Of a DNA stretch of 64,000 nucleotides, positions 1-64,000 are shown one piece after another. A program made the translations under genes and the position numbers. The number at the start of each line of letters is the position of its first letter. The stretch's first letter is position 1. Source of the DNA: Desulfosoma sp. (GTDB lineage Bacteria; Desulfobacterota; Syntrophobacteria; Syntrophobacterales; DSM-9756); assembly GCA_037481875.1 (NCBI GenBank), contig JBBFKY010000001.1:600510-664509 (forward strand). The letters run 5' to 3'. The notes below the pieces were generated by a model. The model made no database searches. It was not told where the DNA came from and worked only from the letters and a program-made list of their open reading frames with translations.

Positions 1-368
1 AAACTGGAAAGCAGCGTGTCGTAATCGGTGTCAGTGAGGGGTAGCAGGTCGACGGAAGGGGCGAAATGCACGAGGGAACTAGTTCGGGGTTCAAAGATCT
101 TTCCCGCTTGAAGAACAGGTTGCGGCAAGCGGTATCGAAAACCATGCCCCAGGTCCAAAATCAGGTCCAAGGATTCCTCATCTTCCAAAAGGGCGACCAA
201 GAGAACGTTGTGCACAAAAGCTCGACCGCGCAGGTGCTTTTGCCCCACTGCGTCGTTGTAAACCTCCAGGATGCCCTCGGTAAGTCTCACGGAACGATTG
301 AGAGGCGTGACCAGGTAAGAGTCTTCAATAAGATAGGTGCCTTCTCGAAAAGGAATCGAAACTGCCAT
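1..368 (-). CDS. Hypothetical protein, partial at window edge
   Basis: About 122 codons are visible and the frame stays open to base 1, so the C-terminal part lies outside the window. The protein starts MAVSIPFREG and is acidic, with alternating hydrophobic stretches (FVHNVLLVALL near residue 55) and no signal peptide or clear membrane helix. The ATG at 368 is preceded by AGGAG at a good distance, which supports this start. I do not recognise a family. It is transcribed away from the repeat-rich gap at 369-1113. The coding call rests on the long open frame and the ribosome binding site. Confidence 0.6.
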   Translation of the reverse strand, partial: MAVSIPFREGTYLIEDSYLVTPLNRSVRLTEGILEVYNDAVGQKHLRGRAFVHNVLLVALLEDEESLDLILDLGHGFRYRLPQPVLQAGKIFEPRTSSLVHFAPSVDLLPLTDTDYDTLLSS

Positions 369-1113
369 GGTCGGCTCCTGACTCATTGGAATTGGGGGGC
401 GGACCCATGGGACCGCCCGTACAGGTGAAGGCGGATGGACCGAAACGAGAATCGGCATTGCCGCATTCTTTGCGCAAAATCATGGACCATGCCCCTACCA
501 ACGTCTCCTTGTCTGGGCGTACCGATGCGAGCGCCCGAAAACGTCCCCCTGCCGGATGTTTTGGCGCGGACATACCGGTCCGCCCCTACGGAGTTTGGGA
601 GTGGCCCATGGCCAATGGGGCCGGCTCGGTGGTCGGGGTCAGTATTGTGGGCGGTCGCATGGGGTCTCCCCTAGAGGTTCATGTCGAAGTCAACTTAAAA
701 CAGCCCTTGGCTCAAGGCAAGCAGTGTTGTCACCATCCTCTGCATCACGAAATCAGGACCGTTTCCAACCCATGAAACCATCTTTCCCACCCACGCTTTC
801 ACGACTGCGGCCTTCGGAATTGGACTCGACGTCTCTCAGTCTTCGACGATCTTTTTCAAGAAGGCATTTTTCTTGGAAGAGAAGGCGTCCCGCCCGCACC
901 AATGGCCGGCTGAAGGCCCTCGCTTCCAGCAAAACCATCGCCTTTTGCTTTTCTGAGACAGGTTCTTGCGCGGCCCTTTTTCAACAGACCGTTCGCCTTT
1001 TTCCAAGGGACACAAGGCCCGCTTCACCACGCCACCAGCCCGTGCTTTCACGAGGTTACGACCTCACGATTGACGTTTCACGATTTCACGATTTCACGAC
1101 GATGGAGGAAAAC
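369..1113. other. Gene-free stretch with dispersed repeats
   Basis: No convincing gene was seen in about 745 bases. The left part holds a small inverted repeat (GGGCGGACCCATGGGACCGCCC-like, near 397-420) and a longer dispersed repeat at 530-676. The right end, about 1060-1100, has short direct repeats of the type TTTCACGA just before the methyltransferase gene. An open frame runs through the right part into the methyltransferase, but its translation is proline/serine/arginine-rich and lacks a family signature. Confidence 0.6.
530..676 (+). repeat. Dispersed repeat, copy 1
   Basis: This stretch has a partner in opposite orientation at 19849-20000. Shared blocks include a GTCCGCCCCTACGG core, TGGCCCATGGCC and a GGTCGGGGTC block in the same order. 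Both copies contain smaller palindromes built on GGGCGGACC-CATGGG-type arms. Both lie in gene-free DNA, which fits a non-autonomous palindromic element. No transposase or target-site duplication was seen. Confidence 0.65.
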
Positions 1114-1815
1114 GTGCACAACGGAGAACTCAATCGCATTTTGGCCGCCCTTGGGGCCAAGTACCGAACAGAAACAGTTGAAGTCAAAATCGGTTCGGAC
1201 ACTCTACGTATTCTGCAAATGGCCGATTTTGAAGACTACGTCGGGGAATTGGCCCAAAGGGATTATCTCACTTTAGAAGACCTGCCTTTGTGGGCCAAGG
1301 TTTGGGAAGCTTCCTTTGTCATGGCGAGCTACTGGGCGCATCAGCCTGTCGTTCCAGGCCGTCGCATCCTGGAAATCGGCACAGGGATCGGTGTTCTTGG
1401 GGTTTTTATGGCCTCCAAGGGCCATCGGGTCACCTTGTCCGACATCAATGAAGATGCTTTGCTGTTTGCCAAGGCCAACGTGCTTTTGAACGGCTGCGAA
1501 CGTGTCGCAGATGTGCAGCGGATAGACTGGAACGACACCTTTGTCGGAGAACCGTATCATGTCATCGTGGGTTCGGAAGTGGTTTATGACCGCGCCACGT
1601 ATCCGGCTCTGGTACGATTCCTGGACCAGGCTCTGGTTCCTGGCGGCACCATCTTTCTTGCCAAAAACACCCAACTTCAAGCTCCGGGTTTCTTTGCCGA
1701 GCTGGTCACTCGATTCGCCTACAAGGAAAAGATCATTCCATTTGAAGGCCATGACGAGATTTCCGGTGTAGCGCTTTACGCTATTCGACGCCGTGGTGAA
1801 ACGATGCGATCCTGA
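1114..1815 (+). CDS. Class I SAM-dependent methyltransferase (protein-lysine methyltransferase-like)
   Basis: This is a predicted cytosolic methyltransferase of 233 residues. Motif I is seen as ILEIGTGIGVLG, followed by an acidic motif II (LSDIN) and a post-motif GSEVVYD. The last is typical of the METTL20/METTL21-like branch that methylates protein lysines, such as the ETF beta subunit. The small-molecule or protein substrate cannot be read from the sequence. The GTG at 1114 was chosen because GGAGG lies five bases upstream; an in-frame ATG at 1102 overlaps that site and has no ribosome binding site of its own. The hydrolase gene begins 17 bases downstream, so the two are probably co-transcribed. 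Confidence 0.75.
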   Translation: MHNGELNRILAALGAKYRTETVEVKIGSDTLRILQMADFEDYVGELAQRDYLTLEDLPLWAKVWEASFVMASYWAHQPVVPGRRILEIGTGIGVLGVFMASKGHRVTLSDINEDALLFAKANVLLNGCERVADVQRIDWNDTFVGEPYHVIVGSEVVYDRATYPALVRFLDQALVPGGTIFLAKNTQLQAPGFFAELVTRFAYKEKIIPFEGHDEISGVALYAIRRRGETMRS

Positions 1816-1832
1816 ACAATGGATAAAAAGGC

Positions 1833-2612
1833 ATGGGTATGGATTCAAGGGTGAAGCAGCCGGGTTTCGTTTTTAAAGAGTGCGTTCCTTCGAAGCGAGG
1901 GTGCGTGCCTGCGGTGGTGCATTCCCCGACAAGGTCTGCAGCGTTCGGTCATGGCAGCCCTGGGGTCGTGATCTGTTGTCATGGGCTCTTGAGCGCGAAA
2001 GACAGCCCGAAATTTGTGCAAATGGGCGAAAGATTGGCCGAGGAGGGGCTCTGGGTTCTTCGTTTTGACTTTACGGGCTGCGGTGAAAATACATGCAGCT
2101 TTAAAAGAAGCCTGTTGGAGACCCGGTTGGATGATCTTCAGAGTGTGGTGGATTGGGTTTGCGGGCCGAATCGTCCTTGGGGAGATCGACCCGTAGTGGG
2201 TCTTTTCGGGTCAAGCCTTGGAGGGTTTCTGAGTTATGTTTTTTCTGGGCGTTTTCCTGAAAGGATAAAGGCTACAGCTGTGTGGGCGGCTCCGGCTCGA
2301 TTGCATGACATCGGTGCCGGTTCAAATCGTAGACCTTTGGAACTGGAACCCGCTTGGCCGTCCAAGCTTCCTCTGGGAACCCCGAACTCCATAGATGCCC
2401 TGCCTTCTGTTTCCAATGTGCTCGTTCTACACGGCACAAAGGATGAGTTGGTTCCGTGGCACCATGCCACGGTCTTGTATCGAGCGGCCTCGGAGGAAAA
2501 ACGGCTGATTCTTTTGGAAGATGCCGATCACCGGTTGACCGATGCCCAAGTTCGAGCCAAGGCGACGGAGCTGACGGCCTCTTGGTTGTTTTCCAAGCTC
2601 ATGGAAAGGTAA
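1833..2612 (+). CDS. Alpha/beta hydrolase
   Basis: A 259-residue soluble alpha/beta hydrolase. The nucleophile elbow is visible as GLFGSSLGG (GxSxG), the oxyanion segment as VVICCHGLLSAKDSPK, the acid as the Asp in LHGTKDELVP, and the catalytic His in DADHRL. The layout matches the YqiA/BAAT-like small hydrolases that act as esterases, peptidases or thioesterases. The substrate is unknown. The ATG at 1833 has only a weak upstream AAAAGG; a second ATG at 1839 is possible. It follows the methyltransferase closely and is followed, after 38 bases, by the exonuclease gene. Confidence 0.8.
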   Translation: MGMDSRVKQPGFVFKECVPSKRGCVPAVVHSPTRSAAFGHGSPGVVICCHGLLSAKDSPKFVQMGERLAEEGLWVLRFDFTGCGENTCSFKRSLLETRLDDLQSVVDWVCGPNRPWGDRPVVGLFGSSLGGFLSYVFSGRFPERIKATAVWAAPARLHDIGAGSNRRPLELEPAWPSKLPLGTPNSIDALPSVSNVLVLHGTKDELVPWHHATVLYRAASEEKRLILLEDADHRLTDAQVRAKATELTASWLFSKLMER

Positions 2613-2650
2613 AAGGCTGAAACACATTTCTATTCGGTGAGGAGTAGGAG

Positions 2651-3166
2651 TTGTCTCTTGACCCTTTGATTGAGCAGGACTTTGTGGCCATCGACTTTGA
2701 AACGGCGAACCCGGATCGGAACAGCGCCTGCGCCGTCGCCATCGTCAAGGTGCAGGATCATCAAATCGTTCGTCGAGCCTTTCGATTGATTCGGCCTCCG
2801 ACGCCCAACTTTGTCTTTACCTATATTCACGGCATCACGTGGAAGGACGTACGGCATGAGCCCACTTTTAAAGAAATTTGGCCGGAACTGGAAGAGCTGA
2901 CTCAAGGGGCCTTCTTTTTTGCAGCCCACAACGCTTCCTTTGATCGATCTGTGCTGCAGGCATGCTGTGCCACCTACAATCTACCCATGCCTTCCATACC
3001 TTTTGTTTGCACCGTCCAACTGGCTCGGCGTTGCTGGCGTCTTTATCCCACCAAGCTACCCGATGTCTGCCGTCATCTGGGCATCGACCTAAGGCACCAC
3101 GACGCCGCCTCCGATGCAGAAGCCTGTGCCCGAATCGTCCTTCATGCCAGAGGCATCGAGCCTTGA
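2651..3166 (+). CDS. DEDDh 3'-5' exonuclease (DNA pol III epsilon-like)
   Basis: A 171-residue stand-alone exonuclease domain. ExoI is seen as AIDFETAN (Asp and Glu metal ligands), ExoII as AHNASFDRSVL, and ExoIII as HHDAASDAEACA with the His and Asp of the DEDDh class. The family removes 3' nucleotides from DNA or RNA; proteins of this size without a polymerase-binding tail are usually repair or RNA-trimming nucleases. The start is a TTG at 2651 directly after GGAGTAGGAG. It ends convergent to the hydrogenase operon; the 298 bases between them show no gene. Confidence 0.85.
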   Translation: MSLDPLIEQDFVAIDFETANPDRNSACAVAIVKVQDHQIVRRAFRLIRPPTPNFVFTYIHGITWKDVRHEPTFKEIWPELEELTQGAFFFAAHNASFDRSVLQACCATYNLPMPSIPFVCTVQLARRCWRLYPTKLPDVCRHLGIDLRHHDAASDAEACARIVLHARGIEP

Positions 3167-3464
3167 CACACAGGCTCAGTTTCCAAGAAAACGGCACCCA
3201 TGCTGTGTTTCCACAGATCAAAAACAAACAAGGCTATTTGAGAACGAATTTTTCATCTGGGAACGCGAGCCTTTGGTTCACTATTTTCACGAGGCGTTCC
3301 GACCGCATGATCAGCGGGCCAGAGGTCTACGTTTCCGTAAAATGGGACGTATCAGATTCGTCGGGGCACGATGTACCGTGCGCCGACCGTAAAGGCATTC
3401 TCACGGTGGTCCTTTTGCGTTCTTGGACGGCTTTCCGGCTTCAGGTCGCAATTAGAATATTGTT

Positions 3465-4754
3465 TCAGATCAGGGAAATTACATGCACAGCGCAGGAAAT
3501 GCAGGGATCATAGCAGCGAATGATCTTTTCGGCTTCCCTGCGCAGAACATCAGTCGGCTCACTCGCGAAGCTTTCGAGAAACAGGCGCAGATCCATTTCC
3601 ATATGGGCCAGATTTTGCGATGTGGGTGGGATAATGGTGCAGCTTTCGATCCGTCCCGTGCTGCCGACTCGGTAACGATGCATGAGACTGCCTCGAGGGG
3701 CCTCGGTGATCCAGACCGCTTCCCCTTCCACAGGTTCGTAGGGGACAAAGGCCCGATCAGGTTCTTCATAGTCGGCAATAATTCTTAGGGCCTCATAAAA
3801 CGCATAAGCCAATTCCACGGCTCGAGCCACAATGGCCATGCGCGTGTTTCTTATGGGAACCGAAATGCCGGCATCTTTCAGAGCGCTTTGAATGGCCGTT
3901 GGAAGTTTGGCGTGATTGAGGTTAAGGCGGGAAAGAGGTCCTACCATGTAAGGGGTCTGAGACCCGTCGCGGATCCTACCGGCATGAAGCGCCGTGGAAT
4001 GGGAAACCTGAAATTCGATGACGGTCTCAAGAAAGGCGTCCATGGAAAATGTCTCACCGGTGGAAAAGCCCATGGTCCCTTCGTTCATGGGGTATTCTTC
4101 ATCGTGGACAAGAGACACCCACACCGTGTCCCATGCCGTTTCCGGAAAAGGAAGGGAAGCCGCCCAAGAAATTTCCTTCAGTGACTCTTCATAGGCGGTC
4201 TCCAGTTTCGGTGCCAGGGATAGCAAGGCTTTCTTTGACGGTGTGCGCGTAAAGCCACCAACACGGACGGACACAGGATGCACGGATCGTCCGCCGAGAA
4301 CGGCCAGAAGTTCATTGCCCAATTTTTTGAAGCGAACGCCTCGCGCCAAGATGGATTGCTCGTTTTTGGATTCCCAAGCACTGTTGAGGCCGTAAAAGTC
4401 GGGACCATTCAGCAGATACATGTGCAGGGCATGGCTTTCGATCCATTCGGCGCAATAAAGAAGACGCCTCAGGTCTCGAAGAGGTTTTTCCACCTGGATG
4501 CCGAAGATTTTTTCCAAGGCATGCACCGACGACATCTGGTAAGCCACCGGACAAATGCCGCAAATTCTCGCCGTAAAATCCGGAACATCTTCATGAGGGC
4601 GACCGATCAGAAAGGCTTCGAAAAACCGAGGTGCCTCATGAATAGTGACGTGGACCTGAGTGGGAGCTCCGTGACGAATCTCGATAAAGATTCCCCCTTC
4701 ACCTTCCACTCGAGCCAGTGATGGAACGTGGATGATCTTACGATCGGCTTTCAA
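3465..4754 (-). CDS. hydA: NiFe hydrogenase large (catalytic) subunit, group 3b-like
   Basis: The 429-residue catalytic subunit that binds the NiFe centre. The N-terminal ligand motif is RICGICP (Cys65, Cys68) and the C-terminal one is DPCISCAVH (Cys418, Cys421). Only five residues (VISLI) follow the C-terminal His, the expected site of maturation cleavage, so the propeptide is very short. No maturation protease is encoded nearby. It is the last gene of hydB-hydG-hydD-hydA, and its start overlaps the small-subunit gene by 17 bases. The order matches archaeal and bacterial sulfhydrogenases (group 3b), cytoplasmic enzymes that couple H2 to NAD(P)H and can reduce polysulfide. The group is inferred from gene order. 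Confidence 0.92.
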   Translation of the reverse strand: MKADRKIIHVPSLARVEGEGGIFIEIRHGAPTQVHVTIHEAPRFFEAFLIGRPHEDVPDFTARICGICPVAYQMSSVHALEKIFGIQVEKPLRDLRRLLYCAEWIESHALHMYLLNGPDFYGLNSAWESKNEQSILARGVRFKKLGNELLAVLGGRSVHPVSVRVGGFTRTPSKKALLSLAPKLETAYEESLKEISWAASLPFPETAWDTVWVSLVHDEEYPMNEGTMGFSTGETFSMDAFLETVIEFQVSHSTALHAGRIRDGSQTPYMVGPLSRLNLNHAKLPTAIQSALKDAGISVPIRNTRMAIVARAVELAYAFYEALRIIADYEEPDRAFVPYEPVEGEAVWITEAPRGSLMHRYRVGSTGRIESCTIIPPTSQNLAHMEMDLRLFLESFASEPTDVLRREAEKIIRCYDPCISCAVHVISLI

Positions 4755-5502
4755 GGCGTGCCTTCCTGAAAGTATAGGTGTTCATTTTGTCCAGAAGAGC
4801 CTGACATTCCCTGGCGTTAAGCCCCATCTTTTCAAACCACGCGAGAAGCCCATCCACGTTGGCATCTTCTTTGGGACCAAAGCAGCCGTAGCAGGGTCTT
4901 TCCAGGGAAGGGCATAAAGCCTCACAGCCGGCCCGAGTCACGGGCCCAAGGCAAGGCTGCCCCTGAGACACCAAAAGGCAGGGAATGCCATGCCTTTTGC
5001 ACTCCATGCACACACTGTATCCGCGAAGCATGGGGCGTCTTCCCAGCAGGAAGGCCACCAAGGTTTCGGAAAGGGCCTGAGTGGTGATGGGACATCCGTA
5101 GAGCTCATAGTCCACGTGGACATGTTCGCTGATGGGTGTGGATGTGGACAAAGCCTGAACAGCTTGAGGTGATGGATAGGTTGAGGCTTTATAAGACGCT
5201 AGGTTCGCCCAGTTTCTTAAGGCCTGCAGGCCGCCGGAAGTGGCGCAGGAGCCCATGGCAATCAGGTGTCGAGATCTTTCCCGGATTTCCACAATCGTGT
5301 TTCTTTGTCGCGGCACAGAGACAGATCCTTCCACCAAAGCCAAGTCCAGCGTTCCCCGCAGGGGCTTGTCCATCGCTTCAGGGAAATAGGCCATTTCGAA
5401 CAGGTCCACGAGCCGCACCAGGTCGTCTTCCAGATTGAGGACGGTGAGCTGGCAACCGTCGCAGGAAGTCAATTTAAAAATACCGAGCCGAGGTTTTTTC
5501 AT
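4738..5502 (-). CDS. hydD: NiFe hydrogenase small subunit
   Basis: The electron-transfer subunit of about 254 residues. It begins MKKPRLGIFKLTSCDGCQ, with the CxxC of the proximal 4Fe-4S cluster, and continues with GSCAT, GCPI and CYGCFGPKED for further ligands. There is no twin-arginine signal, so the enzyme is cytoplasmic. The ATG at 5502 was chosen because conserved sequence begins right there. A TTG at 5556 overlapping the stop of hydG would add 18 residues with no family support. The protein carries electrons between HydA and the HydG/HydB diaphorase pair. Confidence 0.9.
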   Translation of the reverse strand: MKKPRLGIFKLTSCDGCQLTVLNLEDDLVRLVDLFEMAYFPEAMDKPLRGTLDLALVEGSVSVPRQRNTIVEIRERSRHLIAMGSCATSGGLQALRNWANLASYKASTYPSPQAVQALSTSTPISEHVHVDYELYGCPITTQALSETLVAFLLGRRPMLRGYSVCMECKRHGIPCLLVSQGQPCLGPVTRAGCEALCPSLERPCYGCFGPKEDANVDGLLAWFEKMGLNARECQALLDKMNTYTFRKARLESRS

Positions 5503-5552
5503 GGCTTTTTGGCCTTTTGTCACATTCGAACCCGTGAGTGTGAAAACGCAGA

Positions 5553-6413
5553 TCAAATTTCACGAACGTCCCAAAACATTTCGATATCGCTCAGGCGAAA
5601 GATAGGGCCGTCTTTGCATACGAACTTCGGCCCGAGCAGACAGTGGCCGCAGAACCCGGTACCGCAGTTCATGTTTCTTTCCGTGGACACAAAAATTTTT
5701 TCCGAAGGAACGCCCTTGGCGGTGAGATCCCTGGCCAGAGAGGTCATCATCACTTCCGGCCCGCACATGAAAACGACGCTTCGCAATGGATCCAGGGAAA
5801 ATTTCTTGAAAAGAACCGGAATCAACCCCACTTCCCCTTTCCAGTATTCTTCGGGGTCCGCCTTGTCCACGGTCAGATACACCTGAAAAATGTCCTTGTA
5901 TCGAGGGAACTCGTCCCGAAAGATAATATCCTTGGGGGTTTTGGCACCGTAGAGAAGAATCTTTTTACCGGGCAGACTAGGACATGTGGAGAAGGCACCA
6001 CGGGAACTTTCGAGGACAATATGGCGAATGACGGATCTCAGCGGGGCAATGCCCAATCCTCCTGCGATGATCATCAGGTCGCGGTCTTCGACCTCATCGA
6101 GAGGCCAGTGGTTTCCAAAGGGGCCTCTCATGCCGATTCCATCTCCAACGTTGAGCTTAGAAAGATGGGTGGTCACATCGCCTGCAATTCGAATGGTGTG
6201 CAGGATTTCCCTATCCTTGGGAGCGGAACTGATGGATATGGGAGCTTCCCCGATGCCGGGAAGGGACAGCATATTGAACTGGCCCGGTTGAAACGTATAG
6301 CTTTTGGCGATGTCCCGGCTGGTAATCTTGAGGGCACAGCTAAAGGTATCCCGGGTTTCCTTTTTGATCCAGCGAATGGTCGTTTCAAAAGGAAGCATGG
6401 CGTCATAGGTCAT
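5553..6413 (-). CDS. hydG: Sulfhydrogenase gamma subunit (FAD/NAD(P)-binding oxidoreductase)
   Basis: A 286-residue ferredoxin-NADP reductase-type protein. The FAD part has FQPGQFNMLSLPGIGEAPISISS, the NAD(P) part has MIIAGGLGIAPLRSVI and VVFMCGPEVMM, and the C-terminal CGTGFCGHCLLG holds 2Fe-2S ligands. This matches the gamma subunit of sulfhydrogenase and AsrB of anaerobic sulfite reductase. The ATG at 6413 overlaps the stop of hydB by four bases and has AAGGAG six bases upstream. A longer upstream frame exists but is just the shadow of hydB. The subunit passes electrons to or from NAD(P)H. Confidence 0.9.
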   Translation of the reverse strand: MTYDAMLPFETTIRWIKKETRDTFSCALKITSRDIAKSYTFQPGQFNMLSLPGIGEAPISISSAPKDREILHTIRIAGDVTTHLSKLNVGDGIGMRGPFGNHWPLDEVEDRDLMIIAGGLGIAPLRSVIRHIVLESSRGAFSTCPSLPGKKILLYGAKTPKDIIFRDEFPRYKDIFQVYLTVDKADPEEYWKGEVGLIPVLFKKFSLDPLRSVVFMCGPEVMMTSLARDLTAKGVPSEKIFVSTERNMNCGTGFCGHCLLGPKFVCKDGPIFRLSDIEMFWDVREI

Positions 6414-7537
6414 GGCGTGCTCCTTGCCGATGCAAGGGCTTTGCATTCTTCTGTGATGTCGATACCCACCGGACACCAGGTGATACAGCGTCCGCAGCCG
6501 ACGCATCCCAAGGTCCCGAATTGATCGACCCAGTAAGCCAGCTTGTGAGACACCCAATGTCGAAAGCGGGCTCTTCGCGACGGCCGAAAGTTGCCTCCAT
6601 GCACCCTGGCGAAATTGACCGAAAAGCAGGAATCCCAGGTTCGGATTCTTGTGGAGGACACAACGCTTGATGTCTTGGAAACCCACGCCAAAGGAACCTT
6701 GTCATGAGTTGTTGAGCAAAAACATGTGGGACACACCTGTGTGCAATTCCCGCAGCCAAGGCATCGAATGGCCGTTTCGGCCCATCGGGGGTGCTCCAGG
6801 TGGTTGAAGATGATGCGAGGCAGATCCTTCACCTGAATCATCTTGGGTATATGCTTGATGCAGTATTCCATTCTTTGAAACTTTTCGGTTTGGTGCTTTT
6901 CGTCGGCATGGGTGAGTTGGATGCCTCGAAGGAGATCTTTGGCTTTCTGTGAAGAGATTTCCACAAGGAAGGCATTTTCAAGTTCCGTGAGCGCGATGTC
7001 ATAACCACAGCGGGCTTCAGGACCTGTGCCCACGGAGTGGCAAAAGCACTGTTCGCCGGGGCGAACGCAGTTCACAGCTACAATAAAGATATTGTTTCTA
7101 ACCGCCTCGTAGCGGCGGTCCTTAACAGGCCCTTTAAGGAAAACCTTATCGAGAATGTGAAGGGCTGCCAAATCGCAGGCTCGCATGGCGAAAAACGCCA
7201 AAGGTTTCAGTGCAGGCGCTCCTGATGTCGGCAGCATCTGAAGTCGCCCCCTGGATCTTTTAGCAATGTATTCTTCGCGCACGGCAGGATGAAGAAAACG
7301 TTTAAAAGAATCAGGGCCAAGGGAGAAGGAGAAAAGAAGGCTTCCGTCGCCGGGGTCGAGTCGATAAAACCCTGGAGCCTGCCGATCTTCAAAGGACAGG
7401 GGCATGTCCTGGAAAGTATCCAGTTCCTCGAGGACCACGACACCGGCCTTCACCTTAGGACCAATAATTGTAAAGGCGTCATGCAGAGCATCGAAGAGCC
7501 GGGGAAGGTCTTGTTTTGGTATCGTCGCTGTAATCAT
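6410..7537 (-). CDS. hydB: Sulfhydrogenase beta subunit (4Fe-4S dicluster protein)
   Basis: The first gene of the hydrogenase operon, about 375 residues. The N-terminal half is an AsrA/HydB-type domain with ACDLAALHILD and a Cys-rich GEQCFCHSVG stretch. The C-terminal half holds two 4Fe-4S motifs, CLGCGNCTQVCPTCFC and CVGCGRCITWCPVGID. The role is electron relay between the gamma flavoprotein and the hydrogenase dimer. The ATG at 7537 sits ten bases after GGGGG; an upstream ATG at 7546 is too close to that site. The upstream region (7538-8553) holds the promoter and a repeat cluster. Confidence 0.9.
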   Translation of the reverse strand: MITATIPKQDLPRLFDALHDAFTIIGPKVKAGVVVLEELDTFQDMPLSFEDRQAPGFYRLDPGDGSLLFSFSLGPDSFKRFLHPAVREEYIAKRSRGRLQMLPTSGAPALKPLAFFAMRACDLAALHILDKVFLKGPVKDRRYEAVRNNIFIVAVNCVRPGEQCFCHSVGTGPEARCGYDIALTELENAFLVEISSQKAKDLLRGIQLTHADEKHQTEKFQRMEYCIKHIPKMIQVKDLPRIIFNHLEHPRWAETAIRCLGCGNCTQVCPTCFCSTTHDKVPLAWVSKTSSVVSSTRIRTWDSCFSVNFARVHGGNFRPSRRARFRHWVSHKLAYWVDQFGTLGCVGCGRCITWCPVGIDITEECKALASARSTP

Positions 7538-8553
7538 GGAAGACATTCCCCCTTATCGGCTCGTATCAAAAATTAAACTCACTAAAACATGCAGCCTTCG
7601 GTTCGGCAAGTCCTCTCAAGGCTCGCCCGGCATTGTTCCGCACATTTTCGAGCGTTCTCATGAAATACCTTCCTCCTCAACAGAGGAACCTCGGTGTCCT
7701 TCTTGTCTGCGCCCGGTAGAGGCGGACCGATGTGTCCGTCCCGTTTTCAACGACGGTTTCTGACCATTCCCTCCGTGTCGATTGTCACACGTCAACGGTG
7801 CACCAATTTTTCACACAAAACGGAAAAGGTCGGAAACGGGCGGTGCGAAGATATAGAACAGCAACACCACATTGTGGGACGCTTCCGCAGCATCCCGGTT
7901 TCATCGGCGCATTTCATGCGCCCTACGGTGCGGGTTGAAGTATTCGGTCAAGCCGTGAGATTTGGATTGGTTTGATTGGCGCATTTCATGCGCCCTACGG
8001 TGCGGACGCTTCAATTCCACGAACCTTCAATTGTTTCAACATCGTGGCGGCATGGTGAACGGCGCGCACAGATTCGGGAAGCCGATAACGACCGATACAT
8101 TGTAGTCTGTAGGGCGCATGGAGGCGAAGCCGAAATGCGCCATCTCCCGGAATGCATGGGTGCATTGCTTACGGCCGACGGTTTCATCGGCGCATTTCAT
8201 GCGCCCTACGGTGTGGATGCCCCAATTCCACGAAGCTTCCTGTGTTTCAACATCATGGCGGCATGATGGGCGGCGCGGAGAGGTTCGGGAAGACGATAAC
8301 GACCGATACATTGTAGTCTGTAGGGCGCATGGAGGCGAAGCCGAAATGCGCCATCTCCCGGAATGCATGGGTGCATTGCTTACGGCCGACGGTTTCATCG
8401 GCGCATTTCATGCGCCCTACGGTGTGGGCTTTTACCGGAGCGTCATACAATGGTCCGAAAGTCGCGTATCATCGGCGCATTTCATGCGCCCTACGGTGGG
8501 GGTTGAAATATTCGGTAAAACCGTAACATTTGGATTGTTTTGATTGGCGCATT
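7538..8553. repeat. Repeat cluster: palindromic elements plus duplicated 3' end of nfi
   Basis: About 1 kb without a convincing gene. A 23-base palindromic core (GGCGCATTTCATGCGCC plus CTACGG) occurs at 7906, 7978, 8189, 8400 and 8474, and a sixth copy at 8546 forms the very end of nfi. Longer units at about 7978-8150 and 8189-8335 also carry a copy of the last 30 or so codons of nfi (the CGATAACGACCGATAC block) followed by a TGTAGTCTGTAGGGCGCATGG block. A separate duplicated segment (GGTTGAA-TATTCGGT) is at 7930 and 8497. A GGCGGACCGATGTGTCCG palindrome lies near 7722. Confidence 0.8.
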
Positions 8554-9243
8554 TCATGCGCCCCGCGGTGTGGATGGTCCAATTCCACGAAGCTTCCTGT
8601 GTTTCAACATCGTGGCGGCATGATGGGCGGCTCGCAGAGGTTCCGGAAGACGATAACGACCGATACACTTTTCCACAAGCTGAAGAGCCGAATCACAGTC
8701 AGCCAAATGACCTGGGGAAACATAAAGGGGTTTGACTCCCGTTTTGGATCGGTACACGTAGCCGACCTGCATACCTTCGAGCCACAAAGGCCGTCTTTGT
8801 CCACGTTCCAGCCCCAACGGCTCATGGTCACCGCAAAGTCGTGTCTTGGCGCAGCCAACAGTTGGTTTTTCCAAAAGAACTCCCAGGTGACATGCTAGAC
8901 CGAAGCGCCGTGGGTGCGCTAGCCCTTGGCCGTCGCACAAAAACACGTCCGGAGGGCGTCGAAGAAGCTCGTAGGCTTTCAAAACAGCCGGTATCTCCCG
9001 AAAACTCAAAAGCCCGGGCACGTACGGAAAGCGAATATCCGCTTGCACGTGCACCGTTTCCAAAAGCTTAAGGTCGGGCCAGGAAAACGTCATGATAACG
9101 GCGATAAGTTGGTTGGTTTCCTTGATGTAAGAGAGGTCAGCCGCACCCAGAACGGAAAAGGAAACCGGCAAGTGACGCAGGCACACCCTGCCCGCAAGCT
9201 TTTCCTGAAGGGCACGAGCTTCTTTCGGTGATAACCGATCCAC
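8554..9243 (-). CDS. nfi: Endonuclease V (deoxyinosine 3'-endonuclease)
   Basis: A 229-residue endonuclease V, which nicks DNA (or RNA) near inosine and other deaminated bases. Recognisable blocks are GAADLSY (metal-binding Asp), FPYVPGLLSFRE, DGQGLAHPRRFGLACHLGV and PTVGCAKTRL, in the family order. The normal family end is around LPEPLRAAH. The last 17 or so residues (MLKHRKLRGI...) are encoded by repeat DNA, including the palindrome at 8546, so the C-terminus appears extended by the repeat. The gene lies just after nrdJ in the same direction, 122 bases apart. Confidence 0.92.
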   Translation of the reverse strand: MDRLSPKEARALQEKLAGRVCLRHLPVSFSVLGAADLSYIKETNQLIAVIMTFSWPDLKLLETVHVQADIRFPYVPGLLSFREIPAVLKAYELLRRPPDVFLCDGQGLAHPRRFGLACHLGVLLEKPTVGCAKTRLCGDHEPLGLERGQRRPLWLEGMQVGYVYRSKTGVKPLYVSPGHLADCDSALQLVEKCIGRYRLPEPLRAAHHAATMLKHRKLRGIGPSTPRGA

Positions 9244-9365
9244 GGGACCTCTATGGAGAACCTTTGTCTCGGCTCAGTGTGTGGCAGTTTCCTCGCTCAC
9301 CCTTGCTGCCGACTGTCCTATCCTGAAAAAGAGCCATTGGTCCAAACGCCAGGTGCGGTGCTGTG

Positions 9366-11660
9366 TTACGCGCACCTTGAAAAGCCGCAGGCTCGACACA
9401 CGATACATCCTCCGTCGTATTCCACGGAAGCTCCGCAATCGGGGCAGGCTCCCATCTCCTGCGTTGCAGAAGCCACATTGGCTTGAGCATGCCGGTTCAG
9501 GACCTTGGCAATGGCGTCCGTGCAGGAAAGGATCTGCTCTCCGTTTTGCCAGATGGGCGACGGGCATCGAATCCCCATGAGCTGGCGAATGATGGCCTCG
9601 ATACGCACTCCAGAACGCAAAGCTAGAGAAATAAGCCGTGCTGTGGCTTCAATCTGGGAATAGGCGCAACCGCCGGCTTTGCCCATCTGAGCGAACACTT
9701 CACAAAAGCCGTATTCATCCCGATTGATGGTGACATAAAGTTTTCCACAGCCCGTATTGATGCGTTCGGTAGCCCCGATGGTCTTATCAGGGCGCGGCCT
9801 GGGCTCCACCTGACGAAATTCGGGTTTTTTCTGAATGTTAAGCACCTGCACATCTCGACTGCCGTCCCGGTAGACGGTCAGGCCCTTGCATCCGGCCTTA
9901 AAAGCCTGAAAGTAGGCGTTGTAAATGTCTTCAGGCGTCGCGCTGTTCGGAAAGTTGATGGTCTTGCTGACGGCATTGTCGGTGTATTTTTGAAAGGCCG
10001 CCTGAATACGTATGTGCCATTCGGGACCAATATCGTGAGCTGTGACGAAGACGCGGCGCACATCTTCCGGAATTTCAGAAAAAGCTTGCAGGCTTCCTCG
10101 AGCCGCAATTTTTTTCATGAGGCCTTCGGAATAGAATCTTTTCTCCTGAGCCACTTTTTGAAAAAGGGGATGCACCTCCAGGAGTTCTTCACCATCCAGC
10201 ACCTTTCGAATAAAGGTGATGGCAAACACAGGCTCTACGCCACTGGAACACCCCGCCAAAATGCTGATAGTTCCCGTAGGGGCTATGGTCGTCGTGGTCG
10301 CATTCCTCATGAACGGATAGCTGCCGCCAGCTTCGGGATCATAGACGGATCCTTTGAAATTAGGAAAGTTCCCTCTTTTGGTGGCCAGATGGGCCGACGC
10401 CTCTTTAGATTCCTTTTGAATAAAAGCCATCACTTCTTCAGCTACCGCAACGGCTTCGTCGGAGTTGTAAGGAATACCAAGGGCCATGAGCATATCCGCA
10501 AAGCCCATGACGCCAAGTCCGATCTTGCGGTTGGCTAACGTCATTTCTCGAATTTTGGCCAAAGGGTATTTGTTGACGTCGATGACATTATCGAGGAAAT
10601 GAACCGCTTCCCAGACGACATCCTTAAGGCGTTCGTAGTTGATGCTGCCTTCCTGAACCATATGGAACAGGTTGATGGATCCAAGATTGCACGATTCGTA
10701 AGGCAGTAGCGGCTGTTCACCGCAAGGGTTTGTGCTTTCGATTATCCCCACGTGAGGGGTAGGGTTATGGCGGTTGATGGCGTCAATGAAAATGACGCCG
10801 GGCTCCCCGTTTTTCCATGCCGACTGAACGATTTGATCGAAAACCTTGCGTGCCGACAGGGTCTTGGTGCGGGCGCCGGTTCGCGGATTAATCAGGTCGT
10901 AGTCCTCATTATTTTCCACGGCACGCATAAAGGCATCCGTGATAGCGACCGAGATGTTGAAATTGGTGAGCCGATCATTGTCGTGCTTGCAGGTAATGAA
11001 CTTTTCGATGTCCGGATGATCCACCCGCAGAATGCCCATGTTGGCACCGCGTCGTCGTCCTCCCTGCTTGATGGTGTCCGTGGCCGAATCAAAAACGGTC
11101 ATAAAACTCACAGGTCCACTGGCAACACCGTTGGTGCTCTTGACCACATCACCTTCAGGACGAAGCCGCGAAAAGGAAAAGCCTGTGCCGCCGCCGCTTT
11201 GATGAATCTTGGCGGCATGCTTGACGGCTTCAAAAATTTCTTCCAGCGAATCACCTACGGGAAGCACAAAACACGCCGACAACTGGCCCAGGTCGGTTCC
11301 GGCGTTCATGAGTGTGGGGGAATTGGGCAAGAAGTCCAAGGAAGTCATGAGGGCATAGAAACGCTGCGCCGTCTCCGCCGTTTCTTTTTCCGTCGCTCCG
11401 TAGAGAGCGTCCGCTTCAGCGACGGCTCGAGCCACCCGCCAAAAAAGTTCTTCCGGAGTTTCTACAGCCTCGCCCTTTTCGTCCTTTTTCAGGTAGCGTT
11501 TCTTTAAAACAACTAGGGCATTGGGGGTCAAAGGTATCGAGCTTCGAAGGGCAGAGCGTTTGGCGCGTTTCATGGTCGACTCTCCGGTCGGAACCGAGTT
11601 TCGCGACACGTCCTTGGCCTTTTCGTTGAGGGCGGCGTCTACCAAGCGTTCATCCGTCAT
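9366..11660 (-). CDS. nrdJ: Adenosylcobalamin-dependent (class II) ribonucleotide reductase
   Basis: A 764-residue vitamin B12-dependent ribonucleoside-diphosphate reductase, making deoxynucleotides without oxygen. Seen are [39 protein letters not shown], the active-site loop [23 protein letters not shown], and [17 protein letters not shown]. The C-terminal end carries [25 protein letters not shown], a zinc-ribbon tail common in long NrdJ proteins. The ATG at 11660 follows AAGGGAG by about ten bases. I looked upstream for a cobalamin riboswitch and did not see a B12 box. Confidence 0.95.
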
Positions 11661-11824
11661 GACTTCGTAACTCCCTTAGGCAATTCGCAAAAGACAAAAT
11701 GCTGTACCAGAGATGTGGGCTCCTTATGGATAAGGGGCATCACATTGTATACGGGGATCGGTGCAATGGCAAAAAAAGAAGAACCCATTGACTCCAAAAA
11801 GTCACGGGTAAACACTTAGATTCC

Positions 11825-11947
11825 ATGGAAAAAATAGGGATCGCCTCAAGAAGTTTTTTTTCTTTTGCAGAAGCCCTGGACGCTTGGCCCCTGGGTGTCC
11901 CGGTTTCTTTCGCCGACGGCAAGATCATTGCGCCTTGGCGCTACTAA
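11825..11947 (+). CDS. Possible small protein (40 aa)
   Basis: A 40-codon frame reading MEKIGIASRSFFSFAEALDA and ending IAPWRY, in the 354-base gap between nrdJ and tatD. The composition is protein-like, but there is no good ribosome binding site and I know no family. The rest of the gap shows only a short hairpin (GGCTCCTTATGGATAAGGGGC) near 11729. Listed as a weak candidate. Confidence 0.2.
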   Translation: MEKIGIASRSFFSFAEALDAWPLGVPVSFADGKIIAPWRY

Positions 11948-12014
11948 AGGTATGTTGTCCACGTTGTAGTCCGGAACAGGTTTTCTTTTGGTCCTTCGAA
12001 GGAACGGTGATCGA

Positions 12015-12821
12015 ATGTCTCACGTGACAGAATCCTCTAATGCTTGGCTTGTGGATACCCACGCGCATTTGGATTTTCCAGAACTTTCAACTGACTTGGA
12101 GGGGGTGTTTGAACGGTGTCGCGCGGCTGGGGTCGCCGTGATCATCAGTATCGGAATTGATGAAAAAACAAGCCGGGCCGCTGTTGAACTCAGTCGACGC
12201 TACCCGCACGTCTACGCCACGGTGGGGCAGCACCCTCACGGTGCTCACAAACTCTCGGATGAGGAACTGCAAAAGCTGGCCGATTTGGCCTCTGATCCCA
12301 AAGTGGTGGCCATTGGAGAAATGGGGCTGGATTATTACCGGGACAGACAACCGCGGCCTAGCCAAAAGGTGTGTTTGCAACAGCAATTGGAACTGGCCGT
12401 ACAATGCCGAAAACCCGCAGTTTTTCACATTCGGCAAGCCCACGAAGACTTTCTCAAGATTGTGGCCCCCTATGTGGACCGTCTTCGACCCAGCGTGCTT
12501 CATTGTTTTTCCGGAGATTGGAAAATCGCCGTTCGTTGTCTGGATATGGGGTTTTATCTCTCCATTCCAGGAACAGTCACATACAAAAACGCCCAAGAGC
12601 AGCAGCTTGTGGTGCAAAAAGCTCCTTTGGACCGTCTTTTGCTGGAAACCGATGCTCCGTATCTCACCCCGGTTCCCTTTCGAGGAAAACCCAATGAACC
12701 CGCCTTTGTGCGCTACACGGCGGAAAAGATAGCGGAATTGAGGAGGTGTTCCTTCGAGGTGGTAGCCGAGGCGACCAGTCGCAATGCGGAAAGGGTTTTC
12801 GGTTTTGCCCGCTGCGTTTGA
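12015..12821 (+). CDS. tatD: TatD-family metal-dependent DNase
   Basis: A 268-residue TIM-barrel hydrolase of the TatD/YcfH family, involved in DNA (3'-5' exonuclease) repair and turnover. Metal ligands appear in DTHAHLDF, GEMGLDYYRD (Glu), FHIRQAH, LHCFSG and LLETDAPYLTP (Asp), all in the usual order. The ATG at 12015 is preceded by GAAGGAA; the frame extends to a TTG at 11988 but conserved sequence starts shortly after the ATG. In many genomes it follows metG; here it is first of three plus-strand housekeeping genes. Confidence 0.93.
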   Translation: MSHVTESSNAWLVDTHAHLDFPELSTDLEGVFERCRAAGVAVIISIGIDEKTSRAAVELSRRYPHVYATVGQHPHGAHKLSDEELQKLADLASDPKVVAIGEMGLDYYRDRQPRPSQKVCLQQQLELAVQCRKPAVFHIRQAHEDFLKIVAPYVDRLRPSVLHCFSGDWKIAVRCLDMGFYLSIPGTVTYKNAQEQQLVVQKAPLDRLLLETDAPYLTPVPFRGKPNEPAFVRYTAEKIAELRRCSFEVVAEATSRNAERVFGFARCV

Positions 12822-12965
12822 AACGTTTTTTGAATGAATCCATGCAGTAGGTCCTTTAAGAGCGTACCGATGTGTATCGCCTTGAAAACAGTTACCGACG
12901 GAATGTTTTGGAATCGTTTTCAGGCAAACATCTAGGCTGTCAAGGCTTTGAGGAAAGGCGCAAAA

Positions 12966-13598
12966 GTGGCTCTCTATGTTGTTCGTGAGCCGTTGGTATT
13001 GGCTTCCGCATCTCCAAGAAGAAAGGAACTTCTGGCGCAGATGGGCCTGGAGTTTCGTGTGATTCCAAGCCCTGACGAAGAGCCCGCCATCGGTTTACGG
13101 CCGGATGAAGGAGTGCGTCGATCCGCCTTGTTTAAGGCACGCACGGTAGCGCAGATGGAAACGACCTCGTGGGTTCTGGCGGCGGACACCATTGTGGTTT
13201 TGGGAGGCCATGTTTTTGGAAAGCCGTCGACGCCGCAAGAAGCCTACACCATGTTACGATCTCTTTCCGGCAGAAGCCACGATGTGTATACCGCCGTGTG
13301 TCTGACGCGAGCGGATAAAGGGTTTTGCCGGGTAGAAATCGTAAAGACTCGCGTGGAATTTCGTGAAATGACGGAAGCTGAAATCATCGCCTATGTGGGC
13401 ACCGGTGAACCTATGGATAAAGCCGGCGCCTACGGCATTCAAGGGTTGGCCGGGGCCTTTGTCAAGGCCGTGTACGGCTCATACAGCAACGTTGTGGGGC
13501 TTCCCCTTGCAGAAACCCTTGGAATGCTCCAGAAAAACGGGATTATCATTCCTTCGGGGGTTGGGGAAAACCTTAAAACCGCATGGGGCGAGGGATGA
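12966..13598 (+). CDS. maf: Maf family nucleotide pyrophosphatase
   Basis: A 210-residue Maf/YhdE-type nucleoside triphosphate pyrophosphatase that hydrolyses non-canonical or pyrimidine NTPs. The N-terminal signature LASASPRRKELLAQMG, the ADTIVVLGG block and the DKAGAYGIQG block are all present. The GTG at 12966 was chosen because AGGAAAGG lies just upstream; the TTG at 12948 would put the ribosome site inside the gene. Its stop codon overlaps the start of the next gene by four bases, so they are translationally coupled. Confidence 0.92.
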   Translation: MALYVVREPLVLASASPRRKELLAQMGLEFRVIPSPDEEPAIGLRPDEGVRRSALFKARTVAQMETTSWVLAADTIVVLGGHVFGKPSTPQEAYTMLRSLSGRSHDVYTAVCLTRADKGFCRVEIVKTRVEFREMTEAEIIAYVGTGEPMDKAGAYGIQGLAGAFVKAVYGSYSNVVGLPLAETLGMLQKNGIIIPSGVGENLKTAWGEG

Positions 13599-14314
13599 GT
13601 GTCCTGAAAGCCAATCTGGCTCAAATTCATCGCAGCCTGGAAGAGGCGTGCCGTCGTAGCGGGCGGGACGTCCACAGTATCCGGCTTATCGCCGTGACCA
13701 AACAGGTTCCTGTGGAAAAGATTCGAGAAGCTGCAGCGGTAGGACTTCGTCTTTTCGGGGAAAACTATGTTCAGGAAGGATCCCGAAAGATCGAGGCTTT
13801 AAACGATCTTTCGTTGGAATGGCATTTCATCGGGCATCTTCAGACCAACAAGGTGAAAGCGGCACTTCAAAAATTTGACTGGATTCAAACCGTCGATCGC
13901 TTGTCTTTGGCCCGTGAACTGGATAAACGCGGAGGAGCGCTAGGCAAAAGGGTTCCTGTTCTATTACAGGTGCATCTGGGTGACGAGGAAACCAAGGGAG
14001 GTGTGGCTCCCGACGATCTGGAATCCTTGTTCAAATCCGTGCAAATCATGGAATGGCTTGATGTTCGGGGTCTTATGGCCGTGCCCCCTTACTTTGAAGA
14101 TCCCGAGGCGGTGCGGCCCTTTTTTAGAAGCCTTCGGCAGTGGTTGGAAAGGCTACGACAACAGGCTCTGCATCCCGAGCGTCTGACGGAGCTCTCCATG
14201 GGCATGAGCCACGATTTTCATGTGGCCGTCGAAGAGGGAGCGACCTTGATACGTGTAGGTACGGCATTATTTGGACCTAGGCCGTCAAAACCGAGTGCAA
14301 GCTTGTCCCCATGA
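13595..14314 (+). CDS. yggS: YggS-family pyridoxal 5'-phosphate homeostasis protein
   Basis: A 239-residue PLP-binding protein of the YggS/PROSC family, with an alanine racemase-like barrel and no oligomer domain; it buffers PLP. The PLP lysine is in LIAVTKQVP. Other family blocks are LFGENYVQE, WHFIGHLQTNK, MAVPPYF and LSMGMSHDFHVAVEEGATLIRVGTALFG. The ATG at 13595 overlaps the maf stop. The gene ends 50 bases from the convergent rlmB. Confidence 0.93.
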   Translation: MSVLKANLAQIHRSLEEACRRSGRDVHSIRLIAVTKQVPVEKIREAAAVGLRLFGENYVQEGSRKIEALNDLSLEWHFIGHLQTNKVKAALQKFDWIQTVDRLSLARELDKRGGALGKRVPVLLQVHLGDEETKGGVAPDDLESLFKSVQIMEWLDVRGLMAVPPYFEDPEAVRPFFRSLRQWLERLRQQALHPERLTELSMGMSHDFHVAVEEGATLIRVGTALFGPRPSKPSASLSP

Positions 14315-14364
14315 GCTTGTGGTGACCTCATTGAGATGGGCGCAACGTGGTTATCACAAAAACT

Positions 14365-15183
14365 TTACGGTTGACGATCCGACGAAAGGAGTGCTGTGCA
14401 GGTTTGCTGACGCCGTATTTCCGCTAGAGCCACGGCGGCGGCCACCGACGCATTTAGGGATTGCACGGGACCCGTTCCGGGTATTTTGACCAGAAAGTCG
14501 CAGGTTTTTTTCACCAAAGGTCGAAGCCCTGTGCCTTCGCTGCCCACAACCATAGCCACAGGCATGGTATACTGCATCTCATAAATGGTAGACGGTCCTT
14601 CCAAATCCAAACCCACGATCCAATAACCCACTTTCTTGAGTTCTTCCATGGCACGAACCAGATTAGTCACCTGAATCACGGGAAGATGCACCAAAGCTCC
14701 CGCCGAAGCTTTATACACGGTTCCTGTGACAGGAACGGAACGGTCTTTGGCGAAAATAACGGCTCGAGCCCCCAAAAAACAGGCACTGCGAAGGATCGCT
14801 CCAAGATTGTGGGGGTCTTGAAGGCAATCCAGCAGAAGAACGGGAGGTTGTCCGGGATCTGGCCGTGTGAGGACCGTTTCCAGACTGTGGTACTGAAAAG
14901 CTTTCAGACGAGCTGCGATACCCTGATGGTGCTCATGACCGAGACGATCGGACAAAAGACGGCGCTCCACCTTGGAAACCGGAATCCCCTTGTTCCGGGC
15001 CGATTCCAGGATTTCTTGAACCCGTGTATCGTCACGAGAACAGACAATTTCACAAACATTTTCCGGCTGAGATTGCACACATTCCCGCACGGGATGCACG
15101 CCGTAAACCCAGAGTTCCTCTTGTTTAGTCTCTCGAAAGGATTTGACTGTGACGCGGCTTTCTTTGGAACGATCTTTTGCCAC
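14365..15183 (-). CDS. rlmB: 23S rRNA (guanosine-2'-O-)-methyltransferase RlmB (TrmH family)
   Basis: A 272-residue SPOUT-class RNA 2'-O-methyltransferase. The N-terminal substrate-binding domain begins ELWVYGVHPVRECV. The knot domain has LLDCLQDPHNLGAILRSACFLGA (motif 1 with the catalytic Asn and Arg), VVGSEGTGLRPLV (motif 2) and IPGTGPVQSLNASVAAAVAL (motif 3). It modifies a guanosine of 23S rRNA domain V or acts as a close TrmH paralogue. It lies 22 bases after gmk on the minus strand. Confidence 0.9.
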   Translation of the reverse strand: MAKDRSKESRVTVKSFRETKQEELWVYGVHPVRECVQSQPENVCEIVCSRDDTRVQEILESARNKGIPVSKVERRLLSDRLGHEHHQGIAARLKAFQYHSLETVLTRPDPGQPPVLLLDCLQDPHNLGAILRSACFLGARAVIFAKDRSVPVTGTVYKASAGALVHLPVIQVTNLVRAMEELKKVGYWIVGLDLEGPSTIYEMQYTMPVAMVVGSEGTGLRPLVKKTCDFLVKIPGTGPVQSLNASVAAAVALAEIRRQQTCTALLSSDRQP

Positions 15184-15205
15184 GGCTGCTGCATTTCAAA
15201 AAAGG

Positions 15206-15820
15206 TTAGAGGAAGGGAAGGAAAGGTGCCAAAGCCCCGTAGGCTCGAAGGCGGCTGCAGCGTGTCGCACGCAGCACCGCCATGACGTCGGCGACCGCTT
15301 CTTCTAGGGCATTGTTGACAATCAGATAGTCGTACCAAGGAGCTTCCCGAATTTCCGCCTGAGCCGTCTCCAGGCGCCGTCGAATCACTTCTTCGGACTC
15401 GGTACCGCGACGTCGCAGCCTCTGTTCCAAAGTGTCCATGTCAGGGGGCAGAATAAAGAGCGTGGTGACATCAAGGTCCGTTGCGCGGATTTTTCTTGCC
15501 CCCTGAACGTCAATTTCCAGAAGCACATCCAGACCTTGAGCCAGCCAGCTTTCCACAAGGCGTCGGTCGGTGCCGTAGTAGTTTCCGTAAACCTCAGCCC
15601 ATTCAAGAAAGCGACCTTCGGCGATGCCGTTTTCAAAAGCTTCCCGAGTCAAAAAATAATAATCCACTCCGTGGGTTTCGCCGACTCGAGGAGATCGGGT
15701 CGTGCAGGAGACCGAAAAGCGTACATGGGGGTCTCGATCCAAAACGGCCCGCACAATGGTGCTCTTACCCACACCGGACGGAGCGGAGAGAACAAACACG
15801 TGACCGGGAACTTTCGGCAT
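15206..15820 (-). CDS. gmk: Guanylate kinase
   Basis: A 204-residue guanylate kinase (GMP + ATP to GDP + ADP). The Walker A loop is SAPSGVGKSTI. GMP-binding blocks SVSCTTRSPRVGETHGVDYYF and AEVYGNYYGT, and the EIDVQGA strand are present, and the lid carries RLRRRGTES. The start at 15820 leaves four bases to the remA stop, so the two are one transcript. The run yicC-remA-gmk is typical of Desulfobacterota and Firmicutes. Confidence 0.95.
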   Translation of the reverse strand: MPKVPGHVFVLSAPSGVGKSTIVRAVLDRDPHVRFSVSCTTRSPRVGETHGVDYYFLTREAFENGIAEGRFLEWAEVYGNYYGTDRRLVESWLAQGLDVLLEIDVQGARKIRATDLDVTTLFILPPDMDTLEQRLRRRGTESEEVIRRRLETAQAEIREAPWYDYLIVNNALEEAVADVMAVLRATRCSRLRAYGALAPFLPFL

Positions 15821-15824
15821 TCTG

Positions 15825-16106
15825 TCACTTTCCGCTCTTGGACGAGGCGCCGTCCTTTTGTCCCTGATCGTGCAAAAGTCTTTGAGCGATGGTTTCCGCC
15901 TGCACGCCGGACAGAATCACATGATCACTATCCGTGATGATAATAGCCCGTGTGCGTCGCCCCATGGTGGCGTCAATGAGCTTGTTGGCTTGCTTGGCAT
16001 CTTCTTTGAGGCGTTTCATGGGCGCCGAACTTGGGGATACGATGGCCACGATACGGTTGGCCACCACGGTGTTGCCGAACCCGATGTTAAGCAGTTTAAT
16101 GTCCAT
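15825..16106 (-). CDS. remA: RemA/DUF370-family regulatory protein
   Basis: A 93-residue DUF370 protein that begins [20 protein letters not shown], the family signature. RemA of Bacillus is a DNA-binding activator of matrix genes that forms ring-like oligomers; its role in this phylum is not established. The ATG at 16106 was chosen over 16118 because the family sequence begins there and a TGAGG-type site lies upstream. It is sandwiched between yicC (eight bases) and gmk (four bases). Confidence 0.9.
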
Positions 16107-16114
16107 CGTTGGCC

Positions 16115-17002
16115 TCATTCAATGTTTTGAATCTGTTCCTTGATCTTTCCAATGGCATTTTTCATTCGAACCACGGCTTGCGTCACAATCAGGTCAGTGG
16201 TTTTCGACCCGATGGTGTTCACTTCTCGAAGCAGTTCTTGAGCCATAAAATCCAGACGACGTCCTTCGACGGGTTCTTCCGCCTCAATCCAGCCGATCAT
16301 TTGGTCCAAGTGACTTTTAAGCCGGACCAGCTCTTCGTTGATGGCCGTACGATCCATCTGGTAGGCCAGTTCCTGAAGCAGACGGTTTTCGTCCACGGTG
16401 CCCTGAAGAGCGTTTAAAATATCTTGAATTTTGGTTCGAAGTTTTCCCAGGAGCTCCGCCGAAACCACTTGAGAGCGCTCTTCCACCAAAGCTCTGTCCT
16501 GCTGAAGCTCGTGAAGCCGATCCAAAATATCCCTTGCCAGAGCTTGCCCTTCCAGGGTGCGGGCTTCCACGAGTCGGTCCAGAGCCTCCTCGGTGGCTTG
16601 AGCCACCAGATCGCGTAGCTCTTCGGCTTGCGGTAAAGTGCTGTCTGTTTCCCAAACACCGGGGAGTTTCAAAAGATGTTCCAGTTGCGGGGGGTTGGAG
16701 CCCGGCAGTTTGAGATGGAGCTGATAGAGAGTATCCCAATAAGCCCGTGCCGTCTGAAAATGAAGTCGGGCCGCTCTCAGCCCTGATACCAGGGGTTCGA
16801 TGGAAACATAACAGTCCACACGACCCCGTTGCAGCTTTCGACGCAGGACGTCTCGAACCACTTCCTCCAAATCCAAACGTTCTTTAGGAAGGCGAATAAA
16901 AAGGTCTAGGTGCTTTCCGTTGACACTGCGCATTTCCACAACGGCTTCGTAGATTCCGTTGTTCGAGGCGGCACGCGCGTATCCTGTCATGCTTCGAATC
17001 AC
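16115..17002 (-). CDS. yicC: YicC/YloC family endoribonuclease
   Basis: A 295-residue YicC-family protein. The N-terminus [11 protein letters not shown] and the C-terminal [36 protein letters not shown] are diagnostic. The middle is rich in predicted helices. The family cleaves RNA (a YicC-type RNase of E. coli acts on small RNAs). The start overlaps the stop of the DUF4416 gene by four bases, so it belongs to the same transcript. Confidence 0.93.
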
Positions 17003-17565
17003 AGGCTGATCTCCTTAAGAGTCGGGAAGGAACGGGGCAGGCGACCGAGTCGATGTGCCATAAGGGTACCTCGCAGAAGTCCGAAAAACCTTCTTGTGTC
17101 TTCCTGAGCGTAGTCAGGGTAAGTCCAGGGAAGAGGGCGATAGGCGCCGTCTTGATAAAGAAGATGCAGGTCCGCGTAAATGCCGTCCCGAAGATAAATA
17201 CGATGCCCTGCTTTTTTTCCCGTGGCCAGAATCAGGCTGTCTTCGCTCAAAAGGCCGGGATCCACATTGACGGTCCGGCGTCCATCTCGAGCCCATTCCT
17301 GCTCCAAAAGATTGGTGCGACCCTTGATTTCAGCAAGGCGTTCGGGATCCACAGGCTCCACAAAGCTGCCGAAAAGCCTTAGAATTCCTGATCCCATCTC
17401 TTTTTCATAGTAACGGGTGTAAGTGAATTCTTGCGATTTTGTCACGGCGTCCAAAGGTCCAAACATATCGGTCAGTTCGGATAGCACGTGCACTTTCTCG
17501 TCGTTTCGACGAAAAAGAAGCCCAAAAACCAGTTTGCAAGGTTTGGGAGCTTTGGGAACACTCAT
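16999..17565 (-). CDS. DUF4416 family protein
   Basis: A 188-residue protein of the DUF4416 family, found mostly in Desulfobacterota and related phyla. Seen are KLVFGLLFRRND at the N-terminus, FTYTRYYEKEMG, NVDPGLLSEDSLILATGK and PWTYPDYAQED, all typical of the family. The biochemical role is unknown. It overlaps both neighbours (rfaE1 stop and yicC start) by four bases, pointing to tight coupling in a cell-envelope/translation housekeeping operon. Confidence 0.88.
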   Translation of the reverse strand: MSVPKAPKPCKLVFGLLFRRNDEKVHVLSELTDMFGPLDAVTKSQEFTYTRYYEKEMGSGILRLFGSFVEPVDPERLAEIKGRTNLLEQEWARDGRRTVNVDPGLLSEDSLILATGKKAGHRIYLRDGIYADLHLLYQDGAYRPLPWTYPDYAQEDTRRFFGLLRGTLMAHRLGRLPRSFPTLKEISL

Positions 17566-18578
17566 GGCTCACAGCCTTCACCGTCTTGCAGGGCGGCTCG
17601 AAGACGATCATGTTCCACGACGGCTGTGCCCACTTCTCCAACCACAATACCTGCCGCGATATTCGCCAACACAGCGGCCTTGCGCATATCCAGGCCTGCC
17701 GCTACGGCCAGAGCCATAGCGGCGATAACGGTATCTCCCGCCCCGGTAACGTCGAAGACCTTTTTGGCAACCGTAGGAATGTGAAACGTGGGGGCTCCAG
17801 CCCCGAAAAGGCTCATGCCTTCGGGACCTCGAGTGATGAGCACATGGCGGCATTGAAGCTTTTCCAAGAGGTGACGGCCGACGGCTTCCAGGGAGGTTTC
17901 ATCCGTCACCGTTTTGCCGGCCATGGCCGAAGCTTCCTGAGTGTTAGGGGTCACTAGAGTGACGTGATGGTAATAGGACGCATGAGGCACTTTGGGGTCC
18001 ACGAAGATAGGAATCTCACCATCTTGCACCAGAGCCCGAAGAGTCTCCATAAGGTTGTAGGATACAACCCCCTTGGCGTAGTCGGAAACCACCACGACAT
18101 CCACACCGCGGATTTCGGTTTCCAAAGCCTGCTCTAAGGCCCGCAGGCTTTGAACGTCATAAGGGCCGGTTTCCTCTCGATCCACGCGCACGACCTGTTG
18201 ATGATGGGCGATCACTCGGGTCTTGACGGTTGTGGGACGATGATGGACCGTGACCAAACCTTGGCAGGAAACCTGAACTTGTTCCAGAAGGTTTCTTATC
18301 TCCAAACCAAAGGAGTCATTTCCGATGACACCCACAACCCGAGCCTTTCCGCCCATGGCCACGATGTTATGAACAACGTTGGCGGCGCCACCCAACCTGT
18401 GGGTTTCTCGGCGTACTTCCACTACGGGGACTGGAGCTTCCGGAGAGATTCGGCGCACATCGCCCCAGAGGAAAACATCCAGCATGAGATCCCCGACGAC
18501 GAGCACCGTGGCTTGGGCAAAACGATCCAGCCCTTGGAGAAGGTGGTGCTGGTTTTGGGTGAGGATGGCGGCGGCCAT
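17562..18578 (-). CDS. rfaE1: D-glycero-beta-D-manno-heptose-7-phosphate kinase (PfkB family)
   Basis: A 338-residue PfkB-type kinase that phosphorylates heptose 7-phosphate at C1 for ADP-heptose and LPS inner-core synthesis. The motif VLVVGDLMLDVFLWGDVRRISPEAPVPVVEV matches the kinase half of HldE. The C-terminal PfkB signature DVTGAGDTVIAAMAL has the catalytic Asp. The adenylyltransferase half is absent, so a separate rfaE2 is expected elsewhere. The ATG at 18578 follows GAGGTCC; a GTG at 18602 overlapping the previous stop (GTGA) is also possible. It implies a Gram-negative outer membrane. Confidence 0.92.
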   Translation of the reverse strand: MAAAILTQNQHHLLQGLDRFAQATVLVVGDLMLDVFLWGDVRRISPEAPVPVVEVRRETHRLGGAANVVHNIVAMGGKARVVGVIGNDSFGLEIRNLLEQVQVSCQGLVTVHHRPTTVKTRVIAHHQQVVRVDREETGPYDVQSLRALEQALETEIRGVDVVVVSDYAKGVVSYNLMETLRALVQDGEIPIFVDPKVPHASYYHHVTLVTPNTQEASAMAGKTVTDETSLEAVGRHLLEKLQCRHVLITRGPEGMSLFGAGAPTFHIPTVAKKVFDVTGAGDTVIAAMALAVAAGLDMRKAAVLANIAAGIVVGEVGTAVVEHDRLRAALQDGEGCEP

Positions 18579-18598
18579 GGATTCTGAAAGGACCTCGA

Positions 18599-18769
18599 TC
18601 ACGGCGCTGGTTTGGCTTCTTCCGGAAGCATGATGGGAATGCCGTCTCGAATTTCGTAAAGGAGCCGGCAGCGCTCGCAGACTAGGCCGTCTTGAGAATC
18701 CGTTAGGCGAAGGTCACCCTTACATTGAGGGCAGACGAGAATTTCGAGGAGTTCTTGGCTGATGCTCAT
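18599..18769 (-). CDS. Trm112-like zinc-ribbon protein
   Basis: A 56-residue protein starting MSISQELLEILVCPQCKGDL, with two CxxC pairs (CPQC and CERC) and the family ending YEIRDGIPIMLPEEA. Trm112/YcaR proteins are small zinc ribbons, some of which activate methyltransferases. The ATG at 18769 follows AAGGGGGTAAGGGG; the frame extends six codons further but without support. It lies between divIVA-like and rfaE1 genes, a place where YcaR homologues are often found in LPS clusters. Confidence 0.85.
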   Translation of the reverse strand: MSISQELLEILVCPQCKGDLRLTDSQDGLVCERCRLLYEIRDGIPIMLPEEAKPAP

Positions 18770-18783
18770 ACCCCTTACCCCCT

Positions 18784-19281
18784 TCATCGACTCAAAAGCG
18801 TCACCTTGCTCTCGATCCCGTCCTCTTCACGCACTGTCTCTTGATGGGCCTCCAGTAGCTGCCTGTAGGTTTCAATGGTCGATCGAAGTTTGGCTTCCAA
18901 CTGAATACGCTGACGTTTGAGCTCGTTGATGTCTTGATGGAGTTGGGCCAGACGTTGATGGGCTGCTTGAAGGATTTTTTCCGCACGCAGTTCCGCATCC
19001 GCGATAAGGAGTTTGGCTTCCTTTTCCGCGTTAGCTTTCATGATTTCGGAAGCTTTTTGCACGTTTGCAAGAACGTTACGAATGGTTTTTTCCCGATCTC
19101 GATGTTCTGAGACTTCCTTGGTCAGTTCTTGAAGTTGTCGTTGCAGCGCGGCGTTGTCGGCTTTCAGTTTGTCCAGCTCGGACAGGGTCTGGTCGACAAA
19201 AAGGTCCACTTCCTTTGGACTGTAACCTCTCCAAGCCAGACGAAATCTTCTGTTGTTTTTTTCAAGCAATGTCCATTCCAT
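18784..19281 (-). CDS. DivIVA domain-containing coiled-coil protein
   Basis: A 165-residue protein. The N-terminal RRFRLAWRGYSPKEVDLFVDQTLSEL is the DivIVA membrane-curvature domain with the conserved RGY and VD(E/Q)FLD-like segment. The rest, from about residue 45, is a long coiled coil rich in Lys, Glu, Gln and Leu. Family members mark poles and septa or organise envelope growth. The ATG at 19281 was chosen over a TTG two codons upstream. It sits 61 bases after the YggT gene, as in many genomes where yggT and divIVA are adjacent. Confidence 0.85.
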   Translation of the reverse strand: MEWTLLEKNNRRFRLAWRGYSPKEVDLFVDQTLSELDKLKADNAALQRQLQELTKEVSEHRDREKTIRNVLANVQKASEIMKANAEKEAKLLIADAELRAEKILQAAHQRLAQLHQDINELKRQRIQLEAKLRSTIETYRQLLEAHQETVREEDGIESKVTLLSR

Positions 19282-19342
19282 GACCAATCACTGTCTTTTC
19301 ACCGATGGAAGCGACTTGATGCCTTTGCCTTTTAGAAACCTC

Positions 19343-19645
19343 TTAGGCTCTTAGAACCAAAGCCAATTCCCTGAGTGAAGAAACAAGGAATCTCTGAAGG
19401 AATAGAACGGCCAAAATGACGATCATTGGAGAAAAGTCGATCCCTCCGAAGAAAGCGGGAATACGTTTTCGAACGGCGTAAAGAACCGGTTCCGTCACAC
19501 TATGGAGAAAGCGGACAATCGGGTTGTAGGGATCTGGGTTCACCCAAGAAAGAATCGCCCGGGCGACAATGATCCACATGTAAATGGTCAAGACGATATT
19601 GAGAACCTCGGCGACGGCCATAAGAAGATTGCTCAGGACAAACAT
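19343..19645 (-). CDS. YggT family integral membrane protein
   Basis: A 100-residue membrane protein with two hydrophobic segments (about residues 1-29 and 70-92) separated by the conserved ILSWVNPDPYNPIVRFLHSVTEPVLYAVRKRIP. The family is linked by position to cell division and osmotic homeostasis, without a proven activity. The ATG at 19645 has GGAG six bases upstream; the ATG at 19651 directly abuts that site. Upstream lies a 450-base repeat-bearing gap. Confidence 0.88.
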   Translation of the reverse strand: MFVLSNLLMAVAEVLNIVLTIYMWIIVARAILSWVNPDPYNPIVRFLHSVTEPVLYAVRKRIPAFFGGIDFSPMIVILAVLFLQRFLVSSLRELALVLRA

Positions 19646-19848
19646 GGGCATCTCCGCTTAAGTTAGAAGTAAGAAATGGAGCTTTGTGGCTTTTTAAGCG
19701 TTTCTGACGCGCGAAAACTAGCCGTTTTCCGCTCCAGTGTCAACGAAGAAACCCCAAGCAAGGTTCCAGCACACAAAAGACACCCTTGAGCCTCTCCTGA
19801 GCACACCCCACTATCGAGTGCTCCGCAGGGTTGTTGCTCCTTGGTCCT

Positions 19849-20000
19849 GTAAGGGTGGCCCCATGTGTTCGCTCACGGTACCGACCCCGGCCATAGGACC
19901 GGCCTCATCGGCCATGGGCCATTCCCAACCCCCCGTAGGGGCGGACCCATGGGACTGCCCCAAAACCCGCGCCGGGGGAATATTTTCGGGGCGCACAAGC
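19849..20000 (-). repeat. Dispersed repeat, copy 2 (inverted relative to 530-676)
   Basis: Read on the minus strand, this stretch follows the copy at 530-676 block by block, including GTCCGCCCCTACGG, TGGCCCATGGCC and GGTCGG. It occupies the middle of the gene-free gap 19646-20178. That gap otherwise shows only smaller palindromes such as GGGGCGGACCCATGGG and a GGGGCGCACAAGCCGATT block. It appears to be a second full copy of one non-coding element. Confidence 0.65.
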
Positions 20001-20178
20001 CGATTTGCCCTTACAGGATTCAGGGCGATTCAGTGGCATCAAGGGCCATGCTCTCAGGCCGGCTTCTGATGCCGACGTGGAACTCCCGCGCTCCCAAGGG
20101 AAATAGGCCTTCTCATCCATGCTTCCAAGGGCACGGCGTGAATTTAGTGTCCCTTGCGCCGCACACCTCCAACGGGCT

Positions 20179-21093
20179 CTACCCGTCGGCCGGCCTCCCG
20201 GCCTTCTGGGGTCGTTCAGAGGCCGCAAATCCGCAGGTGACAATACCAGCCGCCAGCAGGCACAGTCCTACGGCTGTAGGCAGAGACACTGTTTCATGAA
20301 AAAGAAGATAGGCAAGCAGGGTGGCTCCTAAAGGTTCCCCTAAGGTCAGAACGGCTACCGCCGTGGCGTTCAGGTGTTTGAGGGCCCAGTTGAAGCTGGT
20401 GTGGCCGATCATCTGAGGAATGGCGGCAAGGAGAATGAGCACGGCATAAGTTTTAGGGGGAAAACCGAAAACAGGGGTTCGGCTCATGAGGCAAAAGAGT
20501 CCGAGAACCACACTGGCAAGGCCATAAGTCCAAAAGATGTAAGTGGAAAGGGGTAGGGTGGTTCGAGCATATCGGCCGGCAAGAAAATACCCGGATGCCA
20601 TCAAACCTCCGGCTAAAGCCAAGAGGTCCCCGATAAGAGAATTGGTTCCCAGGTGAAAATCCATGCCGGCCACGACAGCGGTTCCTACAAGACAGGCTCC
20701 AATGGCCACGGCCATGAGCGGCCGAAGACGTTCCCTCAAGAGAAAGGAAGACAAGACAGCCGTAAAGACCGGGCTGGTACTTACCAAGGTGACGGAACTG
20801 GCCACAGAGGTCCTTTTCAGGGACTCGATCCAAAAGGCAAAATGCAGTGCCAGAAAAAAGCCGGAAAGCAGGACGGCTTTCCATCGCGGCGGCATGACGA
20901 GGCCCGTTCGAAAGAAGGCATGAAGGGCCCAGGGCGCTACGCATGCTGCGGCGAGTGTGACTCGATAACTGGCGATGGCCAGGGAAGGTGCTTCGGCCAG
21001 CCGAATCAGTATAGAGGCACTGGAGATGGCCAAAATACCGGCGGAAACGACGCCCCACAGCATCCACAATGCAGGCTTTTTTTCATCATCCAT
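20179..21093 (-). CDS. DMT-superfamily (EamA) permease
   Basis: A 304-residue inner-membrane transporter with about ten hydrophobic segments arranged as two EamA halves (about residues 10-140 and 150-290). Typical spots are RTSVASSVTLVSTSPVFTAVLS in the first half and ALKHLNATAVAVLTLGEPLGATLLAYLLFHE in the second. Drug/metabolite exporters of this kind carry amino acids or other metabolites; the substrate is unknown. The ATG at 21093 was chosen because the upstream alternative is a TTG without a ribosome site. It is the last ordinary gene before the tRNA that borders the CRISPR island. Confidence 0.85.
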   Translation of the reverse strand: MDDEKKPALWMLWGVVSAGILAISSASILIRLAEAPSLAIASYRVTLAAACVAPWALHAFFRTGLVMPPRWKAVLLSGFFLALHFAFWIESLKRTSVASSVTLVSTSPVFTAVLSSFLLRERLRPLMAVAIGACLVGTAVVAGMDFHLGTNSLIGDLLALAGGLMASGYFLAGRYARTTLPLSTYIFWTYGLASVVLGLFCLMSRTPVFGFPPKTYAVLILLAAIPQMIGHTSFNWALKHLNATAVAVLTLGEPLGATLLAYLLFHETVSLPTAVGLCLLAAGIVTCGFAASERPQKAGRPADG

Positions 21094-21208
21094 AAGACAC
21101 CCCAAAAGACTCTGTGAAGAGTCGCTACCCTAAGCGAAAATCACCGCCTTTACAACGCCGCGTTGACGCCGCCCTAAAGATTGTGCTAATAAGCCGACGT
21201 TAAACTAG

Positions 21209-21283
21209 GCTGGCGTAGCTCAACGGTAGAGCAGCTGATTTGTAATCAGCAGGTTGCGGGTTCGAATCCCATCGCCAGCTCCA
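21209..21283 (+). tRNA. tRNA-Thr (anticodon TGT)
   Basis: A full cloverleaf can be drawn: acceptor GCTGGCG pairs with CGCCAGC, D arm GCTC/GAGC, anticodon stem GCTGA/TCAGC with loop TTTGTAA, and T arm GCGGG-TTCGAAT-CCCAT. The CCA end is encoded. The anticodon TGT reads threonine ACA and related codons. It marks the left edge of the CRISPR-bearing region. Confidence 0.95.
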
Positions 21284-21290
21284 GAAATCA

Positions 21291-21326
21291 AGGGGCTAGG
21301 TCTTAGGGCCTAGCCCCTGCTGTTTT
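21291..21326 (+). terminator. Rho-independent terminator after tRNA-Thr
   Basis: A ten-base-pair stem, AGGGGCTAGG with CCTAGCCCCT, closes a short loop and is followed by GCTGTTTTG. It begins eight bases after the CCA end of the tRNA. Confidence 0.8.
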
Positions 21327-21481
21327 GTGTGTCAAGTGTTAGGAAGGTGTCCAAAAGTGGCGGGCAGGTGCGGTTTTTTCTTGAAAAGTATGGCCCTTAA
21401 GCTGTGAGAAATGTGGCGTGGCTTCCGCGGATCAAGATAGGTCATCCATCAGATCCGAGAGGCGAAAGGGCGCGTGGATTG

Positions 21482-21859
21482 TTAGGGCCAAAGTTTCAGC
21501 GCACCCATGAAGGCTATCATCAGAGAAAAGCCCAGCCCCATCGTCCATTGAACCAGCACAAACCGCTTGTCCACGGCCTCGAACCTGGCTGTCATTTCAC
21601 GCTGCAGCGCCTCGAAACGTTTCTCCGAAGCATTGAAGTGAGCGATCTGAATTTCCTTGAGGGCTTTGAGCTCTTCCTCAACGCGAATTACCCTTTCCAT
21701 CAAAGAGAATTCCCGAGCTCGCTGTTCGTTTTCCTTAACAAAAACGGCGATCTTTTCAGCCAGGATCTCCTCCGCCTTTTCTCGAAGGATCTGCTCCGCG
21801 ATCTGTGTGATCCATTGTTTGATTTCGCTCTCACTGGCCAAATGAGCGGATTCGGACAT
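21482..21859 (-). CDS. Small coiled-coil protein with C-terminal membrane anchor
   Basis: A 125-residue protein. Residues 10-95 are strongly helical and charged (EQILREKAEEILAEK, then an EALQREMTARFEAVDKRF repeat) and look like a coiled coil. Residues 100-122 (VLVQWTMGLGFSLMIAFMGALKL) form one membrane helix. This resembles the DUF1640/Bdr-like stalk-and-anchor proteins. The ATG at 21859 has AAGGAG upstream; the frame extends 26 codons further without support. It is divergent from csx2. No defence role is shown. Confidence 0.7.
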   Translation of the reverse strand: MSESAHLASESEIKQWITQIAEQILREKAEEILAEKIAVFVKENEQRAREFSLMERVIRVEEELKALKEIQIAHFNASEKRFEALQREMTARFEAVDKRFVLVQWTMGLGFSLMIAFMGALKLWP

Positions 21860-22147
21860 GAGGAAGGCTCCTTCTTTCAGCGCGTTTTTCGGAAACCTTA
21901 GCATCCGCCTGCTACGTTGACAAGACACTCCTGACAACAGGAACTCTCAAGCGAATGGTCCGCCGTGCTGTCAGCATCTCCTGCGAAAAAGATCAATGGA
22001 CGGTCTGATTTTTTGTAAAGTCCAACCCGAATGCCGTATTGATCGTTAGAACGGGTTGGGTGGGTAGGGTTTTGAAGTTCAAGCTTCTTCCGCATAAAAG
22101 GGCGGAAGTGGAAACCAGAACAGGTGTCGGGCATTGAGGAGGCTCCA

Positions 22148-23497
22148 ATGGCGAGAGTTTTTATCAGCCCTTTGGGTACCAACAAGTATCTACCGTGTTA
22201 CTACGAAATTGACGGTCGAAGGTCGGCACGGCCGGTTAATTTTATTCAAGAAGCTCTTTTGGCCCACTGGTGTGTTTCATGGACCGCTGAGGATCGAATA
22301 CTCATCTTGTGTACAAGAGAAGCCGAGGAAAGAAATTGGCTGAATGGTGGCAACTTTGAAAAGGGTTTGCGGACGCGCATCGAAGAGCTGAATCTTCCCG
22401 CTCAACGCCAGATGCTGCCTATTCCCGACGGCAAAAACGAAACGGAAATCATGGATATTTTCATGATCCTTATGGAAGCTCTTAAGCCTCAGGACCAGGT
22501 TTACCTGGACGTCACCCATTCCTTTCGATCTCTTCCTCTACTCCAAACAGTAATCCTCAACTATGCCAAAGTGCTCAAGGACATCCGCGTGGAACGCATT
22601 GTGTACGGTGCCTTTGAAACCATGGGAACACTGAAGGAAGTCGAGCAGAGACCCGTAGAACAGCGAATCGCCCCCGTGTTTGACCTCACCCCCTACGACG
22701 CTCTCCTGGACTGGGCGAGAGCGGTTGATATTTTTCAGAAAGCCGGTCGTCCTCAGGAAATCAAGCGCCTTATAGGACGCAATCTTGGTGCTGTGTTCAA
22801 TAAGCGACAAGAGCAGGATCAAAAGAAACTGGCGTGCTCTATGTCCACCCTAGGCAATCAGCTAGAAAACCTGTGCCTTAATCTGTCCGCCGCTCGAGGT
22901 CCTCATGTGCTCAAAGCTCAATCTTTCGACGAACAACTGGACGCGGTCGAAAACCAGAGGCTGATTCCCCCGCTGACGCCCCTTTTGGAGATCCTTCGCC
23001 GCAAAGTGCAAAGATTCAAGGTTCAGAACGAAACGACCAAAGGCTTTGAAGCGGCGGCCTGGTGCTTGGAACATGAGCTGATTCCCCAGGCGTACGTTCT
23101 GCTTCGAGAAACCATTCTGAGCGCTCTTTGTCGGTGGGCAGGTCAGGACCCTATGAACGAGAAAATGCGGGAAAATTTCTGGAGCGCCCTTTTACATGTC
23201 GTGGCCACAGGCAAACCCGAAAAGGATTGGGAAGGTCTGCTTGCCCAAAAGCGGGACGAAGCCCTGCATGTTCTTAGGACTGGAGGTGAAGCGCTGAAGA
23301 CGCTTGCCAAAAAGTTTGAAGCTTTAAGGGATCGCAGAAATGATCTGATGCATGCAGGCTGGAAAACCGATGCAAAATCTGCTCCGAGCCTTCTTCAATT
23401 CCTTCAGAACGGAGGACTGGAATCCCTTCGTACCGCTTGGGAAGCCTTTGAGGCAGCGGTTCCTCCACTTTCTCGTGGTCATGGAAAAGGGCAATGA
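22148..23497 (+). CDS. csx2: Csx2/Csx1-type CARF-HEPN ribonuclease
   Basis: A 449-residue type III CRISPR accessory effector of the TM1812/Csx2 family. The CARF part (about residues 1-190) begins ARVFISPLGTNKY and holds the family signature YLDVTHSFRSLP at 119-130, which lies at the nucleotide pocket. The C-terminal HEPN part has the catalytic RxxxxH motif as RRNDLMH near residue 400. The known mechanism is activation by cyclic oligoadenylate from Cas10 and non-specific RNA cleavage. The ATG at 22148 follows GAGGAGG by six bases. The stop overlaps the next gene (ATGA). No cas gene lies between it and the left tRNA, so this pair forms its own transcript. Confidence 0.9.
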   Translation: MARVFISPLGTNKYLPCYYEIDGRRSARPVNFIQEALLAHWCVSWTAEDRILILCTREAEERNWLNGGNFEKGLRTRIEELNLPAQRQMLPIPDGKNETEIMDIFMILMEALKPQDQVYLDVTHSFRSLPLLQTVILNYAKVLKDIRVERIVYGAFETMGTLKEVEQRPVEQRIAPVFDLTPYDALLDWARAVDIFQKAGRPQEIKRLIGRNLGAVFNKRQEQDQKKLACSMSTLGNQLENLCLNLSAARGPHVLKAQSFDEQLDAVENQRLIPPLTPLLEILRRKVQRFKVQNETTKGFEAAAWCLEHELIPQAYVLLRETILSALCRWAGQDPMNEKMRENFWSALLHVVATGKPEKDWEGLLAQKRDEALHVLRTGGEALKTLAKKFEALRDRRNDLMHAGWKTDAKSAPSLLQFLQNGGLESLRTAWEAFEAAVPPLSRGHGKGQ

Positions 23498-23889
23498 TGC
23501 GACAAGCGTTTGTTCTGCTCTCACACCGGCTCACTCCAGATCAGGAAAACGACTTGACACAAACGTGGCAAGCCTCTCAGGTGCGTGTCATGCCCGAAGA
23601 ATTACAAAAGCTGTGGCAAGAAGTGCCCCCTGAAGCGGCTTCGGTTCGAGAATGGATTCAGCCTGTTTTGGAATGGTTGGCACAGGAAGCGGTTTCCGGC
23701 GATCTCGTCATCGTGCAAGGGGACTATGGAGCCACCTGTCTCACCGCATCATGGGCTTTGTCCAGAGGGCTCGTGCCGGTGTATGCCACCACAAACCGAG
23801 TCCTTGAGGAAACGATTCAACCAGACGGTAGTGTGCTTCAAAAGCGCATTTTTCGACACATTCGGTTTCGACGTTATGAGTTCGTGTAA
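23494..23889 (+). CDS. csx20: CRISPR-associated protein Csx20
   Basis: A 131-residue protein that matches the small Csx20 family: N-terminal AFVLLSHRLTPDQ, central LVIVQGDYGATCLTASWALSRGLVPVYATTNR, and C-terminal HIRFRRYEF. Csx20 is found with type III systems and has been suggested, from CARF-superfamily comparisons, to be a ring nuclease-like regulator that removes cyclic oligoadenylate. That role is inferred here. It overlaps csx2 by four bases, so effector and possible off-switch are made together. The 144 bases up to the convergent protease gene hold a weak GC-rich hairpin and no gene. Confidence 0.8.
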   Translation: MMRQAFVLLSHRLTPDQENDLTQTWQASQVRVMPEELQKLWQEVPPEAASVREWIQPVLEWLAQEAVSGDLVIVQGDYGATCLTASWALSRGLVPVYATTNRVLEETIQPDGSVLQKRIFRHIRFRRYEFV

Positions 23890-24033
23890 AAGACGGGCTG
23901 CCTTCCCGAAAAACTCCTGGTGTATAAGCTTATCAATGAACTCATAATAACGAGATCCTTAATACCATGGCGGGGGGCGGGACGCTGCCTCGCCCCTTCA
24001 ACGCAGCAAAGCTGACATCATCCATGTTTAAGC

Positions 24034-26166
24034 TTATCGATAGGTGAACGGAAACCATCTGGCGGGTTGATCGGCGACGGCTTCCACCACCTCCTGCCAA
24101 GAGGTTTTGGAAAGAAGCTCGGCAAAATGGGGCGTGTGAAGACGACCTTTGGCCACTTCTTCAAGGACCTTAAAAACCCCTTCCTCCAGCCACGACGTTA
24201 AAGCAAGTCCCTCTCGATACAGCCAGGCCGCGTGCAAGAGAGCCATAGGTTGTGCCGTGGAACCCAATTTTGTGCAAAATCGAAGCCCCTGTTCCCAGGC
24301 GATTTTCTTTTCTTGACGTGCATGAAGCCATCGTCCCACATTCCAAAGCCACAGTTGCCAAGGGTGTTCTGCCGGGGAACGGTAGAGCTGTTCGCGGCAC
24401 CACTTTTCGTAAACAGGCAGTCGAAAATCCGTCTCGGCGAGAAAGCGTGCCAAAGCTGCATGTTGGTAACGCTGAAGCCTTGCGGGGTTCACTTTATCGA
24501 GAGGAGATTCAATGTAGTTTTCGAGGGCCTCTTGAGCTTTGCCAACCTGATTGGCGTCTAGATAGGCATAGACGAGGTAGTGGTATTGTCGAAGACAATC
24601 CTTTTTGAATTCCTGGAGCCGCCATTCACCAAAGGCATTCCACGCCTTGGATACCGACTGAATAGAGTCCCGAAGGTAAAGGGGACCGCAAAAGCCGAAG
24701 TTTTGCGCGATGGTTCCATAAATTTTCCCCAAACTGGGCATTGCGGGTTTGAGGCCTTTGACGGCATGGCTTTCCCGAATGGATTCCAGATGGTCTTGAA
24801 TGTCCGTAAGCCATTCAGGAAGCTTCGCGTCAAAATGATAACGGCCATGGTATAAGGTAACAAAAAGCCGATTCCAAAAATCAGCCAAACGATGAATCCC
24901 TTCGAGATAAAGGGGAAGTTGTTGGGAAAAAGTGTCGCGGCAAAACTTAGCCCAACACAGCGCTTCTTCGGTATTCCCGCGTTGCCCTGCCACGGCCCAG
25001 AGAAGATGAGCCAGCCGAAAGGACGTAAGAAAGGATTGACGGGCCAGATCTTGGACGTCCTCAAAACTTATAGGATTCAGCAAAGTTTCGACCCAGCCGA
25101 GGTCTTCAGAGGCATCGGAGAAAAGCCTTTCCAGGGAATCCGTAAAACTTTCTGCATCTCGAGGGTTTTGTAAAATTTCTTTCACCGCATGAGCGTACAA
25201 TCCGGAAAAACCGCTCCACCCTCGAAGGCGCGGATCCAGGGAACGAAGTCCCAGGGCCAGCTCTTGGGGCGACCCAAGCTTTTCGAAATCTTTGGCAAAC
25301 CCTTTTCCCGTCACATCCCCTTTAAGTTCCCACAGGCATTCTGCAGCCTGGATATTCCTCACTTGCTCAACCCGCAATCCTTGTGCCGACGCCTGCGTTT
25401 CCGCCAATTCCAAAGGGCATATCAAGGTCTGAAAGCCTAAGGCCGCCAAGGCCTTCGCTTTTTCCCTGACAAAACCCACAGGGAGCACACACCCCTGTTC
25501 GTCCACATCCCCACTTGCAGCCACATGAAGGCCTCTTCGACCACCCATAGCGCCCAAGTGAGCTTCCCAGGCTCCCAGATAAGCCGGCAAAGCCCAGGAT
25601 GGTCCCTCAATGCATGGGCTCGGTTCAGACGGAGGAAGCAAAGGAATAAAAACCATGGCTTTCCCCGTTCTGTGCCTAAAGAGCTCATGAGCCCTTACCA
25701 GAGCACCTTGTGCAGCGGCATCCAGTCGGTCCATGATCCAGGAGGGGCTATGAAATTGCGTGCTAGAGGGAAGGGCTCCTAAAAGAGCCCAAAACACGTG
25801 CGCTTTCTTTCCCTGAACCGTCGGGAGAGCCACCAAAGCCCATTGAGCTTGCAGCACGTAGGCCCAGTCCAGGCAAAGGCCCACGTCATGCGGTGTCATG
25901 AGCCGCTGCAAGACCTGTAAAAAACTATGGGCTCCTTTTTCTTCTCGTCGTCCCAAGGCGGCGGCGAAAAAGGCGGTCAGAAGAAAACGAGACCAAGCTG
26001 GATCCAGACCTGTGTGCAAGATTTTTAAAATATATTCGGCTTTTTGCGGCTTTTCAGGCCAACGAAAATGCCATGGATTTGTCCACTGAAACTTTCGTTC
26101 TTCAAGGCAGCCCCATTCATGCCACACACGCATTTCTTCCAACGACCAGGAGGGAGAAACATTCAT
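24034..26166 (-). CDS. Lon-type Ser/Lys protease domain fused to helical (TPR-like) repeats
   Basis: A 710-residue protein, last of the cad1 operon. Residues about 165-285 match the Lon (S16) protease domain: GPSW with candidate nucleophile Ser190, ASGDVDEQGCVLPVGFVREKAKAL with candidate catalytic Lys236, and the following GFQTLICP strand. Ser and Lys are 46 residues apart (43 in E. coli Lon). There is no Walker A/B, so no AAA+ unfoldase. The N-terminal 140 residues are helical. The C-terminal 400 or so residues are helical, with TPR-like parts such as YLDANQVGKAQEALENYI. I see no CARF or SAVED pocket. By context it would cut the adjacent anti-sigma-like protein, as CalpL cuts CalpT; this is inference. 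The start overlaps the upstream stop (ATGA). Confidence 0.7.
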   Translation of the reverse strand: MNVSPSWSLEEMRVWHEWGCLEERKFQWTNPWHFRWPEKPQKAEYILKILHTGLDPAWSRFLLTAFFAAALGRREEKGAHSFLQVLQRLMTPHDVGLCLDWAYVLQAQWALVALPTVQGKKAHVFWALLGALPSSTQFHSPSWIMDRLDAAAQGALVRAHELFRHRTGKAMVFIPLLPPSEPSPCIEGPSWALPAYLGAWEAHLGAMGGRRGLHVAASGDVDEQGCVLPVGFVREKAKALAALGFQTLICPLELAETQASAQGLRVEQVRNIQAAECLWELKGDVTGKGFAKDFEKLGSPQELALGLRSLDPRLRGWSGFSGLYAHAVKEILQNPRDAESFTDSLERLFSDASEDLGWVETLLNPISFEDVQDLARQSFLTSFRLAHLLWAVAGQRGNTEEALCWAKFCRDTFSQQLPLYLEGIHRLADFWNRLFVTLYHGRYHFDAKLPEWLTDIQDHLESIRESHAVKGLKPAMPSLGKIYGTIAQNFGFCGPLYLRDSIQSVSKAWNAFGEWRLQEFKKDCLRQYHYLVYAYLDANQVGKAQEALENYIESPLDKVNPARLQRYQHAALARFLAETDFRLPVYEKWCREQLYRSPAEHPWQLWLWNVGRWLHARQEKKIAWEQGLRFCTKLGSTAQPMALLHAAWLYREGLALTSWLEEGVFKVLEEVAKGRLHTPHFAELLSKTSWQEVVEAVADQPARWFPFTYR

Positions 26167-27443
26167 CGGTCTACAACCAAGAGTCGAAGATCCTGAAGTA
26201 ACGGCTGATATTTTTTCGAGACAGGAAAGAGCAATCGAAAATAGCCCGTGGATCCATCCAGAGCCGATTCCAGGGGCTCGAGTTCACCATCCGAAACAAT
26301 CCATAAACCGTAGATGGAAGCTACATCTGAAAGGGGTTCAAGAATCCTTCCTCCCACGAGAACCCCTTTCGCACTGGATTGAAGGACGGTGATTTCGGCG
26401 CCCGCAGGTTTCAGAACGGGTGCAGATTCGTCACTGAGGCGAAGGAGTCTGACTGGGACGGTTTCACGGGCCGGGGCGGCCGCCAGAGGCAGGACTTCTT
26501 CGACCCACGGCGCCGTGAGCAGTGTTTTCACAGTAGGTTGGCTGTCTGGATCCAGCTGAAGCCATGGACTGAAGGTTTTTCGAAAGGTTTTCCTATCCCG
26601 AAAAAAGGAGTCCAAGGTCCAGGCCGTCGGGTTTTCTTGAAAAGCCATTAAAGTTTCCAGAGTGCGTTGAGCGAAAAAAGAAGCCACCTCTACCTCGAGA
26701 CGCTGAAACGCCGAGAGGAACGATGCGAAAGGGGATTGCGTCGAGATTTCATCGCAGAGGACAGCCTGGGATAGGTTTTGGGCTTTTTGGTGAATGACGT
26801 TCAAAAGGGCGTTGGACACCGTGAAGATGGGATCGCTCACATGCTCTTTCAAGCAGGCGAAGGTGTTCCACGGTTCGACAAAAATTCCGGGCAGAACCTC
26901 TACATCGCCGGGACCGGCGAGATCGGGAAAGTCATGGACAAGAGCGACTCGAAAAGCCGATGCCGTCTCTTCTACGGACTCGAGGACCAGCACCAAAGGA
27001 GCGTTGTAGAATCGGGATCTAGGGCCCCAGCCGGCCAAATCGGGTTGAAGGCGAACCACGTCTCCAGGCCCTGGGGATTTTGACGCGTTTACGGCGGCCG
27101 GTTTGAAGTCCTTTGTGCGATCCGGATCGAAAATGTTGAGGCAAATTCCTGAGACCCCATCGCAGCGCGGATCTTTTCCTGAGAAGGCGGGCGCTTCGCC
27201 TGCGTCCTGAGCGATCCGGTGGCTTGGAGTTCCACAGAGAGCCTTGCCTTCGCTTTTGTGTGCACGGTTTCGAAGGAGGGCATCGCGCTCTTGGTCACAC
27301 CAGGGACACGCGCTCAGGTGGCGCTGAAGAGCCTCGGGTATGGGGTCGGCAAGAAGAACGGCTTCGGGTGGACAACCCCGAGCTCTTAGGGCTTCCTCCC
27401 AAGCCAAGCGCAGAACGGCGGCACTGTGCGAGCTTTGGGGCAT
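26163..27443 (-). CDS. Anti-sigma-like protein: zinc-finger N-terminus and MazF/PemK-like region
   Basis: A 426-residue protein from the ATG at 27443 (AAAGG ten bases upstream); an ATG at 27470 overlapping the sigma gene would add nine residues. Near the N-terminus, ALQRHLSACPWCDQE has the HxxxCxxC pattern of zinc-finger anti-sigma factors. A segment about 125 residues in, GDVVRL followed by APLVLVLESV and FRVALVHDFPD, reads like the first strands of a MazF/PemK fold. The remainder is unassigned. In the type III CalpL/CalpT/CalpS system the cleaved partner is a MazF homologue that holds an ECF sigma factor, so this gene is the likely CalpT counterpart. That assignment is inferred from gene order and weak motifs. 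Confidence 0.55.
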   Translation of the reverse strand: MPQSSHSAAVLRLAWEEALRARGCPPEAVLLADPIPEALQRHLSACPWCDQERDALLRNRAHKSEGKALCGTPSHRIAQDAGEAPAFSGKDPRCDGVSGICLNIFDPDRTKDFKPAAVNASKSPGPGDVVRLQPDLAGWGPRSRFYNAPLVLVLESVEETASAFRVALVHDFPDLAGPGDVEVLPGIFVEPWNTFACLKEHVSDPIFTVSNALLNVIHQKAQNLSQAVLCDEISTQSPFASFLSAFQRLEVEVASFFAQRTLETLMAFQENPTAWTLDSFFRDRKTFRKTFSPWLQLDPDSQPTVKTLLTAPWVEEVLPLAAAPARETVPVRLLRLSDESAPVLKPAGAEITVLQSSAKGVLVGGRILEPLSDVASIYGLWIVSDGELEPLESALDGSTGYFRLLFPVSKKYQPLLQDLRLLVVDR

Positions 27444-27456
27444 AGGCACTATACCT

Positions 27457-28578
27457 TTAGAGAGATGCATCTGAATCCGTAGAACCTTTCATCCATGAAC
27501 TACGGCACTGCCAGGCCGATTTACAAGCTTTCAGGATTTCTTCGAGAAACTCCGCAGCCAGATCATGATCTTCGTCCCAGGAAGACAAACCCGACCAGAG
27601 CAGGCAAAAATCCTTGATGCGAAGAATAAGTTGCGTGAGAAGATACCTGGCGCCGGCAGCTCCTCGATAGCCTGTTTCTCGGGCGATGTCCGCTAATGTC
27701 CAGCGCATGGCGTAGTAGGCGTAGAAAACGAAGCGCTCTCGATCATCCCAGTCGGCGATCAGTTTCTGAGCGAGACGTGGCAAGTCTTGGCGCAAAAGTT
27801 CCTTTTCTTGCGACCCTTCGACGGAAACCTCAAAGTCGAGAGGAGATGAGTCATTTTCGTTTTCGGAACTCAAGTCGGAAAACAGCACTTCCCGCTCCGA
27901 CGGAGGCATGGGCAGGTGCGCCATGAGGTACCGAGTCAGTTCGCGCACGGGAACCCAACATGGTTTTCCGAGACGTCGAACGGCTTCGTGCCAAAAAGAG
28001 CAGGCTACATGAACCACCTTTTCTTTGGTCAAACCTTCGGGGTTCAAACGCAAAGAGGCTTCAGGAGGCGGCCACAGGTGATAATTTTCTGAATGCAGGA
28101 CGGCCGGATCGTCTTGCAAGGCTTCTTTCAAGGGCTCCTGAGAACACGCATAAGAGGCATGGCCGCCCTTTATGTCATATTGCACCTTGTCATGGTTATG
28201 AAGGCATTGGCGAAGTCGTCGATACAAGGCCTTGCCCGGACTTATCTGTTGGGTTCTGGAAAGGTCCAGCAAATGGCGCGTGTAACGATGCGCCACAAAA
28301 GCGGCAAGGCGATGGGCTCCTTGATCGTAAAGCGATGCGAAGGCGTATCGCTCCTCCCAGGCATCCGCTTGCTGATTGGCGTAGAGCCACAGGGTGTTCA
28401 CCATGGCCTGAATGGATGAGGTGCCTCGCTGTGGATAGTCCTGATGGGGAATGCCGTTGGAATCCGGAAGCAGACTATGCGGGATGGCTTTTCTTCTGAC
28501 CTGGTTGAGTACGATGCATGCGGCCCGTTCCAGGACGGGGTGGCATTGCGGGGATGAGAGCCAATCCTTCCAGTTCAT
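27457..28578 (-). CDS. Sigma-70-family (ECF-like) transcription factor
   Basis: A 373-residue protein. Residues about 265-325 (WDDRERFVFYAYYAMRWTLADIARETGYRGAAGARYLLTQL) have the layout of sigma region 4: an ER-V start, a TLADIA first helix and a GYRGAAGARYLL recognition helix. Residues about 75-130 (YAFASLYDQGAHRLAAFVAHRYTR) could be region 2, but this is weaker. A 100-residue linker and a charged 45-residue C-terminal tail are unusual for ECF sigma factors. The start overlaps the stop of the upstream gene by four bases (ATGA). The proposed role is transcription activation once freed from the anti-sigma-like partner. Target promoters are unknown. Confidence 0.6.
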   Translation of the reverse strand: MNWKDWLSSPQCHPVLERAACIVLNQVRRKAIPHSLLPDSNGIPHQDYPQRGTSSIQAMVNTLWLYANQQADAWEERYAFASLYDQGAHRLAAFVAHRYTRHLLDLSRTQQISPGKALYRRLRQCLHNHDKVQYDIKGGHASYACSQEPLKEALQDDPAVLHSENYHLWPPPEASLRLNPEGLTKEKVVHVACSFWHEAVRRLGKPCWVPVRELTRYLMAHLPMPPSEREVLFSDLSSENENDSSPLDFEVSVEGSQEKELLRQDLPRLAQKLIADWDDRERFVFYAYYAMRWTLADIARETGYRGAAGARYLLTQLILRIKDFCLLWSGLSSWDEDHDLAAEFLEEILKACKSAWQCRSSWMKGSTDSDASL

Positions 28579-29165
28579 GGACCTTGTACCGGCTCAAGAC
28601 ACGTTTCAGGCACTTTACCCCAAAAGCTCAGTGGTTTCCAAAAGGCGGGATCCGATGGAAGCGGAAATCGAAAAGCTTCAATGAGGTAGCTTCGGCGATC
28701 CATGACCTTGCCCGTGATTTCCAAGGTACAGCCCTGGCGGATGAAGCGAGCGGCCATTCGGCCTTTGGTGGAGCAGGGGCAGACCTCGACGGCCATGGGA
28801 TGCGTGATCCTGAGGACAAATATAGGGTGTGTGCCGAAAGGATGTCGTTGACGTTCCGGGAAAAAGAACGTCTGTTTGAGAAGTTCTCGATCGGAGGCCC
28901 CACCGAAAAGCATGCGCTCTTCCCAATACATAGGCGACAGCCGTCGTAGGGCTGCGCCCAGGACCTCCCATAGTGAGGGTGGCTTTTTCACAGGAGGGTT
29001 TTCCTGTTCGGCTTGGCGCATGTCGGAACCCACCCTAATGAAGGTACAAGCTCCTTGTCTATCCAGCCATCCTATCTCTCCACCACGATATTGGTTAGAC
29101 CATGAAAGAAGACAAATCAAGAGAGAAACCACTAGGCATGCTAGCCTGGACAGCACTTGGCACAT
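28575..29165 (-). CDS. Unknown protein of the cad1-sigma operon
   Basis: I do not recognise this protein. From the ATG at 29165 it has 196 residues, with a hydrophobic N-terminal stretch (LACLVVSLLICLLSWS) that could be a membrane anchor. From the ATG at 29021, which has AGGGTGGG upstream, it would have 148 residues and be soluble. The core block HPIFVLRITHPMAVEVCPCSTKG, followed by FIRQGCTLEITGKVMDRRSYLIEAF, alternates beta strands in a way that faintly recalls MazF/PemK toxins. It lies 35 bases after the Nudix gene and overlaps the sigma gene by four bases. It may be a toxin, a target of the protease, or an analogue of Csx31 in type III-E. Confidence 0.55.
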   Translation of the reverse strand: MCQVLSRLACLVVSLLICLLSWSNQYRGGEIGWLDRQGACTFIRVGSDMRQAEQENPPVKKPPSLWEVLGAALRRLSPMYWEERMLFGGASDRELLKQTFFFPERQRHPFGTHPIFVLRITHPMAVEVCPCSTKGRMAARFIRQGCTLEITGKVMDRRSYLIEAFRFPLPSDPAFWKPLSFWGKVPETCLEPVQGP

Positions 29166-29200
29166 GGGTTGAGTTTGAGGCGAGCGATAAGAAAATCAGG

Positions 29201-29797
29201 TTAGATGAGTTGCAGTGCGAGGCGGGACCAAAGCTCCAGGGGACGGTGGTGCACCTGTCTAAGAGGGATCCATTGAAACTCGTGCAGTTCGGTACCTGGC
29301 CGAAGGGCCTTGGGCGTCAAAACCTGCATGCGAAAGACGAGTCCAAGGTGAACGAGACCCACTGAGGATTCTTCCTCATTAATGATTCCCTTAAAGGTGA
29401 GTTGGCAATGTTCGGGCAGGGTCGTAAACTCTTCGGAAAGCTCGCGGTACAGACCTCGCTCCAGTTGGGAAGCTAATTCCCCCCTTCCTGCCTCGGCATC
29501 TTCACGAATCACATGGCCTCCCAAACCCACTGAGTCCCGGCCGTGGAGCCTTTTTTCCGAGCCTTTTCGCCGGTAACAACCCACCCGGCCATGGATGTCC
29601 AACATGACCACGTAAGGGATGATCTGCTTGTACTGCTGGTCCTGTTCTACTTTCTCTCTGGGTTTGTAGCCGTAGCCTGCGGCCGCGATCACCTCAAGGC
29701 ATTGCTCATAGCGCAGAGAAAGAGCGGTTCGCCTTTGGAGCCAGGGCTTAGGAAGAGCGTGCCGGGGTACACACAAGACATGTTCTTGTAAACTCAT
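29201..29797 (-). CDS. Nudix hydrolase
   Basis: A 198-residue protein with a long-loop Nudix box: GLGGHVIRED, then ERGLYRELSEEF, giving the REUxEE metal-binding helix. Upstream, IIPYVVMLDIHGRVGCYRRKG is the usual beta-strand lead-in. Such enzymes cleave nucleoside diphosphate-X compounds. Its start overlaps the stop of cad1 (ATGA), so the two are produced together. Since Cad1 turns ATP into ITP, this enzyme may hydrolyse ITP to IMP, or degrade another product of the response; this is inferred from position only. Confidence 0.85.
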   Translation of the reverse strand: MSLQEHVLCVPRHALPKPWLQRRTALSLRYEQCLEVIAAAGYGYKPREKVEQDQQYKQIIPYVVMLDIHGRVGCYRRKGSEKRLHGRDSVGLGGHVIREDAEAGRGELASQLERGLYRELSEEFTTLPEHCQLTFKGIINEEESSVGLVHLGLVFRMQVLTPKALRPGTELHEFQWIPLRQVHHRPLELWSRLALQLI

Positions 29798-32019
29798 GGG
29801 AGCAATCCTATGTCGAGCAGCTGAAGGATCTTATTTTCAGCCTCTCGTAGAAGTTTGTGCCGCGTGGGGGCGGTGGTGAAAGCAGCTTTGAAGGCATTTC
29901 GGATGAGCAGCAGAATGTCCCAAAGGCTCAAACCGTTAGCGGTAAGCCGCCCTGCGCGGTGGTATTCGGTTGAAAAGTCGGTTCGTGAGATGCCAGGGTT
30001 GTCCGTGTTGACGGTCACCCGTAAACCCTGTTTTAGGTAGTTCAAGAGAGGGTAATGGGGGAGGGATGCCGTATTGGGCATGTGGGTGTCTCGAAAGCCT
30101 ACGATTTGGCAGTTGCTAGAGGGGCACATCTCCAGTGCGATGCGCCGATCCCGGAGGCGTTCTAGAAGGTTTGGATTCTCATGAAGAGTCAGACCGTGAC
30201 CAATGCGTTCGGCGTTGAGATGGTACACTGCCTGCCAGACACTGGAAGCGTCGGCAGTTTCGCCCGCGTGAATGGTGGCGTGCAAACACTTTTCCATGAG
30301 AGGCAAAAAAGCCTCGCGTACCTTAGCTGGTGCCAGAACTCTTTCATTTCCGGCCAAATCGAAGCCAGCCAGCATTTGGGAGAGCAGATCTTCACGCTCT
30401 AAAACTTTTTTCGCTAAAGCCACATTTTTCTGCAGAGCCGACAAATCCCGATGGCGGCTACCGATAAGAATTAGAACTGTGGATTGAGAGCCCTCTCGAG
30501 TCAGTTCTTCAGCAATGATCTGAAGCACCTGGAGGGCATTTAGTCCTCCCCGCGAGTAATTCTTCGGTGAACAGCGCACTTCCAGGTGTAGCACGTTGTG
30601 TTCTCGTGCTTTACGGCCCAAGATTCGGCACGTTGCTCTTAGGGTTTCTTCGCTCTGTAGGAGGGCGGATCCCTGAAGATCGCCTAAGGCCTCGTAAGCT
30701 TCGTAGCCTATGCCGACAAAATTTTTTTCCTCGAGGTAGGTTCCGTAAATCATTTCCTCCAGAACATGAGGGCTCGATTCAAAAAGGAGAATAAAAGCGG
30801 CTACAGGAAGCGGTTCCGGAACGCCAGGGACGGCTTGCCGTAGCGTTTTCCAGTTCAACCCTTTGCTCAGATGGATGGGATCCATCGTATTGAGACGCGA
30901 TCTCCAAGCATTAAGCCAAGGGTCCAGTTGGTGCCGGTATTTTTGGATGTTTTCCCCAACGGATGAGGCCACTTCGATCATTTCCTTGACCGTTAAAGCT
31001 CCGCCTAAATGGCAGTGCAGTTCCGCTTTGGGGAGACGGCGAAGAAGTGAAATTTCTGCTTCAACTTGGTGGGGCTCTCTATTGAGGCCGACGAGGGTCT
31101 GCTTGAGCTTCTGAATAGTTCGGGGCGGGAGGCTGTAGAGGGCGAGAAAATTGGCCGAGGTTTCTGCTTGGATGATGTGGCTGGCGTGGTTAGCCGCGAG
31201 GTTTGAGGCCGCCTGGATACGCTTTTCCAGAGCATCAAGGAGTGGGGTTTCTTTTATAGGTAAGCAGTAATCCTGCCAAAAAACAAAGGATTCCAGCGCC
31301 TTCAGCAGGTTCGTGTGGATAAAGTCTTCCAGCGGCCTTTGCCAGGTTTCCTGGTAGTCCATGAGAGGGTTAGGAGTGTGTCGGGCCACCACTACAGGTG
31401 TTACTGCATCGGCAATAGGGGCGGGAAGAGGTTTACAGAAGTCGTGGATCTGCAGTTTCTTGAAGAGAGGCAGCTTATCGTCACGGCCGACCACGTGAAC
31501 CAGGGCTCGGCACCCGAAAAAGGCGGCTGCCGTTTGCATGTCGCTGCTCATGGTCTTTCGGCCTCCCGTGAGCGACAAGAGCAGAGAACCATTGGGGCCT
31601 GCCTCCTTAGTACCACATAGGACCACCTGATGAATGGCTTCACTCATTTGACGGCATTCGGTCAAGGATGAGAGGTCCTGAAGGCCGTGAACCCTTACCA
31701 CACGGCATCGAAGCCGGTTGGATGCCGTGATGTTGAGCCAGTTTTTCAAGATGTCAAGGGCATTGATGATTTCCGGTCCATCTGTGGTGATAATCCAAAG
31801 ACTTTGGATGGGCTTAATATCGTATTGGACGCGAAGAGACTCGAGTTCCTTTCGGTTAGGGTGGTGTTTATAGAGGTCGACCAAATCGGGGTTGGTCCAT
31901 CCCAGAATTTCTGGAACAATTTCCCAGTTTTTTCCAAGTGTTGTGACGAGAACGTGGTTCATCGAAGTCATGTCACTTTTGAGGGTAGTAGTCTTGGTTA
32001 TAAACGTGAGGTTGTTCAT
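29794..32019 (-). CDS. cad1: Cad1: CARF domain fused to adenosine deaminase
   Basis: A 741-residue fusion. The CARF part (about 20-210) has HVLVTTLGKNWEIVPEILGW and the pocket loop SLTGGRKTM at 149-157. A helical linker follows. The deaminase part starts near 325 with KAELHCHLGG (zinc ligands His335 and His337) and continues with IHAGE (catalytic Glu), ERIGHG and VNTDNPG (zinc Asp), all intact. CRISPR-associated adenosine deaminases of this type bind cyclic oligoadenylate and convert ATP to ITP, stopping growth of infected cells. It opens the six-gene operon. The start at 32019 lacks a strong ribosome site; ATGs at 31971 and 31962, closer to the CARF start, are possible. Confidence 0.9.
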   Translation of the reverse strand: MNNLTFITKTTTLKSDMTSMNHVLVTTLGKNWEIVPEILGWTNPDLVDLYKHHPNRKELESLRVQYDIKPIQSLWIITTDGPEIINALDILKNWLNITASNRLRCRVVRVHGLQDLSSLTECRQMSEAIHQVVLCGTKEAGPNGSLLLSLTGGRKTMSSDMQTAAAFFGCRALVHVVGRDDKLPLFKKLQIHDFCKPLPAPIADAVTPVVVARHTPNPLMDYQETWQRPLEDFIHTNLLKALESFVFWQDYCLPIKETPLLDALEKRIQAASNLAANHASHIIQAETSANFLALYSLPPRTIQKLKQTLVGLNREPHQVEAEISLLRRLPKAELHCHLGGALTVKEMIEVASSVGENIQKYRHQLDPWLNAWRSRLNTMDPIHLSKGLNWKTLRQAVPGVPEPLPVAAFILLFESSPHVLEEMIYGTYLEEKNFVGIGYEAYEALGDLQGSALLQSEETLRATCRILGRKAREHNVLHLEVRCSPKNYSRGGLNALQVLQIIAEELTREGSQSTVLILIGSRHRDLSALQKNVALAKKVLEREDLLSQMLAGFDLAGNERVLAPAKVREAFLPLMEKCLHATIHAGETADASSVWQAVYHLNAERIGHGLTLHENPNLLERLRDRRIALEMCPSSNCQIVGFRDTHMPNTASLPHYPLLNYLKQGLRVTVNTDNPGISRTDFSTEYHRAGRLTANGLSLWDILLLIRNAFKAAFTTAPTRHKLLREAENKILQLLDIGLLP

Positions 32020-32203
32020 ACCAGATACTAGAAAAGCCGTCCATGCCCAAGGGATGAGGCGGCAAGGTTGTCACATGTGGCGAGAGCCTTTTAGTATCGC
32101 GTGATGTTTTGAACGATTCCTCCAGCGACACGGTCTGCCATGCTTTCTCGATAACGTTGGACGGGGATTGTTGGTTTGCGGAGCCGGCCGAAATAACGGT
32201 TAA

Positions 32204-32239
32204 GTCTCAATCCCCTCAAATCGGGGCCTGCCTTCGGAC
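32204..32239 (-). CRISPR. Solitary CRISPR repeat left of the array
   Basis: A perfect 36-base copy of the array repeat, 582 bases away from the first repeat of the main array. It lies between the cad1 promoter region and the phage-derived block, at the old (leader-distal) end of the locus. It has the same orientation as the array. Confidence 0.95.
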
Positions 32240-32477
32240 CCTAACGGCTTGTAGTCCTCGGTGCGGGTCAGGTATTGGCCACCTCGCAACAGGTTTAGAT
32301 CGATGGCCAGGCGGTGCCTGTGCAGGCTTGGGGGTACCCATAAGGGCACCTGGGATCTCTTTAGGCGTCGCCCAGAGTGACTTCGTAGCCAAGCTCTATG
32401 GCCTTGTCAATGAGGCTGGCCACCATTCGGGCAAAGATGCTCTGATGGACTCGAAGCGAGGCACTGTTACCAGGCAT
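32240..32477 (-). pseudogene. Remnant of phage M15-type endolysin (D,D/L,D-peptidase)
   Basis: From an ATG at 32477 with AGGAGG upstream, the minus strand reads IFARMVASLIDKAIELGYEVTLGDA, then a stop at 32361-32363. In another frame it continues SLHRHRLAIDLNL and then GGQYLTRTEDYKPLG, ending exactly at the CRISPR repeat. These two blocks match phage peptidoglycan peptidases of the M15/VanY type (the GYEVTxGDA and HxxRLAIDLN motifs). The gene has an in-frame stop, a frameshift and a missing 3' end. Its start overlaps the small secreted protein gene, as in phage lysis cassettes. Confidence 0.7.
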
Positions 32478-32712
32478 TCCACTTCCTCCTGTCCTTGAGA
32501 CCTTTATTGTCGTCCTCGAAAAGAGGCATGATCACCAAGTTGTTCTTTGAGCCTCGATATCCAAAGTAGGTGTTCCCTCGCTCAAGGTCATGCATGATGA
32601 ACGGGTTCCTTTGGCCTTGGGGCACGTAGAAAAAGTGCGGGTTCCCTCGCTCGTCGAAAACAACAACGAATGAAAGCATCAGTCCGAGGATTAGGCCTGT
32701 AAAGCGCTTCAT
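32467..32712 (-). CDS. Small secreted protein, probably of phage origin
   Basis: An 81-residue protein with a clear signal peptide or anchor (MKRFTGLILGLMLSFVVVF) followed by a polar, aromatic-rich mature part (HFFYVPQGQRNPF, GNTYFGYRG). AAAGGAGG precedes the ATG by seven bases, an unusually strong ribosome site. A GGGGCCGC-loop-GCGGCCCC hairpin lies just upstream at about 32738-32758. It overlaps the endolysin remnant by 11 bases. The frame is intact. The function is unknown; a place in a phage lysis or membrane cassette is likely. Confidence 0.65.
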   Translation of the reverse strand: MKRFTGLILGLMLSFVVVFDERGNPHFFYVPQGQRNPFIMHDLERGNTYFGYRGSKNNLVIMPLFEDDNKGLKDRRKWNAW

Positions 32713-32821
32713 GGTTTCCCTCCTTTGTTCCTTTGTTGGGGCCGCACGGGGCGGCCCCGCTGTTGGGTTTATCTTAGAGCCCGAATCGAGCGGACCCGCT
32801 CCCTAGACCCGCCATCGAACG

Positions 32822-35800
32822 GTCTCAATCCCCTCAAATCGGGGCCAGCTTTCGGACGTAGCTCGGCTCTTGCGGGTCCATGTCCGAACAGTCTATGTCT
32901 TAATCCCCTCAAATCGGGGCCAGCTTTCGGACTTACCACTCGGTCCAAGCTGAGGTCAAAGACACTTGCGTCTCAATCCCCTCAAATCGGGGCCTGCCTT
33001 CGGACTAAATATGCTCAAGCCATGAAAAAAGCTGGGGTTGAGTCTCAATCCCCTCAAATCGGGGCCTGCCTTCGGACAACAGGCTCATCGTCGAGCCTGT
33101 TACAAGCTCGCAAGTCTCAATCCCCTCAAATCGGGGCCTGCCTTCGGACCAAGACTTCTAGACCATGAATTCGGCCAAGCAGCAGGTCTCAATCCCCTCA
33201 AATCGGGGCCTGCCTTCGGACTACCCACGGGGGCCTTATGCACTACCGCCGCCGCGGGTCTCAATCCCCTCAAATCGGGGCCTGCCTTCGGACACCACAA
33301 AGCCCCCGGGCAACCCCCGGGGGCTTTGGTCTCAATCCCCTCAAATCGGGGCCTGCCTTCGGACACAAACATCTCTGTAGCGTTCGGCGACAACGTCTGT
33401 CTCAATCCCCTCAAATCGGGGCCTGCCTTCGGACAGGGACATATCCGAGCAGGTCCCCCAGGGCCGATGAGTCTCAATCCCCTCAAATCGGGGCCTGCCT
33501 TCGGACGAGGGAACCCAACAGCCCGCCCGAGGCCACCACAAGTCTCAATCCCCTCAAATCGGGGCCTGCCTTCGGACCTATGAAGATCACATTCGTAAAA
33601 AGAAGGCAAGGGTGTCTCAATCCCCTCAAATCGGGGCCTGCCTTCGGACCTATCAAATGCTCGGGCTCGGGGCTTTGGCATGAAGGTCTCAATCCCCTCA
33701 AATCGGGGCCTGCCTTCGGACGTATTGAAAAAATGGGGGAGTTCCGAGCCATACCAAGTCTCAATCCCCTCAAATCGGGGCCTGCCTTCGGACCTATTGC
33801 GCCTTTGTGCGCTCGGGCTGCGTCATCTGGTCTCAATCCCCTCAAATCGGGGCCTGCCTTCGGACCTGGTTAGAGTCTTCCGCACTAACGCCGCTGGGGA
33901 AGTCTCAATCCCCTCAAATCGGGGCCTGCCTTCGGACGAGGGAACCCAACAGCCCGCCCGAGGCCACCACAAGTCTCAATCCCCTCAAATCGGGGCCTAC
34001 CTTCGGACAAGACTTGACAATGGCTTTGTCAAGTTGCCTGCAAGTCTCAATCCCCTCAAATCGGGGCCTGCCTTCGGACCTTCTAAATGCACAATGGCAC
34101 AAGCACATAGTGCTTGTCTCAATCCCCTCAAATCGGGGCCTGCCTTCGGACCAACGTTGTAAAGACCCTCCTAATCGATCTTATGAGTCTCAATCCCCTC
34201 AAATCGGGGCCTGCCTTCGGACCAAAAGACGTACCAGCTACATATGGAGACTGGTTATGGTCTCAATCCCCTCAAATCGGGGCCTGCCTTCGGACGAGAC
34301 CAAGTTTCAGAAAATACCGTGCGCGAATGGGTCTCAATCCCCTCAAATCGGGGCCTGCCTTCGGACGTCAAGTTTTGTGAAAGAGTTCTTGGGCTTTCTC
34401 AGTCTCAATCCCCTCAAATCGGGGCCTGCCTTCGGACACGAAAAGCTTGCCCGGGAGGTGCGGATTTGGTCCGGTCTCAATCCCCTCAAATCGGGGCCTG
34501 CCTTCGGACCTAATGAGTGGCCCGACGTAAAACTTACCCTCCGCGAGTCTCAATCCCCTCAAATCGGGGCCTGCCTTCGGACAAAGAAAGCAAATTACTT
34601 CAGATATGCGAAACCATGTCTCAATCCCCTCAAATCGGGGCCTGCCTTCGGACAAAGCCTGCACAAGCAGCGCTTGGCCATTGACCTGGTCTCAATCCCC
34701 TCAAATCGGGGCCTGCCTTCGGACCAAGGGAACCCAACCACAAGCCCGCCCCGAGGCCAAGTCTCAATCCCCTCAAATCGGGGCCTGCCTTCGGACGCAA
34801 AGCGGCAAATGCCCGCTTCCACGACACCTACGAGTCTCAATCCCCTCAAATCGGGGCCTGCCTTCGGACCACCTAGGCGAGGGACCCCCTCGCCTGGAGT
34901 GGAAAAGTCTCAATCCCCTCAAATCGGGGCCTGCCTTCGGACTCTTCATGCGAAAGAAACTTGAAACTCCACCTAGGCGTCTCAATCCCCTCAAATCGGG
35001 GCCTGCCTTCGGACTATGCAGAGAATAGCAAAACTCACCAAGATTAGAGGGTCTCAATCCCCTCAAATCGGGGCCTGCCTTCGGACGAAATTTCCGCTGC
35101 CGTAAAGTCAACCCCAGGCCAAGGGTCTCAATCCCCTCAAATCGGGGCCTGCCTTCGGACTCATCCTCAACACGGCGTGGTCCGGATCTTCCGGACTGTC
35201 TCAATCCCCTCAAATCGGGGCCTGCCTTCGGACCAAGAATGGAGGTTCCGACTATGCAGAGAATAGCAAGTCTCAATCCCCTCAAATCGGGGCCTGCCTT
35301 CGGACGCTACGTCTCTCCACAACAAGCAAGCCAATTAATAAGTCTCAATCCCCTCAAATCGGGGCCTGCCTTCGGACCCACCCGCGTACAGGCACAAAGC
35401 TCAGAACTTCCGGCGTCTCAATCCCCTCAAATCGGGGCCTGCCTTCGGACAACAAAGCCCGCCCGAGGCCACTCCAAGCCGCCGCCGTCTCAATCCCCTC
35501 AAATCGGGGCCTGCCTTCGGACGAAAGGAAGGCCCAAGAAACCAGGAAGGCGCTGGTGTCTCAATCCCCTCAAATCGGGGCCTGCCTTCGGACCTGATGG
35601 GATCACGGCCTTGTGGGCCACCCGCGAAGGTCTCAATCCCCTCAAATCGGGGCCTGCCTTCGGACCTGATGGGATCACGGCCTTGTGGGCCACCCGCGAA
35701 GGTCTCAATCCCCTCAAATCGGGGCCTGCCTTCGGACCCTTCCTGGCGCCCTCTGGGCGCTTTGCGACCACCGTCTCAATCCCCTCAAATCGGGGCCTGC

Positions 35801-38800
35801 CTTCGGACACAAGCCCCCGGGTAACCCCAGGGGCTTTGATCTTTGTCTCAATCCCCTCAAATCGGGGCCTGCCTTCGGACGTCGCTTTGCGACCACCTCG
35901 CCTCTAATACCCTGCGTCTCAATCCCCTCAAATCGGGGCCTGCCTTCGGACTGAAATATTAACCCTAACCCACGGCGGCGTTGCACAGTCTCAATCCCCT
36001 CAAATCGGGGCCTGCCTTCGGACCCACAAAAAGCCCAAGCAGGGAGCGGGAAACAAGTACGTCTCAATCCCCTCAAATCGGGGCCTGCCTTCGGACCAAG
36101 GACGATGCAGAAGAGGTTCTCTACTCAGCAGGGTCTCAATCCCCTCAAATCGGGGCCTGCCTTCGGACCACAACATTGGCGCCGTGGAGAGGGTTGGCGC
36201 CGCTGTCTCAATCCCCTCAAATCGGGGCCTGCCTTCGGACGCACGCCTACGTGCGCCTTGACGGAGGGGTCGGCCTGTCTCAATCCCCTCAAATCGGGGC
36301 CTGCCTTCGGACATTGCGGCGACGGGGACATGTTCCGGCCCGAGAAGTCTCAATCCCCTCAAATCGGGGCCTGCCTTCGGACACAAAGGGACCTTGGAGT
36401 ATGAAAACGGTTGCTGAAGTCTCAATCCCCTCAAATCGGGGCCTGCCTTCGGACGCAAAGCGGCAAATGCCCGCTTCCACGACACCTACGAGTCTCAATC
36501 CCCTCAAATCGGGGCCTGCCTTCGGACACACGTAATTTGGGCAATCGGCACCAAGGCAGAAAAGTCTCAATCCCCTCAAATCGGGGCCTGCCTTCGGACA
36601 AATCAGGAAAGGAGGGCACTATGCTTGACATTGGTCTCAATCCCCTCAAATCGGGGCCTGCCTTCGGACCCCTTGGGGCTTTCCTCTTTTAGTCCCTCGT
36701 AAAGGTCTCAATCCCCTCAAATCGGGGCCTGCCTTCGGACCCGAACTGACCGGCAACGTCCCTGGTACTTACCAGGGGAGTCTCAATCCCCTCAAATCGG
36801 GGCCTGCCTTCGGACCCCACGTCCAGGACCTCGGCTGGGCAAAGTTCAAGGAGTCTCAATCCCCTCAAATCGGGGCCTGCCTTCGGACATGTTATGTTCT
36901 GTCTTTCAAGAGGAATGGTGGTTGTCTCAATCCCCTCAAATCGGGGCCTGCCTTCGGACCTAATATCTCAAGGCCAAGGCCTTAGCGCCTTGGCCTTTGT
37001 CTCAATCCCCTCAAATCGGGGCCTGCCTTCGGACTTTTCGTGGGCGGACAGGAGGGATGTTTCACTGTAGTCTCAATCCCCTCAAATCGGGGCCTGCCTT
37101 CGGACTATGAAGAAAAAGACCAGCGCCAACACCGCACAGGTCTCAATCCCCTCAAATCGGGGCCTGCCTTCGGACCTAGCCACAAAGTGGCCTGAAGCCA
37201 CCTTGTGCATGTCTCAATCCCCTCAAATCGGGGCCTGCCTTCGGACCATGAAAGACGACAGACTTTTCGGTCCGTATCGGACGTCTCAATCCCCTCAAAT
37301 CGGGGCCTGCCTTCGGACGAAAATACCGTGCGCGAGTGGCTTCAAAAGCCGCTTGTCTCAATCCCCTCAAATCGGGGCCTGCCTTCGGACCCGAGGCTCC
37401 TTCCCAACCTCCCGACCTGCTCCGAGGGTCTCAATCCCCTCAAATCGGGGCCTGCCTTCGGACTAGAATATCCAAAAAAGAAGCTCATCATTCAGGGATC
37501 CGTCTCAATCCCCTCAAATCGGGGCCTGCCTTCGGACCCCTTGAGGACCCTGCGGGTCCCGCGGTGCTTGTCAGGTCTCAATCCCCTCAAATCGGGGCCT
37601 GCCTTCGGACAACGCGTACTGCACGCCAAGCAACTAACCTGCCCAAGGTCTCAATCCCCTCAAATCGGGGCCTGCCTTCGGACCCAACAAGGCGCAAGCG
37701 AAGCTTCGGATGGCCGCTCGGTCTCAATCCCCTCAAATCGGGGCCTGCCTTCGGACGACCACGTGCCGACTGAAATTCCTCCGCAGGGGATCGTCTCAAT
37801 CCCCTCAAATCGGGGCCTGCCTTCGGACATCTCGGGCCAGATCAGCTTGCCTGGCAAACTCGCGTCTCAATCCCCTCAAATCGGGGCCTGCCTTCGGACA
37901 CTCGGATCTATCAGGTAACGTAATCCTGACCAAGGTCTCAATCCCCTCAAATCGGGGCCTGCCTTCGGACTTCACCTACAAGTCTATCGAGTTCGACGAA
38001 GATTTGGTCTCAATCCCCTCAAATCGGGGCCTGCCTTCGGACAGCGGATCGTGGCCCACCTGTGCCCGAAGCTGGAGGTCTCAATCCCCTCAAATCGGGG
38101 CCTGCCTTCGGACAGGGCGACCTCGGAGCCTAAGAGAAAGAAGGAACGGTCTCAATCCCCTCAAATCGGGGCCTGCCTTCGGACGCATCTATCGTCACCA
38201 AGACCACAGGATACTCACCGTCTCAATCCCCTCAAATCGGGGCCTGCCTTCGGACACCATGAGAGGCGAAATTATCGACACGTTAGTTCTGTCTCAATCC
38301 CCTCAAATCGGGGCCTGCCTTCGGACCATGCAGCTTACGGACTCGTGCGGATAACGCGCACTGTCTCAATCCCCTCAAATCGGGGCCTGCCTTCGGACAC
38401 ACCTAACACCACATTAGAGAGGAGTTAACCATGTCTCAATCCCCTCAAATCGGGGCCTGCCTTCGGACCGACGAGCTCAGAGCTCTTGCCGACAGGCAAG
38501 AGCTCCCGATGAGTCTCAATCCCCTCAAATCGGGGCCTGCCTTCGGACTATGGCTGCCTTGCTCTATCCCGAAACCGTCGAGGAGTCTCAATCCCCTCAA
38601 ATCGGGGCCTGCCTTCGGACAGTCTATGCCAACACAATAGGGCAAGAATGCCTACGTCTCAATCCCCTCAAATCGGGGCCTGCCTTCGGACACTATGTCT
38701 CCCAGGGGCTTTTCTTTTGGTGCGCCTGTCTCAATCCCCTCAAATCGGGGCCTGCCTTCGGACTTGCAGGCCTCCCGGCCTCTATTCCGGCCTGTCGGGT

Positions 38801-41800
38801 CTCAATCCCCTCAAATCGGGGCCTGCCTTCGGACTTCCAAAGATCAGCCCTAGTGTTGGCGCAAGCCAAGTCTCAATCCCCTCAAATCGGGGCCTGCCTT
38901 CGGACGATAGAGGTGCCTGACAGGCTCAAGTGGCCTGCGGGTCTCAATCCCCTCAAATCGGGGCCTGCCTTCGGACTCAAGGCAGCCATAAGGCGCCTTG
39001 TCCATCCAATGTCTCAATCCCCTCAAATCGGGGCCTGCCTTCGGACTTGAGACATGTTTTCAGGGTGCGGGTGCTTGGGGAATTTGTCTCAATCCCCTCA
39101 AATCGGGGCCTGCCTTCGGACACCAGCTTCTCACGACTAAAGAGGCCGCCAGGTTCGTCTCAATCCCCTCAAATCGGGGCCTGCCTTCGGACCAACAAAG
39201 TAAGTTGCTAGAAGGCTGTGGTGCAACAGTCTCAATCCCCTCAAATCGGGGCCTGCCTTCGGACTTTGTTAATCACGGCGATATCGAGATCCGGCTAAGT
39301 CTCAATCCCCTCAAATCGGGGCCTGCCTTCGGACTCAACCGTTCAGCTCTGATGTTGGCTTGCGCCAACGTCTCAATCCCCTCAAATCGGGGCCTGCCTT
39401 CGGACCTATGGAAAGAAAAGAAAAAGACTGGTTCTGGATCAGTCTCAATCCCCTCAAATCGGGGCCTGCCTTCGGACACAAGCCTGTAGACTAACCGCCT
39501 TGGGGTCCCGCAGTCTCAATCCCCTCAAATCGGGGCCTGCCTTCGGACTCAACCGTTCAGCTCTGATGTTGGCTTGCGCCAACGTCTCAATCCCCTCAAA
39601 TCGGGGCCTGCCTTCGGACCTATGGAAAGAAAAGAAAAAGACTGGTTCTGGATCAGTCTCAATCCCCTCAAATCGGGGCCTGCCTTCGGACACAAGCCTG
39701 TAGACTAACCGCCTTGGGGTCCCGCAGTCTCAATCCCCTCAAATCGGGGCCTGCCTTCGGACAGATTGTGGTTCCGTGGTAAGGTTGTCTGGTTCCAGTC
39801 TCAATCCCCTCAAATCGGGGCCTGCCTTCGGACGGAAGATTTGTGAACAGTCAGGAGAAGAGTCCGCTGGTCTCAATCCCCTCAAATCGGGGCCTGCCTT
39901 CGGACTCGAGGCCGTGGACCGCTGGCTCCAATGGCGCAACAGTCTCAATCCCCTCAAATCGGGGCCTGCCTTCGGACACAATGTTCAAGCTAAGGAAATG
40001 GCACTATGAGGATGTCTCAATCCCCTCAAATCGGGGCCTGCCTTCGGACCATCCGCGGTATGGCTTGGTGCGCATCTTGCGCACGTCTCAATCCCCTCAA
40101 ATCGGGGCCTGCCTTCGGACTTCAAATAACCAGCAAAGGAATCCTGAACCACGAACGTCTCAATCCCCTCAAATCGGGGCCTGCCTTCGGACGACAACGG
40201 ACCATGTGTCGACGTAGCCAAGGCCAAGTCTCAATCCCCTCAAATCGGGGCCTGCCTTCGGACGCACTTTACCGACTGCCGCCCCGAGCTTGCTTTGAGT
40301 CTCAATCCCCTCAAATCGGGGCCTGCCTTCGGACACATGCTCGATATAGACAACTGGACACGGTCCGAATGTCTCAATCCCCTCAAATCGGGGCCTGCCT
40401 TCGGACTATGAAGCTAATGATCCAAAAATCAAGCGAAAACTGTCTCAATCCCCTCAAATCGGGGCCTGCCTTCGGACACGAACCGAGTTCGTCCCAAGCG
40501 TTCACGGGATCGTCTCAATCCCCTCAAATCGGGGCCTGCCTTCGGACCTATGCTAGCGGTAGAATTTCCAAAAAAGAAGCTCCGTCTCAATCCCCTCAAA
40601 TCGGGGCCTGCCTTCGGACGTTGACGAGACTATGCTAGCGGTAGAATTTCCAAGTCTCAATCCCCTCAAATCGGGGCCTGCCTTCGGACCCAGCACTAGG
40701 TGACAACTTTGCAAAGGAGAAGAATTATGTCTCAATCCCCTCAAATCGGGGCCTGCCTTCGGACACGGCGCTTGTGGTGCCGTCTGCAAGCTTTGCTGGG
40801 TCTCAATCCCCTCAAATCGGGGCCTGCCTTCGGACATATGCGTGCGGGAAGAAGGCCTCAGACCGGCAATATGTCTCAATCCCCTCAAATCGGGGCCTGC
40901 CTTCGGACTCATCGCGTGGTATCCAGGTGACCCTGGAACCTACCGTCTCAATCCCCTCAAATCGGGGCCTGCCTTCGGACATTGCTATGCCGTAAAGGCA
41001 TGGCGATCACGGGCGGTCTCAATCCCCTCAAATCGGGGCCTGCCTTCGGACGCACTTGTTGGGGCGTGTTGCGCAACGGGTCAAGCAGTCTCAATCCCCT
41101 CAAATCGGGGCCTGCCTTCGGACAAAGGATGGAAGACACTCCCGGCAGAGGAAGCCCGGTCTCAATCCCCTCAAATCGGGGCCTGCCTTCGGACAGGATT
41201 TGGTTTGGAATGTCTGCCTGGATCAAGCCGTCTCAATCCCCTCAAATCGGGGCCTGCCTTCGGACTATGCAAAGTCAGACTTTAACGAGGTTGCTGTTAC
41301 GTCTCAATCCCCTCAAATCGGGGCCTGCCTTCGGACAAGCGGATTCGAGCATACAATATTTCACACGGAAAGTCTCAATCCCCTCAAATCGGGGCCTGCC
41401 TTCGGACATTGAGCATCGGCGGATTGAGGCAGACGAAGCATGGTCTCAATCCCCTCAAATCGGGGCCTGCCTTCGGACCTTATTCGATGTGCGCCGATGG
41501 AAAGACGAAGAGTTTGTCTCAATCCCCTCAAATCGGGGCCTGCCTTCGGACATTCATCAAAACAAACTTCTAAGCCAAGACAAGTGTCTCAATCCCCTCA
41601 AATCGGGGCCTGCCTTCGGACATACCACCAATTCTGACGTGTCCAAACCACTCTGAGTCTCAATCCCCTCAAATCGGGGCCTGCCTTCGGACCTACTACT
41701 CGCTGGATGCCCTTCGGGCCTTTGTTCTCGTCTCAATCCCCTCAAATCGGGGCCTGCCTTCGGACTTTTGTGCGTCCTATGCGCACTTGTTGGGGCGTGT

Positions 41801-44800
41801 TGTCTCAATCCCCTCAAATCGGGGCCTGCCTTCGGACCATCTATGAGCGAATTGAAGTGTCCCTCTTGTGGAGTCTCAATCCCCTCAAATCGGGGCCTGC
41901 CTTCGGACCCAAAGAGGCCGCCAGGTTCTTGTCGGAGGCCTTGTCTCAATCCCCTCAAATCGGGGCCTGCCTTCGGACCCCCTACAACCTGGCATGCTGG
42001 CGCTACAACGGGGTCTCAATCCCCTCAAATCGGGGCCTGCCTTCGGACTGACGGTTGAATGGCCATATTACAGCGTGTGGCTAGGTCTCAATCCCCTCAA
42101 ATCGGGGCCTGCCTTCGGACACTTTGCCTCGAGGGTGGAGGTTCGGGACCTCCACGTCTCAATCCCCTCAAATCGGGGCCTGCCTTCGGACCAAGGCCTT
42201 CAGGCCTCTCAAAGCCGCCGCCTCGAGGTCTCAATCCCCTCAAATCGGGGCCTGCCTTCGGACATCGAGGGAACACAAAAGCCCGCCCAAGGCCTTCAGG
42301 TCTCAATCCCCTCAAATCGGGGCCTGCCTTCGGACTTTGAGTGGATCGAGTCCCGTTGGGTTTTGTACAGTCTCAATCCCCTCAAATCGGGGCCTGCCTT
42401 CGGACGTAGCGAGGCCGTGGAATGAGGCCAGAGTTGCTCACGTCTCAATCCCCTCAAATCGGGGCCTGCCTTCGGACACCTCTTGCCTGCCCTGATTCCT
42501 CATGGGGACGAGTCTCAATCCCCTCAAATCGGGGCCTGCCTTCGGACTGTTGTTGCGTCTAGTGCAGAAACACAAAGAATCCGTCTCAATCCCCTCAAAT
42601 CGGGGCCTGCCTTCGGACATGTGCCTTTGCTGTGGCGGTGGAGCGGTAGCGAGGTCTCAATCCCCTCAAATCGGGGCCTGCCTTCGGACGCCACAGCAGC
42701 CCTTTGGGTCCTTGAGGACCCGCAGGTCTCAATCCCCTCAAATCGGGGCCTGCCTTCGGACGAGGAACCATGGTAGAACAAGAATGCATCTTTCAAGTCT
42801 CAATCCCCTCAAATCGGGGCCTGCCTTCGGACAAACCCGGACCACGGGCGGGCGGGCGGCTCAAGCCCGTCTCAATCCCCTCAAATCGGGGCCTGCCTTC
42901 GGACCGCTATCGGGGCGTGGGGCCTCCCTTCGTGTCCGAAGGTCTCAATCCCCTCAAATCGGGGCCTGCCTTCGGACTCGAAATCCCGCTCGAGGCCGAA
43001 AACCCAACTGGTCTCAATCCCCTCAAATCGGGGCCTGCCTTCGGACACGGCATTTCGGCCCTATGGGCCACAAGAGTGGAGTCTCAATCCCCTCAAATCG
43101 GGGCCTGCCTTCGGACAGATGGTGGGCCACAACGTGACCTACGATCAGACGTGTCTCAATCCCCTCAAATCGGGGCCTGCCTTCGGACATTGTGCGCGTG
43201 ACTGCTATGCCGTGAAGGCATGGGTCTCAATCCCCTCAAATCGGGGCCTGCCTTCGGACTCGGGGCCTTCTCTTTTAGTCCCTTGCAAACGGAGTCTCAA
43301 TCCCCTCAAATCGGGGCCTGCCTTCGGACACGGGCAGCTCCCTTGGAAGCTGTGGCGACGGGGGTCTCAATCCCCTCAAATCGGGGCCTGCCTTCGGACT
43401 TTTAGTTTGCCGAGCAATGTGACGAGCCTCACGGTCTCAATCCCCTCAAATCGGGGCCTGCCTTCGGACCATACCGCCAATTCTGACGTGTCCAAACCAC
43501 AAAGAGTCTCAATCCCCTCAAATCGGGGCCTGCCTTCGGACCTTATTAAGACGTGCGAAAAGATTCTTGGCGTCAAGTCTCAATCCCCTCAAATCGGGGC
43601 CTGCCTTCGGACATGAAGGAAGACACTCTTATTAAGACGTGCGAAAGTCTCAATCCCCTCAAATCGGGGCCTGCCTTCGGACATGAATCCAGGAAAGCTC
43701 ATCGAATTCGGCGAGTCGTCTCAATCCCCTCAAATCGGGGCCTGCCTTCGGACGGAACCATGGTTATCACTCTGACGAAAAGATCCGAGTCTCAATCCCC
43801 TCAAATCGGGGCCTGCCTTCGGACTAAACGACACGAGAAAACTAAGAACGATCATAACGTCTCAATCCCCTCAAATCGGGGCCTGCCTTCGGACTCAAGC
43901 CGCCGTCTCGAGGGCAACCACGGCCTCAGGGTCTCAATCCCCTCAAATCGGGGCCTGCCTTCGGACCTCGCCGGCTCCTCCGCCGCTGGACTACACGCCG
44001 CGTCTCAATCCCCTCAAATCGGGGCCTGCCTTCGGACACAATTGTGCCGAATGTCCATGATATGTTCTATTGCGTCTCAATCCCCTCAAATCGGGGCCTG
44101 CCTTCGGACAAAAGGAACCACAACAATTGTGCCGAATGTCCATGAGTCTCAATCCCCTCAAATCGGGGCCTGCCTTCGGACATACAGGGAACACAAAAAG
44201 CCCGCCCAAGGCCAAGGTCTCAATCCCCTCAAATCGGGGCCTGCCTTCGGACAGATTGTCCCGCTCATAAACGGCCAAAAAACATCCTGGTCTCAATCCC
44301 CTCAAATCGGGGCCTGCCTTCGGACACGAGGGTGGAGGTTCGGGACCTCCACGACCCCAAGTCTCAATCCCCTCAAATCGGGGCCTGCCTTCGGACCTAT
44401 GACATCCTCAAGGAGCATAAAACGCTCAAGTTGTCTCAATCCCCTCAAATCGGGGCCTGCCTTCGGACCCATCCACGACCGCACGTGAGGCGCTGACATT
44501 GCGCGTCTCAATCCCCTCAAATCGGGGCCTGCCTTCGGACGCGCCGTGGCTATAGTTTCTCGGACTACCTGTTTTGTCTCAATCCCCTCAAATCGGGGCC
44601 TGCCTTCGGACCTCTCTCCAAAGCAGGTTGCAAAGCTAATCGCGCGGTCTCAATCCCCTCAAATCGGGGCCTGCCTTCGGACACAGTGTGACCGCTACGG
44701 CCACAGCAAGCCCGCAAGTCTCAATCCCCTCAAATCGGGGCCTGCCTTCGGACTCATTCCCTACCATGTTTACAGCGATGACGGCACGAGTCTCAATCCC

Positions 44801-47800
44801 CTCAAATCGGGGCCTGCCTTCGGACTCACACTGTGACCGCTACGGCCACAGCAAGCCCGCGTCTCAATCCCCTCAAATCGGGGCCTGCCTTCGGACCCAT
44901 TTGAATGGCGCGAGGAGATCCACGCTGGGCATGTCTCAATCCCCTCAAATCGGGGCCTGCCTTCGGACCATGGCATTACACATGGACAGGCAAAGTTTGG
45001 GTTGGTCTCAATCCCCTCAAATCGGGGCCTGCCTTCGGACTCATTGACACGCTAGTGCTTCGATGGAGCCGAAGCGGTCTCAATCCCCTCAAATCGGGGC
45101 CTGCCTTCGGACCGTTGTGGCAGTGATTCAGACAAGGACGTATGTGTTGTCTCAATCCCCTCAAATCGGGGCCTGCCTTCGGACTTCTTCTACTATGAAG
45201 AGGAAGCCAAGCCCGAGACGAGTCTCAATCCCCTCAAATCGGGGCCTGCCTTCGGACATCATGGTAGGAGTGCTGAGACGTGTTTATGCGGGGTCTCAAT
45301 CCCCTCAAATCGGGGCCTGCCTTCGGACCAATATGCCTAGCGAAATTCCTCCGCAGGGAATCATGGGTCTCAATCCCCTCAAATCGGGGCCTGCCTTCGG
45401 ACTCAGAAGATACCGTGCGCGAATGGCTTAGCAAGCCGTGTCTCAATCCCCTCAAATCGGGGCCTGCCTTCGGACCTAAGCACCGATGGCTTCACGGCCT
45501 TGTGGGCCACGGTCTCAATCCCCTCAAATCGGGGCCTGCCTTCGGACTATCGGACGAGAATTGAAGTAAAGGACAACCAGGAGTCTCAATCCCCTCAAAT
45601 CGGGGCCTGCCTTCGGACGGGATACGACAAGGCCGGCACGGCTGTCGGGCGGTTGGTCTCAATCCCCTCAAATCGGGGCCTGCCTTCGGACTTACGTGCG
45701 CCTTGACGGGGGCGTAGGCCTCGATGCGTCTCAATCCCCTCAAATCGGGGCCTGCCTTCGGACGACGTGGCGTTGTTTTTGCGCAAGAGAGAAGGCGTGT
45801 CTCAATCCCCTCAAATCGGGGCCTGCCTTCGGACGAACATATGAAGGAAGACGTTCTAGTAAAGAGATGTGTCTCAATCCCCTCAAATCGGGGCCTGCCT
45901 TCGGACGAACATATGAAGGAAGACGTTCTAGTAAAGAGATGTGTCTCAATCCCCTCAAATCGGGGCCTGCCTTCGGACCCAAGTAATAGGAGAAAGAACT
46001 ATGAAGCGCGAGACGTCTCAATCCCCTCAAATCGGGGCCTGCCTTCGGACCACTCAAAGCCGCCGCCCCCAAGAGGGCAACACGGCCGTCTCAATCCCCT
46101 CAAATCGGGGCCTGCCTTCGGACATAGTACGGTTACATAAACAAAGAGGAGAGATCCATGTCTCAATCCCCTCAAATCGGGGCCTGCCTTCGGACTCGAA
46201 AAGGTGCGGGATGAAGGCATGACAGCCAAGTCTCAATCCCCTCAAATCGGGGCCTGCCTTCGGACCCAAAGACCTGCGAATCAACTACCAGACATCGGTT
46301 GTGTCTCAATCCCCTCAAATCGGGGCCTGCCTTCGGACCATGAAGAACCTCATCGAAGCATTTCTGAGCGAGAGTCTCAATCCCCTCAAATCGGGGCCTG
46401 CCTTCGGACCCAGCCCGAGGAGGCCCAAGAGGGGCAGGAGGCCCGTCTCAATCCCCTCAAATCGGGGCCTGCCTTCGGACAAGTCGGTAGGCTTGATGAC
46501 CGACTATGCAGGCTGTCTCAATCCCCTCAAATCGGGGCCTGCCTTCGGACATGCCGAAGGCCGGATCCGCAAGGAAATCCGGCTTGTCTCAATCCCCTCA
46601 AATCGGGGCCTGCCTTCGGACTTCATGAGGCCAAAGGGTGGGCAAGTGAAAAGATGGTCTCAATCCCCTCAAATCGGGGCCTGCCTTCGGACCCCATGAT
46701 TTCTTCTGGGCTCGTCTCAGGCCAATGCGTCTCAATCCCCTCAAATCGGGGCCTGCCTTCGGACACACAAGGCCAAGGTGCAACGCCTTGGCCTTTTTGT
46801 TGTCTCAATCCCCTCAAATCGGGGCCTGCCTTCGGACGCACGTGCAAAGACGGAAAAGGACGAAGAACACATTGTCTCAATCCCCTCAAATCGGGGCCTG
46901 CCTTCGGACACAAAGCCGCCGCCCCCAAGAGGGCAACACGGCCAAGTCTCAATCCCCTCAAATCGGGGCCTGCCTTCGGACACTTTCTCCAGCCGCGCCG
47001 ACCAGAGCGAGGGCTGGTCTCAATCCCCTCAAATCGGGGCCTGCCTTCGGACTAGACCATGAAAAGAATTGCAATACGCTCGTGTCAGTCTCAATCCCCT
47101 CAAATCGGGGCCTGCCTTCGGACATTAGGGCAAGGACTGAGGGCGACGAAGAATTTATCGGTCTCAATCCCCTCAAATCGGGGCCTGCCTTCGGACTCTG
47201 ACGGCGGGCGGCTGATCTTATCGGCCACCCGACCGTCTCAATCCCCTCAAATCGGGGCCTGCCTTCGGACGAACCATGGTCGAACAAGAATGCATCTTTC
47301 AGAGGTGTCTCAATCCCCTCAAATCGGGGCCTGCCTTCGGACCATGAAGGAAACCAAAAAGCCTGCCCCGTGGCCAAGGTCTCAATCCCCTCAAATCGGG
47401 GCCTGCCTTCGGACCTGCGCGTCGTCCTCTTCCGAGGGGACCGCTACCAAGTCTCAATCCCCTCAAATCGGGGCCTGCCTTCGGACCAATCTTCCTAATT
47501 AATGGCCTTATTGAGGGCGTGTGGTCTCAATCCCCTCAAATCGGGGCCTGCCTTCGGACCCATTCCTGGCCGGGAATGGCCTGAGGTCTTCCTTGTCTCA
47601 ATCCCCTCAAATCGGGGCCTGCCTTCGGACTTGACAAGCTCGTTGACTGAGCCGTGAGGCAGCCTCAGTCTCAATCCCCTCAAATCGGGGCCTGCCTTCG
47701 GACCCATATGCGTACGGCAATGAGAAGCTGGACCGGACCGGTCTCAATCCCCTCAAATCGGGGCCTGCCTTCGGACGCTATCGGTGCCCGTGCCAAGCTC

Positions 47801-50446
47801 CGCTTGGCACTAGTCTCAATCCCCTCAAATCGGGGCCTGCCTTCGGACAAACCAAAAAGCCTGCCCCGTGGCCAAGGCCACAACGTCTCAATCCCCTCAA
47901 ATCGGGGCCTGCCTTCGGACCTTGAACGTGTGCTAAGAACGAACGCCTACGGCCATGTCTCAATCCCCTCAAATCGGGGCCTGCCTTCGGACCGGATGAA
48001 CAGCGCGTAATATGGGTCAAAGGTTCCCTGTCTCAATCCCCTCAAATCGGGGCCTGCCTTCGGACTCACAAGGAAATTTTCAGGTTAATCGAACAGCCGC
48101 CTGTCTCAATCCCCTCAAATCGGGGCCTGCCTTCGGACAAACCAAAAAGCCTGCCCCGTGGCCAAGGCCACTCAAGTCTCAATCCCCTCAAATCGGGGCC
48201 TGCCTTCGGACCAAGGGAATCGGCCAAGGCCACGGGCGGGCATGGAGGTCTCAATCCCCTCAAATCGGGGCCTGCCTTCGGACCAAAGCCGCCGCCCCAA
48301 GGGAAAGTGGCCAAGGCCAAGTCTCAATCCCCTCAAATCGGGGCCTGCCTTCGGACTCAGGAAGGCCTTGGCGGGGAGCACAGCCCCCGCACGTCTCAAT
48401 CCCCTCAAATCGGGGCCTGCCTTCGGACTCATACGAGCGTCTATGTGCTAGTGCACCAAAACAAGTCTCAATCCCCTCAAATCGGGGCCTGCCTTCGGAC
48501 GCAATTTACCGAAGACCAGAGAACTCTCTCTACCCAGTCTCAATCCCCTCAAATCGGGGCCTGCCTTCGGACCCGTTGTCAACGGGGAACTGGTTTCATG
48601 GCGGAAGTCTCAATCCCCTCAAATCGGGGCCTGCCTTCGGACACTACGCCCCGCGGTTGGAGTGGATCATACGGGAAAAGTCTCAATCCCCTCAAATCGG
48701 GGCCTGCCTTCGGACTCTGGAAGCAAGGGATTACGAAATGGCGGCAATGCATGTCTCAATCCCCTCAAATCGGGGCCTGCCTTCGGACGTTGGCTGAGTG
48801 GATACAAAGAGTGAAACAACAATCGTCTCAATCCCCTCAAATCGGGGCCTGCCTTCGGACACATGAGTGTGGCTAATCTGATATGGTACCCCAACGGTCT
48901 CAATCCCCTCAAATCGGGGCCTGCCTTCGGACTGCAGCCCTCGGGCTTCACGGGCTCGCTGACCTCCTGGTCTCAATCCCCTCAAATCGGGGCCTGCCTT
49001 CGGACTCTTGGACGAGTGCGGATTTTCATCCAGAGTGGAAGTCTCAATCCCCTCAAATCGGGGCCTGCCTTCGGACTCATGGTGTTCCCCTTCCCCTTAC
49101 TGGCCCCCTAGTGTCTCAATCCCCTCAAATCGGGGCCTGCCTTCGGACATTCGCTTTGCGAAACAAAACAGCACCTTGATAAGCTGTCTCAATCCCCTCA
49201 AATCGGGGCCTGCCTTCGGACAATGGCCTCGTGAGGGTCACTCTCAGGAACCGCACGGTCTCAATCCCCTCAAATCGGGGCCTGCCTTCGGACTTACTGT
49301 GTGGCGCTATCGGGGCGTGGGGCCGCACTGTCTCAATCCCCTCAAATCGGGGCCTGCCTTCGGACCCAGCAAATGGGTCATATCGATTCGCAAAGAGGCC
49401 CTGTCTCAATCCCCTCAAATCGGGGCCTGCCTTCGGACTAACGCACTACTCAAGGCCACAGGGGACAAGTCCCTGTCTCAATCCCCTCAAATCGGGGCCT
49501 GCCTTCGGACACACGCGATGCGGCCGCTCTGCTAAGCACCATGCTAGTCTCAATCCCCTCAAATCGGGGCCTGCCTTCGGACTTGAGGCCTTTGGCCTAG
49601 GGTCAGTCTTCGACCGTATGTCTCAATCCCCTCAAATCGGGGCCTGCCTTCGGACACTTCATGGGCCGAGGCCGTTCCCTCCATCGAAGGGGTCTCAATC
49701 CCCTCAAATCGGGGCCTGCCTTCGGACTCATGGGTCCCGCAGCTCTGGTTAGCACCGATAATGGTCTCAATCCCCTCAAATCGGGGCCTGCCTTCGGACC
49801 CACGCTTCAATGGCGCGGGGTATCCCAGCGCGAACTGTCTCAATCCCCTCAAATCGGGGCCTGCCTTCGGACGATCAACAAACCGCTAGTGGGTCCCGCC
49901 AACAAAGCGTCTCAATCCCCTCAAATCGGGGCCTGCCTTCGGACCTGAACGCCAGCCCCGTGGGCAACCCCCACGGGGTTTTGTCTCAATCCCCTCAAAT
50001 CGGGGCCTGCCTTCGGACATTTTAACCCTGCTTCCGGGAAGCCAGTGGGTAGGTCTCAATCCCCTCAAATCGGGGCCTGCCTTCGGACTTGATGTCAATC
50101 AGGAGATCTCTAGGGCAGAGGCTTGGTCTCAATCCCCTCAAATCGGGGCCTGCCTTCGGACGATGAGGTGATCGCCAAGTGGGCCGAGGCTTACCCAGGT
50201 CTCAATCCCCTCAAATCGGGGCCTGCCTTCGGACACACCACCGAAGTCACCGAGTAAGGAGGCCAGACGTCTCAATCCCCTCAAATCGGGGCCTGCCTTC
50301 GGACACACCACCGAAGTCACCGAGTAAGGAGGCCAGACGTCTCAATCCCCTCAAATCGGGGCCTGCCTTCGGACAGAGGTGCCGGTGCACGTTGCAACCG
50401 GTCTCACCGAGTCTCAATCCCCTCAAATCGGGGCCTGCCTTCGGAC
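32822..50446 (-). CRISPR. Very large type III-A CRISPR array, about 17.6 kb
   Basis: The repeat is 36 bases long; on the transcribed minus strand it begins GTCCGAAGGC, contains the CCCCGATTTGAGGGG stem and ends ATTGAGAC, the expected 5' tag of crRNAs. Spacers are mostly 34-39 bases; the mean unit is close to 72, giving about 240-247 repeats (not counted one by one). The two leftmost repeats (32822, 32897) are degenerate (CCAGCT in place of CCTGCC; GTCTT in the second), so the left is the old end and the leader is on the right beside cas2. One internal repeat at 33973 has CCTACC. Identical spacers recur at several places. Confidence 0.98.
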
Positions 50447-50817
50447 TCTTAGCTTGTCTGGGCGCTTACTGTCAAGCTTTCCAAGCCTGTTTCGGAGCAT
50501 CCCGCGCCAAGGTTCCCCAGCTTAACGCAAAAACGAGCCTTCACTTTCGTTTAAAACCTCGTAAGCGTTTGACTCTACACTGTTATACTTTTGCGGAGCA
50601 CCTCCCAGGCACCCCTCTCGAAAATTCAATACCTTAGTCACCAATGCCCAATATGCCCTAACATCCTCCGCATCTCTTGCAAAAATCTCAGTTTTTCATG
50701 GAAACTTGATGTGTTAAACCTTTCAACCCCGCTCCGGAATGTGCCCCGTAGATGGTTCGTCAACAACCCAAAATCGAGGAGTACAACAGTAGGCCGATGG
50801 AAGTGCGTCTGCTACGG
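50447..50817 (-). promoter_or_regulatory. CRISPR leader region
   Basis: The 371 bases between the last repeat and the cas2 stop hold no gene and are richer in A and T than the array (runs such as CAAAAATCTCAGTTTTTC and GTTATACTTTTGC). Position next to cas2-cas1, at the end with perfect repeats, marks it as leader with the array promoter reading left. I could not fix a -35/-10 pair with confidence. Confidence 0.7.
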
Positions 50818-51102
50818 TTAGATAATGCCGTGACTTACCCTCTCCGGTGCCATGCCTGTTCCCACATGCTCAAAAGATCCAAGACACCGTTCGCACTGTC
50901 GATAAAACCTCACCGTGTCTGTCGTGTGGTCGATGAGACGACTCAAACGATCCATGAGCGTCAGCAGCTTTTTTTCCGTAAGCGCCGGGCACTCAAAGAC
51001 GGATTTCTGCACCCGGTACCCATAGCCCTTTAACACCTTAACAACCCGATACCTTGTGCGATCATCCGAAACGTCAAAACACACCACGTAGAACATGGAC
51101 AT
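50818..51102 (-). CDS. cas2: CRISPR adaptation protein Cas2
   Basis: A 94-residue Cas2. The N-terminus MSMFYVVCFDVSDDRTRYRVVKVLKGYGYRVQKSVFEC carries the conserved Asp after the first strand (FDVSDD) and the GYGYRVQKSVFE block. With Cas1 it captures and inserts spacers at the leader end. Two ATGs (51102 and 51096) are possible; the first has AGGGAAG upstream. It lies 58 bases after cas1 and is the last gene of the TPR-CAPP-cas1-cas2 run. Confidence 0.95.
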   Translation of the reverse strand: MSMFYVVCFDVSDDRTRYRVVKVLKGYGYRVQKSVFECPALTEKKLLTLMDRLSRLIDHTTDTVRFYRQCERCLGSFEHVGTGMAPERVSHGII

Positions 51103-51160
51103 GGCAGGCTTCCCTGGTTTGAGTCAGAGTCCAAAGCCCCGTCAAAAAAGCTTCTATCCC

Positions 51161-52207
51161 TTAAAATCGGGTCCACGGAAAAGGTTCATAGACCAGCGTT
51201 TCCCCCATAAGAAAACGCAGGAAACGACGTGCTTGATCCCGCACCACACCCCGATACGTGGTCATGGTCCCCTCAAAAGGACACCGTATCGGCGTGTTCA
51301 TCCATCGTTCATAAGCGTCGACAAAAGCACGCGCCATACGAGGCTTCATCTCTACAGGCCGATGATCACGAAGATCCTCTTCATCAACACCATCGGTCGA
51401 AGACACCTCTTTTTGCACAAAATCATCAGGCCCAATGACGCGACGGTTAGTCAGGGCCAAAACCAAACGATCCCCCAAATGCACGCGCCATTCTTCCACA
51501 AGATCACATGCCAAGGACGGTCGCCCATATTCTTCCGTGTGCAGCGTCCCTAAATATGGATCCAGTCCGACTATCTTCACAGCCGTGAGCACCTCGTTGG
51601 TGAGCAGAGTGTACGTAAAAGAGAGTAAGGCGTTGATGGGGTCGAGCGGAGGTCTTTTGGTCCGCCCCGAAAAGGAAAAGCCCGGCACACGGATCAGCTC
51701 CCCAAAAACCCCGAAATACAAATTGGCGCCACGGCCTTCCAGCCCCCGCACCATGTCCATATCCTCCTCCATGGCCGCCATGCGGGCCAAACCTTGAATC
51801 TGCGCGGCCGTATCCCTGAGCCTTTCGGAACCGTATTCTCCCGCCCGTCGCGATAGAAAACGCGCCGCATTTCTCAGCTTAGCCTCCACCAGCAATCTCG
51901 CAATCCGCACCGCCTCCTTCTCATCAGCGAATCTCAAATACTGCGCCTTGCGACGAGCCACATGCTTGTGTTCATCCACCACAAGACGGCCTCGAAAATG
52001 CCCCCACGGGCTTAAAAGAACCGTTTCCACACGACGCCGTACCAGTTCATGAACCACAGCACCACTTAAAGAGGCGCCAACCAATACCAGCTGCTCCAAC
52101 CCTTCCAAGGGAATGCGCCCTATGGCTTCATCTTTGCGCCAGATGATCAGCTCTTCACCCTGTTTGCGCAGGTAAGTGCCGGGTTCCAACACGTAGTAGC
52201 GTTCCAT
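51161..52207 (-). CDS. cas1: CRISPR integrase Cas1
   Basis: A 348-residue Cas1. The catalytic Glu157 is in LEGRGANLYFGVF, His223 in GTLHTEEYGRPSLACDLVEEWR, and the acidic ligand in the same block (Glu238). There is no reverse-transcriptase or other fusion. The ATG at 52207 was chosen because GGAGG lies nine bases upstream and Cas1 homology starts at MERYYVLEPG; the frame extends 15 codons further. It integrates new spacers with Cas2, possibly using DNA made or extended by the neighbouring primase-polymerase. Confidence 0.95.
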   Translation of the reverse strand: MERYYVLEPGTYLRKQGEELIIWRKDEAIGRIPLEGLEQLVLVGASLSGAVVHELVRRRVETVLLSPWGHFRGRLVVDEHKHVARRKAQYLRFADEKEAVRIARLLVEAKLRNAARFLSRRAGEYGSERLRDTAAQIQGLARMAAMEEDMDMVRGLEGRGANLYFGVFGELIRVPGFSFSGRTKRPPLDPINALLSFTYTLLTNEVLTAVKIVGLDPYLGTLHTEEYGRPSLACDLVEEWRVHLGDRLVLALTNRRVIGPDDFVQKEVSSTDGVDEEDLRDHRPVEMKPRMARAFVDAYERWMNTPIRCPFEGTMTTYRGVVRDQARRFLRFLMGETLVYEPFPWTRF

Positions 52208-52289
52208 GAGGAATGTCCTCCAGTGTTCATCCGACTGTCGAGGAAAACACAACAGTCCACCCCTACAGGAACCTCTCCCCTTAGCATGG

Positions 52290-53930
52290 TTAGTCCAGAA
52301 AACGTTCCACCAGACGCACAGCTTCCTTAAGCGCGTTCAAAGCATCCCGAAGATTTTCTACCCTCTCCGCCTTCATCGCCCCTTCCGGCTCCTGCCATTC
52401 AGGCCAGTGCAGCAGGGGATGCGCATAGCGGACATTAGGCCCGAAGTCACAGAAGGAGACCTCCATACCCAAAAGACGGTGAATCTTTTTACATCCGAGC
52501 GGCGTCCCTCGAAGCCGTGAAAGCTGGTAGTCTACATAGTGGGGATTGTATTCCGGAACATATTGAAACACATGGTGCAAAAGCACCTTGGCTCTTGGAA
52601 GAAACCCCAAAGTCCCCAACAGAATCTTTTCGGCTCGAACAGATAAGCTTCGTTGCTGCCTACATTCCACAAGAATCTGTCCCAAGGCCGCACATCGGTC
52701 CTCCAGAACAGCCAACTCCGGATAATCCGCCGCCCATTTTTCCCTCTTGGGATGCACGAGCACGGCAGCTCCTTCTGTCTCTGATTTCAGCTCCTGAAAC
52801 ACCTTGGCCGGAATGCGCCGTACCTTTTCTAAAACAGCCAATTGACCGTCCAGGGAACGATCCCGCGTGTTAAGAAAATAGGAAGGACGACCTGTAAGCC
52901 GATGAATGCCAAGGGGTAGTTTCACCAGATTCCCCAGCCCCTTGCCTTCCAATCGATCTTGCTTGGGAAAGACTTCCAGTTGAAAACAGGAAACGTCCGG
53001 CTGAAGACGCGCGGCCAATCGTTGCAGGACTGCACGCACCAGAGCTGCCGGCAGCGGCTCCTCAAGGAAAAACCAAAAATGAAACCCTTTGCCGCCACTA
53101 AATTCCACTAGACACGGCAAATGCCAACTTTTGGCCGTTTCCATCAGACGTGTCAAAAGGTAGCGCTGCTCACGACGTACAAGATCCCGTTTTTGAGCCA
53201 TGCCCTCCCGGTTCCGAAGTTCAAGACGCAGGTCCGCGTCCAGGACACCCAGTCGAACCCGACTGTCTTGTTGCAGCAAGTATATCCCATAAGTCTTTCG
53301 CCCCTGAAGATGATCCATGACATCGGCCATTTCCAAAGCACGACGAACCGGCACATAGCCCTGGGTTCCCTGGTTGCGATCCACCCATTGACGTGCAAAA
53401 CAGTCCTCCCGCCCCTGAAACAAGGACATGTATCGTTGGACGGCGGCTTCTCGTTGTCTCAGCTCCCAAAAAGGCCCTTCGATTTGAGAAAAATCCTCGT
53501 TGGTAGCTTCCCCTTTTTCTTCGGCCTCTTCCATCCATGGCGGGGCATCCGACAAAACGTTCCGGGAAGAAGCATCCTCGGAAGAAGGCGGGTCCATCTG
53601 GGATGCGAAGGCTTGCGTTGCATTCCGGCCCAAAACTTCAAGCAAGGCCACGCGTTCCCGCCAAGCTTCCATAAAATCCGGACAGTGTGTCGTAAGCCAT
53701 TCCAATATGGCCAAGGCGGTGACGATATCCCCGGCAGCTTGGGCCAATCGCGCACATCGCAAAGCGTCCTGAGGCGGTAAAGCCCGCCAGAATTCGGGAC
53801 GACGAATGATCCTCAGGATAGATTCCTGGTCTTTGTTTTCAGCGATGCCCTTTTCCAGGTTTCGAAGGACCAAGGCGTAGTCCACCTTGCTCTCGGATGC
53901 CTCTTTTACGAAAGGTTTTCCCATGTCCAT
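52290..53930 (-). CDS. CRISPR-associated primase-polymerase (AEP superfamily)
   Basis: A 546-residue protein. Residues 1-150 are helical, partly TPR-like (ALAILEWLTTHCPDF). The catalytic core shows the three AEP motifs: GVLDADLRLE (Asp231, Asp233), SGGKGFHFWF (Ser278-His284), and NLVKLPLGIHRLTG (334-347). CAPPs are known beside cas1-cas2 in type III loci; they prime and extend DNA and interact with Cas1, suggesting a role in making or repairing spacer DNA. The ATG at 53930 follows GAGGGG. It lies between the TPR gene and cas1 in one direction. Confidence 0.88.
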   Translation of the reverse strand: MDMGKPFVKEASESKVDYALVLRNLEKGIAENKDQESILRIIRRPEFWRALPPQDALRCARLAQAAGDIVTALAILEWLTTHCPDFMEAWRERVALLEVLGRNATQAFASQMDPPSSEDASSRNVLSDAPPWMEEAEEKGEATNEDFSQIEGPFWELRQREAAVQRYMSLFQGREDCFARQWVDRNQGTQGYVPVRRALEMADVMDHLQGRKTYGIYLLQQDSRVRLGVLDADLRLELRNREGMAQKRDLVRREQRYLLTRLMETAKSWHLPCLVEFSGGKGFHFWFFLEEPLPAALVRAVLQRLAARLQPDVSCFQLEVFPKQDRLEGKGLGNLVKLPLGIHRLTGRPSYFLNTRDRSLDGQLAVLEKVRRIPAKVFQELKSETEGAAVLVHPKREKWAADYPELAVLEDRCAALGQILVECRQQRSLSVRAEKILLGTLGFLPRAKVLLHHVFQYVPEYNPHYVDYQLSRLRGTPLGCKKIHRLLGMEVSFCDFGPNVRYAHPLLHWPEWQEPEGAMKAERVENLRDALNALKEAVRLVERFLD

Positions 53931-53976
53931 GGAATTCCCCTCTTCTTCGCAAAGATCAAGCTCGAGTGTCGCCGGC

Positions 53977-55377
53977 CTATTCCCCTTGGGAGGACTCGTT
54001 TTTTGGCTTCATCTCCTGAAGGATTCGTTTCTTGAGCTCTTTAAGGTGCGGGTACACAGGCCGAAAGGCGCTTAGCTCTTCGGCCACTTGCCAAGCTTCT
54101 TCATATCGGCCCAGACGATAAAGAGCCGCCGATTCCCAGAACAGGGCCTCATCATGGGGATTTTGATAGGTAGACCGCGTGAAGGCGCTGGCTTCTCGAG
54201 CCCACTGCAGGCACTTTTCCAGAGCGTTTTGACGAAAACCGATTTTCGCCAAACGTACCAAAGCCTTGTGGCGGCCTCGACGGTCTTTTTCGGCCGCTTT
54301 CTTCAGCAACCCTTTCGCTTGGTCCAGACGCCCTTGGGCGACCAGAACATCCGCTTCCGTCCAAAGCACGTAAGGGCGTTTTCGGTGAGCCGGAATACGG
54401 CTCAAGGTTTTCTCGGCTTCTTCCACTTTGCCTTGAGCCAAAGCTACGCGGGCACGCAGTTCAAAAACGTAATCGTGATTCGCTGGATCCGCCTGGCTGG
54501 AGGCAAAGTCCAAAGCCTTTTCGGCTTCTTTCAAATCCCCCATGGCGTAATGCACCTTGCCCAAGGCAAAGTATTTATGAACCAAAGAAAGGTATTGACT
54601 TGCACTGTCCTCTTGCAGACATCGGGTTAAAAGGTTTAAAGCGCCTTTGGCGTCTCCCAATTCCAGCAGGCATGAGGCCCATTGGTAAAGGGATTTGATC
54701 GCGTTTTTTCTTTCCTGATGACGGCTCTTTCTTTGTTCCTCGTCCAAGGCGTCCCAGTTGCCTACGGCACTGCGAAAGAGAGGCAAAGCTCGGTCCGGCT
54801 TGTTCTGAATCTTCTTGTAAAGCATCCCCTGTCGGTAAAACTGGGTGACGTTGTCCGGACGTAGTTCTCGAGCCTTGGCGAAATGCTTGTGGGCCAGCTC
54901 CAGGCGGGCCTTTCGTTCTTCTGGATGCAGGAGCACTTCCCCGTTTTTCGCCGCATAGAGGCTCTCGTAAGCGATGTAGGCGACGCGGGCGTGAGCCTGA
55001 TAGTCGTCGGGACATTCCTGAACACAACGACGGGCCAAGTCCAAGGCCGCATCGTGCTTTTTCAACTGACACAGAGCAAAAGCCGCTTCTCCCCAAAGCG
55101 CAGGACCAAACCCCGCTTCCACCAGCTCGGGAAAGCACTCTTCGGCCGGATGAATCAAATCCAAAACATCCTGCCATCGAGCTTCCGAGCGCAGGTTTTC
55201 CAATTCGCTCCACAGACGGCCGAAAGCTTTGGAAAGCCGCTCGGAAACCCTCTGCTGAACCGCCAGTTGATCCAAAAAGGACGAATCCTTGTCCACCTCA
55301 GGCTTTTGGGAAGGATTTTCATCAGTTACGGATGCCGATACCGCCGAAGGCCAAGCAATGACAGTTTTTTCAGTCAT
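53977..55377 (-). CDS. TPR-repeat protein of the adaptation operon
   Basis: A 466-residue soluble protein. After a disordered start, from about residue 85 it is built of helical pairs with TPR signatures (EAAFALCQLKKHDAALDLARRCVQECPDDYQA; LGKVHYAMGDLKEAEKALDFASSQADPANHDY; LYRLGRYEEAWQVAEELSAFRP). No enzyme motif was found. The ATG at 55377 follows AGGGAG by eight bases. It is 46 bases upstream of the primase-polymerase gene and first in the TPR-CAPP-cas1-cas2 run. It could scaffold the Cas1-Cas2-CAPP complex; this is inference. Confidence 0.8.
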   Translation of the reverse strand: MTEKTVIAWPSAVSASVTDENPSQKPEVDKDSSFLDQLAVQQRVSERLSKAFGRLWSELENLRSEARWQDVLDLIHPAEECFPELVEAGFGPALWGEAAFALCQLKKHDAALDLARRCVQECPDDYQAHARVAYIAYESLYAAKNGEVLLHPEERKARLELAHKHFAKARELRPDNVTQFYRQGMLYKKIQNKPDRALPLFRSAVGNWDALDEEQRKSRHQERKNAIKSLYQWASCLLELGDAKGALNLLTRCLQEDSASQYLSLVHKYFALGKVHYAMGDLKEAEKALDFASSQADPANHDYVFELRARVALAQGKVEEAEKTLSRIPAHRKRPYVLWTEADVLVAQGRLDQAKGLLKKAAEKDRRGRHKALVRLAKIGFRQNALEKCLQWAREASAFTRSTYQNPHDEALFWESAALYRLGRYEEAWQVAEELSAFRPVYPHLKELKKRILQEMKPKNESSQGE

Positions 55378-55616
55378 GGTTGTGACTCCCTTGGAAAAGA
55401 CGTCGAAAATTTTTTCCACAGCGTTTGCTAGTTAAGTTCCACGGCCTCAAGATCGATCTTTACAAAGGAAGCTATGGCATGAACCGCGAAAGGCTCTTGA
55501 CACATGGTCACGAAAGCGGCCGCATCAAAACCCCGGGTGTCAAAAAAAGAGACCCTCCAATTCGGTCACCCCATGAAAAAATCCCATAAAGCCAAACTTG
55601 ACATTTTTTGCGGGTT

Positions 55617-55634
55617 TGTGAGAACGTTTTCACA
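55617..55634. promoter_or_regulatory. 18-bp palindromic operator candidate in the divergent cas promoter region
   Basis: TGTGAGAAC and GTTTTCACA form an inverted repeat with a single mismatch. The site lies between the divergent TPR-CAPP-cas1-cas2 and cas6-cas10-csm runs, 61 bases before the cas6 start. A TTGACA hexamer at 55598-55603 stands 17 bases before position 55621, so the palindrome covers the expected -10 region. The arms TGTGA/TCACA resemble CRP/FNR-family sites but with an eight-base centre. Confidence 0.5.
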
Positions 55635-55694
55635 ATTCCTTTTTTGCAAAACGCTTCTCGAAGGCCGTTAGGTGGAAATGAGGGAGAAAGCACC

Positions 55695-56684
55695 ATGACG
55701 GCGAGACAATCCTTACGATTTTTACGGCTTCGAATGGAAATCAGAGCCCGCAAAAGGCTGGAACTTCCAAGCTACAAAGGCAGCACGCTTCGAGGCGCTC
55801 TGGGGATGGCGCTCAAGCACAGCTGCTGTGCTGCGCGACGACGTCCCTGTGAAACATGTTCTTTGCGGTTTTCTTGCCTCTACGTCTACCTTTTCGAAAC
55901 CCCGATTGGAGGAGAAAACCCGGCAGACCTTCGGTATCGGAATGCGCCACACCCCTTTGTGCTGCAACTGGCCAAGGACGGCCCCGTGACCCTGGAGCCT
56001 GGTGAGCCATGGTCCTTTGATATGACCATCATCGGGCGTGCCATGCAGTGGACCCCTTATCTGGTTCTGGCGACGCAGCGCATGGGTGAGATCGGTGTGG
56101 GCAAGGGGCGGGGCACTTACGACTTGGAACGCGTGGTGTCCTTAGACGAAGCGGGAGAACCATGGGAAGAACTTTATCAGGACGGGCTGTTGCGGCTTCC
56201 CGAAAGGAGTCTCTCTTTGATAACGGACCCGATAGAAGTTCAGCCGTCCAGGAGGGAGTCACAAAGAGTGGATTGTTGGACCTTGGAATTTGTGACGCCG
56301 ATCCGGTTGGTTTCTCAGGGGGAACCGGTTCGACTTCCACACTTTCCTTTGTTCATGGCCACATTGCTTCGGCGTTTAGAGAATCTGTGTCGTTTTCATG
56401 GAGAAAACGGTTGTGAACCCAAGGTTCCGTATCGCGAGTTAATGGATCGGGCACAGTCCGTGCGCATGGTGGCAAATCGTACGCGATGGTTTGATTGGGA
56501 AAGGTACTCGCACCGTCAAGGGAGAAAGATGCATTTAGGAGGGCTTGTGGGGGACGTGGTTTACGAAGGGGACATAACCCCCTTTCGGCCTTATCTCCTC
56601 GCAGGCCGATGGGTGAACGTGGGAAAAGGAACCAGTTTCGGCCTCGGCCGCTACGAGGTGAGAACCAGCAGGGAGGGGGACTGA
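55695..56684 (+). CDS. cas6: Cas6-type crRNA-processing endoribonuclease
   Basis: A 329-residue RAMP-fold protein of the Cas6 type with two ferredoxin-like halves. The N-terminal half has SYKGSTLRGALGMALKHSCC and a Cys cluster (CAARRRPCETCSLRFSC) that may bind zinc. The C-terminal half has HLGGLVGDVVYEGDITPFRPYL and ends with the glycine-rich GKGTSFGLGRYEV, diagnostic of Cas6. It cuts the pre-crRNA within the repeat, leaving the 8-base 5' tag. The ATG at 55695 follows GAGGGAG. It is the first gene of the effector operon, three bases before cas10. Confidence 0.9.
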   Translation: MTARQSLRFLRLRMEIRARKRLELPSYKGSTLRGALGMALKHSCCAARRRPCETCSLRFSCLYVYLFETPIGGENPADLRYRNAPHPFVLQLAKDGPVTLEPGEPWSFDMTIIGRAMQWTPYLVLATQRMGEIGVGKGRGTYDLERVVSLDEAGEPWEELYQDGLLRLPERSLSLITDPIEVQPSRRESQRVDCWTLEFVTPIRLVSQGEPVRLPHFPLFMATLLRRLENLCRFHGENGCEPKVPYRELMDRAQSVRMVANRTRWFDWERYSHRQGRKMHLGGLVGDVVYEGDITPFRPYLLAGRWVNVGKGTSFGLGRYEVRTSREGD

Positions 56685-56687
56685 TTC

Positions 56688-59222
56688 ATGCTTTCCCGAG
56701 AAAAAAAACTTGCGTTGTGTATGGCGGGGCTTCTCCACGATGTGGGAAAATTCAGGCAGAGAGCCGAGTTTCCAGAAGATAAGGGGCTTACCCACGGTCA
56801 GATCGGCTATGAGTGGCTCAAACAACATTACGGAGAAACAGCCATTGAAGCCCTCGGAGCCGTGAACCATCATGCCACCGATGAGGAGGTATGGTCTGTC
56901 AACGAGCTCCTGATTCTTTACGAAGCCGACAATTGTTCGGCATCGGAACGACGGACCCATTACGATAAAACGAAGGACGTCTCCGCTGCCTGGCATCGGC
57001 AGGTGCCTTTGGCCTGCGTCTTTTCCAGGGTACGTAATCCCCATGAAGAGATTCCGAAAAGGCTGCCGCTTAAGCCGGCTTACTGGCATCTGCCGTCGAA
57101 AGATGGGCTTATGGGCTGGCATCCTCCAGAAACCACGGAAAAAGCTAACACTGCTGAAAATTACAAGGAGTTGTGGAAGGCGTTTACTAACGAGTTTGAT
57201 GCGCTCAGAGCGTGCGGGAATCACCGAAACCCGAATGTGCTTTTGCACCTTTTGGAAAAATACACCGGGGTCGTTCCCTCCATTACCCTTCGCATCAAGG
57301 GGGTGAATGACCAGGAAACCTATCGCAAGCACCCCGATATTTCCCTCTTTGATCATCTCAAAACCACGGCAGCTTTTGCTGTGTGCTTGGCCGAGTGGTG
57401 TCAGGAGCGTTACGCGGATCGGTGGGAAAAAGAGATCCTGAAAGAGGAGATAGCCGGGGAGGCCACTTGGGCACAGGATGCCGAATGTCCCTTTTTGCTC
57501 GTCGGTGGAGACCTTTCCGGCGTGCAGCGTTTCATCTACACCATTTCTTCTAAAGGGGCTTTGAAATCCCTGAAGGGCCGCTCCTTTTTCCTGGAGCTTT
57601 TTCTGGAACACGCTGTGGACTCCCTTTTGGAAGCCCTGGAGCTTTTCCGCTGCCATGTGATTTTTACAGGTGGCGGTCACTTTTACCTGGTGGCTCCCAA
57701 CACCCCTAAGACGGCAGAAACCCTTCGCAGGGTGAGTCAACGCCTAAATGACTACCTTTTTAGAGATTTTAACGGAGCTTTGGAACTTTTCCTGCGTTGG
57801 GTGCCTTTTCGCAAAGCGGATCTGAGAGACGTCACACGCACCTGGACGCATCTTTCTCAGGAATTGGAAGAGGCGAAAAAAAGAAAGGGAGAGGCTTTTC
57901 TGAAAGACCTGCTCGGTGAGGCGCAAGAGCCTCACCCCGATTGCTACACGGACAAATGCCAGGTGTGCGGCCGCGAGGATCGACCTCTAGATAAGCTTAC
58001 CATCGGCGAAGCCACCTTTCCCGTTTGCGATCCCTGTTACGACCAATACAATTTGGGGAATCTCCTTCAACAGGCAAGCCGAAAAGGACCCTACCCGGTG
58101 ATTTATCGCTGGAAGGAGATTCCTGCGGGGCTAAAAAAGAATGAGTACATCAGCATTGATGACCGTTATTACCAACCTGTGCAAATGAGCTTTAACGACA
58201 AAAGTCCGAAGAAGCTTCCGGAGAATGCTGAAGCCGTCTACCACTTGAATGATTGGGATCTGACCCACTACACCCACAAAGGTAGCCGCCCGCTTTTCGC
58301 TGCGGTTTATGTCCCACCGGAAGAGGACTTTAAAGACTTGGAAAGCATGGCCAAGCGAGGTTTTGGCATCGCTCGCATTGGGGTCCTTCGCATGGACGTG
58401 GACCGGCTGGGGCGTGTCTTTTCCCTAAGCCTTCCTGAAGGGGAGAGAACCTTTTCGTTAACGGCCTCCCTCTCGCGACACTTAAGTCTTTTTTTCAAAT
58501 TCCATCTCAATGGAGTGTTGCGCGGAGAGAAAGGATACCCTGCCAGGACCCGATTGTTAGGTAGAGAAGACGGCGCCAGACTCCTCACGGTAGTCTATTC
58601 CGGCGGAGACGACCTATTTCTCATCGGACATTGGCTGGATGTTCTCGAAGCTGCTTTGGATATTCAACGGGCTTTCAGTGCTTACACAGCCAATCCTTAT
58701 TTGACGGTTTCGGCAGGGTTGGCCTTAGGAGGTCCCCATGAACCCGTCTATCGCCTGGCCGATGCTGCAGGAGAGGCCGAAGATCGGGCCAAGGCAGACA
58801 GAGAAGAGAACGGAAAGAGGTTCCCGGGGCGAAAAGCTTTCTGCGTCTTCGGCAATCACACCTTCCCCTGGCATGAGAGCACCGTGCCCGGTGTCGGTAG
58901 CGTCTTGGAAATTTTGGGGTGTTTTGAACCCTTTTTGTCCGTGGGACCAACAAGTTTGAAGATTCGCGCGGAAGGGCTGTCCAAATCCTTTTATTACAAG
59001 CTCCTACAACTTGTGCGGCTCCAGCGTCGCGATGGAGTTTGGATGCTCCCGAAGTTGGCATACCTTTTTGGGAGGACTCGAGTGCACGCATCCCTAGAAG
59101 AAAACTGGTTAGACCTTAGAAAGTACATGTTTTCCGAGAAGGCCCGGGGGTGGCGCCATGTGGAAATGGCGCTCGTCATCCTTTTAATGATGATGAGAGA
59201 AGGAGACCGGAACAATGAGTGA
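56688..59222 (+). CDS. cas10: Cas10/Csm1, type III-A large subunit
   Basis: An 844-residue Cas10. The N-terminal HD nuclease motif is present as LLHDVGKF (His17-Asp18) with a second NHHATDEE motif. A zinc-binding region CQVCGRE...CDPC lies near 424-448. The second Palm domain has YSGGDDLFLIG (Gly639-Asp642), the intact GGDD of cyclic oligoadenylate synthesis; the first Palm has LLVGGDLSGVQRFIY. Both single-strand DNase and cOA synthase functions are thus expected. The ATG at 56688 follows AGGGAGGGG. The stop overlaps csm2. Confidence 0.95.
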   Translation: MLSREKKLALCMAGLLHDVGKFRQRAEFPEDKGLTHGQIGYEWLKQHYGETAIEALGAVNHHATDEEVWSVNELLILYEADNCSASERRTHYDKTKDVSAAWHRQVPLACVFSRVRNPHEEIPKRLPLKPAYWHLPSKDGLMGWHPPETTEKANTAENYKELWKAFTNEFDALRACGNHRNPNVLLHLLEKYTGVVPSITLRIKGVNDQETYRKHPDISLFDHLKTTAAFAVCLAEWCQERYADRWEKEILKEEIAGEATWAQDAECPFLLVGGDLSGVQRFIYTISSKGALKSLKGRSFFLELFLEHAVDSLLEALELFRCHVIFTGGGHFYLVAPNTPKTAETLRRVSQRLNDYLFRDFNGALELFLRWVPFRKADLRDVTRTWTHLSQELEEAKKRKGEAFLKDLLGEAQEPHPDCYTDKCQVCGREDRPLDKLTIGEATFPVCDPCYDQYNLGNLLQQASRKGPYPVIYRWKEIPAGLKKNEYISIDDRYYQPVQMSFNDKSPKKLPENAEAVYHLNDWDLTHYTHKGSRPLFAAVYVPPEEDFKDLESMAKRGFGIARIGVLRMDVDRLGRVFSLSLPEGERTFSLTASLSRHLSLFFKFHLNGVLRGEKGYPARTRLLGREDGARLLTVVYSGGDDLFLIGHWLDVLEAALDIQRAFSAYTANPYLTVSAGLALGGPHEPVYRLADAAGEAEDRAKADREENGKRFPGRKAFCVFGNHTFPWHESTVPGVGSVLEILGCFEPFLSVGPTSLKIRAEGLSKSFYYKLLQLVRLQRRDGVWMLPKLAYLFGRTRVHASLEENWLDLRKYMFSEKARGWRHVEMALVILLMMMREGDRNNE

Positions 59223-59619
59223 CACCAAAAAACCTAGCAGCATCAGTGAATTCAAAGGTGAACTCAGGGACTTAAAACAAGTGTCCATGGAACGTTTGGT
59301 GGAAATTGCGGACTCAGTGGGATTCCAAATTTCTGAAAGAGTCAAAATGAATCAGATCCGTCGCTTTTTGGACGGGGCCCGCAAGGTGGAAGCGGAAGTG
59401 AAGAGATCAAAACAGTTTGATCAGGTAAAGGATCGTATCGTTTTGCTTCGACCCAAACTGGCTTATGCCGCCGGACGCAACGCGGATGTCAAGCCGTTGG
59501 CTGAGCTTTTGGATGCGGCGGTTACGTCGGCGGCCAAGTCCGAGGAAAATTTCAAAAAATTCCTGCGACTCATGGAAGGAATCATCGCTTACCACCGTTA
59601 CCATGGAGGAAGGGACTAA
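59215..59619 (+). CDS. csm2: Csm2, type III-A small subunit (Cas11)
   Basis: A 134-residue helical protein: VEIADSVGFQISERVKMNQIRRFLDGARKVEAEV and LLRPKLAYAAGRNADVKPLAELLDAAV are the Csm2 signature blocks. It lines the inner filament of the Csm complex. Its presence separates III-A from III-B. The ATG overlaps the cas10 stop by eight bases. Sixteen bases separate it from csm3. Confidence 0.92.
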   Translation: MSDTKKPSSISEFKGELRDLKQVSMERLVEIADSVGFQISERVKMNQIRRFLDGARKVEAEVKRSKQFDQVKDRIVLLRPKLAYAAGRNADVKPLAELLDAAVTSAAKSEENFKKFLRLMEGIIAYHRYHGGRD

Positions 59620-59635
59620 GAGGAGGGGGGTGGCT

Positions 59636-60469
59636 ATGACACCGAAGACTTACCGCAAACTTTTGGGAAAAATCGTATTGGAAGGCGTCATGGAATGCCT
59701 GAGCGGGCTCCATATCGGAGCGTCCAAGGAAAACCTTGAGATCGGCGCTTTGGACAGTCCTGTGGTCAGGGATCCCATTTCATCGGAACCGTATGTTCCC
59801 GGCAGTTCTTTGAAAGGGAAACTGAGGGCTCTTTTAGAAAAAGCTCACCCTGAACTTTTTCCCAACCGGGATGGTGGCTCCGGTATCAGTCGCCATGAGT
59901 GCAACGACTGGAAGCCCGGCAACAATAAGAACAAAAATTACGGTATCACGCTGGACTATCCCGGGGCTCTGCAATGTCCGGTTTGCCGTCTTTTCGGTTC
60001 CACAGGAGCCGGTGACGGTGATAACTTTCCGGCGCGTCTCAAGGTCAGGGATATGCGCCTTACGGATCAGAGCCGTAAGGAGCTGGAGGCCATTGACACG
60101 GGGCTACTTTTTACCGAGTGGAAGTTCGAAAACGGTATCGATCGTGTTACCTCGTCAGCCAATCCCAGGAACCTGGAAAGGGTTCCTCGAGGCACCCGGT
60201 TCCAATTTTCGATGACCTATGACGTAGAAGATTTAGAAACGCTGCACGAAGATTTGAAAAACCTTCAATTGGCAATCGCCTTGTTGCAGGACGACGCTTT
60301 GGGCGGTCACGGATCTCGCGGGTACGGTCATGTGAAGTTTGAGTTTAGCGAGATAGAAGCCCGAAAAATAGATTACTATCGAGGGCAAAAGGAACAGTCC
60401 AAAACGGTGACAAGCCTTGAAGAGCTGGCTGACTTGGCCCAGTTTTTTAATAACGGTCAAAGGGCTTAA
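59636..60469 (+). CDS. csm3: Csm3, type III-A backbone RNase (Cas7)
   Basis: A 277-residue Cas7-type RAMP. The candidate catalytic Asp40 is in IGALDSPVVRDP, the expected site for cutting target RNA at six-base steps. Other blocks: YVPGSSLKGKLRALLE, CPVCRLFGSTG and DALGGHGSRGYGHVKF (the G-rich loop). The ATG at 59636 follows AGGAGGGGGG; the frame extends upstream into csm2 but that part is a shadow. It forms the repeated backbone along the crRNA. Confidence 0.95.
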   Translation: MTPKTYRKLLGKIVLEGVMECLSGLHIGASKENLEIGALDSPVVRDPISSEPYVPGSSLKGKLRALLEKAHPELFPNRDGGSGISRHECNDWKPGNNKNKNYGITLDYPGALQCPVCRLFGSTGAGDGDNFPARLKVRDMRLTDQSRKELEAIDTGLLFTEWKFENGIDRVTSSANPRNLERVPRGTRFQFSMTYDVEDLETLHEDLKNLQLAIALLQDDALGGHGSRGYGHVKFEFSEIEARKIDYYRGQKEQSKTVTSLEELADLAQFFNNGQRA

Positions 60470-60481
60470 GGCGAGGAATCC

Positions 60482-61507
60482 ATGAAAACCTATCTTTATC
60501 ACCTGGAATTTCCAGGAGGGGCCCACTTCGGTCGGCAGGGGATTGGGTTGGAGGAAACCCGGGAGTCTTTTTCATCGGATTCCTTGTTTTCAGCTCTCAT
60601 CAATGCATTTTCCCTTGTTGGTGAGGCGGACGAGGTGCTGGCGGCCTTAGGAAGTGAGACTCCACCGTTTCATCTGAGTTCCCTTTTCCCCTATGGACCG
60701 GATAAGAGCGACAAGAATAGCAAGCGGCTCTACGCATTGCCTCGACCCATGACGATGCCACGAGTTCAAGACAACTCCGTTCTTCGATCCGCCGGCAAGG
60801 ACCTGAAAAAGATTCGATACTTGGTGCCTGAAGACGTTGTTCGCTGGCTGGATGACCGACCCTTGACCGAAGACGACATTCATGCCATGCGAACACGCGC
60901 TGCACGGCTGGCTCGACCCTGGAATGAAGAAACGAAAGAGGGGTGGCATGCTGTCTTTCTGCGGCCTCGTGTAGCTCTGGACCGTAATTCGCAAAACAGT
61001 GCCATCTGGTGGTGCGGTGAGATCCACTTTAGTCGGAAAGCCGGTCTTTTCGGGTTGGTGCGGTTCCAGGACGAAGCGTGGAAACCTCGGCTGGAAGCCG
61101 CATTTCGGCTTCTGAGTGATATGGGCTTGGGAGGCGAACGCACCTACGGGCTGGGTATGTTCCGTTTCGACGGTTTTACGCCCGTCGAGGATGTATGGTC
61201 ATTGAACCTGCCCGAGGCCGATCCCAGACGTCACGTGTTGTTGTCACGATACGTCCCTACAAAGGATGAGCTCGGGCGACTACCTCAGGTGTTGAGCGCG
61301 TGGGACATGGAGGAGAGTCGAGGTTACGTGGTGTCCGGCCGTTCGGCCACCACCGTCAAAAGGAAACGCGTGCGATTCCTCATTGAGGGATCCGTTGCCC
61401 GCGAACCCCTTTCAGGCCGACTTGTGGATGTCACGCCGGAACAAGGCTTAGCTTTAGGCCTAACTCATCGTGTGTATCGGTCAGGGTTGGGGTTTTGGTT
61501 TCCCTAA
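60482..61507 (+). CDS. csm4: Csm4, type III-A Cas5-like subunit
   Basis: A 341-residue RAMP protein. The N-terminus YLYHLEFPGGAHFGRQGIGLEETRESFSSDSLFSALINA is typical of Csm4, and the glycine-rich loop is DMGLGGERTYGLGMF. It caps the 5' tag end of the crRNA and contacts Cas10. The ATG at 60482 follows GAGGAA. It is 12 bases after csm3. Confidence 0.93.
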   Translation: MKTYLYHLEFPGGAHFGRQGIGLEETRESFSSDSLFSALINAFSLVGEADEVLAALGSETPPFHLSSLFPYGPDKSDKNSKRLYALPRPMTMPRVQDNSVLRSAGKDLKKIRYLVPEDVVRWLDDRPLTEDDIHAMRTRAARLARPWNEETKEGWHAVFLRPRVALDRNSQNSAIWWCGEIHFSRKAGLFGLVRFQDEAWKPRLEAAFRLLSDMGLGGERTYGLGMFRFDGFTPVEDVWSLNLPEADPRRHVLLSRYVPTKDELGRLPQVLSAWDMEESRGYVVSGRSATTVKRKRVRFLIEGSVAREPLSGRLVDVTPEQGLALGLTHRVYRSGLGFWFP

Positions 61508-61530
61508 CGTTTGAGTTCAGGAGGCGTTTC

Positions 61531-63258
61531 ATGGCCACACAGACGGCTACCTCCCCTGTGATGGACAAAGCTCTGGAAAAGCTGACCGTCTTTTTAACGG
61601 TACTTTCTCCCATTCACATTGGAACAAAGGACGGCGCACTTCAGCCCATGGAGTACCTTTTTGACGGGGCAAGGGTGCATGTGGTGGATGAAACCAAGCT
61701 TGGTCGCTTTCTCTTGCAGAGGAACCTACTGGACAATTTCGTGCAGCAGGCTTTCTCAGGAGATTTAAGGAAAAAAGGTCTGCACGGTTTTTTAAAGGAG
61801 AAAGCCCGAGACGTGGATTTCAGGAAAATCGGTCCTCAGGTGGCGTCTTACTCAGTTCCCGGGGGATCTTCGAATATGCCGGATTTTAGACCGTTTGTGA
61901 GAGACGGTTTTGGAAACGTTTACTTGCCAGGAACATCCATCAAGGGCGTTTTGCGCACGGCCATCATTTATAACATACTTAAAAGCGAGCTTCCCTCAGG
62001 GTCGAGCCAAGGGAAGCATCCTCGAGAACAAAAGGTCAGATCATGGATCCGGCAATTGCGGACGGAAAAAAAACAAGAAAGGGCAAAGAAGTTCCTTTCG
62101 ACCGAGTTGCAAAAAACGACCCTTCAGTGCTGGAAGCTTGCAGGCGGCGGCAAAGAGCAAAACCGTGACCTTTTGCGGTGTTTAAAGGTTCGAGATGCCT
62201 ACCCCTTAAACGGCAAGGTGGAAACCAGTGTCATTCCCATTCGGTTTCTTTCCAAAAAAAAGGATGGAGCCCACTACTGGAGCGCGAAGCCGAGGGGAGG
62301 TGGCGACCTTGAGATCTGGGTGGAGGCCGTGATCGGTGGCACCTTTCAAACGGAAATCTTATGGGATCATGCCCTATGGGAAAAATTTTGCCATAATAAT
62401 CCAACGTTGAAAAACTTGGGAGAAATGAGCCCGAAAAAAATCCTACTTATGGCTAATGCCATGAATCGCGACGTCATCGATCATGAGAGGGCTTTTTACT
62501 CCTCCAAGGGGATGGCTCAAGGCGAGCTTCTTAAGCAATGGTATGAGCAACTGGGGACGTCCGTTTTGCGTATCGGCTTCGGGTCAGGCATGCTCTCCAC
62601 AACGGTGAATCTCCTGTGGAGTGAACAACTTCGCCGGGAGATTCGAAATGTCTGCGGCCATGATCGAGGGGAGGACCCGGCCCCCAAATCCCGTCGAGTT
62701 TGGGTAAAAAGTGATAGGGAATGCCTGCCTATGGGGTGGACGCAAATTAGGATTGCTTCGGATCCTAGGGACGGCGAAGCGATCCCCAAAGACAAAGACC
62801 AAACAGCTTCCCAGGAGCCTCGTGAGCAAAGGCGAGAGGACCAAAACATTTCGCAAGTCCGCACGTTTGAGAAAAGCGCACCCAAACCGAGCCAACCGGT
62901 GCGTGGCGACGCAGTTTCAATTCAGGCTCGTGGACTTTCGGGTGGAAACCTCCAAGAGGCTCGAACGTCGGCTGCATCAAAAGATTTTTCCAAACAAGGC
63001 GAAGGGGTTTCCCCCAAAAGCCCCGAAGTCAAAGTGAGCAAAACGCCGTCTTCTGCGCTCGAGGTCAAAGCCAAAGAAACTTCTTTAACCAATAGAATAG
63101 AAATGGAGCGGCTCCTTAAAGATCTGGAGAAAGCCGATAAGGCTTCGGCCCGAGCAGCGGCACAAATCCTCAAGGACAGAATGCTGAAACAAAAACTGTG
63201 GAAAACTTCTCCCTATAAAACAACTTTGGAAGAAATCCTTTCGGAAGACGACCTTTGA
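61531..63258 (+). CDS. csm5: Csm5, type III-A Cas7-like cap, with long C-terminal extension
   Basis: A 575-residue Csm5. The RAMP core runs to about residue 400: FLTVLSPIHIGTKDG at the N-terminus, YLPGTSIKGVLRTAII, LKVRDAYPL and LRIGFGSGMLSTTV. Csm5 proteins are usually 350-420 residues; here about 170 residues follow, first a low-complexity stretch rich in Ser, Lys, Glu, Pro and Gln, then a helical end (MERLLKDLEKADKASARAAAQILKD) closing with an acidic EEILSEDDL. Csm5 binds the 3' part of the crRNA. The ATG at 61531 follows AGGAGG. It is the last gene of the effector operon. Confidence 0.92.
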   Translation: MATQTATSPVMDKALEKLTVFLTVLSPIHIGTKDGALQPMEYLFDGARVHVVDETKLGRFLLQRNLLDNFVQQAFSGDLRKKGLHGFLKEKARDVDFRKIGPQVASYSVPGGSSNMPDFRPFVRDGFGNVYLPGTSIKGVLRTAIIYNILKSELPSGSSQGKHPREQKVRSWIRQLRTEKKQERAKKFLSTELQKTTLQCWKLAGGGKEQNRDLLRCLKVRDAYPLNGKVETSVIPIRFLSKKKDGAHYWSAKPRGGGDLEIWVEAVIGGTFQTEILWDHALWEKFCHNNPTLKNLGEMSPKKILLMANAMNRDVIDHERAFYSSKGMAQGELLKQWYEQLGTSVLRIGFGSGMLSTTVNLLWSEQLRREIRNVCGHDRGEDPAPKSRRVWVKSDRECLPMGWTQIRIASDPRDGEAIPKDKDQTASQEPREQRREDQNISQVRTFEKSAPKPSQPVRGDAVSIQARGLSGGNLQEARTSAASKDFSKQGEGVSPKSPEVKVSKTPSSALEVKAKETSLTNRIEMERLLKDLEKADKASARAAAQILKDRMLKQKLWKTSPYKTTLEEILSEDDL

Positions 63259-63482
63259 TCTTCCTTCACTGAGCTGGAAGGAAAAAGGTGAAGCCATGGT
63301 TCTTGCCCAAAAATATTTTTCGATTCGGTGTCATCCTTATGGAGGCTGTTGATGTGCGGTGTTAGGGATACAGGAATCCAGCCGTCCCGCAAATCTGTTG
63401 ACAGGGTTTGGTTGAGCTCGGCCCCGAATGCAGGCGGTTGGGAAGTCGATGGCTGGTTCCGTTTTCCTCGTTCACTTTCTGC

Positions 63483-63511
63483 TTGCCTTTGCCAAGGTCC
63501 TGTGATAGACA
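63483..63511 (+). promoter_or_regulatory. Candidate promoter of the tRNA-tuf operon
   Basis: TTGCCT (63483-63488) and TAGACA (63506-63511) are spaced by 17 bases and end 48 bases before tRNA-Tyr. The rest of the 301-base gap from csm5 (63259-63559) shows no gene. Confidence 0.35.
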
Positions 63512-63559
63512 GGGCTGCTCTCGCACCCGGGATGAAAAGCGGGTAGGCGGTTTGATTGG

Positions 63560-63644
<85 letters not shown>

Positions 63645-63754
63645 CACCTGAAACATGTAGGAGATAGTGGCAGCGGAAGCGGGCCATTGTCGTTCGAACT
63701 GCATGTTCAATTCGAGCACAATCCCGTCTTGCATGTCCGCCCTATGAGGTGTGG

Positions 63755-63831
63755 GCCCACGTAGCTCAGGAGGTAGAGCACTTCCTTGGTAAGGAAGAGG
63801 TTCACCGGTTCGAGCCCGGTCGTGGGCTCCA
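63755..63831 (+). tRNA. tRNA-Thr (anticodon GGT)
   Basis: Acceptor GCCCACG pairs with CGTGGGC; anticodon stem-loop CTTCC-TTGGTAA-GGAAG with anticodon GGT; T arm ACCGG-TTCGAGC-CCGGT; CCA is encoded. In many Proteobacteria-like genomes tRNA-Tyr, tRNA-Gly and tRNA-Thr precede tuf; here the 110 bases between Tyr and Thr do not fold into a tRNA-Gly. Confidence 0.95.
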
Positions 63832-63964
63832 TTTTTTTTGGAGCGAAAATGGGGCGCCTTCTGCCACAGACTCCGCGCCGTCCGGTTTATGCGTATCTTA
63901 GGTGAGGCTTGGGGACCCAACGGTCCGACAGGAAGATCGACTCGTGACGTGAGGAGGAAGAGCG

Positions 63965-64000
63965 ATGGGGAAGAAGAAGTTTGAGCGGACGAAGCCGCAC
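63965..64000 (+). CDS. tuf: Elongation factor Tu, N-terminal end only
   Basis: Twelve codons are visible, MGKKKFERTKPH, matching the start of EF-Tu (usually MAKxKFERTKPHVN). GAGGAGG lies eight bases before the ATG. Location directly after tRNA-Thr(GGT) is the usual one for tufB. The gene continues beyond the window. Confidence 0.85.
   Translation, partial: MGKKKFERTKPH

Follow-up and report, generated by a model that had tools for sequence, protein, structure and literature searches.

The window, a 64,000-nt stretch of DNA (G000:C1:600510-664509 of a 3.4-Mb assembly), holds, in this order, csx1 and csx20 on the plus strand, six genes on the minus strand, a CRISPR array, a minus-strand trio encoding Cas1, a PrimPol and a TPR protein, and a plus-strand run of cas6, cas10 and four further genes (Table 1). 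From its sequence the effector is read as type III-A. The array has an isolated first repeat, at 32204, eight duplicated spacers and a 214-nt stretch in tandem repeat at 39298-39725; the Cas1-PrimPol-TPR trio stays together in several relatives; and a separate 39-nt repeat occurs six times at 7896-8747, at a spacing of 72-211 nt.

Table 1. Features of the window and of two further loci (L074, L078) discussed in the text
Feature	Coordinates	Strand	Basis and remarks
Csx1 (CARF2-HEPN)	22124..23497	+	PADLOC/profile; convergent with the cassette
Csx20	23494..23889	+	profile match
Lon-TPR protease, 710 aa	24034..26166	-	fold, profiles, dyad
Anti-sigma	26163..27440	-	zinc motif, MazF-fold domain, beta-rich domain at the C-terminus; frame open from 27470
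Sigma-70/ECF-like sigma factor, 373 aa	27457..28578	-	TIGR02937
Unk196	28575..29021	-	alignment to relatives; ORF open from 29165
Nudix-like hydrolase	29201..29797	-	RELSEE motif, Cad1 neighbor
Cad1 (CARF5-adenosine deaminase), 741 aa	29794..32019	-	PADLOC, motifs
CRISPR array	32204..50446	.	247 repeats of 36 bp, 245 spacers
Cas1	51161-52252	-	sequence reading
PrimPol (AEP-TOTE)	52290-53930	-	profile match
TPR protein	53977-55419	-	matches PADLOC TPR PDLC01172
Cas6, Cas10, four genes read as Csm2-Csm5	55608..63258	+	Cas6/Csm2-5 by position, sequence reading, BLAST to relatives
Cas10	56688-59222	+	HD and GGDD motifs
TPR-tailed protein, 726 aa	L074:12711-14891	-	end FTFNYY
TPR-tailed protein, 713 aa	L078:6981-9119	+	end LPFNYC; weak DUF3800 match, E 0.0066

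The six minus-strand genes had been described in an initial annotation, and much of that description holds: all six ORFs lie on one strand at the coordinates given there, the 4-nt ATGA overlaps at 29794, 28575 and 26163 are present, and genes for a sigma factor, an anti-sigma with a zinc finger and a protease of the Lon type do stand beside Cad1 and Nudix in a type III-A locus. Two starts need comment. Homology of Unk196 to its relatives begins near codon 49; the Met there, at 29021, is the likely start rather than 29165, which places the gene ~179 bp after the Nudix gene. For the anti-sigma, 27440 is a more probable start than 27470.

The protease, Lon-TPR, divides into a Lon domain (residues ~108-282) and a helical TPR half (~287-708) that ends in FPFTYR. 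The Lon assignment draws on a sequence match to an archaeal Lon (E 9e-12), on a Ser190-Lys236 dyad kept in 26 of 26 relatives, and on a structure model (pLDDT 89.9) that aligns with Lon domains at Z ~19 and whose best Foldseek match is CalpL (7qda, E 9.6e-6). Residues 272-704 of the model are all helical, unlike the alpha/beta SAVED fold; neither the model nor a profile search revealed a CARF or SAVED domain, and matches to CARF-Lon and SAVED-Lon profiles are confined to the Lon segment. A SAVED, CARF or CHAT identity is less likely, given an all-helical C-terminal half and a protease that is a Lon. TPR profiles match several family members, and by structure the half resembles MalT domain III (Z 18.6) and Rap proteins; as helical repeats often score high, we take it as TPR-like and not as proof of a ligand, and the MalT and Rap similarity may reflect a common helical arrangement alone. 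The terminus FPF[ST]YR recurs in 22 of the 25 Lon-TPR sequences that reach the end, and the tail also terminates two other proteins, in L074 and L078. The L078 protein resembles by its domain description the TPR-DUF3800 proteins that occur in Cas12a2 loci (PMC10910872), differing in its type III setting and in a tail common with Lon-TPR; the L074 protein gave no DUF3800 match, resembles the L078 protein by eye, and is probably of the same type. Elsewhere, a 352-aa Lon-domain protein that lacks the TPR tail directly follows Csx20 (L085:9640-10698, plus strand).

The anti-sigma carries a predicted zinc motif, C33-x17-H51-x3-C55-x2-C58, of whose HxxxCxxC part the His and first Cys are present in 19 of the 19 family members covering the site and the last Cys in 18 of 19. 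No Pfam family matched the window protein, and zf-HC2 scores above cut-off in the L074 anti-sigma (E 8e-6). Residues 129-237 are modeled as a MazF fold (Z 9.7 over 101 residues), with a modest Foldseek match (E 3e-3) and a weak sequence relationship (hhalign probability 7.7%). The window sigma matches TIGR02937 weakly (E 0.0017), and this profile is found in 12 of 20 members of its family, at best with E 8e-9. Family-wide scans were needed here, single-protein Pfam scans being near-empty for sigma, anti-sigma and Unk196 alike. Among the folds that the initial annotation expected structure prediction to reveal, Lon emerged from the model, whereas the zinc finger and the sigma factor were recognized by sequence only. 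Unk196 is a small Cys-rich protein with a conserved CPC, a GC and one further Cys. It is dedicated to the cassette: it occurs in 13 of 317 genomes, and the cassette Lon is present in 13 of these 13. Its HPxFVL...VCPCSSK motif slightly recalls MazF, at an hhalign probability against MazF/PemK of 1.2% over 33 columns; a PDB sequence search with the anti-sigma or Unk196 returned nothing meaningful.

These four genes, unk196-sigma-anti-sigma-Lon, constitute a core conserved in ~34 Desulfobacterota genomes. The figure counts distinct genomes and merges the 15 of 59 related genomes with Lon-TPR relatives (the window's own counted, one a fragment), 19 genome-contig loci with Lon-TPR, whose genomes overlap partly with the 59-genome set, and further members of the phylum. 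The gene order is kept in most loci, the exceptions being loci that have no recognized unk196 or sigma, such as L019, L078, L080 and L081. Counted apart is G005 (L029:6326-9583, plus strand), where unk196, sigma and anti-sigma are kept and the Lon gene has shrunk to a remnant coding for the last ~90 residues. In a full-length Lon-TPR search of 395 genomes housekeeping Lon matched almost everywhere, and we therefore counted a match only if it was of the cassette type (E <= 1e-70) and fitted the tail profile as well. No Lon-TPR relatives were found on the plasmids searched, nor in viral contigs queried with one short peptide pattern. Pairwise distances of the four core proteins correlate (r 0.81-0.96), a correlation that shared species history alone could produce. 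In a rough scan, promoter-like sites lie close upstream of unk196 in G012, G008, G014, L043 and G005, where few shuffles match them, while most other loci, the window included, are unremarkable (combined p 8e-4); the sites suggest that in these relatives the core forms an operon of its own. In the window region the promoter scan gave six sites versus 4.0 expected, with no promoter-like site at 9/12 in the gap between Nudix and Unk196.

Cad1, as the initial annotation named it, is secure: the protein is a CARF5-ADA (PADLOC E 4e-205) in a type III locus, with the HCH, HAGE and TDNP motifs intact. Its architecture and active-site motifs are those of known Cad1 (ATP to ITP), from which the present case differs in the Nudix gene that follows, as in most examined relatives, and in the association with a sigma/Lon cassette. 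The Nudix assignment is weak by profile, with the RELSEE motif kept; of 12 sampled loci, 8 have the gene next to cad1 and 4 showed none by BLAST, and the two genes also adjoin in the window, L017, L047 and L081. A Cad1 homologue studied in Science in 2025 reportedly pairs with a Nudix enzyme. The pair also occurs without the cassette, in L163-L165; the window is the only locus where it falls into the same predicted operon as the core. Cad1-Nudix is thus a separable pair, and the single six-gene operon proposed earlier gives way to a four-gene core set off in the window by a ~179-bp gap and, in several relatives, by promoter-like sites before it; all six genes occur in this order in the window only, the last four being conserved together elsewhere. 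The proposed link between Cad1 and the sigma/Lon set stands at the level of genomes, and one shared transcript lacks statistical support. Among 395 genomes, 18 have Lon-TPR, 22 have Cad1 and 10 have both; Cad1 is found in 10 of the 18 Lon-TPR genomes versus 12 of the 377 others (Fisher p 1e-9) and, among 89 genomes with a Csm1-type Cas10, in 7 of 11 with Lon-TPR versus 7 of 78 without (p 1e-4), p values that ignore kinship, the lineage effect having been checked roughly; the ten genomes span seven taxonomic families. The two genes lie within ~12 kb of each other in the window, L017, L047 and L081 and in genomes G373 and G211.

The nearest known system is CalpL/T/S, which the initial annotation had named: there too one type III locus encodes a Lon protease, a MazF-fold anti-sigma (CRISPR-T/CalpT is MazF-like; PMC9704534) and a sigma factor, the last, ECF-like here, in the same operon. 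CalpL, however, has a C-terminal cA4-binding SAVED domain where Lon-TPR has its helical half, and the present cassette adds a zinc anti-sigma motif and the unk196 gene, CalpT being likened by its description. The CASP/Craspase system of type III-E (Csx29, Csx30, Csx31 and CASP-sigma) likewise combines a TPR-bearing protease, a predicted inhibitor, a sigma factor and a conserved fourth gene, but its protease is a CHAT rather than a Lon and its effector is Cas7-11 rather than Cas10 with Csm/Cmr; Csx30 and Csx31 are compared by description only. CARF-Lon and SAVED-Lon are alike in the Lon domain in some members and differ in their sensor domains, which find no match here. Three points go beyond the initial annotation: the membership of Unk196 in the core, a TPR half where SAVED or CARF would be expected, and a MazF fold inside the anti-sigma.

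We posit that the four-gene core is a type III CRISPR-linked transcription switch, similar to CalpL/T/S with another input module, a reading to which we assign a probability of roughly two in three. At rest, the zinc/MazF-fold anti-sigma would hold the sigma factor and Lon-TPR would be idle. Upon infection, a type III signal would reach the TPR half, the Lon domain would then cut the anti-sigma, and the sigma factor thus set free would redirect transcription. Unk196 would serve as a dedicated fourth part, perhaps a regulatory one, and Cad1 and Nudix would form an arm of their own, driven by cA4 and often found alongside the switch. The parallels with CalpL/T/S and Csx29/Csx30/CASP-sigma make it probable that Lon-TPR cuts the anti-sigma and so releases the sigma factor; we infer this cleavage and release, together with the trigger and the regulon, and how anti-sigma and sigma touch and where the cut falls we can only guess. 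A more ambitious version, in which the protease-released sigma switch is free of CARF and SAVED, the TPR half is a new type of receiver shared with a DUF3800-type protein, and the switch is functionally coupled to ATP depletion by Cad1-Nudix, we advance tentatively, as somewhat short of an even bet.

We favor a trigger that depends on cA4, bound directly or via a partner. That no cOA pocket was identified weighs against this reading. The GGDD motif is present in 19 of the 19 Cas10 ORFs examined, some of them truncated, and a gene for Csx20, a family with a characterized cA4 ring nuclease (PMC12409355), lies near the Lon-TPR cassette in ~15 loci; these observations make cA4 the leading trigger, though the TPR half might just as well make contact with the Cas complex. 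Such contact is the main alternative: as in Craspase, the TPR half would dock on the Csm/Cmr complex, and binding of target RNA rather than of a nucleotide would activate Lon. In type III-E, the TPR-CHAT protease Csx29, complexed with Cas7-11, cleaves the sigma-inhibiting Csx30 (PMC10028731), and the lack of a recognized CARF or SAVED domain in Lon-TPR is in line with docking, as is the tail shared with DUF3800-like proteins in two loci, which suggests a common partner. Yet the Cas10s examined keep GGDD, the cA4 components Csx1, Csx20 and Cad1 surround the cassette, and, because the effector subtype seems to vary among loci, a single docking surface would have to have persisted through that variation. 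We regard docking as unlikely, if a serious contender.

The MazF fold of the anti-sigma raises another option, that the cut liberates an active MazF-type RNase instead of a sigma factor, much as a toxin role was first proposed for CRISPR-T (PMC9704534). In our alignment reading, however, the strand matching MazF RPxVVLS has N-P-P rather than Arg-Pro, and the Thr/Ser past the next strand is not conserved, which makes MazF catalysis doubtful; the zinc motif and the neighboring sigma factor favor an anti-sigma role, and an active toxin is accordingly improbable.

A general sigma/anti-sigma/Lon stress module could also merely travel with defense islands. Related unk196-sigma-anti-sigma-Lon cassettes adjoin curli-like genes at L083:8464-13645 (minus strand) and L084:6762-11736 (plus strand); no cas gene was seen beside either, no Csm1-type Cas10 was found in either genome, and the sigma/anti-sigma/Lon part is therefore not intrinsically CRISPR-bound. 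The Lons of these cassettes, though, have a different C-terminal half, without the TPR tail. Among the ~34 TPR-tailed cassettes, by contrast, 25 stand near cas genes or an array, and the remaining nine are on contigs shorter than ~12 kb or at contig ends. The initial annotation had held that wide occurrence of the downstream genes away from CRISPR loci would count against it; two cassette relatives do lie away from cas genes, both with the altered Lon, and a mere traveling module strikes us as a poor explanation for the TPR-tailed family.

The least probable option is the metabolic coupling suggested by the initial annotation, with ITP, IMP or falling ATP from Cad1 and Nudix as the trigger of protease and sigma factor: the association across seven families and the proximity of the two genes described above fit it, but 8 of the 18 Lon-TPR genomes gave no Cad1 match, Cad1-Nudix also occurs without the cassette, and a common type III niche could account for the association.

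A 2025 classification lists hardly any type III cOA sensors other than CARF and SAVED domains (PMC12669027), and the open-access literature searched, with subscription papers and bioRxiv mostly outside its scope, held no description matching a Lon-TPR sigma system. A Lon protease with a TPR half where CARF or SAVED would sit suggests another input route. Because of the Cad1 association, it can be tested whether ATP depletion and the transcriptional response act together. The four-gene set looks like an alarm that reprograms gene expression during infection, without a known alarm-sensing domain; if this reading is true, it would add a further architecture, besides CalpL/T/S and the III-E CASP system, that links CRISPR detection to gene regulation by anti-sigma proteolysis.

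Follow-up and report, generated by a model that had tools for sequence, protein, structure and literature searches.

The window, the 64,000-nucleotide stretch of Desulfosoma sp. DNA analysed here, holds a type III-A CRISPR locus together with a run of minus-strand genes that encode, in this order, Cad1, a Nudix-like protein, the small protein p196, a sigma-like protein, an anti-sigma-like protein and, last, a 710-residue protein that we call Lon-TPR (Table 1). Most adjacent genes of the run overlap by 4-14 bp (4 bp for the Lon-TPR gene and the gene upstream of it), and the genes for Csx1 and Csx20 lie on the plus strand, facing the Lon-TPR operon. The Cas10 of the window retains both its HD and its GGDD motif. 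The CRISPR array is very long, with repeat 1 set off from the others by 618 bp. Beside cas1, an AEP-TOTE primase-polymerase gene (Pfam 2.7e-45) and a gene for a 480-aa TPR protein occupy positions 52290-55419, and this Cas1/primase/TPR block is found again in loci L027, L084, L086 and L089. Short tandem repeats and 211-bp tandem repeats of unassigned nature lie at 7896-8750, and an Rfam scan of the window returned tRNAs only.

Table 1. Features of the window, with coordinates on the 64,000-nucleotide stretch
Feature	Coordinates	Strand	Remarks
Csx1-type CARF-HEPN	22124..23497	plus	domain/PADLOC searches
Csx20, ring-nuclease family	23494..23889	plus	domain/PADLOC searches
Lon-TPR protease	24034..26166	minus	710 aa ORF; N-terminal helical part 1-107; Lon S16 domain 108-284 with S190/K236; TPR superhelix 290-704; conserved C-terminal FPF[ST]YR
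CalpT-like putative anti-sigma	26163..27470	minus	435 aa; likely substrate of Lon-TPR; HLSACPWC (HxxxCxxC) finger; MazF-fold ~129-238; helical middle; C-terminal beta domain
CalpS-like sigma factor	27457..28578	minus	373 aa; region 4 detected
p196	28575..29165	minus	small conserved fourth module protein; HPxFVL...CPCSSK motif
Nudix-like protein	29201..29797	minus	4 bp overlap with Cad1
Cad1 (CARF + adenosine deaminase)	29794..32019	minus	PADLOC PDLC01908, E 3.9e-205
CRISPR array	32204..50446		247 repeats
Cas1	51161..52252	minus	
cas6-cas10(csm1)-csm2-csm3-csm4-csm5	55608..63258	plus	type III-A

The earlier note had taken the 710-residue protein for a Lon-type protease with an intact Ser190/Lys236 dyad, and proposed a search against S16 peptidases and a structural comparison with CalpL. 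Searched as a single sequence, Lon-TPR gives borderline matches to Pfam Lon_C (E 0.14, below the cut-off) and to Lon in the PDB (E 0.24), whereas the profile of its family matches solved Lon domains significantly (E 3.5e-12) and CalpL over residues 183-249 (E 1.5e-4); the same profile also retrieves housekeeping Lons across the phylum, in hundreds of genomes. S190 lies within GPSW and K236 within VREK at a spacing of 46 residues, the GDVDEQGCVLPVG block is present, and both residues are invariant in 14/14 homologues of one alignment and in all 20 of a larger one that reaches down to 20% identity. In the AlphaFold2 model (pLDDT 89.7) residues 1-107 are helical, 108-284 mixed alpha/beta and 290-704 all-helical; E. 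coli Lon and CalpL rank top in a Foldseek search, and VIA-align places the model against Lon domains with Z ~19-20. With a Lon-fold domain and a Ser-Lys dyad the protein falls into peptidase family S16, and on the family profile and the predicted fold we consider it confirmed as a genuine protease of this class.

The remainder of the chain sets Lon-TPR apart from known Lon proteases. It has the catalytic fold and dyad in common with LonA/LonB and with stand-alone Lon-fold proteases, but the AAA+ unfoldase that defines LonA/LonB by its presence in the same chain was not found in Pfam/NCBIfam domain searches, the parts outside the Lon domain are modelled as helical, and the protease comes instead with a TPR half and a sigma/anti-sigma operon. 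Likewise, neither SAVED nor CARF was detected in Lon-TPR by Pfam, NCBIfam and PADLOC searches, and SAVED (PF18145) has no match anywhere in the window's own genome, which is not among the 13 SAVED-positive genomes of the 390 searched in the phylum. The C-terminal half aligns instead with TPR superhelices (APPBP2, Rap, MalT domain III and AimR; VIA-align Z 17-20), and Pfam TPR_12 matches 4 of 19 Lon-TPR homologues (best E 2.5e-7). The absence of AAA+ and SAVED and the TPR-like helical repeats described in the earlier note are thus upheld, while the all-helical model contradicts the CARF-like fold that it had thought might be hidden in this half.

Full-length relatives occur across the order with 27-55% identity, and none were found among viral contigs. 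Nineteen of the loci come from named genomes of a public collection, some of them of the same species, with Desulfacinum, Desulfosoma and Syntrophobacteraceae as the named sources. A seemingly truncated Lon-TPR of 352 aa adjoins Csx20 in locus L092 (9140-10198).

The genes preceding the protease recur with it. The order p196-sigma-antisigma-Lon is kept in many genera, with p196 often, although not always, at the front, and the anti-sigma gene holds a conserved position directly upstream of Lon. In the model of the anti-sigma-like protein (pLDDT 77), residues 129-238 adopt a MazF fold (Z 9-10), and a 23-kDa fragment of CRISPR-T (CalpT) is described as MazF-like in a review (PMC9704534). Within the anti-sigma-like family, an N-terminal HxxxCxxC motif is present in 10/13 alignment rows, the other rows being truncated or without the finger. 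In the sigma-like protein, region 4 is the sole sigma region detected (sigma70-ECF, E 0.0017), and the family profile matches region 4 of FliA with E 1.4e-5. Divergent loci carry a zf-HC2 match (8.1e-6) and a weak sigma region 4 match at the same upstream positions. Homologues of p196 are ~150 aa long, and for p196 itself the true start may lie downstream of the annotated one. None of the four proteins (Lon-TPR, anti-sigma, sigma and p196) has a significant match in PADLOC (2023) or exceeds a curated Pfam/NCBIfam cut-off. Because the sigma and anti-sigma partners, which the earlier note leaves unmentioned, stand in the same operon, the protease is Calp-like rather than a lone enzyme. Locus L031 carries an anti-sigma homologue (7935-9227) beside Csx1/Csx20 in a genome that keeps just a C-terminal remnant of Lon-TPR, and is likely a decayed module.

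CalpL, in which a protease controls the release of a sigma factor (PMC12751052), is the natural point of comparison. Three of the SAVED-positive genomes of the same phylum contain CalpL loci (L112-L114, with SAVED in L112 confirmed by NCBIfam). In each, a small gene is followed by one of sigma size, by a CalpT-like gene and by Lon-SAVED, with Cas10-csm beyond it, and the window module follows this same gene order. Common to both are the S16 Ser-Lys protease, the MazF-fold anti-sigma-like gene, the sigma gene, the small upstream gene and the placement beside type III genes. They differ in that the C-terminal half is a TPR superhelix in Lon-TPR and SAVED in CalpL, so that the window protein has the Lon domain and dyad of CalpL and lacks its C-terminal sensor, and in the extra N-terminal finger of the window anti-sigma relative to CalpT. 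Fold and order of the partner genes agree, but hhalign detects no sequence similarity between anti-sigma and CalpT, sigma and CalpS, or p196 and p150, its counterpart in the CalpL loci. The Lon domain itself aligns with that of same-phylum CalpL (hhalign E 1.2e-6), yet ComM aligns at least as well, and at the level of sequence the domain is not demonstrably nearer to CalpL than to ComM. What the window module and the Calp loci have in common is therefore an architecture, a likeness that does not by itself establish common descent of the whole set. One further candidate CalpL locus, L032 (G078), was rejected, its protein being ComM by Pfam.

The half that follows the Lon domain varies among relatives: SAVED in L112-L114, TPR in the window family and a third type in L090 and L091, whose N-terminal part and Lon domain align with Lon-TPR to about residue 450 (hhalign E ~1e-35) before the remainder diverges. 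These two loci, from two genera, retain the p196-sigma-antisigma genes, and their variant operons (L090 8464-13645; L091 ~6710-11736) adjoin the curli genes csgG, csgF and curlin; Cas10 was not found in either genome, and the third C-terminus has no significant sequence match in the PDB. Conversely, two genes inside Lon-TPR operons (L081 14211-16391 and L083 6481-8622) encode proteins in which this TPR module follows a DUF3800-like N-terminus; the DUF3800 assignment is weak, drawing on a Pfam E of 0.0066 for L083 and a short DESG motif in common. In L087, the gene that precedes Lon was likewise considered as a TPR relative but proved not to be one. Since SAVED, TPR and the third type replace one another and the TPR module recurs in fusion with a DUF3800-like domain, the C-terminal half is best described as an exchangeable input module, with the TPR half as the presumed sensor. 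If this holds generally, the Lon protease, MazF-fold anti-sigma, sigma and p196 would form a general signalling cassette of bacteria into which different sensors are plugged (SAVED for cA4, TPR for a different type III cue, and the third domain, which goes with curli genes), and the TPR module would be an undescribed receptor common to a protease and a DUF3800-like effector; we give this wider proposal somewhat less than an even chance.

Lon-TPR is associated with type III CRISPR. Cas10, called by the Csm1 profile or by Cmr2 over its cut-off, is present in 20/24 Lon-TPR genomes and in 15/54 others (Fisher p 6e-6, a guide only, as the tested genomes are phylogenetically related and the value overstates their independence); in the four Lon-TPR genomes without a Cas10 call, the assembly is fragmented and the Lon contig short. 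The association covers both III-A, as in the window, and III-B (Cas10b/Cmr1 in L082, Cmr6 in L018), and GGDD is kept in 8/8 further Cas10 proteins that are linked to Lon-TPR or CalpL and were read far enough, the window's own excluded. Csx20, a ring nuclease that degrades cA4 (PMC12409355), is present in 18 of the 20 Cas10-positive Lon-TPR genomes, often within 5 kb, against 9/15 Cas10-positive controls, a marginal difference (p 0.05). Because Csx20 degrades cA4, cA4 signalling probably runs in the Lon-TPR cells that bear it, which is not to say that Lon-TPR reads cA4.

We propose to read the window locus as a signalling module of the Calp type whose input half is new, TPR having taken the place of SAVED, and put the probability of this reading at roughly 60%. 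In resting cells, Lon-TPR would be kept inactive and the sigma factor would be bound by the CalpT-like protein. Upon infection the TPR superhelix would meet its trigger and the Lon domain would become active through Ser190 and Lys236, cutting the CalpT-like anti-sigma; the freed sigma factor would then drive transcription in response, in parallel with the arms formed by Csx1 and Cad1. Protease-controlled sigma release is, in our analysis, the best-supported account of the module, with the anti-sigma as the presumed substrate and type III activation presumably upstream of Lon-TPR. For the trigger, three candidates are about equally likely, each of them individually rather unlikely: a nucleotide, direct contact with the complex that contains Cas10, and infection sensed independently.

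If the trigger is direct contact, the TPR half would dock on Csm or Cmr and binding of target RNA would open the protease with no second messenger. The TPR superhelix would suit such a role, and Craspase provides the precedent of a TPR protease that cleaves an anti-sigma (PMC10028731). Craspase or CASP systems (Cas7-11, TPR-CHAT Csx29, Csx30, Csx31 and CASP-sigma) likewise combine a TPR-bearing CRISPR protease with an anti-sigma, a sigma factor and a small fourth gene, but theirs is a CHAT cysteine protease working with Cas7-11 (gRAMP), whereas here we find a Lon serine-lysine protease with no CHAT Cys-His domain, beside a multi-subunit Csm or Cmr with an active-looking Cas10 (in the window, separate Cas10 and Csm2-5). 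Lon-TPR occurs with both III-A and III-B, so the contact site would need to be common to both; Csx29 is not among the matches listed in fold and sequence comparisons of the TPR half, which proves nothing on relatedness and carries no verdict on this model.

A nucleotide trigger would work across III-A and III-B, with the TPR half or a partner binding cA4 or another Cas10 product as a functional substitute for SAVED. The intact HD and GGDD of Cas10 and the frequency of Csx20 are consistent with it; against it, Lon-TPR has no known cOA-binding fold, and the marginal enrichment of Csx20 could be accounted for by Csx1 alone. The order of events may also be the reverse: the module would sense infection or stress with no need for Cas10, and the module's sigma factor would turn on the CRISPR locus. 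The Cas10 association leaves the direction open and would also fit a module that acts ahead of CRISPR expression. Its curli-linked relative indicates that such modules work away from CRISPR too, and the structural neighbours of the TPR half include peptide- or sugar-binding TPR domains, those of Rap, AimR and MalT. However, CalpL, which comes closest among characterised systems, works downstream of Cas10, and a promoter motif shared by the module and the cas genes was found no more often than in shuffled sequences.

That Cad1 or the product of the Nudix protein controls Lon-TPR, as raised in the earlier note and suggested by the single run of Cad1-Nudix-p196-sigma-antisigma-Lon genes in the window, is very improbable as a general rule: Cad1 was found in 11 of 26 genomes with a Lon-type gene (a count that takes in two with the curli-linked variant), which makes an obligate Cad1/Nudix role unlikely, and gene order relative to Lon differs among loci. 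The Nudix-like protein appears dispensable for Lon-TPR and is a probable partner of Cad1. The Nudix-like gene follows Cad1 in the window (29201-32019) and also in L050, L089 and L094; Cad1 reportedly makes ITP, which the Nudix-like protein may process. Equally improbable is a Lon domain that is a non-catalytic scaffold, as the sub-threshold Lon_C match of the single sequence might suggest, given that the serine and lysine are invariant despite divergence of most other residues.

In the open-access papers searched, Lon-SAVED, CARF-Lon and TPR-CHAT are described and Lon-TPR is not; an earlier mention in subscription papers is possible. If the Calp-type reading with a TPR input is correct, CRISPR-controlled proteolytic sigma release would need neither SAVED nor cA4, and type III systems would have one more protease pathway as well as a new TPR receptor common to two effector types. 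Calp modules might then be part of a wider signalling cassette that extends beyond immunity, and the Lon-TPR module offers a defined candidate substrate and catalytic residues for direct tests.
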